This document shows positions 1 to 34,964 of a stretch of DNA of 34,964 nt, piece by piece. Made by a program: the position numbers and the translations under genes. The notes beneath the pieces are model-generated. The model had not been told where the DNA came from. It saw only the letters and a list, made by a program, of their open reading frames with translations, and did not search any database. Origin of the DNA: an uncultured Bacteroidales bacterium (GTDB lineage Bacteria > Bacteroidota > Bacteroidia > Bacteroidales > FEN-979); assembly GCA_903925275.1 (NCBI GenBank), contig CAIYES010000017.1, positions 1 through 34,964 on the forward strand. The letters are read 5' to 3'. Each line of letters opens with the position of its first letter. Position 1 is the stretch's first letter.

Positions 1-141
1 ATATAGGAACCAGGTCAGCAGCATCAATGTTGCAACCAAAATCCAGGGAAGCCAGATGCTTAGCGCATCCTTTTTTTTTGCAGTTGGCCTCGCAGGAATT
101 TTCGTATTTGTTTTATGTTTTGCCGGATTTCCTTTTTTCAT
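1..141 (-). CDS. Partial membrane protein, N-terminus only (probable TMTC/GT-C-like family member)
   Basis: Only the first 47 residues are in the window; the gene runs off the left edge. An ATG at 141 opens a Lys-rich cytoplasmic head (MKKGNPAKHKTNTK...) followed after about residue 25 by a hydrophobic, Trp-rich segment (ALSIWLPWILVATLMLLTWF) that must be a membrane helix. The same layout, a basic low-complexity head and then a first helix, opens the two TPR membrane proteins at 848-2635 and 2740-4788, and the gene lies in the same direction downstream of them. I infer a fourth paralogue, but no family motif is visible in this fragment. A run of nine T on the + strand (71-79) sits inside the gene; I checked the frame across it and it stays open. 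Confidence 0.5.
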   Translation of the reverse strand, partial: MKKGNPAKHKTNTKIPARPTAKKKDALSIWLPWILVATLMLLTWFLY

Positions 142-246
142 AAGTTAATGATATCTATTTTAATGGTCATTTGGGATTTCATTGATTATCATCCCCGGAT
201 TGCATGAACATTGTTATGATGTTTATGTTGTAATTCAACCATCGGC

Positions 247-768
247 TTAATTTTTATCACTTTTAATCCGAGTAAGTGTAATTTCTTTAACCACCTTTCC
301 ATCAACAATAGCAGTTTGTACAATCATATCAGTGGTTTTGAATTCAAATTTAAACATGTATGGAGCATTGTCGGGATTGGTAACAATAATCTCACCTGTA
401 TTTTTCGATGTGAACCAAGCATTACAAATTTCAATGATTGGAGAAGATTTTATAAGTTCTGCTATAATGAACTTGTCCGTTTTTTTGTCATATCCATAGA
501 TTTGTTTTACAGAATCAATGTTTTCGCCTTTAGTGACAATCTGACTATTGCTTAACATTCCTGTTCCAAACGATGTATTGTCAGATATGAGCGTAGTGTC
601 CATCCCTAGTTCACATTTCCATGTTCCTATAAACTGTTTCATCAACGCTATTTGATTGAGTTGTACATGCGTTGTCTGGGCATGAATTCCGCTTATACTT
701 AAAAAAAAGGATAAAAAAATCACTGCTGTTTTACCATATGTTCTCATCCGATGTTGTGTTTGATTCAT
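247..768 (-). CDS. Small secreted protein, lipocalin/DUF1579-like
   Basis: The 173-residue product has a signal peptide: a basic start, a hydrophobic core (TAVIFLSFFLSISG) and a likely cleavage after IHA, before QTT near residue 31. The mature part begins with MKQFIGTWKCELG, a pattern seen at the start of DUF1579/lipocalin-like beta-barrel proteins, and the rest alternates in a beta-rich way (FKFEFKTTDMIVQTAIVDGKVVKEITLTR). No catalytic motif is visible, so no function is assigned. A second in-frame ATG at 747 would give a more typical signal-peptide start and may be the true one. It lies between two members of the TPR membrane-protein series and could share their transcript. Confidence 0.7.
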   Translation of the reverse strand: MNQTQHRMRTYGKTAVIFLSFFLSISGIHAQTTHVQLNQIALMKQFIGTWKCELGMDTTLISDNTSFGTGMLSNSQIVTKGENIDSVKQIYGYDKKTDKFIIAELIKSSPIIEICNAWFTSKNTGEIIVTNPDNAPYMFKFEFKTTDMIVQTAIVDGKVVKEITLTRIKSDKN

Positions 769-847
769 ATATTAAACAAAATTGTTGTAATAAAATCAAG
801 CGTTTGGGTCGTTTCTTAGCATGACTACCAACATCATTTTAACTATC

Positions 848-2635
848 TCATTTACGTTTGTAGGTCGAATCAATTGCAGCCGCTTTGTCAAAATACTCCT
901 TGCCTAAAGCCAGCTGGCCGAGATTGCTGTATGTGAGACCGGCGGTATAGAGGAGCGCAGCATCATTCTTGTTTATTTCCAATCCCTTGAGGGTATACTC
1001 AAGGGATGTGCTATAATCGCCTTTTATCCCGTAAGCTGTGGCCAGGTCATTGATTACGATAAGATTTTGAGGATTGGCCTGATAAGCCTGCTGGAAAAAT
1101 TTGAAGGAGGTTTCCAGTTCATTCAACTCTTTCCCATATATTTTCCCGATCCTGTCTAACGCATTGTCATCCTTTGGGTTCCATTCAGCTACCAACAGGA
1201 GATCTTTCAGTGCTTCCCGGGGGTTGCCTTCGCCCTGATAAAATTGCGATCTGCTAGCATAGGCAATGGTAACACGGTTATCCAATGGATATAGCCTGAT
1301 AACATTGCTCCATAAGGTTTCATCGTTTTTCCAAACCTTGGTCTGTTCCCGGGTAAGGAAGAACAACAATCCTGCATAAATAACAACTATAACTATGATG
1401 GGTACTTTGAAGGTTTTTGTTTGATACAGCAGATGAACAAAATATCCGGCTATGAAAAACAACCCGATGGAGGGAATATAGGCATACCTGTCGGCCATGC
1501 TGGCCCTTCCAACCGGAAGAAATTGTAGTACCAGGGCAATGGTGACGGCATAAAACAATAACCCGAAACCGGTAATACATAGATTTTTCCTCTTTGAAAT
1601 GACACCGAAAACTGAAAAGCCGAAAATAGCAATCGTGAGCAAAAGTGTAAGGTAAAACACCGGAGGAAAGGTATTGATAACCCAGCCGGCATTGATCAAG
1701 GGATAGGGATAGGGATAAAACGCTGACAATCCGAACGGGAGGAATATTTTCAGTATATATGCCGCAAAGCCATAACAGGCATGGAATATCCGTAAATGGA
1801 GCGGGAATGAATTATCACCGATCGCCATGCCTTCAGTCTGTATCCTGACCGCTAAGAAGCCAAGCAGAATCGCCACGATGAAATATGGGATTTTATCGGG
1901 GAGAAGTTTCCAGCTCCATCTTTTTTTCTCCATGAAACCCACAAGGATCAGCACCAGCGGAAGACTTGCGGCCATTGCCTTTGACAACATTGCGCAAAGG
2001 AACAGGAATAGGGATACCGCATAAAGTTTCCAATCTGATTTCTTTAGAAACTGCTGGTAGGTTATAAGGGAGGCAAGAAAGAAAAAAGCATAAAGGACAT
2101 CTTTTCTTTCTGATATCCAGGCCACGGATTCAACATGGACAGGGGCCAGTCCAAAAAGTAAGGCCGTGACGGCGGCAATCTCCAGATTCTTTTTTGTCAA
2201 AAGATAAATGAAGATGAAAACCAGGAGGGTATTCAGGAGGTGAAAAATGAGATTTGTCAGGTGATAGCCAAAAGGTTCATCTTTCGAGAAATAATAGTTG
2301 ATTGCCAGTGACAATGTGGTCAATGGATGATAATTTGCATATAACCCTTTGTCCTCCTTGAAAATTCTCATAATACCATTGGCGGAGATGCTTTTTACCA
2401 GGTCATTGTTTGTAACATATGCCTGATCATCCCAGGTTTTAAGAATGCCGTTGTGCAGAGCAGGAATAAATGCTATAAAAGTAACGATCAGGATAACAAA
2501 AACAACCAGCATTCTGACATACGATGTTCCGGGTGCCGCGGCAACGGATTTATGTGGTTTTACAGAAGTCACTTTTTTGCGCGATACATCTGCGAATGGT
2601 ACTTGTTTTTTGTTTTTTTGTTTTATTTCTTTCAT
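848..2635 (-). CDS. TMTC-like GT-C membrane protein with C-terminal TPRs
   Basis: The 595-residue product has a Lys-rich N-terminal tail (residues 1-38), a first helix at about 40-58, then a periplasmic loop with TWDDQAYVTNN (Asp 69-70) and NYHPLTTLSLAINYY (101-114). These are hallmarks of the TMTC/PMT-like GT-C fold, where the first-loop acidic pair is expected at the active site. VHVESVAWISERKDVLY (167-182) follows, then about eight more helices to roughly residue 430. The last 120 residues are TPR-like helix pairs (DNALDRIGKIYG, LIVINDLATAYG, AALLYTAGLTYSNLG). The likely role is transfer of a sugar from a lipid-linked donor to exported proteins or glycans; donor and acceptor cannot be read from sequence. 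It is 35-40 percent similar by eye in the motif regions to the gene at 2740-4788. Confidence 0.75.
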   Translation of the reverse strand: MKEIKQKNKKQVPFADVSRKKVTSVKPHKSVAAAPGTSYVRMLVVFVILIVTFIAFIPALHNGILKTWDDQAYVTNNDLVKSISANGIMRIFKEDKGLYANYHPLTTLSLAINYYFSKDEPFGYHLTNLIFHLLNTLLVFIFIYLLTKKNLEIAAVTALLFGLAPVHVESVAWISERKDVLYAFFFLASLITYQQFLKKSDWKLYAVSLFLFLCAMLSKAMAASLPLVLILVGFMEKKRWSWKLLPDKIPYFIVAILLGFLAVRIQTEGMAIGDNSFPLHLRIFHACYGFAAYILKIFLPFGLSAFYPYPYPLINAGWVINTFPPVFYLTLLLTIAIFGFSVFGVISKRKNLCITGFGLLFYAVTIALVLQFLPVGRASMADRYAYIPSIGLFFIAGYFVHLLYQTKTFKVPIIVIVVIYAGLLFFLTREQTKVWKNDETLWSNVIRLYPLDNRVTIAYASRSQFYQGEGNPREALKDLLLVAEWNPKDDNALDRIGKIYGKELNELETSFKFFQQAYQANPQNLIVINDLATAYGIKGDYSTSLEYTLKGLEINKNDAALLYTAGLTYSNLGQLALGKEYFDKAAAIDSTYKRK

Positions 2636-2669
2636 CGCTCATGTTAGTATGTAAAAATTTAATTTTCCT

Positions 2670-2737
2670 CACCCTTTCCCTCATGGAACTAAAATTACCA
2701 TTTTCCTTCCGGGAGAAGTGATCGGAGGGAAAAGGTG
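2670..2737. repeat. Imperfect inverted repeat between two TPR membrane-protein genes
   Basis: CACCCTTTCCCTC (2670-2682) is mirrored by GAGGGAAAAGGTG (2725-2737) with one mismatch in 13 and a 42-bp loop. It sits between the stop of the upstream gene (2740) and the start of the next (2635). It could be a remnant of a dispersed palindromic element or a weak intergenic hairpin; there is no T-tract on either side to make it a terminator. Confidence 0.35.
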
Positions 2738-2739
2738 AT

Positions 2740-4788
2740 TTATTTCAATGCCCGAAATAACGATTGTTCGGTCACATTCGCCCCCAACTGCCGGGCTTTA
2801 TTAAGGTCATCGATTGCTTTCTGATGCATCCCCGCTTGTTGATAGGCCACTGACCTGTTCATGTACAAAGAGGTTTTTTGGGGATTCAGCCTGATTGCTT
2901 CTGCAAAATCATCGATGGCCAACTTGAACAATCCTTTACTTTTATATGCAATACCTCGCCATTCATAAACATTAGGATTCGTGGTATGGCTGTTTATGAC
3001 GAAAGTGTAATCGCTGATGGCCAAATCCCATTTTTGGAGTGAACTGTAAGCTACGCCCCTGTTTAGATAGGATTCGGTATTGCCGGGATAGATGGCGATT
3101 TTGCTGCTGCAATCTTCGATCGCATTTTCAAATTGGCCCATTCTGAAATAGAGGGATCCACGGTCGCCAAGAGCCATTGCAAGGGGTGCGTTGATCGCAT
3201 AGGCTTTGTTAAAATCAATTAAGGCCGAATCCAACACTCCCAGGGTAGCGTAGGCATTGCCACGACCGGTAAGCGCCTTTAAATGATTCGAATTTATCGA
3301 CAATGCTGTGTTATAATCGGCAACTGCAAGCCGGGGGAGGTTTTGCAGGCGATAGAGACTTCCACGGTTATTTAAAGCATCGACAAAATTTGGCATGAGG
3401 TTGATAGACTTCGTAAAATCCTGCAATGCTTTGTCATACATTTTCTCGTTTCCATAATAAAATCCCCTGTTGTTATATGCAGTATAGCTTCCCGGGTATT
3501 TGGCGATGACATCAGTCCAGAGTGTTTCGCTGTTTTTCCACACCCTAACCCGCTGGAGCGAAAGGATGGTCATAATTCCAAAGAATATCACCATTACCGG
3601 GTAAATATACCTCAGCGGGATCTTGTCCTTTTCTGCAGCATGGTTCATAAGCCATGCCAACCCGACAAAGAGCCCGATATAGGAAATATAGGTATAGCGT
3701 TCGGCAATTACTGCACTTCCAACCTGCATAAACTGGAGTGTGAGTAAGATATTCAGGAAATAGAACATTAAACAAAAGAACAACACCCTGGTATATTTCA
3801 GCGAATAGAGAACGAATCCTATAATTACAACGTTGATGATTGGTGCAACGAAATAACTCCATGGCATATCCAGTGAGCTGTTAAACCCGGGAACAGGGTG
3901 CAATGCCGACAGGCCGACAGGGACTATCAACTTGAAGATGTAAATAAAAAACCCATACGATGCAAACAGAAATTGCTGGACTGCATTGTAGCTCCTTATA
4001 TCAACCACAGCTATATCCAATTGGGCATTGAGGGTAGCCATGCCTATTACAACCGAGATGGCAAAAAACGGGATTTTTTCGGCAATCAGCAGCAGATTGA
4101 TCTTTCGTTTATAAAAATAATCCAACAACAACATTATCAATGGGAAGACTACTGAAGATGGTTTGGAAAGGCCGGCAAAAACAAATAAAACAAAGGAAAT
4201 CAGATACCAGTTCCATCGTCGTTTTCCGATGTATAAAATCCATGAGATCATCGCGGAAAGAAAGAAAAGGGTATACAAAACATCTTTGCGTTCTGAAATC
4301 CAGGCCACCGACTCAACATGCATGGGATGAACGGCAAAAAGAGCAGCAACAAACAAGGCCAGCGATTTGTTACGATCAAGAAGGAGGAAGGCAAAATAAA
4401 AGGTCATCAGAATGTTAAAAAGATGGAGAATAATATTAACAAGGTAATAGGAAAAGGGCTCCATGCCTGAAAATCTGTAGTTGAGCGCCAACGAAAGCAT
4501 CGTGAGCGGATGGTAATTGAGCGCGACGGGCTTTGTGAATATATGTTCAAGGTTGGCCGGTGTAAGGGCTTTAATATACTGGTTGTCTGTTATGTAATCA
4601 TTGTCATCCCAATTGGTAAAATTATGGTGTAATGCAGGATAATAGACAAAAATGGTGACAACTATAACAAGGGCCAGCAAGAGCAACTCCTTATTTTTCA
4701 TTAAAAAACCCTGCTCCTTCATTGTATTGAAAACAGGTTTTGCAGCAGGTTTCTTTTTATGTTGACTGGAACGGCTGGCAGACTTCAT
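2740..4788 (-). CDS. TMTC-like GT-C membrane protein with seven or so TPRs
   Basis: This 682-residue protein is the longest of the series. It has a basic tail (residues 1-32), a helix at about 33-52, TNWDDNDYITDNQY (58-71), NYHPLTMLSLALNY (91-104), LHLFNILMTF (121-130) and HPMHVESVAWISERKDVLY (about 158-176), all shared with the 848-2635 protein and typical of TMTC-like GT-C proteins. Helices continue to about 415. From about 440 to 682 there are regular 34-residue TPRs (AYNNRGFYYGNEKMYDKALQ, ALNNRGSLYRL, ALTGRGNAYATLG, ALGDRGSLYFRMG, SYLNRGVAYSSLQ, VYEWRGIAYKSKG, LYMNRSVAYQQAG). The TPRs probably bind the acceptor protein or a partner. Seventy-odd bases separate it from the upstream paralogue, which suggests co-transcription. 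Confidence 0.78.
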   Translation of the reverse strand: MKSASRSSQHKKKPAAKPVFNTMKEQGFLMKNKELLLLALVIVVTIFVYYPALHHNFTNWDDNDYITDNQYIKALTPANLEHIFTKPVALNYHPLTMLSLALNYRFSGMEPFSYYLVNIILHLFNILMTFYFAFLLLDRNKSLALFVAALFAVHPMHVESVAWISERKDVLYTLFFLSAMISWILYIGKRRWNWYLISFVLFVFAGLSKPSSVVFPLIMLLLDYFYKRKINLLLIAEKIPFFAISVVIGMATLNAQLDIAVVDIRSYNAVQQFLFASYGFFIYIFKLIVPVGLSALHPVPGFNSSLDMPWSYFVAPIINVVIIGFVLYSLKYTRVLFFCLMFYFLNILLTLQFMQVGSAVIAERYTYISYIGLFVGLAWLMNHAAEKDKIPLRYIYPVMVIFFGIMTILSLQRVRVWKNSETLWTDVIAKYPGSYTAYNNRGFYYGNEKMYDKALQDFTKSINLMPNFVDALNNRGSLYRLQNLPRLAVADYNTALSINSNHLKALTGRGNAYATLGVLDSALIDFNKAYAINAPLAMALGDRGSLYFRMGQFENAIEDCSSKIAIYPGNTESYLNRGVAYSSLQKWDLAISDYTFVINSHTTNPNVYEWRGIAYKSKGLFKLAIDDFAEAIRLNPQKTSLYMNRSVAYQQAGMHQKAIDDLNKARQLGANVTEQSLFRALK

Positions 4789-4793
4789 AAATT

Positions 4794-4821
4794 ACAAATG
4801 ACAAGTGACAAATGACAAATG
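4794..4821. repeat. Four 7-bp tandem repeats (ACAARTG)
   Basis: ACAAATG, ACAAGTG, ACAAATG and ACAAATG run head to tail directly upstream of the start codon at 4788, in the gap to the preceding gene. It looks like a simple-sequence tract; length changes there could alter the leader of the downstream gene, but nothing shows a function. Confidence 0.6.
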
Positions 4822-4861
4822 AAAGGGTACGGACATACTCATGGTATACATTTGCACCATT

Positions 4862-6643
4862 TCACCTGCCTTTCCCATACAGATCTTCAGCTTTTCCCCC
4901 ACCTTTCACATACAGTGCTGCAAAGTAGCTGGCAGAATCTTTGAGATTTGTGTTGTTTGAATAGTAAAGACTTAGGTTTTTATAGGCACCGATAATGGAA
5001 GGATCAATCTGAGTAACCTGCCTCCACAGGGCGACGGCTTTTTGATTTTTTCCCTGATTGATCGAGAAAAGGGCAATGTTCATGATGACTTCAATGTTGG
5101 CAGGGTCATATTTCAGGGCTATCTCAACCCGTTCGGCAGCTTTGGCATATTCTCCTTTTTTTGCAAGGGCATTGGATGATTCGATGCAAAGGTTAACGAA
5201 ATTTCTCATAACATCGGGTTTGGTTTCCCCCATTTCGATTGCTTTGGTAAAATAGGAAAACGCACCTTCGAAGTTTTTCTTTCTCATCAGTTCAATCATG
5301 CCCAGGTTGTAATAAAAGATGCCGTACTCTTTTAGCCGCACCGCTTCATGCAACTGCTCTTCAAACTTTACAAAATCCTGTTGCTTGAAATAGTATCTGC
5401 CGTAAAAATGGTGGAACCATGCGCGATCGGGCGAAACCTTCAGAACAGATCCCCAGAACGCTTCAGCATCCTTGTACTTCCTTTCCTGCAACAGTGTAAA
5501 AAAGGAAAAAGTAACCATCAGGAGTGCAAAAATAATTTGAATTTGTCTTTTTTTCAGATCAACCCAGGCTTCAGGAAGAATGGCAAGCAGCATGAAAAGC
5601 AGTCCGATCGAAGGTAAACAGGCACGATGTTCGATATAATCGAAGCTGTCGCTGGTATTAAACTGCCGGATAAACATATTCGGAATTGCGAATGCCATGA
5701 ACCAGGCCAGACCAAGGAGGATAACGGGTGTGTTTTTTTGCTTGCTCAGAAAAATCACGGTTGTGAACAAGAGAATGATGATCAACCCAGCCAGTGTGTA
5801 GAATACTGAGAAGACCGGCATCACCGCCAGGTCGAATGGAAGAAAGAACCTGGCAACGATTTCAGGCAGAAAAGGCAGGTTTTTCAAAATGGCACTTAAT
5901 CCCTGTTCGTCGTTTTGGAGCACCCCGGTAGCGCTTTTTCGTAAAAAGAACCAACCAATGATTATGATCAGCCAACTGACATACAGCAGCATTTTCTGTG
6001 GATCAATTGTCCGTTGTTTCTTAAGGAAAAGGTAGATCAAAAACAAGAAAGGTAAAGCAATGGCAGACTCTTTAGAGAAGAATGCGGCGGTGAAAAACAG
6101 GAGATGAAGGAACAATGAAACTCCGGATTTTTTGCGTGTAAATTTAATGAAGTAAGCAAATGAGAGCACCCCAAAGAGGGTTATCAGGAGGTCGTTGAGT
6201 GCAGGAATCCAGAAGACCGCATTGGCGATAAGGGGGTGCAAGGAGAACAGGAGCGCACCGATCAATGATTTTGCTTTGCTGAATCCGAGCAAACTCAACA
6301 GCCATAGTAAACTCAAACAGCTCAGGCAATGAATAAGCACACTGACCAGGTGATAGGCCTTTGGATCGGTTCCTCCAAACTGGGCACCAATCATCAGTGC
6401 GACATTGAGCAGTGGCCGGTAATATGGAACTGTTTTCCCTAAAAAAACATCGGTGGTAAAGAGATTGCCGAGGTTGGCCGGGTTACTGATCTTTGCCTGA
6501 TTTTCGAGCACCAGTACATCGTCGTCGAAGTAGACGTAACCCAGATTCAGTACGGAGAGATAAAGCGTGAAAGGTATAAGGAATACAATAATCCTGGAAT
6601 AGTTGAAAAAACGGTCGAATGGGTCCGGTTTGGCTTTTTTCAC
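4862..6643 (-). CDS. Divergent TMTC-like GT-C membrane protein with TPR tail
   Basis: The 593-residue product starts at a GTG (6643), because an in-frame TGA lies just upstream and no ATG is available. After a short head, helix 1 (residues 17-36) leads to YVYFDDDVLVLENQ, the counterpart of the WDD loop in its two paralogues, then YYRPLLNVALMIGAQFGG in place of NYHPLTMLSLALNY and LHPLIANAVFWIPALNDLL in place of HPMHVESVAWISERKDVLY. So the fold is kept but the consensus residues have drifted. About ten helices are followed by TPR-like pairs from roughly 390 (WFHHFYGRYYFKQQDF, GIFYYNLGMIELMRKKNFEGA, VEIALKYDPANIEVIMNIALF). Its substrate probably differs from those of the neighbours. It lies 47 bp downstream of the diiron-protein gene. 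Confidence 0.7.
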   Translation of the reverse strand: MKKAKPDPFDRFFNYSRIIVFLIPFTLYLSVLNLGYVYFDDDVLVLENQAKISNPANLGNLFTTDVFLGKTVPYYRPLLNVALMIGAQFGGTDPKAYHLVSVLIHCLSCLSLLWLLSLLGFSKAKSLIGALLFSLHPLIANAVFWIPALNDLLITLFGVLSFAYFIKFTRKKSGVSLFLHLLFFTAAFFSKESAIALPFLFLIYLFLKKQRTIDPQKMLLYVSWLIIIIGWFFLRKSATGVLQNDEQGLSAILKNLPFLPEIVARFFLPFDLAVMPVFSVFYTLAGLIIILLFTTVIFLSKQKNTPVILLGLAWFMAFAIPNMFIRQFNTSDSFDYIEHRACLPSIGLLFMLLAILPEAWVDLKKRQIQIIFALLMVTFSFFTLLQERKYKDAEAFWGSVLKVSPDRAWFHHFYGRYYFKQQDFVKFEEQLHEAVRLKEYGIFYYNLGMIELMRKKNFEGAFSYFTKAIEMGETKPDVMRNFVNLCIESSNALAKKGEYAKAAERVEIALKYDPANIEVIMNIALFSINQGKNQKAVALWRQVTQIDPSIIGAYKNLSLYYSNNTNLKDSASYFAALYVKGGGKAEDLYGKGR

Positions 6644-6690
6644 GGTTGTCTGGTCTAAAAGTGGTCAGCTTTTCAGGAATTAATAAACAA

Positions 6691-7146
6691 TTAGTTTTCC
6701 TTCAGAATATAATCATCATATTCTATTTCGAAAGCTAGTTTATGTTTTGATTCCTCCATGGCCAGGTTGAGAAAGAGCGCTTTCACCGACGCATCCTCAG
6801 CATTGGCAGCCAACGCAGAATACATCCTGAAGGCGGCTTTTTCCTTTTTCATGGCCAGGATCAAAGCATCCTGATACGACATGTTGGCCGAAGGCCTCAC
6901 ATCAACAAGATATTCTGTAATTTTCAAATCCCGGACCTTTTCCACGGGCAACAGGAAATGGCCTTGTTCTTTGACATTTAAAAGATTTGCCTTATGCCGC
7001 ATCTCCTCTTCGGCATATTCATGAAAAACTTTCTTGGTTTGCTGATTTTTCGACTGAGCTGCCAGTTGCAGATAAAAGTCGACGGCTGCCTGCTCTTCCC
7101 CGATTGCAAAATCAAGGATATCGTTTATGCTGGTGAATTCTTTCAT
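6691..7146 (-). CDS. Rubrerythrin/ferritin-like diiron protein
   Basis: I start the gene at the ATG at 7146 (MKEFTSINDILDF); the longer reading frame from 7191 would overlap the upstream gene's C-terminus and adds an unrelated head. The 151-residue product is an all-helical ferritin-like protein with two matching halves carrying diiron ligands: Glu17/18 in IGEEQAA and Glu48-x-x-His51 in EEEMRH, then Glu102 in KKEKAAFRMY and Glu132-x-x-His135 in MEESKH. It lacks the C-terminal rubredoxin domain of classical rubrerythrin. Related proteins reduce peroxide or bind iron in anaerobes. It begins 4 bp after the stop of the large Fe-S subunit, so it is probably translated from the same mRNA and may protect that complex or take electrons from it; that link is inference. 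Confidence 0.8.
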   Translation of the reverse strand: MKEFTSINDILDFAIGEEQAAVDFYLQLAAQSKNQQTKKVFHEYAEEEMRHKANLLNVKEQGHFLLPVEKVRDLKITEYLVDVRPSANMSYQDALILAMKKEKAAFRMYSALAANAEDASVKALFLNLAMEESKHKLAFEIEYDDYILKEN

Positions 7147-7150
7147 TGGG

Positions 7151-10100
7151 TTAATTTTTATTAGTGAATTGTTTGTCAAACTCCTCTTCAAACCGCCTGG
7201 TTACAGCATCACACCCATGATTATAATGACGTTTGTTGTTGTCCTCTTTTGTAGGGCGCATGAGCAGCTTACCGTGTTCTCTTTTTACGGGGAGAAGTGC
7301 AATGACCTCCATAAAGATTTCATGTGGATTGTCACTGGAGATGATTCCGAACTCATTCAGAATCCCGGTAAGTTGTTGAAGTGATGTTTGCTCCAGCCGC
7401 GATTTCACAACATTGCCGAACTCCTGAATAACTTTCTGGGCATTGGTAAATGTGCCTCCCAACTCGGAAGGAAAAGAGGCAGGCAGGATAAGATCGGCAG
7501 CTTTTGCTGAATCCGTAAGAAAATAATCCTGAACTACTTTAAAAGTGGCCATTGCAAAAACTTTTTCAATGGCTGTACGGTTGATGGCGCAACCCACCGG
7601 ATCTTCCCCGAAAACAAAGAGGTTTCGCACCAAACCTTCATTTAACATGCCGTGAAGACAGTCGGTTTCTTCAGAGGCGATCTCATCTACCCTCCAGGTT
7701 TCTTTTAACCGGTTAATATAGGCTGCATCAGAAAGTTTCTGGCCTCCAATGCCGAGATGGGGGCTTATCCCCATGTCAAAAATACCCTGAGAATTGTTTT
7801 TTTCCTTTAGAGAGATAAGGCCATTGGCTGTTTTGCCCAGTTTTCCGGTAATCCTTGCAAGGTTGAATAACTCCTTCGAGGTGTTGCCGGATGTTTCCTT
7901 TTCTGAAAAAACAAGAATGGCATTCATCTCATTGTTATAGGCTTCGGCAAATGAGGCAATCTCATCGGCCGTAAGGCCTGACTTTGTAAGGAGGGTGTCG
8001 AAATCTTCAAGAAGCAGCATGGCTTTATACCCCTCAAAACCCTCCACCCTGTCGCGCAGGAAGAGTGCATTTTCCAATCCTTTCGACAGCAGATAATGGT
8101 TCACTGCCTTTACGAAATGGTAATACGATTTAACAACAACCTGCTGATTCACCTTATGCGACATGGTGTTAACCGGTTTTTCGGTGACCATAATCACGGG
8201 GATTTTCTTCAGATGACGGGCATTCTGGACCATAAATCCAACCACAGCATGATCCTTGTTTATTTCGGTACCAAGGAGGTAGATTGCGCTTGCATGCTGT
8301 ATTTCAGCGAAGGAGGTGTTGAGGTCGGAATTGGTACGGTAACCCTCTCCCCTGCCCAGGTAATGAAAACTACCGACATTGTTTGTCTTTGCAGCAGCAC
8401 GTGCCAGTTTATGGATCAGCGAGAGCTCTTCATTCGATAACCTGGCGCCACCGAAGAAGGCGTTTTCAGAAGGTTTTACCGATTTGATCTTTTCCGATAT
8501 CACCTGGTAGGCCTTTTCGAAAGTTATTTCTTCAAATCGGCCATTGACTTTCAGCATCGGACGGGTTATCCTGTTTACATCGTTGAGATACTGATAGCCG
8601 AATTTGGGGTATTTGCAAAGGTTTCCATCAGTGTTGACCAGGCCTTGCGCACCGGTTACTCCGAAGATAAATCCATTTTTATGATGCAGCTTAAGGGCAC
8701 ATCCCACTGAGCAATAATTGCAGATTGTTTCTGCCTTGTCAGACTTCACCGGACCCGGTTTGAACAGGACATTTTCGGTAATGGCGCCGGTGGGACAGGT
8801 GGAGATACACATCCCGCACGATTCGCAAGGGGTATCCTGCAATGCTTCTCCCATGCTTGGGGCGACATACGTGTCAAACCCGCGGTTGATCAAACCCAGG
8901 GCATTGGCTCCAACTACTTCGCGGCAAATGCGCACGCAACGGGCACACAGGATGCATTTGTTATTATCTATCTCAATATAAGGATGGCGAAAATCAACCT
9001 TGTATTCCCTGTATTCGCCCTCAAATGATTTCTGCTGGGCATTGTACTCGCTGGAATATTTCTGCAGGTCGCAATCAAAGTAAGCAACACAACCGCATTC
9101 GAGACAGCGCTGGGCTTCGTGATGGGCCACCTCTTCGCCGGCATAACCGAGTTCCACTTCGTTAAAGTTCAGACGGGCATCGGTTGGCAGCGTTGGCATC
9201 TCTTCCCTGATCTGTGTGGTAAAATTCCCCAGATAGTCTTCCTTACGTTGCTTTTTGAAATTATCACGTTTGCTTGTGAAGGGCTTTTTCAATGGTTGCA
9301 TAGCCAATCCCATAAGAAATTGGTGGGCACTCGTGGAGGCAACCTTTGCCTGAGCAACGGCTTCGATGATGGTTGCGGGGCCGCTTACACCGTCGCCGGC
9401 AGCAAAAACAGATGGAATGCCGGTTTGCAGGGTAGCTTTGTCGGCATCGATGTCGCCCCATTTGTTAATTTTCAACTCGCCACCTTCCGCATGGGTGTTG
9501 ATGTCGTTGATGAAATTAACATCCGTTTTCTGACCGATGGCGGCCAGAATATAATCCAGCTTCAGATCGAAATCGGAACCTTCAACAGGCACAGGACGGC
9601 GGCGGCCTGAAGCATCGGGTTCCCCGAGCATCATTTTTATGCACGTTACCGATTCTACCTCTCCGTTTGCATTTTTATTGATTTTCTTTGGCAGGGTAAG
9701 AAAGAGGTACTCCACACCTTCAAGTTTCGATTCATGGATTTCGATGGGATTCGCGGGCATCTCCTTTTCGGTACGGCGATAGATTACATAGACCTTTTCA
9801 GCTTTGCAGCGGATCGAGGTGCGGCAGCAATCCATGGCGGTATTACCTCCACCGACTACCGCGATGGTTTTGCCAGTAAAATCGTACCGCTGGCCAGTCA
9901 TCTCCATATTTTTCAGAAAATCTATTCCGGAATATACGTTGCCGGCATCATCGCCTTCGCACCCCACACCGGTTCCTTTCTGTGAGCCGATGGTAAGAAT
10001 TGTGGCATCATAGGCCAGCCTGAGGTCACGATAACTGAGATTCTCTCCCAGCCGTTTGTTATAAAAAATGTTCACCCCGAGATCGGTAATGTTCTTTACC

Positions 10101-10858
10101 TCTTTGTCAAGAATATCGTTCGGAAGGCGGTATTCGGGGATCCCGTAACGCAGCCATCCGCCTGATTTGGGTGCCGCTTCGTAAATATCAACCTGATGAC
10201 CTTCAATTTGCATGAAATGTCCGGCTGACAAGCCGCCGGGACCAGCACCGATCACTGCCACCTTTTTTCCGGTTGATGGTTTCACCGCCGGTACATATTT
10301 GCCGGGTGAAGCGAGGTCGTAATCGGAGGCGAACCGTTTCAGGTAGTCGATCCCCACCGGTGAACCTTCGTCAAGCAGATTGCGCCGGCACTCGGTTTCG
10401 CAAGGGCGCACACACACCCGTCCACAGATGGCTGGCAATGGGTTGGTTTCCTTGATGAGGGCAACGGCTTCGCTATATTGACCCTTCTCAATAAGCGATA
10501 TATATCCTTGTACATCGACGCCGGCAGGACAGGTTTGTTTACATGGAGCTGTACAATCGGCATAATGGTTGCTGAGCATCAGTTCCAACGCCATTTTTCG
10601 TGATTTTCTGATACCTTCGTTGTCGGTGATGATCTTCATCCCTTCGGTAAGTTTCGTTGAGCACGATGGCTGATGTCCCCGCATGCCTTCAACTTCTACC
10701 ACACAAACAAAACATGCGGTAAATGGTTCAAGACGGTCGTCGTTGCACAATGTAGGGATTTTAATCCCATGCCGTTCTGCAAGTTGCAGGATAGTTTCGC
10801 CGGGGTATCCTTTTACAATATTTCCGTTGAGAATGATATTTAATGAATTGTCAGCCAT
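7151..10858 (-). CDS. Large NAD(P)H/Fe-S subunit: NuoG-type Fe-S head + GltD/NfnB-like flavin module + 2x[4Fe-4S] + molybdopterin-like tail
   Basis: I choose the ATG at 10858 (MADNSLNIILNG) over a GTG at 10906 that lies inside a palindromic repeat. The 1235-residue chain holds, in order: a [2Fe-2S] ferredoxin fold with Cys38, 49, 52 and 66; a His-Cys3 site (His98, Cys102, 106, 110); the GltD N-terminal helical Fe-S site (Cys145, 149, 153, 157); an FAD motif GAGPGG (204-209) and an NAD(P)H motif GGGNTA (336-341); CLECGC (585-590); two [4Fe-4S] ferredoxin motifs (Cys635/638/641/645 and 678/681/684/688); then the Fe4S4 entry of a molybdopterin-oxidoreductase domain (Cys713/716/720/748) and its body to the end. 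That tail shows no Cys or Sec at the Mo-ligand position, as in NuoG, so it is probably structural. The GltD module should bind NADPH, as in NfnB or StnA. It is the third gene of a NuoE-NuoF-like operon and the likely second-acceptor subunit of a cytoplasmic bifurcating complex. Confidence 0.82.
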   Translation of the reverse strand: MADNSLNIILNGNIVKGYPGETILQLAERHGIKIPTLCNDDRLEPFTACFVCVVEVEGMRGHQPSCSTKLTEGMKIITDNEGIRKSRKMALELMLSNHYADCTAPCKQTCPAGVDVQGYISLIEKGQYSEAVALIKETNPLPAICGRVCVRPCETECRRNLLDEGSPVGIDYLKRFASDYDLASPGKYVPAVKPSTGKKVAVIGAGPGGLSAGHFMQIEGHQVDIYEAAPKSGGWLRYGIPEYRLPNDILDKEVKNITDLGVNIFYNKRLGENLSYRDLRLAYDATILTIGSQKGTGVGCEGDDAGNVYSGIDFLKNMEMTGQRYDFTGKTIAVVGGGNTAMDCCRTSIRCKAEKVYVIYRRTEKEMPANPIEIHESKLEGVEYLFLTLPKKINKNANGEVESVTCIKMMLGEPDASGRRRPVPVEGSDFDLKLDYILAAIGQKTDVNFINDINTHAEGGELKINKWGDIDADKATLQTGIPSVFAAGDGVSGPATIIEAVAQAKVASTSAHQFLMGLAMQPLKKPFTSKRDNFKKQRKEDYLGNFTTQIREEMPTLPTDARLNFNEVELGYAGEEVAHHEAQRCLECGCVAYFDCDLQKYSSEYNAQQKSFEGEYREYKVDFRHPYIEIDNNKCILCARCVRICREVVGANALGLINRGFDTYVAPSMGEALQDTPCESCGMCISTCPTGAITENVLFKPGPVKSDKAETICNYCSVGCALKLHHKNGFIFGVTGAQGLVNTDGNLCKYPKFGYQYLNDVNRITRPMLKVNGRFEEITFEKAYQVISEKIKSVKPSENAFFGGARLSNEELSLIHKLARAAAKTNNVGSFHYLGRGEGYRTNSDLNTSFAEIQHASAIYLLGTEINKDHAVVGFMVQNARHLKKIPVIMVTEKPVNTMSHKVNQQVVVKSYYHFVKAVNHYLLSKGLENALFLRDRVEGFEGYKAMLLLEDFDTLLTKSGLTADEIASFAEAYNNEMNAILVFSEKETSGNTSKELFNLARITGKLGKTANGLISLKEKNNSQGIFDMGISPHLGIGGQKLSDAAYINRLKETWRVDEIASEETDCLHGMLNEGLVRNLFVFGEDPVGCAINRTAIEKVFAMATFKVVQDYFLTDSAKAADLILPASFPSELGGTFTNAQKVIQEFGNVVKSRLEQTSLQQLTGILNEFGIISSDNPHEIFMEVIALLPVKREHGKLLMRPTKEDNNKRHYNHGCDAVTRRFEEEFDKQFTNKN

Positions 10859-10898
10859 TGGAAAAAAATTATATGTTACTGGATTTATATTTCTGTCG

Positions 10899-10921
10899 CA
10901 GGGCACAAAATTTTGTGCTCC
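10899..10921. repeat. Palindromic element, third copy of the GGGCACAA...TTGTGCCC family
   Basis: GCACAAAATTTTGTGC (10903-10918) is a perfect 16-bp palindrome, extended on both sides by a near-match (GG left, TCC right). It lies in the gap between the NuoF-like stop (10942) and the start of the large subunit (10858). Its arms match the two palindromes at 12758-12818, so it belongs to the same small dispersed family. It may form an mRNA hairpin inside the operon. Confidence 0.65.
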
Positions 10922-10941
10922 AACAATGATTCGATATTTTG

Positions 10942-12717
10942 TCAGGAAAGCAAAATCGATTCAAACTTGCATTTTGAGTAGCATACCCCGCACTTTGTGC
11001 AGAGTTCCTGATCGATGAGATGGGGTTTTTTACGCTCGCCGGTGATGGCCTTCGCCGGGCAGTTTTTGAGGCAGACCATGCATCCGGTACATTTTTCTTC
11101 ATCCACTTTGTAAGTCAGCAAGGGACGACATACTTTGGCCGGACACTTTTTGTGGCTGATATGCGCTTCATATTCATCCCTGAAATATCGGATAGTGGTG
11201 AGTACAGGATTCGGCGCTGTTTGACCGAGTCCGCACAGCGAGTTATCTTTAATCTGGTAAGCCAGTTCCTCGAGTTTTTCAAGATCACCTTCCCGACCAT
11301 GACCTTGGGTGATGCGATCGAGGATCTCGAGCATCCGCTTGGTTCCCATGCGGCAGAAGGTACATTTTCCACAGCTCTCCTTACAGGTAAAATCGAGGAA
11401 GAATTTTGCCACATCGACCATGCAGGTGGTCTCATCCATCACCACCATCCCTCCTGAACCCATGATCGCTCCGGTAGCGTTCACCGAATCATAATCGACG
11501 ATGGTGTCGGATAAAAATTCGGGAATACAGCCGCCCGACGGGCCACCCATCTGAACAGCTTTAAACCGTTTGTCGTTTTTGATCCCGCCACCGAGTTTGA
11601 AAATAACATCCCGGATGGTCATTCCCATCGGAACCTCCACCAGTCCTGAATGGCGAACCTTACCAGCCAGAGCAAACACTTTTGTACCCTTGCTTTTTTC
11701 AGTGCCATATCGGGCATAAGCTTCAGCACCATGAATGATTATCCAGGGAATGTTAGCATAAGTCTCAACATTGTTGATGTTTGTCGGTTTTTTCCACAAC
11801 CCTGAAACCGCCGGGAAAGGCGGGCGTTTGCGAGGCATCCCCCGTTCACCCTCAATGGAGGCGATGAGGGCGGTTTCTTCTCCGCACACAAAAGCACCGG
11901 CGCCCTCTTTAATATAGATATCCAGGTTAAAACCTTCAATCCCGAAGATGTTCTTTCCAAGATATCCTTTGGCATGGGCCTGTTTGATGGCGATGTTAAG
12001 TCGTTTGATGGCCAGCGGATATTCAGCGCGGCAGTAGATTACGCCTCCTGTGGCTTCGATGGCATAAGCGGCAATTATCATTCCTTCGAGCACTGAATGG
12101 GGGTCGCCTTCAAGTACCGAACGGTCCATGAATGCACCCGGATCCCCTTCATCGGCATTGCAGATCACATATTTATCTGACGATTTATTGGCGTTGGCAA
12201 ACTTCCACTTCATGCCGGTAGGGAATCCTCCTCCTCCCCTGCCGCGCAAACCCGATTTCAGGATGGTATCGATCACCATTTCCCGGCTTGTTTTTCCGGT
12301 TGCTATCTGTTTTATGGCATTGTACCCATCACGCAATTCGTACTCTTCAATGGATTCGGGATCCATATAGCCGCAGTTACGCAGCACGATCTTGACCTGG
12401 GCTGCGATGAAATCGTTTTCAGGTGCATCAAACAGGTCGGTATATACAATGTAATCACGGATTGGATCGTGCTGGTTGATGTGTTTCTCGATGACCTCCA
12501 CAGCCCGGTCGGCATCCACTTCGCCATAGAGATATGTCCCTGTTTCATCGGTGATCTCAACCAGGGGTTCACGGTAACACATGCCCACGCAACTGGTTTT
12601 TTTGAGATCGAAGTCAAGTTTTTCAATCTCTTTCAGGGCTTTAATTTTTTCAAAGGTTTTGTTTGCTCCTGCAGCAATCCCGCAGCTTCCAAGTCCAACA
12701 GTGACGGTAGTACCCAT
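10942..12717 (-). CDS. NuoF/HydB-like NAD(H)-FMN Fe-S subunit
   Basis: The 591-residue product has an N-terminal thioredoxin-like [2Fe-2S] domain (Cys12, Cys43, Cys47), the NuoF core with the FMN/NADH glycine loop GLRGRGGGGFPTG (156-168), CNADEGDPGAFMDR (186-199) and CGEETALIASIEG, the ESCGKCTFCRMG plus SLCGLG ligands of its [4Fe-4S] cluster, and a C-terminal pair of ferredoxin motifs (Cys543/546/549/553 and 573/576/579/583). This three-part layout is that of HydB, HoxF-like and BfuB/StnB subunits, not of complex I NuoF, which lacks both end domains. Its role would be NADH oxidation or NAD reduction at FMN, the presumed bifurcation site in the Bfu family. One oddity: the N-terminal domain shows three of the usual four cysteines. 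The next gene starts 83 bp downstream. Confidence 0.88.
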   Translation of the reverse strand: MGTTVTVGLGSCGIAAGANKTFEKIKALKEIEKLDFDLKKTSCVGMCYREPLVEITDETGTYLYGEVDADRAVEVIEKHINQHDPIRDYIVYTDLFDAPENDFIAAQVKIVLRNCGYMDPESIEEYELRDGYNAIKQIATGKTSREMVIDTILKSGLRGRGGGGFPTGMKWKFANANKSSDKYVICNADEGDPGAFMDRSVLEGDPHSVLEGMIIAAYAIEATGGVIYCRAEYPLAIKRLNIAIKQAHAKGYLGKNIFGIEGFNLDIYIKEGAGAFVCGEETALIASIEGERGMPRKRPPFPAVSGLWKKPTNINNVETYANIPWIIIHGAEAYARYGTEKSKGTKVFALAGKVRHSGLVEVPMGMTIRDVIFKLGGGIKNDKRFKAVQMGGPSGGCIPEFLSDTIVDYDSVNATGAIMGSGGMVVMDETTCMVDVAKFFLDFTCKESCGKCTFCRMGTKRMLEILDRITQGHGREGDLEKLEELAYQIKDNSLCGLGQTAPNPVLTTIRYFRDEYEAHISHKKCPAKVCRPLLTYKVDEEKCTGCMVCLKNCPAKAITGERKKPHLIDQELCTKCGVCYSKCKFESILLS

Positions 12718-12757
12718 GCTATTTTACGATTTACGATTATTTACTATTTTACTCGTT

Positions 12758-12818
12758 GGGGCACAACATTTTGTGCCCCTACCCGGATTTGTTGTTGGGG
12801 CACAAAATGTTGTGCCCC
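12758..12818. repeat. Two palindromic repeats in direct tandem (GGGGCACAA-N4-TTGTGCCCC)
   Basis: Two 22-bp palindromes, 12758-12779 (centre CATT) and 12797-12818 (centre AATG), lie 39 bp apart start to start. Each is preceded by GTT and followed by TACCCGGAT or TACCCGAAT, so the repeated unit is about 39 bp. They fill most of the gap between the NuoE-like stop (12834) and the NuoF-like start (12717). A third, imperfect copy is at 10899-10921. They look like REP-type or MITE-type elements; as RNA each would form a 9-bp GC-capped stem that could tune relative subunit expression. Confidence 0.8.
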
Positions 12819-12833
12819 TACCCGAATCCGTTC

Positions 12834-13352
12834 TTAATTATTTCCAGCCAATCTGATGTTCTTTACGATCTTAACGGCTTCATTGCCTGTAAGTTTACCA
12901 TAAGTCTGGTCGCCAATCATCATCACCGGAGCGAGCGAACAACAGCCTAAGCAGGCAACTGATTCGAGGGTAAAGAACCTGTCTTCGGTGGTTTGTCCGT
13001 CCTTTATCTTCAAAGCCTCCTCAAGCGATTCGGAAATTTCCTTTGCATTCTGCACATGGCAGGCAGTTCCATGACAAACCTTGATGATATTTTTACCCAC
13101 GGGGCTGAGTCGGAACTGGGCATAAAATGTTGCCACACCGAACATATCGCTCAATGGGATTCCGGTTTCACGGGCGAGTTTTTCAAACGCATCCGGAGAA
13201 ATGAAGCCATATAACTCCTGAGCTCCCTGCAGCAGTGGTATCAGGTTCCCTTTTTTTCCTTTAAATTTTGCAATGAGGGGATCCAGCAGGCTGAGATCCT
13301 GAATGTCGCCGCTGACAGGTGTTTCTTTTGTGTTAATCCTTGCAATGCGCAT
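12834..13352 (-). CDS. NuoE/HydC-like [2Fe-2S] subunit
   Basis: The 172-residue product matches the NuoE/HydC family (about 160-170 residues): a helical head (LLDPLIAKFKGKKGNLIPLLQGAQELYGFIS, given here in part), the family motif GVATFYAQFRLSPVG (72-86), and the thioredoxin-like [2Fe-2S] ligands Cys93 and Cys98 (VCHGTACHV) and Cys134 and Cys138 (ACLGCCSLAPV). It would pass electrons between the NuoF-like FMN site and a partner. It begins 15 bp after the stop of the 1295-residue PEP/pyruvate-binding protein and is followed by the NuoF-like gene. The small-to-large order is the usual one for HydCBA, StnCBA and BfuCBA operons. Confidence 0.9.
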   Translation of the reverse strand: MRIARINTKETPVSGDIQDLSLLDPLIAKFKGKKGNLIPLLQGAQELYGFISPDAFEKLARETGIPLSDMFGVATFYAQFRLSPVGKNIIKVCHGTACHVQNAKEISESLEEALKIKDGQTTEDRFFTLESVACLGCCSLAPVMMIGDQTYGKLTGNEAVKIVKNIRLAGNN

Positions 13353-13367
13353 GCTTTCAATTATTAA

Positions 13368-16300
13368 TTACTCGTTATTAATTATTTCCTTTTCCCATGT
13401 GATGACCGAAATTCGCTTCTTGCCATCCATCCGCACCGTTAACGGTTTTTCAAAGCGGACAATTGTAAAATATTGCGTGGTTCGTGTGTTTTTCTGTTGC
13501 CTGAGTACATCGTAGCGGATGAAGCTGTCGGATAGCTCCGGTTGTACAGAGAAATATCCTACATTCATGGAGGTGACGTTGTGAAAGAAATGAGATCCCG
13601 ACGATGCATCGAGGGGGAAACCCTCCAGACTGGTTTCGACGATCACCTTTGCATTGCTGATCTGTGGCCAAACAACGGGAACACCGATAAAACGGTCGCG
13701 TGTGCCCCATCGTCCAGGGCCTATGAGGATGTACTTCCTCCCGGCTTTCACCATTTCGCGATTGATTTGATCAATCTCTTCGGCCATTTCCACTGTTTTA
13801 CCTTTATCGAAGGTATCAGGATCCACAAACACCACCTCGTCAATGGTATCGATCATGCCATTTCCCATTTCTTTCTCTGAATAGAGCAGGATTTCATCCT
13901 CATTAATCTTTTCCATATCAATATCGAAATCGGCGATGTTCCCGATCAGCGGTTTGATTTGCAGGAGGTAGAACGATGATTTGTAATTTTCATCCCTGTT
14001 CAGGTCAATGGCAAATTCAATTTCAACCGGAGAGCCCAGCGCTTCTTTTACCACATCAAGAACAACTTCGATGGTCTTGGCCAATGGGATGTAGTTATAT
14101 TTCAGGATATCTGCAAAGTTGACCACCCTGGGTCCCATATCGCGTAAACCAGCCGAAATCCGATCATTCTCAAGGGAATATACCGAAGCAAGGTGCTTCA
14201 GGGTGCCATGCATTTCAGCGTCGTAAATGTCGAGTTTACGTAAACCGGCATCTTCTCCTTCAAGCAGGTTGACATCTTTTTTCTGTAAATCGACAGCATA
14301 GAAATAGACTTGCGAACCTTTGTACTGATCTTTGGCTGAATTGATTTCAAGATTTGGGTACAGCGGTGCAAAGCGAAAGGCTTTCTCCCCTTCTACCACA
14401 TAACGTCCCAGGCCCAGCGCCACAACAGCAAAACCCTCTTCGGGTTTCATGTGCGCAAAAGGATAGTAATTAAAGGATTGTGCAACACCACTGATGTGGG
14501 GATAATAGACATCTTCGTACTGATGTCCAACAACTTCCTGTACCACTACCGCCATCTTCTCCTGTTCAATGCGGTAATTTACAGCCTCGATGTATCCCTT
14601 GGCTGTTGGAGAATATACCGAAGCATATACCAGTTTGATGGCATCCATCAATTGTTCCAGCCGAACCTTGGGATCGGGATGGTTGTTCGGGATCAGGTAG
14701 GTTTCAAAAATCCCGGCAAACGGTTGATTTTGTGAATCCTCAAATAACCCCGACGACCGGATGGCAAGTGGTTTGGTGATATTTTTAATGATGAGCCTCA
14801 GCTTTTTAATGAGAGTCTCTGTAAGCCGTCCTTCAACAAACCAACGTTTAATCTGATCATAATCTGACTCATAAACAGCCTTTTCACGCAACTTGTTCCG
14901 GTCGAGGAAATATTCAAATTCTTCAGTACCGATGATCGATGTTTTTGGTGTCCGGATGTTGATATTAGGCACATGTTGGGCAAAATCATAATTGTAAATC
15001 AAGGTATTGACAAATGCAAGACCCCGCCCCTTCCCTCCAAGGGCGCCTTCGGTAAGCGCAAGGATGTTGTGTTCATCAGCGATGCTCGACTCCTCAAAAG
15101 GGATCACCTTCCCTATATTTTGTTCGTTCCTGAAATTCTGAATAACATTGAAAAGATATTCACGTAAAGATGCCGGGTCTTTGAAATCGGTAACCTTGGC
15201 AGGATTAAGGATTTTAGCCACCTGAATTTCTCCGCGGGCCATGAGCCAGAGTGAAAAATGGTCTTTACGGGCATGGTATAGCAATGATTCTTCCGGGATT
15301 GTTTTTAGAAGGTCTTCAAACTCTTTAAGCGATTTGGCCACTGCAATCTGCCCCCCCTCTTTATCACGGTAGATAAAATTCCCGAATCCCAAATAGTGCG
15401 TGATGAAACTCCTGAAATCGACCAGCAGGGTTTCTGAATTTTTATTGATAAATGAAGCTTTTAGCTCGTATGCCTTCTGGGCATTGTGTTCATCTGAAGA
15501 TTGCAGAACAATAGGCAGATCGTGGAGCTCTTTCCTGGTTTGTTTTACAAGGCTGAACCCGGCAGTATCATTAAGTTTTCCATCCTTTTTAAATTTCACA
15601 TCCGAGATCAGGCAAAGGATGTTGTCTCTGTACTTGTTGAAAATATAGATTGCCTCCTCAAATGTTGAGGCCAACAATATTTTCGGACGCGCTTTCAGTC
15701 GCAGAATGCGGTAAAGCTCGTCGGTAGTCACATCCTCGATGATGTTTTTTGTCTGTTCCAGTACGATGTTATACAGCATCGGCATGTACAGCGAATAATA
15801 TTTCGGTGAATCTTCAACCAGCAGGATAACCCTTACCATTCCGATCGTGGTATCATTCTCCACATTGATCTTATCCTCAAGGTAATTGATCATTGCGAAG
15901 AAAATTTTCGAATCCCCGTTCCAAACAAAGAGGCGATCGATCCAGGTCAGTTTTTCAGGTTCTTCCTCATAAACAGCAATGTCTGAGTTGCTGTTAAGAA
16001 GCAGAAAAACAGGGATATATTGGTATTGATCCTTTATCTTTTTACTAAGTTCAAGTGGAAATTGTTTATCGGAACCGATCATCACGATGATCAGGTCGTA
16101 ATGCTTGTTGTTAAGCTGCTCCATCACCTCTTCGGTGGTCGATACCCCTGTGATGCGTGGCATGGTGCTGAGGCTGAGCGAATAAAATTCACCCAGGACA
16201 TGCTCCGAAAAGCGACCCTCTTTTTCAATGCTGTATGCGTCGTATAAGTTGGCGACTAAAAGGATCTCCTTGACCTTGAACGGCATCAGGTCGTGGTACA

Positions 16301-17255
16301 GGTCGCGGTTGTAATTGGTGCGGTTAAGAAAGGTTTGCAGGAGCTGGCGGCTGTATTTCACAGGAATGGAAGGGTCCTGTTTGATCTCAGCGGCATCCTT
16401 CTGCACCGTTTTCCGCAGGATGGCTTTACCTTTAACAGAGTTCAGGTAACCAGTGATGAGGTTGGCAAGGTTGATGATCAGGTGACGTTCTTCTTCGAGA
16501 AATGGCCCCTCGAACGATGGTTGAAATGCTTTGACATAGCAAATCTGTATGAAGCCCTGTTGGTTGTCAATGGTTTCGAATTCCTGTTTTTGCGACCATT
16601 CCGTTTCACGAAATGCAGGGGTTTTCACTTCAACATTTGCATATTTGATACGGCCAACCGTATATTCAGGGTACTGCCATGCTTTGGGTAAAACCAGGCA
16701 AATCTGGTGCAATGCTTCCTCAATCGGTTTTCCTGTTCGAAGGATGGCAGTGGTTTGGTTGATCGCCGTTAATTCTTTCAGGCGTTCCCGTGTGATGTAT
16801 CGGCCTTCGCGGCCTTTAATGCCGTTAAGAAAACCTTCGATGAGCGTAGCCAGGTTCATTACCAGGTTTCGCTCTTCTTTCAGGAATGGGCCTTCATCTC
16901 TTTGCGGAAAATCCCGGAGATAAAATATACCAATTGTACCGCTTAGATTGTCAATAGTTTCAAAAACCTGTTCCTGCTGCCATTGGGTTTCGCGAAAGCC
17001 GGGACTGGTAAACTCCATATCCTCGAAACGCACCCTTGCAACAGTATATTCGGGGTACTGCCAGGCCTTGGGCAGTATCTGTGATATTTCGTGAAGGGTT
17101 TCAGGGATTGATTTTCCTGCCTTGATGATGGCTGTAGTTTCGTTTATGGCGGCCAGCTCTTTGAGACGTTCCTGATTATCATATACCAACTGGTTTACAT
17201 CTACTTTGTCAGGAATGACATTTTCGGGTCTGTTGTTTTGGTCTGGTGGTAGCAT
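13368..17255 (-). CDS. GAF-GAF-REC-REC-PEP/pyruvate-binding (PPDK_N-like) multidomain protein
   Basis: The 1295-residue protein opens with two tandem copies of a GAF-like sensor, each starting with RLKELAAINETTAI or RLKELTAINQTTAI and containing AWQYPEYTV and LRDFPQRDEGPFLKEER or its counterpart (about residues 30-145 and 155-275). Two receiver-like domains follow (about 325-465 and 472-640); the second has the acidic pair in LLVEDSP, LISDVKF and a late Lys (SFINKNSE). From about 735 there is an ATP-grasp PEP/pyruvate-binding domain: GGKGRGLAFVNTL (738), PLAIRSSGLFEDS (827), PFAGIFETYL and VVQEVVG. The end has GPGRWGTRDRFIG (about 1180). The swivelling phospho-His domain and TIM barrel of PEP synthase are absent, so it is not a complete PpsA. 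A role as a signalling kinase or regulator is inference. It leads the operon of the bifurcating-type complex. Confidence 0.75.
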   Translation of the reverse strand: MLPPDQNNRPENVIPDKVDVNQLVYDNQERLKELAAINETTAIIKAGKSIPETLHEISQILPKAWQYPEYTVARVRFEDMEFTSPGFRETQWQQEQVFETIDNLSGTIGIFYLRDFPQRDEGPFLKEERNLVMNLATLIEGFLNGIKGREGRYITRERLKELTAINQTTAILRTGKPIEEALHQICLVLPKAWQYPEYTVGRIKYANVEVKTPAFRETEWSQKQEFETIDNQQGFIQICYVKAFQPSFEGPFLEEERHLIINLANLITGYLNSVKGKAILRKTVQKDAAEIKQDPSIPVKYSRQLLQTFLNRTNYNRDLYHDLMPFKVKEILLVANLYDAYSIEKEGRFSEHVLGEFYSLSLSTMPRITGVSTTEEVMEQLNNKHYDLIIVMIGSDKQFPLELSKKIKDQYQYIPVFLLLNSNSDIAVYEEEPEKLTWIDRLFVWNGDSKIFFAMINYLEDKINVENDTTIGMVRVILLVEDSPKYYSLYMPMLYNIVLEQTKNIIEDVTTDELYRILRLKARPKILLASTFEEAIYIFNKYRDNILCLISDVKFKKDGKLNDTAGFSLVKQTRKELHDLPIVLQSSDEHNAQKAYELKASFINKNSETLLVDFRSFITHYLGFGNFIYRDKEGGQIAVAKSLKEFEDLLKTIPEESLLYHARKDHFSLWLMARGEIQVAKILNPAKVTDFKDPASLREYLFNVIQNFRNEQNIGKVIPFEESSIADEHNILALTEGALGGKGRGLAFVNTLIYNYDFAQHVPNINIRTPKTSIIGTEEFEYFLDRNKLREKAVYESDYDQIKRWFVEGRLTETLIKKLRLIIKNITKPLAIRSSGLFEDSQNQPFAGIFETYLIPNNHPDPKVRLEQLMDAIKLVYASVYSPTAKGYIEAVNYRIEQEKMAVVVQEVVGHQYEDVYYPHISGVAQSFNYYPFAHMKPEEGFAVVALGLGRYVVEGEKAFRFAPLYPNLEINSAKDQYKGSQVYFYAVDLQKKDVNLLEGEDAGLRKLDIYDAEMHGTLKHLASVYSLENDRISAGLRDMGPRVVNFADILKYNYIPLAKTIEVVLDVVKEALGSPVEIEFAIDLNRDENYKSSFYLLQIKPLIGNIADFDIDMEKINEDEILLYSEKEMGNGMIDTIDEVVFVDPDTFDKGKTVEMAEEIDQINREMVKAGRKYILIGPGRWGTRDRFIGVPVVWPQISNAKVIVETSLEGFPLDASSGSHFFHNVTSMNVGYFSVQPELSDSFIRYDVLRQQKNTRTTQYFTIVRFEKPLTVRMDGKKRISVITWEKEIINNE

Positions 17256-17277
17256 GAGTATATCAAGATGAAGGGCT

Positions 17278-17285
17278 CAAAATTA
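17278..17285 (-). promoter_or_regulatory. Candidate Bacteroidota -7 box for the 13368-17255 operon
   Basis: Read on the minus strand this is TAATTTTG, matching TAnnTTTG. It lies 22 bp from the start codon, which would give a leader of about 15 nt. No clear -33 TTTG element sits at the usual spacing, so this is a weak call. Confidence 0.25.
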
Positions 17286-17420
17286 GTACTTTCTTTTCAA
17301 CTCTTTGCTACCCGAAATTGAAAAATTGCAACAGATTTTCTCAGCATGGAATTCATTTAAGCGAATGCCAACAGGTAAAATATGTATACTTTTACCACAG
17401 GAAAAACCAATGAATTTAAT

Positions 17421-17653
17421 GTATGCAATGCATGCAATGCAAACAATGCAGACAATGCAGTGAATGCAGTGTTTAATTGTATTCATTGTTTGCATTAATT
17501 GCATTGTTTGCATTCTTTGCATTCTTTGCATTGTCTGCATTGTTTGCATTGCTTGCATTGTTTGCATTCTTTGCATTGTTTGCATTGCTTGCATTGTCTG
17601 CATTGCTTGCATTGCTTGCATTGCTTGCATTGCTTGCATTGCTTGCATTGTTT
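17421..17653. repeat. 9-bp tandem repeat array (GCATTGYTT) with an inverted arm
   Basis: Eighteen units of the form GCATTnnTT run from 17492 to 17653; the last third is nearly uniform (GCATTGCTT, five in a row at 17600-17644). About five units in the opposite orientation (CAATGCANN) occupy 17421-17470. The two arms are complementary across a 20-bp AT-rich centre, so single strands could fold into a long hairpin. The uniform end next to hypF suggests recent unit expansion. It ends 25 bp before the proposed hypF start, so copy-number change would shift promoter or leader spacing. Confidence 0.9.
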
Positions 17654-17678
17654 TATAAACTAAAATCCAAGTTTCGCC

Positions 17679-19955
17679 ATTAAGACCTTTCACATAACAG
17701 TTACCGGCCTGGTTCAGGGAGTCGGGTTTCGTCCTTTTGTATACCGGACGGCCCTGAAATACGGATTGACCGGGTGGGTGCAGAATACCAACGAAAATGT
17801 TCTGATCCGCATCAGCGGAAAACCATTGGACACAGATCGGTTCCTTGTCTCCCTCAGGCAGGAAGCACCGCCAGCTTCAGTAATTGAAGAAATCACGCAT
17901 CGGGAAATTGAACCGGAGGTTTTCCCGAACTTTTCAATCCTTCACAGCCATGATGTTTCGGATGAGATTACCGAAATCAGTCCCGACATTGCTGTTTGCA
18001 AGGAATGCCTTGATGACATGGAGAAAGAGGGCTCCCGGCTGAATTATGCCTTTGTGAACTGCACCAATTGCGGACCCCGTTTTACCATCATCCGCGATCT
18101 TCCCTATGACCGCGATAAAACGACCATGAAGCAGTTTACCATGTGTCCCGATTGCAGTAATGAATACAAATCCATTACCGACCGCAGATTTCATGCCCAA
18201 CCCACAGCCTGTGCGTGTTGTGGCCCACACTATGAATTGTTTGTCAAAGGGCAAAAAATCAGTGAGGTCATAGAGGTCATTGTTGACCTTGTTTCCGATT
18301 GCCTTGAAAACGAAGGCATTGCACTGATCAAAGGGCTCGGTGGCATGCACCTGGCCTGCGATGCATTCAGTGAAACCTCTGTTGAAAAACTCCGGGAAAT
18401 GAAGAAGCGCGACGGAAAACCTTTTGCCGTGATGTTCCGCGATCTGGAAACCCTGAAAAATTATGCGATGGTGGATGAAACAGAGGCGCTATCGCTTTCA
18501 TCGTGGCGCAGTCCGATCGTGCTGCTCAAACTAAAAAACCTCTCCGATCAACCGTTTCTGGCTGCCGGGATCAACTCGGGATTAAACCTTATTGGTGCAA
18601 TGCTGCCTTACATGCCGTTTCACTACCTCCTCTTTCGTCAATTGAATACATCGGCCATCGTACTTACAAGCGGAAATTTCAGCAGTGAACCCATCCTGAT
18701 CAGCAACCAGGCGGCCATTGAACAGTTCACCCCATTCGCGGATGTCATCGTACTGCATAACCGCGATATTTTCAACCGTACCGACGATTCCGTTGTAAGA
18801 ATAGCCGGCGGTATTGAGCGAATTTTAAGGCGTTCGCGTGGTTATGCCCCTGCTGCCGTGCGCACTGCATTGAACCTTGACGGTATCCTGGCCTTCGGCG
18901 CAGAACTGACAAATTGTTTTTGCCTCGGAAAAGGACATAAGGCGTTTTTGAGTCAACATATCGGTGATCTCAAAGGGCTGGAAACCACCCGATTTTACGA
19001 ACAGTCACTCACCCAATTCTTGCAGTTATTTCGGGTAAAACCATCGCTTCTTGCAGTGGATTTACACCCGGAATACATCTCCACCAAAACTGCGCAACAT
19101 TATGGTGACCTTCCGGTGATTTCGGTGCAGCATCATCACGCACATATAGCCTCCTGCATGGCAGAACATCATCTCGATGAAAAAGTGATCGGTGTGGCTA
19201 TGGATGGCACCGGGTATGGCGATGACGGCCATATCTGGGGTTCAGAATTCCTGTTGTGCGACCTTAATGACTATATCCGCATCACCCATTTCGAATATCT
19301 TCCGCTGCCCGGCGGTGACATGGCTGCCGAAGAACCCTGGCGGATGGCTGTCTCCTATCTTTACAAGATCTTTGGAAGTGATTTCCTTAAATTAAATCTG
19401 CCATTTTTCAATCAGCTTGATCCGGATAAGGTAGACATGATTGTAAAAATGATTGACCGGAAGATCAATTGTCCGCTGACCTCCGGCGCCGGCAGGTTGT
19501 TCGATGCCGTTGCTTCGCTTATCGGAGTATGCCAAACTGCAACATTTCAGGCTGAAGGACCCATGCGGCTCGAATCATTGGTTGAGGATGATTGCATCGA
19601 ATCCTATGCCTTTGAACTGGATCAAACCATCAGGTTCGACGCCACCATCCGGGGAATTGTTGAAGATCTCTCCCGGGGAACCGATGTTAAACTAATTGCC
19701 TCAAAGTTCCACAATACCATAATTTCGGTTATCTTTGAATCTGCAAATGCCATCCGGATCAGGGAAAATGTAAATAATTTAGTGCTTTCGGGGGGGGTAT
19801 TTCAGAATAAATATCTTTTGGAGGGAACGATAGCTTTACTCCGGAAAAATGATTTCAATGTTTATACCCATGCAGTTGTGCCTGCCAACGACGGTGGAAT
19901 TGCATTGGGGCAATTAGCAGTTGCATCTAAAAGGAGGGAACATAAATGTGTTTAG
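17679..19955 (+). CDS. hypF: HypF carbamoyltransferase, [NiFe] hydrogenase maturation (ATT start proposed)
   Basis: HypF makes the thiocarbamate on HypE that becomes the cyanide ligands of the NiFe site. The first conventional start (TTG 17766) would delete most of the acylphosphatase domain. The frame is open back to a TAA at 17661, and the lost part reads IKTFHITVTGLVQGVGFRPF, the classic HypF head, so I place the start at ATT 17679, giving 758 residues, the usual size. Then come the Zn-finger region (CKECLDDME, NCTNCGPRF, MCPDCSNEY, CACCGPHYE), the YrdC-like domain (GEGIALIKGLGGMHL counterpart, AVMFRDLETL, LTSGNFSSEPI) and the Kae1-like domain (VQHHHAHIASCMAEH, MDGTGYGDDGHIWGSEF, LSGGVFQNKYL). 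The end overlaps hypC by 10 bp, indicating translational coupling. It is the first gene of hypFCDEAB. Confidence 0.92.
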   Translation: MKTFHITVTGLVQGVGFRPFVYRTALKYGLTGWVQNTNENVLIRISGKPLDTDRFLVSLRQEAPPASVIEEITHREIEPEVFPNFSILHSHDVSDEITEISPDIAVCKECLDDMEKEGSRLNYAFVNCTNCGPRFTIIRDLPYDRDKTTMKQFTMCPDCSNEYKSITDRRFHAQPTACACCGPHYELFVKGQKISEVIEVIVDLVSDCLENEGIALIKGLGGMHLACDAFSETSVEKLREMKKRDGKPFAVMFRDLETLKNYAMVDETEALSLSSWRSPIVLLKLKNLSDQPFLAAGINSGLNLIGAMLPYMPFHYLLFRQLNTSAIVLTSGNFSSEPILISNQAAIEQFTPFADVIVLHNRDIFNRTDDSVVRIAGGIERILRRSRGYAPAAVRTALNLDGILAFGAELTNCFCLGKGHKAFLSQHIGDLKGLETTRFYEQSLTQFLQLFRVKPSLLAVDLHPEYISTKTAQHYGDLPVISVQHHHAHIASCMAEHHLDEKVIGVAMDGTGYGDDGHIWGSEFLLCDLNDYIRITHFEYLPLPGGDMAAEEPWRMAVSYLYKIFGSDFLKLNLPFFNQLDPDKVDMIVKMIDRKINCPLTSGAGRLFDAVASLIGVCQTATFQAEGPMRLESLVEDDCIESYAFELDQTIRFDATIRGIVEDLSRGTDVKLIASKFHNTIISVIFESANAIRIRENVNNLVLSGGVFQNKYLLEGTIALLRKNDFNVYTHAVVPANDGGIALGQLAVASKRREHKCV

Positions 19956-20170
19956 CGATACCAGCAAAAGTAATCAGTGTCGAAGGGTCAAGCGCCCTGG
20001 TGACCATTGAAGATGTTGAATATAAAGCCAGCCTGTTGTTGCTTGACGACGTGAATCCGGGTGACTATGTGATGTTGCATGCCGGTTTTGCCATTGAAAA
20101 GGTGGACGCTGACGAGGCCGCAGAAACCCTGCGTCTGTTAAATGAAATTGCAGACAACAGCCGTCCATGA
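19946..20170 (+). CDS. hypC: HypC hydrogenase maturation chaperone
   Basis: The 74-residue product begins MCLAIPAKVISVEG; the Cys directly after the initiator Met is the conserved HypC residue that contacts HypD and the large-subunit precursor. The OB-like barrel (ALVTIEDVEYKASLLLLDDVNPGDYVMLHAGFA, quoted in part) and the helical tail (DEAAETLRLLNEI) match the family in length and content. It overlaps the end of hypF and lies 27 bp before hypD. HypC carries the Fe(CN)2CO group with HypD. There is a single copy here, so it probably serves the one hydrogenase in the window. Confidence 0.95.
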   Translation: MCLAIPAKVISVEGSSALVTIEDVEYKASLLLLDDVNPGDYVMLHAGFAIEKVDADEAAETLRLLNEIADNSRP

Positions 20171-20197
20171 ACTACATCATGACGAAATGATCTTCAA

Positions 20198-21277
20198 ATG
20201 AAATATATTGACGAATACCGTAAAAAAGATTTGATTCTGGCTGTTTCGGAAGAGCTGAAGAAGATTTCGAAAAAGCAGATTACCCTGATGGAGGTTTGCG
20301 GCGGACATACCATGGCCATCCACCGGTTCGGGCTGCATGCCCTGTTGCCGCCTACCATACACCTTTTATCCGGACCTGGTTGCCCGGTTTGCGTTTCGAG
20401 CCAGCATTTTTTAGATACCGCCATTGCCTGCAGTAAAATCCCGGGCGCTATCATCACCACCTATGGCGATCTGATACGGGTACCCGGCTCAGTTACTTCC
20501 CTCGAAAAAGAGAAGGCCGATGGCGCCGATATCCGGATCATTTATTCGGTGTTGGAAGCATTGGAAATTGCGAAAAATAATCCCGAAAAAGCTGTAATCT
20601 TCCTTGGAATCGGGTTCGAGACCACCGCTCCGGCAACAGCCGCAGCAATCGTACAGGCAAAAAATGAAAATATCAGCAATTTTTTTGTGCTGAGTGCACA
20701 CAAGGTAATGCCCCCGGTAATGAAAGCGCTGGTGGATGAAGGGGTTAAAATAGACGGCTTTATTGCCCCCGGACATGTAACCGCCATCACCGGCACCGGA
20801 ATTTACAATAATCTGGCGGCTGTGTATGGTCTGGGTGTTGTCGTAGCAGGATTCGAACCGGTAGACATGATGCAGGCCATCCTGATGCTGACCCTGCAGC
20901 TTGAATCGGCTGCCCCGAAGGTCGAAATTCAGTATAAACGAATTGTGCATCCTGAAGGAAACAAAATTGCGTTGGGCTTGCTTGAACAGGTTTTTGAGCA
21001 GAAAGACGACCGTTGGAGGGGATTGGGCGTCATTCCTGCGAGTGGACTTAAAATAAGGGAGGAATTCGCTGCTTTTGATGCCGAAAAAAGATATCTGCTC
21101 ACCGTACCAGAACCATCAGATCCCAAAGGCTGTATCTGCGGTTCAATTCTCAGGGGACAAAAAACCCCAAACGATTGCGGACTTTTTGCAGGAAAATGCA
21201 CCCCTTCCGATCCGGTTGGCGCATGTATGGTTTCCGGCGAAGGAACTTGTGCTACCTATTATAAATACCGTTCATGA
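20198..21277 (+). CDS. hypD: HypD, Fe-S scaffold for Fe(CN)2CO assembly
   Basis: The 359-residue product has the HypD signatures: LMEVCGGHTMAIHRFG (Cys near residue 31, the redox/iron site), LLSGPGCPVCVSSQ (CPVC motif), FLGIGFETTAPATAAAI, LSAHKVMPPVM, and the C-terminal cysteine set around the [4Fe-4S] cluster (KGCICGSILRG, NDCGLFAGKCTP, GACMVSGEGTCATYY). With HypC it forms the scaffold on which iron gains its CN and CO ligands. Length is normal. The stop overlaps the hypE start in an ATGA junction (21274-21277). Confidence 0.96.
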   Translation: MKYIDEYRKKDLILAVSEELKKISKKQITLMEVCGGHTMAIHRFGLHALLPPTIHLLSGPGCPVCVSSQHFLDTAIACSKIPGAIITTYGDLIRVPGSVTSLEKEKADGADIRIIYSVLEALEIAKNNPEKAVIFLGIGFETTAPATAAAIVQAKNENISNFFVLSAHKVMPPVMKALVDEGVKIDGFIAPGHVTAITGTGIYNNLAAVYGLGVVVAGFEPVDMMQAILMLTLQLESAAPKVEIQYKRIVHPEGNKIALGLLEQVFEQKDDRWRGLGVIPASGLKIREEFAAFDAEKRYLLTVPEPSDPKGCICGSILRGQKTPNDCGLFAGKCTPSDPVGACMVSGEGTCATYYKYRS

Positions 21278-22296
21278 ACCCAAAGGAAAAAAAAGTTTTG
21301 CTGAGCCATGGCAGTGGTGGCCGGATAATGCACGACCTCATTGAAGATGTATTCATCAAACATTTTAAGAATAACATCCTGGATGAACAAACCGATGCGG
21401 CTATCCTGCCTGTTGATTCTCCTGAAGTTGCATTCACCACCGACTCGTTTGTGATCGATCCGCTGTTCTTCCCAGGTGGAAATATTGGCAAACTGGCTGT
21501 ATGCGGTACGGTGAATGACCTTTCGGTTTCTGGTGCAACACCACGCTATTTAAGCGTTTCTTTCATCATTGAAGAAGGCTTTGCCCTGGATGAACTCGAG
21601 GCAATTGTAAAATCCCTTGCCGAAGAGGCCCGATGCGCAAACGTAACCATCGTAACCGGCGATACAAAGGTTGTGAATAAAGGCAAATGCGACAAGTTGT
21701 TTATCAATACAGCCGGTGTTGGCATGGTTCGTAAGGATGACCGACTGGTTGGGAAGGCGAAAAATATCAAACCCGGGGATGTCATAATTATCAATGGTAC
21801 AATCGGAGATCATGGCATGGCCGTGATGAATGCACGTGAATCGTTTAATTTCAAATCGCCGGTCGTATCAGATTGTGCTTCATTGAACCACTTGATCCGC
21901 GAGGTGCTTGACCAGTCGCCAGGGGTGAAATTCATGCGCGACCCCACACGGGGCGGCGTAGCCGCGGTATTGAACGAACTTGCTGACAAAACCGGGCTTG
22001 GTATTGAAATCGATGAATCTGCATTGCCCATAACCAAAGGGGTTTTGGCGATGTGTGAGCTTCTCGGTTTTGACCCGCTTCATATTGCTAACGAAGGCAA
22101 AGTACTGATCGTAGCTGATACAGATGAAGGTGATCACATCCTGGAAATCATGAAAAAAAATGATTTGGGCCTGCTGAGCGCCATCATCGGCAGGGTAACC
22201 GGTGACAACGCTGGAAAAGTTGTGTTGAAAACCGAAACAGGGGGCAAACGAATTGTCGATACCTTAACCGGTGATCCGTTGCCACGAATTTGCTGA
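21274..22296 (+). CDS. hypE: HypE, thiocarbamate dehydratase
   Basis: The 340-residue product starts LLSHGSGGRIMHDLIEDVF, has the PurM/AIR-synthase-like ATP site (FTTDSFVIDPLFFPGGNIGKLAVCGTVNDLSV, quoted in part), VTGDTKVV, MRDPTRGGVAAVLNE, and ends PLPRIC. The terminal Cys is the residue that HypF carbamoylates and HypE dehydrates to a thiocyanate. All expected parts are present, so it should be active. It is translationally coupled to hypD by a 4-bp overlap and followed 12 bp later by hypA. Confidence 0.96.
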   Translation: MNPKEKKVLLSHGSGGRIMHDLIEDVFIKHFKNNILDEQTDAAILPVDSPEVAFTTDSFVIDPLFFPGGNIGKLAVCGTVNDLSVSGATPRYLSVSFIIEEGFALDELEAIVKSLAEEARCANVTIVTGDTKVVNKGKCDKLFINTAGVGMVRKDDRLVGKAKNIKPGDVIIINGTIGDHGMAVMNARESFNFKSPVVSDCASLNHLIREVLDQSPGVKFMRDPTRGGVAAVLNELADKTGLGIEIDESALPITKGVLAMCELLGFDPLHIANEGKVLIVADTDEGDHILEIMKKNDLGLLSAIIGRVTGDNAGKVVLKTETGGKRIVDTLTGDPLPRIC

Positions 22297-22308
22297 AAAA
22301 GGATTGGT

Positions 22309-22650
22309 ATGCATGAATTATCGCTCGCATTGGAGGTGATCGGACTTGCTCAACGTGAGGCCGGAAAAAACGGAGTATCTGCTATCCAGGAGATCCTGAT
22401 CGAAGTCGGCGATCTCAGTGGTGTTGAGGCAGATTCGTTTCAATGGGGACTGGAGATGCTGGTAAAAGGTACCATACTTGAAGATGCCGTTGTAAACATA
22501 ATCCGTACTCCGGGGAAAGGCAAATGCATCGGATGTAACATTGAATTTGAGATGAAAACCCGGCTCGATGTATGCCCTGAATGCCAATGCTTTCCATCAG
22601 GAATAACCGGTGGAAAGGAATTCAGGGTGGTGTCGATGCTGGCAGAGTAG
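22309..22650 (+). CDS. hypA: HypA, nickel-delivery protein with Zn site
   Basis: The 113-residue product begins MHELSLALEVI; His2 and the N-terminal amine form the Ni site of HypA. The Zn motif is KCIGCNIEF and DVCPECQCF, two Cys pairs as in the family. With HypB it inserts Ni into the hydrogenase large subunit. An extra Cys follows the second pair (CQC), not unusual. It lies between hypE and hypB. Confidence 0.95.
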   Translation: MHELSLALEVIGLAQREAGKNGVSAIQEILIEVGDLSGVEADSFQWGLEMLVKGTILEDAVVNIIRTPGKGKCIGCNIEFEMKTRLDVCPECQCFPSGITGGKEFRVVSMLAE

Positions 22651-22686
22651 ATATATTAATAACTGAAAAAAACATAACCATACATT

Positions 22687-23511
22687 ATGTGCGACACATG
22701 CGGCTGCGGAAACCCCGACGAATTTAAAATTCATGATCACAACCATGACCATGACCATGATCATTCACATAGCCATGACCATCAACACGATCACGATCAT
22801 GGGCATCATCACGATCACAACCCGGAACATGGTCATGAACCAACGCATACCCATGAACACCTGCCAAAAAAGGTGATCAGCCTCAACATGGATATTTTAT
22901 CTGAGAATAACCGGCTGGCCGAACGGAACCGCGGATGGTTTGAAGGAAAACATGTTCTCTGTCTGAACATGGTGAGTTCGCCGGGTTCCGGCAAAACCAG
23001 TATTCTTGAAAAAACAATTCATTCCCTGATTTCCACCTGGAAAATTTTTGTTATTGAAGGAGATCAGCAAACCACACGCGATGCCGACCGGATAGAAAAA
23101 TCGGGGGCTCCTGCCATTCAGATCAACACGGGTTCGGGATGTCACCTCGATGCAAAAATGATCAGTCTCAGCCTGAAAAAACTTGAAATTTCCGACCATT
23201 CGATTCTCTTCATTGAAAACGTCGGCAACCTTGTTTGCCCAGCCATGTTTGACCTGGGTGAACAAAAAAGGGTGGTGGTGATCAGCGTTACCGAAGGCGA
23301 TGACAAGCCATTGAAATATCCCTACATGTTTCAAACATCCAATCTCTGCATCATCAACAAGACAGATCTTCTTCCTTATGTTGATTTCAGCGTGGAAACT
23401 GCCGTGAAATATGCGCGGCAACTTAACCCAAACCTGGAGTTCATACAGATGTCGTCAAAAACAGGGGAAGGAATGGCTGAATGGTACGATTGGCTTGGGA
23501 AGCAATTTTAA
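22687..23511 (+). CDS. hypB: HypB, Ni-binding GTPase
   Basis: The 274-residue product starts MCDTCGCGNPDE, the high-affinity Ni motif CxxCGC, followed by a His-rich stretch from about residue 15 to 58 with more than twenty His (HDHNHDHDHDHSH and on), suited to Ni storage. The GTPase core has the P-loop MVSSPGSGKTS, IEGDQQTTRDADRI, the NTGSGCHLDA motif that binds Ni and Zn, FIENVGNLVCPA and the base-recognition INKTDLLPY. It is a full-length, His-rich type HypB. It is the last gene of the operon, ended by the hairpin at 23518-23561. Confidence 0.97.
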   Translation: MCDTCGCGNPDEFKIHDHNHDHDHDHSHSHDHQHDHDHGHHHDHNPEHGHEPTHTHEHLPKKVISLNMDILSENNRLAERNRGWFEGKHVLCLNMVSSPGSGKTSILEKTIHSLISTWKIFVIEGDQQTTRDADRIEKSGAPAIQINTGSGCHLDAKMISLSLKKLEISDHSILFIENVGNLVCPAMFDLGEQKRVVVISVTEGDDKPLKYPYMFQTSNLCIINKTDLLPYVDFSVETAVKYARQLNPNLEFIQMSSKTGEGMAEWYDWLGKQF

Positions 23512-23517
23512 ATACCG

Positions 23518-23561
23518 CACCTTGTACCCCTTCTCACCTGAATGAGAAGGGGTACAAGGTG
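23518..23561. terminator. Perfect 19-bp hairpin between convergent hyp and hydrogenase operons
   Basis: CACCTTGTACCCCTTCTCA (23518-23536) is exactly complementary to 23543-23561, with a 6-nt loop CCTGAA. It sits 6 bp after the hypB stop and 5 bp before the stop of the opposing protease gene, so it could end both transcripts. There is no strong T-tract on either side, so it may instead act as a 3' stabiliser or be a captured palindromic element. Confidence 0.7.
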
Positions 23562-23566
23562 TGGAA

Positions 23567-24019
23567 TCAGTTATCCTGAACCAGCTTCCTCACCCACAGC
23601 ATTGCTTCAGGGATGGCCAATTCTACCTCAGGCGACAATTCCATGCCCATATCCTGAAAATCCCCAACAGATATGGCAACAAGATGTATTTGAGGCATAT
23701 TTCCGAGCAAACAGGCTGAATCGATCAGGTCTTTGAGCCCGATCTCATGTGCACTCAACTGCCGTGGAAAATCGTCGGCATACCGGGGATGAAGTATCCG
23801 CACATGTCCGGGCGGAAACTGATCGAGAGAGGCATCAACAATAATTACGGTCGGATAGGATTGAATGATACCCAGCAGGTGAAATCCTCCGGTGCCCCCG
23901 TCCATCAGGTCTGCACCGGGTAACCCCTCCTTTTCGAGCCGGGATATCACATGAATCCCGGCGCCTTCATCATTCATTAATAGATTACCGATCCCAAGAA
24001 CCAGGATATTGTTTTTCAG
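23567..24019 (-). CDS. Hydrogenase maturation protease (HyaD/HybD family; CTG start proposed)
   Basis: The first ATG in frame (23977) would delete the family's N-terminal beta strand. Upstream the frame reads KNNILVLGIGNLL and is open to a TAA 18 bp before a CTG at 24019, so I start there: 150 residues, the usual size. With that numbering the Ni-sensing ligands fall at Glu18 (LMNDEGAG), Asp62 (VIIVDAS) and His91 (LSAHEIGL), nearly the HybD positions 16, 62 and 93. DGGTGGFHLLG is also typical. The enzyme cuts the C-terminal tail of the large subunit after Ni insertion. It follows the cytochrome b gene by 29 bp as the last gene of the structural operon. The rare start might keep its level low. 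Confidence 0.88.
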   Translation of the reverse strand: MKNNILVLGIGNLLMNDEGAGIHVISRLEKEGLPGADLMDGGTGGFHLLGIIQSYPTVIIVDASLDQFPPGHVRILHPRYADDFPRQLSAHEIGLKDLIDSACLLGNMPQIHLVAISVGDFQDMGMELSPEVELAIPEAMLWVRKLVQDN

Positions 24020-24048
24020 AGATGGGAAGATTAAAAGTTATGGTTATA

Positions 24049-24768
24049 TCAACCTTTCGGGCATTCTTCTGTTTTGTTATCATGACGCTCGATGACATCT
24101 TCTTCAATAAATTTCCAACCTCCAATCATTGAAGATGTTACACCACGTCTTTCAATATAGTCGTGATAAAAAACCAGATAAATATGAATCATGGCAAATA
24201 TGATAAAGCCCCACATGAGCAGATGATGTATTTGCCTTACATTCATATCCCCGCCAAGAAAAGGAACTACCCAGGCAAATAAACGTGGAAGCATTGCATT
24301 GCTCATGGCTCCATACATTCCGAATCCGGTAAGACACTGCAACAGGAAAATCAGGAACGTGATGAAATAGACGAGGCTGGCCAATGAATTGTGGCCAATC
24401 GAATCGATCTGCTTGTTGGTAACCTGCAGAACATCAACTTTAATAACCTCCAATATCTCTTTCCACTGACAACGTTTTAGCGGAATGAAATTATACCAGC
24501 GCGAAAATTCATTGCCCGTGAATCCCCAATAGATACGAAATATGAAATTGAAGAAAAAGAGGAAAGCGCTGATAAAATGGATAAACCGGACAGTACCAAA
24601 CCAAAAATTGAAATAGGCTTCGGTACCTTTCATAAAGGCAGGCGGATCTCCGATCAGATAACCGGTAACACACAGCGTGGTAACACACAGTGCATTTATC
24701 CAATGGTAGATGCGTACGGGCATTTCCCATACATGCACTTCACGCAAAGGGATGGTTCGACTTCTCAT
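24049..24768 (-). CDS. hyaC: [NiFe] hydrogenase b-type cytochrome subunit
   Basis: The 239-residue membrane protein belongs to the HyaC/HupC diheme cytochrome family (usual length about 230). Four or so helices carry heme-ligand His: RIYHWINALCVTTLCVTGYLIG (helix 1), RFIHFISAFLFFFNFIFRIYWG (quoted from helix 2), VYFITFLIFLLQCLTGFGMYG, and HHLLMWGFIIFAMIHIYLVFYHD (quoted in part; final helix with several His). It anchors the periplasmic hydrogenase and passes electrons to the quinone pool. It starts 3 bp after the large-subunit stop. The gene is intact, so this is a respiratory uptake enzyme. Confidence 0.92.
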   Translation of the reverse strand: MRSRTIPLREVHVWEMPVRIYHWINALCVTTLCVTGYLIGDPPAFMKGTEAYFNFWFGTVRFIHFISAFLFFFNFIFRIYWGFTGNEFSRWYNFIPLKRCQWKEILEVIKVDVLQVTNKQIDSIGHNSLASLVYFITFLIFLLQCLTGFGMYGAMSNAMLPRLFAWVVPFLGGDMNVRQIHHLLMWGFIIFAMIHIYLVFYHDYIERRGVTSSMIGGWKFIEEDVIERHDNKTEECPKG

Positions 24769-24771
24769 GGG

Positions 24772-26493
24772 TTAATAGGTTTTCAGGTCATGGATATAAC
24801 TGCCATTTTCGTCATAAAGATGTACGGCACATGCAAGGCAAGGATCGAAGGAGTGGATCGTTCTGAGTACTTCAAGCGGCACTTTCGGATCAGCAACCGG
24901 GGTTCCGATCAGCGATTCTTCAAATGCGGAACGTTGTCCTTTCGGATCGCGTGGCGATGCATTCCAGGTAGTAGGAACAACTAACTGGTAGTTGGCGATT
25001 TTCTTATCCTCAATAACAATAAAATGCGACAATGCACCGCGGGGAGCTTCTACCATTCCGATGCCTTTTGCCTCTTTGGGCCAGGAAGCAGGTTCCCATT
25101 TATCATTGTTTTGGGTCCGGGAATCACCGTTTTTAATATTGGCAAGGAGCTGTTGATAAAACTCAAGTGCCCATCCGCAGACCAGCTTGGTTTCAAGACC
25201 ACGGGCGGCTGTGCGTCCGAGGGTTGAGAACAATGCAGCTACAGGCACATCAAGCGCTTTCAGGGCACCTTCAATAACTTCCTTGTAATCGGCACGACCT
25301 GAAGCATACCCTATCAGCATGCGCGACAATGGTCCGACTTCCATCGGATGCCCTTTCCAGCGCGGAGTCTTTACCCAACTGTATTTTTGTGTAAAATCGA
25401 GATGCTCATACGGAGGTTTGGGTCCGGTATAATTAAATTTTGTCTCCCCTTCCCATGGATGCAATCCGGTTTTATCACCTTTTGAATATTCGTACCAGGA
25501 GTTGTTGATATATTCCTGAATTTGTTCCGGGTCATCGGCTTTAACCTCATGTATTTTACTCAGGTCACGTCCCAAAATTACGCCACGGGGCATTTTAAAA
25601 CTGTCGGGATTGTTGTAGCCATTGCTTGGGAAATCGCCGAAAGACAGATAATTTGTCAATCCTCCGCCAATGGCGCCCCAATCGCTTTTGTAGAATCCTG
25701 CAATGGCAATTAAGTCGGGAATATATACCTGATCGACGAAAGTCTTGGCATCTTCGAACAGTTTGCCAACAAAGGCAAGACGTTCGGCATTGACCGCGTT
25801 TGCCTCATCAATATTGATGGAGCAGGGAACCCCTCCAACCAGGTAGTTGGGATGTGGATTTTTCCCGCCAAAGATGGTATGTACCTTCACGAGTTCCTTC
25901 TGCCATTCAAGAGCCTCAAGATAATGGGCTACAGCAATGAGGTTCACTTCGGGAGGCAGTTTATAGGCTTTATGTCCCCAGTAGCCATTGGCAAAAATAC
26001 CGAGCTGCCCGCTTTCTACGAAATTTTTAAACTTCTTCTGGATGTCGGTAAAATAGCCAACCGAACTTTTCGGCCATGCTGAAATGCTTTGAGCAATCCG
26101 GGATGCCTCGGTGGGGTTGGCTTTAAGGGCTGATACAACATCAACCCAGTCGAGGGCATGGAGTGCATAAAAATGAACGACATGGTCCTGGATGTACAAT
26201 GCATTGGCCATCAGGTTCCGAATGAGCTCGGCATTGGGTGGTACCGATATGTTCAGTGCGTTTTCCACCGTTCTGACAGAAGTAAGCGAATGTGTTGATG
26301 TACAAACACCGCAAACTCGTCCGACAAAAGCCCAAGCATCGCGCGGATCACGTCCCTTTAAAATGGTCTCAATTCCCCGCACCATGGTGCCTGCGCTGTA
26401 GGCGTCGGTGATTTTACCATCATTAATTTCAATTTCAACCCGTAAGTGTCCTTCAATGCGGGTGATGGGGTCTATTACAATTCTTTCTGCCAT
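24772..26493 (-). CDS. hyaB: [NiFe] hydrogenase large subunit (group 1, membrane-bound uptake type)
   Basis: The 573-residue catalytic subunit has the N-terminal IDPITRIEGHLRVEI, the first Ni ligand pair Cys61 and Cys64 in RVCGVCTSTHSL, and the second pair Cys552 and Cys555 in DPCLACAVH. After His558 a 15-residue tail (LYDENGSYIHDLKTY) remains for the protease to remove. The RGIETILKGRDPRDAWAFVGR region and overall length match group 1d/1e uptake enzymes. It works with the small subunit in the periplasm, exported as a folded pair by the Tat signal of its partner. The gene begins 2 bp after the small-subunit stop, so the two are coupled. Confidence 0.96.
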   Translation of the reverse strand: MAERIVIDPITRIEGHLRVEIEINDGKITDAYSAGTMVRGIETILKGRDPRDAWAFVGRVCGVCTSTHSLTSVRTVENALNISVPPNAELIRNLMANALYIQDHVVHFYALHALDWVDVVSALKANPTEASRIAQSISAWPKSSVGYFTDIQKKFKNFVESGQLGIFANGYWGHKAYKLPPEVNLIAVAHYLEALEWQKELVKVHTIFGGKNPHPNYLVGGVPCSINIDEANAVNAERLAFVGKLFEDAKTFVDQVYIPDLIAIAGFYKSDWGAIGGGLTNYLSFGDFPSNGYNNPDSFKMPRGVILGRDLSKIHEVKADDPEQIQEYINNSWYEYSKGDKTGLHPWEGETKFNYTGPKPPYEHLDFTQKYSWVKTPRWKGHPMEVGPLSRMLIGYASGRADYKEVIEGALKALDVPVAALFSTLGRTAARGLETKLVCGWALEFYQQLLANIKNGDSRTQNNDKWEPASWPKEAKGIGMVEAPRGALSHFIVIEDKKIANYQLVVPTTWNASPRDPKGQRSAFEESLIGTPVADPKVPLEVLRTIHSFDPCLACAVHLYDENGSYIHDLKTY

Positions 26494-26495
26494 GG

Positions 26496-27608
26496 CTATG
26501 ATTCTTTCGGGGTTACATTGTTGGAACCTGTTTCAGGTTCATTGATTATCTCTTTGTGCTTGCGGATGTTGGTTACAATGGCATGTCCGGCAATTCCGAC
26601 TGCTGTTGCAATTCCAAGTCCGAGTCCGACCTTGTCCGCTGTGGTTTCGATACCAAATCCTGCCACACCCGGAAGATGCTGATAGAAGGGCCCGTTGTCC
26701 CAGAATCCGGCTTCGGCACATCCGATGCATGGATGTCCCGATTGGATCGGATAACTCACGCTGTCGTTCCATTTGATAATCCCACAGGAATTATAGGTAA
26801 CCGGACCTTTACATCCCATTTTATATAGGCAATATCCGCGTTTGGCGCCTTCGTCGTCGAACGATTCGACAAATAAACCGGCGTCGAAATTTGCCCGGCG
26901 ATAGCAGGTGTCGTGCACCCTGCGGGAATAAAACGCTTTTGGCCTGTTCATGCCATCCAGTTGCGGAATGCGGCCGAATGTCAGCAAATGGACTACAACA
27001 CCTGCCATTACATCGGCAATGGGCGGACAGCCCTGCACGTTAACGACCGGTTTGCCACTGATAACTTTATGTACCGGTTTCGCCCCTGTAGGATTGGGAC
27101 TTGCCGCCTGAACACAACCTGCAGAAGCACAGTTACCCCATGCAACTACGGCCATGCAATCTTTAACAGCCTCGGTAAGTATCTGAAGCGCACTCCGCCC
27201 CCCAATACAGCAATATGCCTCATTTTCAGTAGGAATGGAACCTTCAACCATGACGATGTACTCGCCAGGGTATTTCTTCATTACCGCTTTGTATGCATCT
27301 TCAGCCTGAACTCCGGAAGCAGCCATCAGGGTTTCCTGGTAATCCAGTGAAATTTTATTCAGTATAATATCTGCCACAATGGGGTGAGATGCCCGGATGA
27401 ACGACTCGCTGCAGCAGGTACATTCCTGGAAATGAAACCAGATGACCGGAAGCCTCGGTTTTGATTCAAGCGCTTTAACAATTTGCCCCACACCACTGGC
27501 TTCCAGGCCTAAGAAAGCTGCCATGGTCGTGCAAAATTTAAGAAAATCACGGCGGGAAATACCATTCCCTCTGACTTCCTCATAAAAAGAAGGTTTCTGA
27601 TTCTCCAT
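26496..27608 (-). CDS. hyaA: [NiFe] hydrogenase small subunit with six-Cys proximal cluster
   Basis: The 370-residue precursor has a twin-arginine signal (SRRDFLKFC, residues 18-26). Cluster ligands are all present: proximal Cys63, 65, 66, 160, 165 and 194 (ECTCCSESF, WGNCASAGC, VQGCPP); distal His232, Cys235, 260, 266; medial Cys275, 294, 297. The two extra proximal Cys (65 and 165) replace the Gly of O2-sensitive enzymes and are the mark of the [4Fe-3S] cluster of O2-tolerant group 1d hydrogenases such as HoxK and HyaA. A C-terminal helix (about 325-347) anchors it in the membrane. It is the first gene of the operon; the promoter must lie in 27609-28001. Confidence 0.96.
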   Translation of the reverse strand: MENQKPSFYEEVRGNGISRRDFLKFCTTMAAFLGLEASGVGQIVKALESKPRLPVIWFHFQECTCCSESFIRASHPIVADIILNKISLDYQETLMAASGVQAEDAYKAVMKKYPGEYIVMVEGSIPTENEAYCCIGGRSALQILTEAVKDCMAVVAWGNCASAGCVQAASPNPTGAKPVHKVISGKPVVNVQGCPPIADVMAGVVVHLLTFGRIPQLDGMNRPKAFYSRRVHDTCYRRANFDAGLFVESFDDEGAKRGYCLYKMGCKGPVTYNSCGIIKWNDSVSYPIQSGHPCIGCAEAGFWDNGPFYQHLPGVAGFGIETTADKVGLGLGIATAVGIAGHAIVTNIRKHKEIINEPETGSNNVTPKES

Positions 27609-27635
27609 AATGCTGTCGGTTTATATGATTATATT

Positions 27636-27643
27636 CAAATGTA
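27636..27643 (-). promoter_or_regulatory. Candidate -7 box for the hydrogenase operon
   Basis: On the minus strand the bases read TACATTTG, matching the Bacteroidota TAnnTTTG box, 28 bp before the small-subunit ATG. A TTG (27669-27671 on the complement) lies about 25 bp upstream, a little farther than the usual -33 spacing, so the call is tentative. Confidence 0.35.
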
Positions 27644-27691
27644 AATATATGCTAATTTAAGAATATATCAACAAGCATTAGTAATTTATAA

Positions 27692-27704
27692 TTATTCTGA
27701 ATAA
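27692..27704. promoter_or_regulatory. 13-bp palindrome TTATTC-T-GAATAA, candidate operator
   Basis: A perfect inverted repeat with a single central base, about 50 bp upstream of the candidate hydrogenase -7 box. A dimeric repressor or activator site is possible; the AT content also allows chance occurrence. Confidence 0.3.
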
Positions 27705-27826
27705 GGCGGGGGAATGCTTTTCCGCACATTTTGATATTATTTCCCGGAATGATTGAACCAGTCAGGAAAGCAGCGGAAATGACGCTCTAAATTTTCATCA
27801 AAAAAATTGTTTTTACCAGGAATGTA

Positions 27827-27859
27827 TACGTATTTTACGTATTCCAATATACGTATATT
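27827..27859. promoter_or_regulatory. Cluster of three TACGTA sites, one in a 14-bp palindrome
   Basis: TACGTATT occurs at 27827-27834 and 27836-27843 (direct repeat, 9-bp period), and AATATACGTATATT (27846-27859) is a perfect palindrome with the same core. It lies 50-80 bp upstream of the candidate gdhA -7 box and about 220 bp from the small-subunit start. The regulator is unknown. Confidence 0.4.
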
Positions 27860-27908
27860 TCTTATCAAATTGAATTATAAATCTTTATCAAATTAACACA
27901 CATATTTG

Positions 27909-27916
27909 TACCTTTG
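27909..27916 (+). promoter_or_regulatory. Candidate -7 box for gdhA
   Basis: TACCTTTG matches TAnnTTTG exactly. It would start transcription near 27923 and give a leader of about 80 nt before the ATG at 28002. No convincing -33 TTTG is placed 19-21 bp upstream. Confidence 0.4.
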
Positions 27917-27944
27917 CTGTCAGAAAAAATGTTTAATATTGTGA

Positions 27945-29360
<1,416 letters not shown>

Positions 29361-29386
29361 GAATTGACAAGTTTATTTTGATTATT

Positions 29387-29424
29387 ACGGGAGCTCAGGA
29401 AACTGGGCTCCCGTTTATTTTAGG
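29387..29424. terminator. Rho-independent terminator after gdhA
   Basis: ACGGGAGC (29387-29394) pairs with GCTCCCGT (29407-29414), with inner CAG/CTG pairs around a GAAA loop, followed by TTTATTTTA on the plus strand. It ends gdhA 27 bp after the stop. Its T-rich tail touches the end of the opposing flippase gene (29420), and an AT-rich stretch on the other side would let it serve that operon too. Confidence 0.85.
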
Positions 29425-30670
29425 CTTTTTCCTGCTGATCTATTCTTTTTCCTGCAATCAGCGCCAGTATCAGAATGTATCCGGCGTAAGACAGCGAACT
29501 CACCAGGAGGATCATGGAGGATGCAACTACACCGAATCGCGGAACGAAGATCATATTAAGCAGGATATTCAGGAGGACACACCCGCCAATGCCAATCAAC
29601 ATGTAAGAGAACCTGAAGGTAAGTTCTAGGAATCGTTGAAGAAGAAGTACCGCCTGCCATATGAAACAAGCAAGCAACACCGGGAGGTAAATAAGCCAGG
29701 AATCCATCCTGGGAATTCTTAAAAGATCACTGAATAACATTTGTTTTCCAACCATGAACCCGATGAAAACAATGATGAATATCAGCATTTCGAAACTCAG
29801 AGCCTCTTTGGTTGTTGTCCAGGCTTCTTGTTTATGCCGGGAATTCCATTGATCAACAATCTTTGACTGGTAAGAAATATACAATGGCAAGGCCGCAAAT
29901 GTGACCCCTTTAAATAAGAGGTCCTTCAGCCCGGAATACATCCCTGCTTCTTTATACCCCAGATATTCCATGAGGATAAACCGGTCGGCAGCCATCAAAA
30001 GGTGTGAAAAGAAAAGCCATAATGCAATGCCATATCCGAATTCGATCACTTTACTGGAGAAACGCGAGTCCCAATAGATATGGGTCAGATCAACTGTAAG
30101 AAGTCCTTTTTCACGTATCAGTGACCGTAAAACCAGTGCACCGGCCAATCCGATGACCAACGAGCCAAGGAGCAAAACGGATGATCGGTAATTGAAGAAG
30201 AAAATACCGGCAATTAAAACAAGAATGATGAGCAACTGATCGGCACCTTCAAGGATGGCCATTCGCACCGATCGGTGATATGCCTGAAGGATGGCCTGGT
30301 GAAAAAGGTAGAAGTGGTTCAGGAAGGCAAAGAGTGACACCAGGATCAGCTGAGGGATCGCCAGATGGAAATAAAAGACACCCAACAGCATCACGATCAG
30401 GGTTGAGAACAGTGCACTGAAAACAGTAAGATCAAAGAAACGGCTCATTACCACATTGGTTTCACGGGGCATGCTGCCAAGGAAGCGGAGGATGCTCGCC
30501 TGTACCCAGTGAAAACTCAGGGTAATGGCAAGCAATGCCGAATAAAGAAGCAATGAATATTTCCCATATTCAACCGGACCAAGAAACCGGATCGCAAGGA
30601 TCACTACTGCGACATTTACAATGGCAGGAATAAATCGACCGGCAAGATATTTTAAAATTTCTTTTTTCAT
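29420..30670 (-). CDS. Polysaccharide flippase-like membrane protein (MOP superfamily)
   Basis: The 416-residue protein begins LKYLAGRFIPAIVNVAVVIL and AIRFLGPVEYGKYSLLLYSA, the typical head of Wzx/O-antigen flippase-like proteins (MOP/MATE superfamily), and has about 12 membrane helices with short basic loops. It would move lipid-linked sugars across the inner membrane. No sugar-synthesis genes lie next to it, so the substrate is unknown; the TMTC-like genes at the left of the window are a possible partner only by general logic. It lies 30 bp downstream of the DUF4340 gene and is probably the last gene of the gldFG transcript. Confidence 0.78.
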   Translation of the reverse strand: MKKEILKYLAGRFIPAIVNVAVVILAIRFLGPVEYGKYSLLLYSALLAITLSFHWVQASILRFLGSMPRETNVVMSRFFDLTVFSALFSTLIVMLLGVFYFHLAIPQLILVSLFAFLNHFYLFHQAILQAYHRSVRMAILEGADQLLIILVLIAGIFFFNYRSSVLLLGSLVIGLAGALVLRSLIREKGLLTVDLTHIYWDSRFSSKVIEFGYGIALWLFFSHLLMAADRFILMEYLGYKEAGMYSGLKDLLFKGVTFAALPLYISYQSKIVDQWNSRHKQEAWTTTKEALSFEMLIFIIVFIGFMVGKQMLFSDLLRIPRMDSWLIYLPVLLACFIWQAVLLLQRFLELTFRFSYMLIGIGGCVLLNILLNMIFVPRFGVVASSMILLVSSLSYAGYILILALIAGKRIDQQEKA

Positions 30671-30700
30671 GGCAAAGGAATGCCAATCATCATGGGGTGG

Positions 30701-31768
30701 TTACTTTTTCTTCGTCATTTCTCTCAGAAAAAAACTTTTCGGTCGCAATACCTTGTCGAAGGTATAATATTGTATGATCGTAAAATCCTGGCCGTCATTA
30801 ACCGATGCATAAAGGCGATCGAGATCATAAGGAAGCGGGATGCCCTGGAGATCAGTTTGACCTTCAGGTCCCTGTTTGTGGTATGTTTTTATTGTTTTAC
30901 TTACACCGGCTGTATCGGTCAGTGTAATGATTATAAAAGGTTGCGAAGCGAGAATGGAGTCTTTGCGGGCCTTGTCCATGTCGTTCAGCAGGGCTTCATA
31001 GTTCAGATTACGGAATCCGGACAGGAAATTCAAAATTTTCAGGGTATCGTAATCCGGTATTTCAGAATGGTCAGTCAGTGAAATAAGGGAGAATTTATTT
31101 TTTCCGTTGTTTCTCACTTCATAGGAATAGTCAGGAGTAGCAGGAATTTCGACTTTCACGATGGCAATTTCCGGAATGGTTTTTTTAAATATATTGTAAT
31201 CCCGCCAGTATTTCTCAATCGGGCTGTACCGCGGCGAAACAAATCCCCGGAAACCAGGTAAAGACACGATGAAGGGTTCGGAGGAATTCTCCAAAAGCAT
31301 AAAACAACCAAGGTTGGAGGGAGTGGCTCCTCCTACATAGTATACTTTGGTCAGTTTTTCATGCGGGAACCACCGGATTACACCAAACAGATCGATCCGG
31401 TAAACCCACTGGTAAATTTCAACCTTAACAGAATTTACAGCAAGTTCTTTAACGATATTGTCATGTGCAGCATTTGCCACCGGTTGCTGGACTTCGATCC
31501 CAACCATGGTCTTCAGCAACATTTCAACGGTTAGCTTTTGTGCCGGGTATTTTTCATTTACCAGCCATTTTCCAGAGGATATTTTTGTCAGACTGACACT
31601 GTTGTTATTTTTATCGGACATAAAAATCCTGGTCACATTTGACGAATCATTGAGTGTAAAATCACTCATGGAGCGCCTGAAAGTGGTGGGAGATTGAGTA
31701 AGCCAAAGTATAAGCGCAATGAGAGCAAGAATGACGAATGTTACGAAAATGAATCTGTTTTTTTTCAT
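30701..31768 (-). CDS. DUF4340 membrane-anchored protein next to gldG
   Basis: The 355-residue product has one N-terminal membrane helix (FVTFVILALIALILWL, about residues 8-23) followed by a long extracytoplasmic part rich in beta strands. VSLTKISSGKWLVNEKYPA, where a bound Trp follows a strand, is the usual opening of DUF4340 repeats. This domain is often found right after gldG-type genes, as here, with an 8-bp gap. It is probably an accessory periplasmic part of the GldFG transporter. No enzymatic motif is seen. Confidence 0.8.
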   Translation of the reverse strand: MKKNRFIFVTFVILALIALILWLTQSPTTFRRSMSDFTLNDSSNVTRIFMSDKNNNSVSLTKISSGKWLVNEKYPAQKLTVEMLLKTMVGIEVQQPVANAAHDNIVKELAVNSVKVEIYQWVYRIDLFGVIRWFPHEKLTKVYYVGGATPSNLGCFMLLENSSEPFIVSLPGFRGFVSPRYSPIEKYWRDYNIFKKTIPEIAIVKVEIPATPDYSYEVRNNGKNKFSLISLTDHSEIPDYDTLKILNFLSGFRNLNYEALLNDMDKARKDSILASQPFIIITLTDTAGVSKTIKTYHKQGPEGQTDLQGIPLPYDLDRLYASVNDGQDFTIIQYYTFDKVLRPKSFFLREMTKKK

Positions 31769-31776
31769 AGGAAATT

Positions 31777-33519
31777 CTATCGGACAGGATGTGTAAACCT
31801 ACGTTTACGGAGTTGGAATTTTGTAATCCCGAACCCGGTGATCAGCAGTATCGGAAGTAAGATATTGATTAATTGCCAGAAAAGACGTTGTTTGGCCACC
31901 TTTGTAGAATCGAGCATTCTGAGTTTCAATTCGCGGGATCTAACAGAAATCAGGCCGGAATCATCACACAAATAATTGACAGCATTGAGCGCCAGGTCTT
32001 TATTCCCGAAGGTTTGCCTGGTATACTGATCATATCCGAGTGGCAACGCGTATCCCTGGGAAAAATGAAACTGGTTTTTCACTATGTCACCATCGGCTAT
32101 CACGATCATCTTGGTAGATTTGCTTTTCGACCGGAAACCCAGGTTTGGATCTTCCGACACTTGCGGAGGTATCCGGTGGAGGTAAGAAGAGGTAAATTCT
32201 CCTTCGAGCAATACCGCCACAGGCAACGGACCCTGGTTGAACGCCCGTTCATTTGGTTGTTTCCTGACGATTTCGAGGTCAATTAGAGCTGGAACATTTA
32301 CTGTGCGTGTATATGGCGAAGTTTCGAGCAGGTAGGTCTTCTTCACCCCGGCAGCCGTAACGGTATCGAGGGTGCTGATGAATTCTGTTCTAATTGCATT
32401 TAGCCCATTCACGATCGGATGGTTGACAGAAGGCATCAGCACAGGGAAAAAGTACCATGTGAAGAAATCAAACTGAGGCTGGTCGCCGACCTGACCGGTC
32501 TTAATCGGTATCTTTAATGCAGTTAAATCCTGAACCAAGTTTGTATTTAACCTTACTCCGTAATTGAAAAGTATATCCTCGAGATTGATATCATTGGGAA
32601 TCCCGATGGTAGTGCTGATCTTGATGCTATCCATGCTGGCAAAAACCGGGTCGATCAGCCATAAAACTTTCCCGCCGCGCATGATAAACTGGTCGATCAG
32701 GAACTTGTCGCGCTCTTCAAACGGTTTTGTCGGCTTGGCAATGATGATCGTACGGTACTTGTTAACAAGAACATCATGGGCTGAGTCCGTTTTAAACCGG
32801 ATGGCCAAACTGCTGATCTTTCCGTTAATTACAACACGATCGACATTGTAATATCCGGCAAGAGAATTTTGCAGATCATAGGTTTCCCCTGCAGTAAGTT
32901 CGCCCTGGCCTTCAATGATAGCAACCCTCGGTTTGATTGGTGTAGTAAGGTTTTTAATCGCACTGGCCAGGTTGTACTCCAGTGCCTGAATGGAATTGTT
33001 CAACACTTGGTTCGGGGCCTCCTGCAACTGTGCCATAAGCAATTGAAGGGGAATTTGTTTCCCGTGATAAGAGACGATTGCCCCCGGGAAAATGATGATT
33101 TGGGAGGAAGCACCTTTTTTAGTTACCCTCAAATCGGTAGGTTGTAATCCGCTTTCTTCCAGCAGGCGATATGAATCGTTGCGGTCTTTGGCGTTTGGAT
33201 TGTCAGAAGGGTTTACAAACTCATACTGGATATTTTTATTATAAGCCCTGAATTCATCCAGCATTTCTCTGGTTTCATTTGATAAGCGTTGAAATCCTGA
33301 AGGCAGATCGCCTGACAGGTAAACTTTGAAAAAAACAACATCATCAAGTTTTTTCAGCAGCTTTTTCGTAGCCGGTGAAAGCGAATAGCGTTTCTCTGCC
33401 GTGAGGTCCAGGCGGGTAAATACAAAGGCAGCAATAATGTTTAGCAATACGATAATCGCAAGGCCGAGCAACAATGCTGTGATATTTCCACGCTTAATAT
33501 TTTTCTTTTTATCTTTCAT
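31777..33519 (-). CDS. gldG: GldG, ABC-transporter auxiliary protein of the gliding type
   Basis: The 580-residue protein has a basic head and helix (residues 13-36), then TRLDLTAEKRYSLSPATKKLLKKL, the family opening (quoted in part), a large ABC-type_uncharacterised-transport domain (VVFFKVYLSGDLPSGFQRLSNETREML region; VAIIEGQGELTAGETYDLQN; GGKVLWLIDPVFASMDS) and a C-terminal helix (about 552-570). GldG and GldF are membrane parts of an ABC transporter linked to gliding in Flavobacteria, though they are widespread in non-gliding Bacteroidota too. The gene lies 14 bp downstream of gldF. The ATPase GldA is not in the window. Confidence 0.88.
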   Translation of the reverse strand: MKDKKKNIKRGNITALLLGLAIIVLLNIIAAFVFTRLDLTAEKRYSLSPATKKLLKKLDDVVFFKVYLSGDLPSGFQRLSNETREMLDEFRAYNKNIQYEFVNPSDNPNAKDRNDSYRLLEESGLQPTDLRVTKKGASSQIIIFPGAIVSYHGKQIPLQLLMAQLQEAPNQVLNNSIQALEYNLASAIKNLTTPIKPRVAIIEGQGELTAGETYDLQNSLAGYYNVDRVVINGKISSLAIRFKTDSAHDVLVNKYRTIIIAKPTKPFEERDKFLIDQFIMRGGKVLWLIDPVFASMDSIKISTTIGIPNDINLEDILFNYGVRLNTNLVQDLTALKIPIKTGQVGDQPQFDFFTWYFFPVLMPSVNHPIVNGLNAIRTEFISTLDTVTAAGVKKTYLLETSPYTRTVNVPALIDLEIVRKQPNERAFNQGPLPVAVLLEGEFTSSYLHRIPPQVSEDPNLGFRSKSKSTKMIVIADGDIVKNQFHFSQGYALPLGYDQYTRQTFGNKDLALNAVNYLCDDSGLISVRSRELKLRMLDSTKVAKQRLFWQLINILLPILLITGFGITKFQLRKRRFTHPVR

Positions 33520-33533
33520 GGCGATTCATCCGT

Positions 33534-34265
33534 TTACCATTTTCTACTCTCAAGCGACAACTTTGTCAAGAGGATAAAGAACGCTGTTACACTTAAAAAA
33601 TATATCAGGTCGCGCGAATCGATCACTCCCCTGCTCATAGAGGTATAATGGGCATTGAGCCCAAGTGACTGGATGATCAATCCTGTTTTTCCTGAAAGGA
33701 TGAATGTATAGATGAATTCAAACCCCATGTAAAGGAAGAAACTGATGAAAACAGCAAGGATGAAGGAGACGATCTGGTTGTCGGTAATGGATGAGGCAAA
33801 AATGCCGATGGCGACAAAAACAGCGCCCAGAAACAGCAAACCAAAATATGATCCCCAGATGCTTCCTGAGTCGAGATTTCCGGGGGGCAGCCCAAGCATG
33901 TAGACAGAGAAATAATAAACGAGGGTAGGTAACAGGGCTATGATGACCAGCGCAAAGCCTGCAAAATATTTTGCAAGGATAACCTGAAGATCGGTAAGGG
34001 GCTGGGTCATCAGCAATTCGAGGGTACCACTTTTCTTCTCATCGGCAAAAGAACGCATGGTAATTGCCGGGATGAGGAAAAGAAAGACAAAGGGAGCCAG
34101 GATGAACAATCCGTCCAATCCTGCAAAACCGAAATCAAGCACATTGAATTCCAGGGGAAACACCCACAGGAAAAGTCCGGTCATCAATAGAAAAACGATC
34201 ATAACGATGTACCCGATGAATGAGTTCAGAAAACCGTTGATCTCTTTCTTAAATAGGGTGAACAT
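33534..34265 (-). CDS. gldF: GldF, ABC-transporter permease of the gliding type
   Basis: I start at the ATG at 34265 (MFTLFKKEINGFLNSFIGYI), which is the family's usual head; a GTG two codons upstream is possible. The 243-residue protein has six predicted helices and the ABC-2 signature ITMRSFADEKKSGTLELLMTQPLTDLQVILAKY (quoted in part as MRSFADEKKSGTLELL). It pairs with GldG to form the membrane part of the transporter. It lies 69 bp after the methylglyoxal synthase gene and may share its promoter. Confidence 0.88.
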   Translation of the reverse strand: MFTLFKKEINGFLNSFIGYIVMIVFLLMTGLFLWVFPLEFNVLDFGFAGLDGLFILAPFVFLFLIPAITMRSFADEKKSGTLELLMTQPLTDLQVILAKYFAGFALVIIALLPTLVYYFSVYMLGLPPGNLDSGSIWGSYFGLLFLGAVFVAIGIFASSITDNQIVSFILAVFISFFLYMGFEFIYTFILSGKTGLIIQSLGLNAHYTSMSRGVIDSRDLIYFLSVTAFFILLTKLSLESRKW

Positions 34266-34334
34266 GTGCACATTTGTTAAAGGCGTGCAAAATTAGCAAT
34301 TTTCAGCCACCAAATTGCATTTGAGGTGAAGATT

Positions 34335-34802
34335 TTACGGTGTTTGCCGGGAAATGTACACTGAATAATCGACCAGCTTTGGTTCGTACGATTCCTTCAA
34401 CAAATGGGAGGAAATCAGGAAATCGGCGGTAGAACGGTTGCAGGCAGTCGGGATATTATAAACCACGGTGATCCTCAGCAATGCCTTTACATCCACATCA
34501 TGGGGTTGCGGTTGCATCGGATCCCAAAAAAATATCAGAAGATCAATCATCCCTTCTGAAATCAATGCTCCCAGTTGCTGGTCGCCACCCAATGGCCCCG
34601 ATTTCAGCTTCACAATGTCAAAAGTGATCATCTCATCCTCCTCAAGCTTGTTAAGAAGTGTCTCCTCCACCAGTTTCCCGGTGGTGCCGGTACAGATCAG
34701 ATGGTGCCCGAGCAGGGTTTTATAGTTGAACTCTACCCACTCCACGAGGTCTTTCTTGCGGTTGTCGTGGGCTACCAGTGCAATATGCTTTGATTTTTCC
34801 AT
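34335..34802 (-). CDS. mgsA: Methylglyoxal synthase
   Basis: The 155-residue product converts dihydroxyacetone phosphate to methylglyoxal and phosphate, a bypass used when phosphate is short or sugar phosphates build up. Family motifs are intact: IALVAHDNRKKDLV (7-20), CTGTTG (37-42, phosphate site), SGPLGGDQQ with catalytic Asp74 (68-76), FFWDP (91-95) and PHDVDVKALLRI with His101 and Asp104 (100-111), ACNRSTADF (120-128). These match the E. coli enzyme's Asp71, His98 and Asp101. It starts 6 bp from a tandem repeat array that fills the upstream region. Confidence 0.95.
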   Translation of the reverse strand: MEKSKHIALVAHDNRKKDLVEWVEFNYKTLLGHHLICTGTTGKLVEETLLNKLEEDEMITFDIVKLKSGPLGGDQQLGALISEGMIDLLIFFWDPMQPQPHDVDVKALLRITVVYNIPTACNRSTADFLISSHLLKESYEPKLVDYSVYISRQTP

Positions 34803-34808
34803 TTTGAG

Positions 34809-34964
34809 GGAGACGCGCTGCGGAGCGTCTTTACTTGTTGATGGTGGAGACGCGCTGCGGCGCGTCTTTACTGATTGATGGTGGAGACGCGCCGCGGCAC
34901 GTCTTTACTTGTTGATGGTGGAGACGCGCTGCGGCGCGTCTTTACTGATTGATGGTGGAGACGC
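34809..34964. repeat. 37-bp tandem repeat array, GC-palindromic, cut by the right edge
   Basis: Four full units start at 34809, 34846, 34883 and 34920, and a fifth begins at 34957. Each unit has a near-palindrome GACGCGC-YG-CGGCGCGTC (18 bp) and then TTTACT, two variable bases and TTGATGGT. Units alternate between TG and GA at the variable bases (TG, GA, TG, GA), so the higher-order period is 74 bp. There are no unique spacers, so it is not CRISPR. It ends at the mgsA start codon and must hold or displace that gene's promoter. Confidence 0.92.

Follow-up and report, generated by a model that had tools for sequence, protein, structure and literature searches.

HoxK of C. necator and HyaA of E. 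coli are the textbook small subunits of the group 1d [NiFe]-hydrogenases. In uptake enzymes of this kind, the electrons from H2 pass from the NiFe site to a [4Fe-3S] cluster, then through a [3Fe-4S] and a [4Fe-4S] cluster to a cytochrome b and finally to quinone. The accessory proteins HyaE and HyaF (HoxO and HoxQ) and HoxR are frequent in group 1d and do not define it. Enzymes of group 1e (Isp type), such as the one containing HydS of A. vinosum, possess a proximal cluster with four cysteines.

In C. necator, the exchange of one or both of the two supernumerary cysteines for glycine lowered the tolerance towards O2 (PMC10583674). The HydDB paper describes group 1d as providing electron input for aerobic respiration and for oxygen-tolerant anaerobic respiration, and assigns an enzyme of Phaeodactylibacter to it (PMC5037454). 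Furthermore, Parabacteroides has been listed with a group 1d enzyme (PMC12578642), and Chlorobia and sister classes of the Bacteroidota possess such enzymes as well (PMC8125076). Group 1d in the Bacteroidota has therefore already been published, and because the enzymes of Phaeodactylibacter, Parabacteroides and the Chlorobia are in print, the enzyme described here is an ordinary addition to the group.

The hya and hyp genes of the window

The window, i.e. the whole stretch of DNA that was analysed, comprises 34,964 nucleotides from an uncultured Bacteroidales bacterium (contig CAIYES010000017.1, assembly GCA_903925275.1). Between positions 26496 and 27608 the plus strand is interrupted by stop codons, and the single long open reading frame, of 370 amino acids, lies on the minus strand; the coordinates in the original prediction were right, and the strand, which it had not named, is the minus strand. 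The frame encodes HyaA, the small subunit of a [NiFe]-hydrogenase (TIGR00391, 474 bits, cut-off 179.5). By eye, its N-terminus is of the Tat type with the twin-arginine motif SRRDFLKF, and a hydrophobic stretch is located at the C-terminus. It is followed on the same strand by hyaB (24772-26493), encoding the catalytic large subunit of 573 amino acids with the nickel-ligand motifs RVCGVCTSTH and DPCLACAVH, by hyaC (24049-24768; TIGR02125, 173 bits, cut-off 121.5), encoding a b-type cytochrome subunit as the putative membrane anchor on the quinone side, and by hyaD (23567-23977; TIGR00072, 106 bits, cut-off 47), encoding a hydrogenase maturation protease. The histidines of HyaC are conserved in an alignment with HyaC of E. 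coli and the homologues of C. necator and P. distasonis. The hyaD frame remains open upstream to about 24037, and between 23977 and 24037 it contains no ATG, GTG or TTG; most of the relatives compared possess a TTG about ten codons before LGIGN. Either the assembly is wrong at this point or translation begins at a rare codon.

Convergent to the hya genes, which are arranged in the order hyaA-hyaB-hyaC-hyaD, the plus strand carries the genes hypFCDEAB (17766-23511). These are hypF (17766-19955, listed with a TTG start; TIGR00143, 714 bits, well over the cut-off), coding for a carbamoyltransferase, hypC (19946-20170), a frame beginning with MCLAIPAKV that is too short to appear in the ORF lists, hypD (20198-21277; TIGR00075, 470 bits, well over the cut-off), hypE (21274-22296), hypA (22309-22650) and hypB (22687-23511); the products of the last three match the annotated HypE, HypA and HypB of P. 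distasonis. Taken together, the window holds a complete gene set for a predicted membrane-bound, H2-oxidising enzyme with the six-cysteine cluster.

The group 1d Hya of P. distasonis (NZ_OY725764.1) resembles the window in its six cysteines, the gene order hyaABCD, the family of the cytochrome b and an operon without HyaE and HyaF, at an identity of 73%. It differs in the arrangement of the hyp genes, since hypCDE immediately precedes hyaA and is read in the same direction, whereas hypFCDEAB is convergent in the window. The record of Parabacteroides distasonis (L119) is circular, has a size of 57.7 kb and was deposited as a plasmid; the complete hyp-hya set lies near a recombinase gene. The membrane-bound hydrogenase of C. 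necator (HoxK, HoxG and cytochrome b; 5mdj) shares with the window the six homologous cysteines, Glu76, the nickel-ligand motifs and the cytochrome b partner, and 192 of 360 aligned residues of the small subunits are identical. Its operon also carries accessory genes of the types hoxO, hoxQ, hoxR, hoxT and hoxV, and searches for the first three gave nothing in the window. In Hyd-1 of E. coli (HyaABCDEF), the first four genes occur in the same order, the six cysteines are present and the small subunit belongs to the same clade (180 of 368 aligned residues identical), whereas hyaE, hyaF and appC had no match in the window.

Six cysteines and placement in group 1d

The codons for Cys63, Cys65 and Cys66 of the proximal cluster are located at 27411-27422 (minus strand) in the motif ECTCCSES, those from Cys160 to Cys165 at 27114-27131 (minus strand) in the motif GNCASAGC, and that for Cys194 at 27027-27029 (minus strand) in the motif GCPP; Cys65 and Cys165 are the supernumerary residues. 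All six align with Cys17, 19, 20, 115, 120 and 149 of HoxK, and the translation and this alignment bear out the HoxK/HyaA spacing that had been proposed for them. Additionally, Glu76 of HoxK is a glutamate in the window HyaA, and the histidine and cysteines at the other cluster positions agree with the reference enzymes. A phmmer search of the PDB with HyaA gave HoxK of C. necator as the top match (5mdj, E = 2.5e-128), followed by its variants and E. coli Hyd-1, and the O2-sensitive enzymes scored below these.

Among the 179 aligned small-subunit rows, in which some genomes are present twice, all six residues are cysteines in 162. The other 17 consist of 11 reference or outgroup rows, two partial genes and four rows that stand for three Bacteroidales sequences of full length lacking both extra cysteines, one of these sequences being counted twice. 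Six cysteines were found in all 18 rows from the family of the window (two further genomes of this family, 20 in total, lie outside this count), in 68 of the 69 named loci, the remaining one being a partial gene, and in 30 of 30 rows from the phylum search, the top-scoring ones among 75 genomes that exceeded the cut-off. Judged from these alignments, the match with HoxK is attributed to homology and not to chance. His229 of the large subunit (E. coli numbering), a residue with a reported role in stabilising the proximal cluster (PMC4486115), was rejected as a second marker of O2 tolerance; it occurs in all 58 rows, including the four-cysteine and HybC sequences, and is not diagnostic here.

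For the phylogeny, 97 of the 179 rows were kept after removal of L180 (a duplicate of L019), of non-reference rows shorter than 300 amino acids and of rows at least 93% identical to a kept one. The group letters of the references other than HoxK, HyaA and HybO are our own assumption, and we take A. vinosum and Alteromonas to be 1e. In the resulting tree, one clade of 86 rows (SH-aLRT 98) united the window with HoxK, E. coli HyaA, the remaining Bacteroidota and the family f42 of the same phylum, and it also contains the four rows of the four-cysteine lineages; HybO of E. coli, D. vulgaris 1h2a and Sulfurimonas were placed outside. After thinning to 57 rows for a careful tree, the clade was supported with 100/100 against the pair of A. 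vinosum and Alteromonas and was divided into one branch with HoxK, HyaA and f42 (99/88) and a second one with the remainder, nearly all named Bacteroidota (99/86). The same two branches appeared in the large-subunit tree (54 rows, without L202, L070 and 3myr), which has one outgroup row only and cannot test the 1d placement. The f42 rows, which group with HoxK and HyaA and not with the Bacteroidales part of the clade, perhaps represent the freshwater Chlorobia with group 1d Hya (PMC8125076). All 30 top-scoring rows of the phylum search belong to f42 and have six cysteines. The enzymes of two records titled Proteobacteria and Clostridium (L072 and L077) are nested among those of Bacteroidales, which may be due to mislabelled bins or to transfer. 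A small subunit encoded on a plasmid of Sulfurimonas paralvinellae (L146, 3857-5092) carries an asparagine in place of a standard proximal-cluster cysteine (DCAGNSE).

These trees place the small subunit with HoxK and HyaA, apart from the 1b, 1c and 1e references, and so support the predicted group 1d; a position outside this group, named beforehand as the finding that would speak against it, was not obtained. It is very improbable that the enzyme belongs to group 1e or to the 'oxygen-protecting' group 1f, that of Geobacter Hya, and carries six cysteines by chance. The references of the trees came from groups 1b, 1c, 1d and 1e, which leaves some room for 1f, but the 1e references (A. vinosum and Alteromonas) carry glycine at both extra positions and stand outside the clade at full support, while HoxK and E. 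coli HyaA are inside it. On account of the six cysteines, the clade shared with HoxK and HyaA and the hyaABCD and hyp gene set, the window enzyme is classified as an ordinary group 1d enzyme with predicted O2 tolerance.

It is very likely, as far as can be judged from the genes, that HyaAB is a membrane-bound enzyme of the group 1d type which uses the Tat system for export and the cytochrome b HyaC as its anchor, tolerates O2 and passes electrons from H2 through quinone to oxidases. The NiFe site of HyaB would oxidise H2, and the electrons would flow from the proximal [4Fe-3S] cluster, ligated by the six cysteines, through the medial and the distal cluster to HyaC; quinone would then carry them to oxidases of the cbb3, aa3 or bd type. 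If O2 reached the active site, the proximal cluster would give two electrons in quick succession and would help to reduce O2 to water; due to this quick supply, the enzyme would keep working in O2.

Tolerance could be absent in practice, even with the cluster residues in place, if HyaE, HyaF and HoxR are needed for cluster assembly in air. Single-sequence searches of the window with HyaE and HyaF of E. coli and HoxO, HoxQ and HoxR of C. necator were empty, as had been noted for hyaE, hyaF and hoxR in the operon, and the HyaE model, applied to the whole host genome (G000) as the original prediction had suggested, gave no match either. Weak matches of this model in six of the 19 genomes of the genus (21-26 bits, four of them over the cut-off of 22, none in G000) were not accepted as HyaE. 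The lack of these partners beside the hya genes was counted against an O2-tolerant enzyme, but the six-cysteine operon of P. distasonis also does without HyaE, HyaF and HoxR, the accessory proteins of E. coli and C. necator were found in none of the Bacteroidota loci compared (single-sequence searches, many loci short), and assembly may occur under low O2. An enzyme that fails in air for want of these proteins is therefore considered unlikely.

Predicted oxygen use in the host and its relatives

The host genome is 94.9% complete with 3.57% contamination and is present in 574 contigs, a condition that was counted against the proposed route from H2 to O2. The search of the genome for terminal oxidases that had been recommended revealed a fused CcoNO of 719 amino acids (NF011053, 1237 bits, over the cut-off), CcoG (418 bits, over the cut-off), a CcoP-like protein that at 94 bits stays below its cut-off of 180, an aa3-type CtaD that also falls short (TIGR02891, 648 bits; cut-off 671) together with a subunit-III-like protein, CydA (PF01654, 559 bits, over the cut-off; under those of the NCBIfam equivalogs) and CydB (114 bits, cut-off 117). 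With cbb3-, aa3- and bd-type oxidases encoded, several of them under the NCBIfam equivalog cut-offs, the host is by gene content predicted to be able to use oxygen, which agrees with the earlier naming of oxygen as a possible terminal acceptor. The NrfA model had no match in the genome.

A 'bifurcating-type complex' in the window had been taken as a sign of an anaerobe or microaerophile. At 7151-10906, a fusion protein of 1251 amino acids joins a GltD-like flavoprotein to a ferredoxin part of the NuoG type and to a part resembling formate dehydrogenase; the match of this last part stops at position 500 of 672, and NuoF- and NuoE-like genes adjoin. Strict anaerobiosis is not shown by this complex. 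Another large protein of 1295 amino acids (13368-17255) resembles PEP synthase and PigC only around positions 760-957, and its remainder has no NCBIfam match.

In the GTDB family of the host (43 genomes), the hydrogenase and a COX1 of the CcoNO class occur together in 18 genomes, the hydrogenase alone in two, CcoNO alone in two and neither in 21 (Fisher 5e-8). COX1 of the aa3 class was found in 20 of 20 hydrogenase genomes versus 12 of the 23 others (p = 3e-4), counting a gene in two pieces with a stop in G015, which has the hydrogenase, and one in two pieces in G020, which lacks it. Outside the host genome, on whose proteins alone NCBIfam was run, score and length served to define the COX1 class. 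Strong NrfA matches (>550 bits) and the hydrogenase are nearly mutually exclusive within the genus, with such matches in one of 13 hydrogenase genomes versus five of the six without it (p = 0.003). The weak matches of five further hydrogenase genomes (20-26 bits, partly above the cut-off of 24.1) were not counted here, and 10 of the 19 genomes exceed this cut-off if they are included. As the genomes are kin and no correction for kinship was made, the p-values for family and genus are only descriptive.

Across the order, a homologue is present in 43 of 393 sampled genomes. The cysteines were readable, at least in part, in 41 of these, and 37 have all six. A COX1-family match of more than 300 bits occurs in 13 of these 37 genomes; the other 24 all possess bd, five of them with a COX1-family match of 151-173 bits to which no class was given. 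Each of the 37 has either bd or a strong heme-copper match. Of all 43 genomes with a homologue, only G052, G452 and G589 lack bd, and G452 has heme-copper matches. Six cysteines are compatible with bd as the sole clear oxidase, and the motif was rejected as proof of aerobic respiration, since coupling to O2 cannot be read from it when 24 of 37 six-cysteine genomes have bd and no strong aa3 or cbb3 match. Of the original view that a six-cysteine enzyme implies the use of oxygen or a life at oxic-anoxic boundaries, the part on oxygen is upheld for this host by its oxidase genes, but the motif alone is insufficient for it.

The same 24 genomes are consistent with an enzyme whose main partner is an anaerobic acceptor, fumarate or another one, and whose six-cysteine cluster serves only to survive passing O2, presumably as in gut Bacteroidales. 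P. distasonis, with an enzyme at 73% identity, and the Chlorobia, phototrophs of anoxic water that also have group 1d enzymes (PMC8125076), point in this direction too, and the HydDB description of group 1d fits an anaerobic acceptor as well as O2. Nevertheless, judged by score, a heme-copper oxidase is present in G000 and in every one of the 20 hydrogenase genomes of its family, and we regard an anaerobic main partner as possible but rather unlikely for this host. The enzyme probably feeds electrons from H2 through quinone to O2.

The 69 named loci are mostly titled uncultured Bacteroidales, Bacteroidia or Bacteroidetes, with a few Prolixibacteraceae or Mariniphaga. The isolate names contain Loclat, Kiruna or Alinen in 12 of them and LacPavin in four; Loclat, Kiruna and Alinen are sites of a data set on oxygen-stratified lakes (PMC8121793). 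The host itself may live in a setting like that of these relatives, where H2 from fermentation below would meet O2 from above.

Four-cysteine forms within the six-cysteine clade

Inside the six-cysteine clade, the homologues of four of the 41 scorable Bacteroidales genomes lack supernumerary cysteines (loci L019/L180, L173/L198, L189/L199 and L190/L200). Both residues are replaced in these forms, by glycine at both positions in G052 and G721 and by glycine and asparagine in G545, and the other cluster ligands are kept; in the partial gene of G589 the second position is glycine and the first is off the contig. The codons in G052 are GGC and GGT. Its protein is 79% identical to the six-cysteine protein of G692, that of G545 is 77.5% identical over 218 positions to the one of G689, a genome with the same family code, and has 73.5% identity to the G692 protein, and that of G721 is 61% identical to the nearest six-cysteine row. 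The nickel-ligand motifs of the large subunit are intact in all four genomes. Beside the hydrogenase genes of G545, hyaC is a remnant consisting of the N-terminal part and a short tail (L198, about 3990-4250), followed, by eye, by a transporter-like frame. With glycine at both positions, the Gly/Gly forms correspond in nature to the C19G/C120G variant engineered in HoxK.

In G052 (96% complete), bd is absent and the heme-copper family is represented by no more than a fragment below the cut-off, and G589 has neither oxidase family, a weak finding as this genome is 78% complete; G545 possesses bd and G721 both classes. G052 and G589 are the only ones of the 43 hydrogenase genomes without heme-copper oxidase and bd. 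The lack of both families in two of four four-cysteine genomes versus none of the 39 others gives p = 0.007, in a small sample without correction for kinship which includes the incomplete G589 and two genomes, among the 39, that were not scored for cysteines. Cysteine loss as a plain result of lacking heme-copper oxidases was not supported (present in one of four versus 14 of 39; Fisher p = 1), and the link to absent oxidases is not a strict one since G721 has both classes.

Parsimony on the small- and large-subunit trees places the four-cysteine rows in three places and cannot by itself separate loss from regain. The large-subunit data rejected a single four-cysteine clade (p-AU 5e-7), and the small-subunit data did so weakly (0.028). 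For the small subunit, p-AU was 0.044 for G052 with G545, 0.021 for G052, G721 and G589, and 0.139 for G545, G721 and G589; for the large subunit it was 0.135 for G052 with G545 and 1.7e-6 for G052, G721 and G589. All these groups were defined after the four-cysteine state was known. Because one clade of all four is rejected but some subsets are not, the trees indicate that this state arose in at least two independent lineages. In a survey of 177 species, the CFB group is given with six cysteines only, and four enzymes of Firmicutes with four cysteines lie within the six-cysteine group (PMC4486115); the form of G721 and G589 may instead descend from these. As far as the consulted parts of PMC10583674 and PMC4486115 extend, a literature search for natural loss of the supernumerary cysteines yielded only engineered exchanges and this exception in the Firmicutes. 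The Bacteroidales forms extend the exception and appear to be new.

We lean slightly towards the view that in the Bacteroidota branch of group 1d the cluster for protection against O2 has been repeatedly undone, that the motif tracks oxygen use on short time scales and that the label '1d' overcalls tolerance. The four-cysteine forms occur partly in genomes without heme-copper oxidase or bd and once with a truncated cytochrome b gene, and the family of the window retains the six cysteines together with heme-copper oxidases. With supernumerary cysteines missing in the homologues of four of 41 Bacteroidales genomes, the class label, as read from these sequences, does not guarantee the presence of the O2-tolerance cluster. 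Surveys of the HydDB type classify hydrogenases by the catalytic subunit. Because four Bacteroidales enzymes in the six-cysteine clade, one of them scored at one position, are without supernumerary cysteines, any claim of O2 tolerance should be preceded by an inspection of the small-subunit residues.

This side result matters more than the window enzyme itself, and the four-cysteine forms with their six-cysteine relatives are natural pairs for testing the cost and benefit of the two cysteines. The window enzyme, in turn, belongs to an uncultured member of the Bacteroidales with the predicted genes to burn H2 with O2 and with relatives in stratified lakes, and bears on the question of who intercepts the H2 from fermentation near the oxycline.
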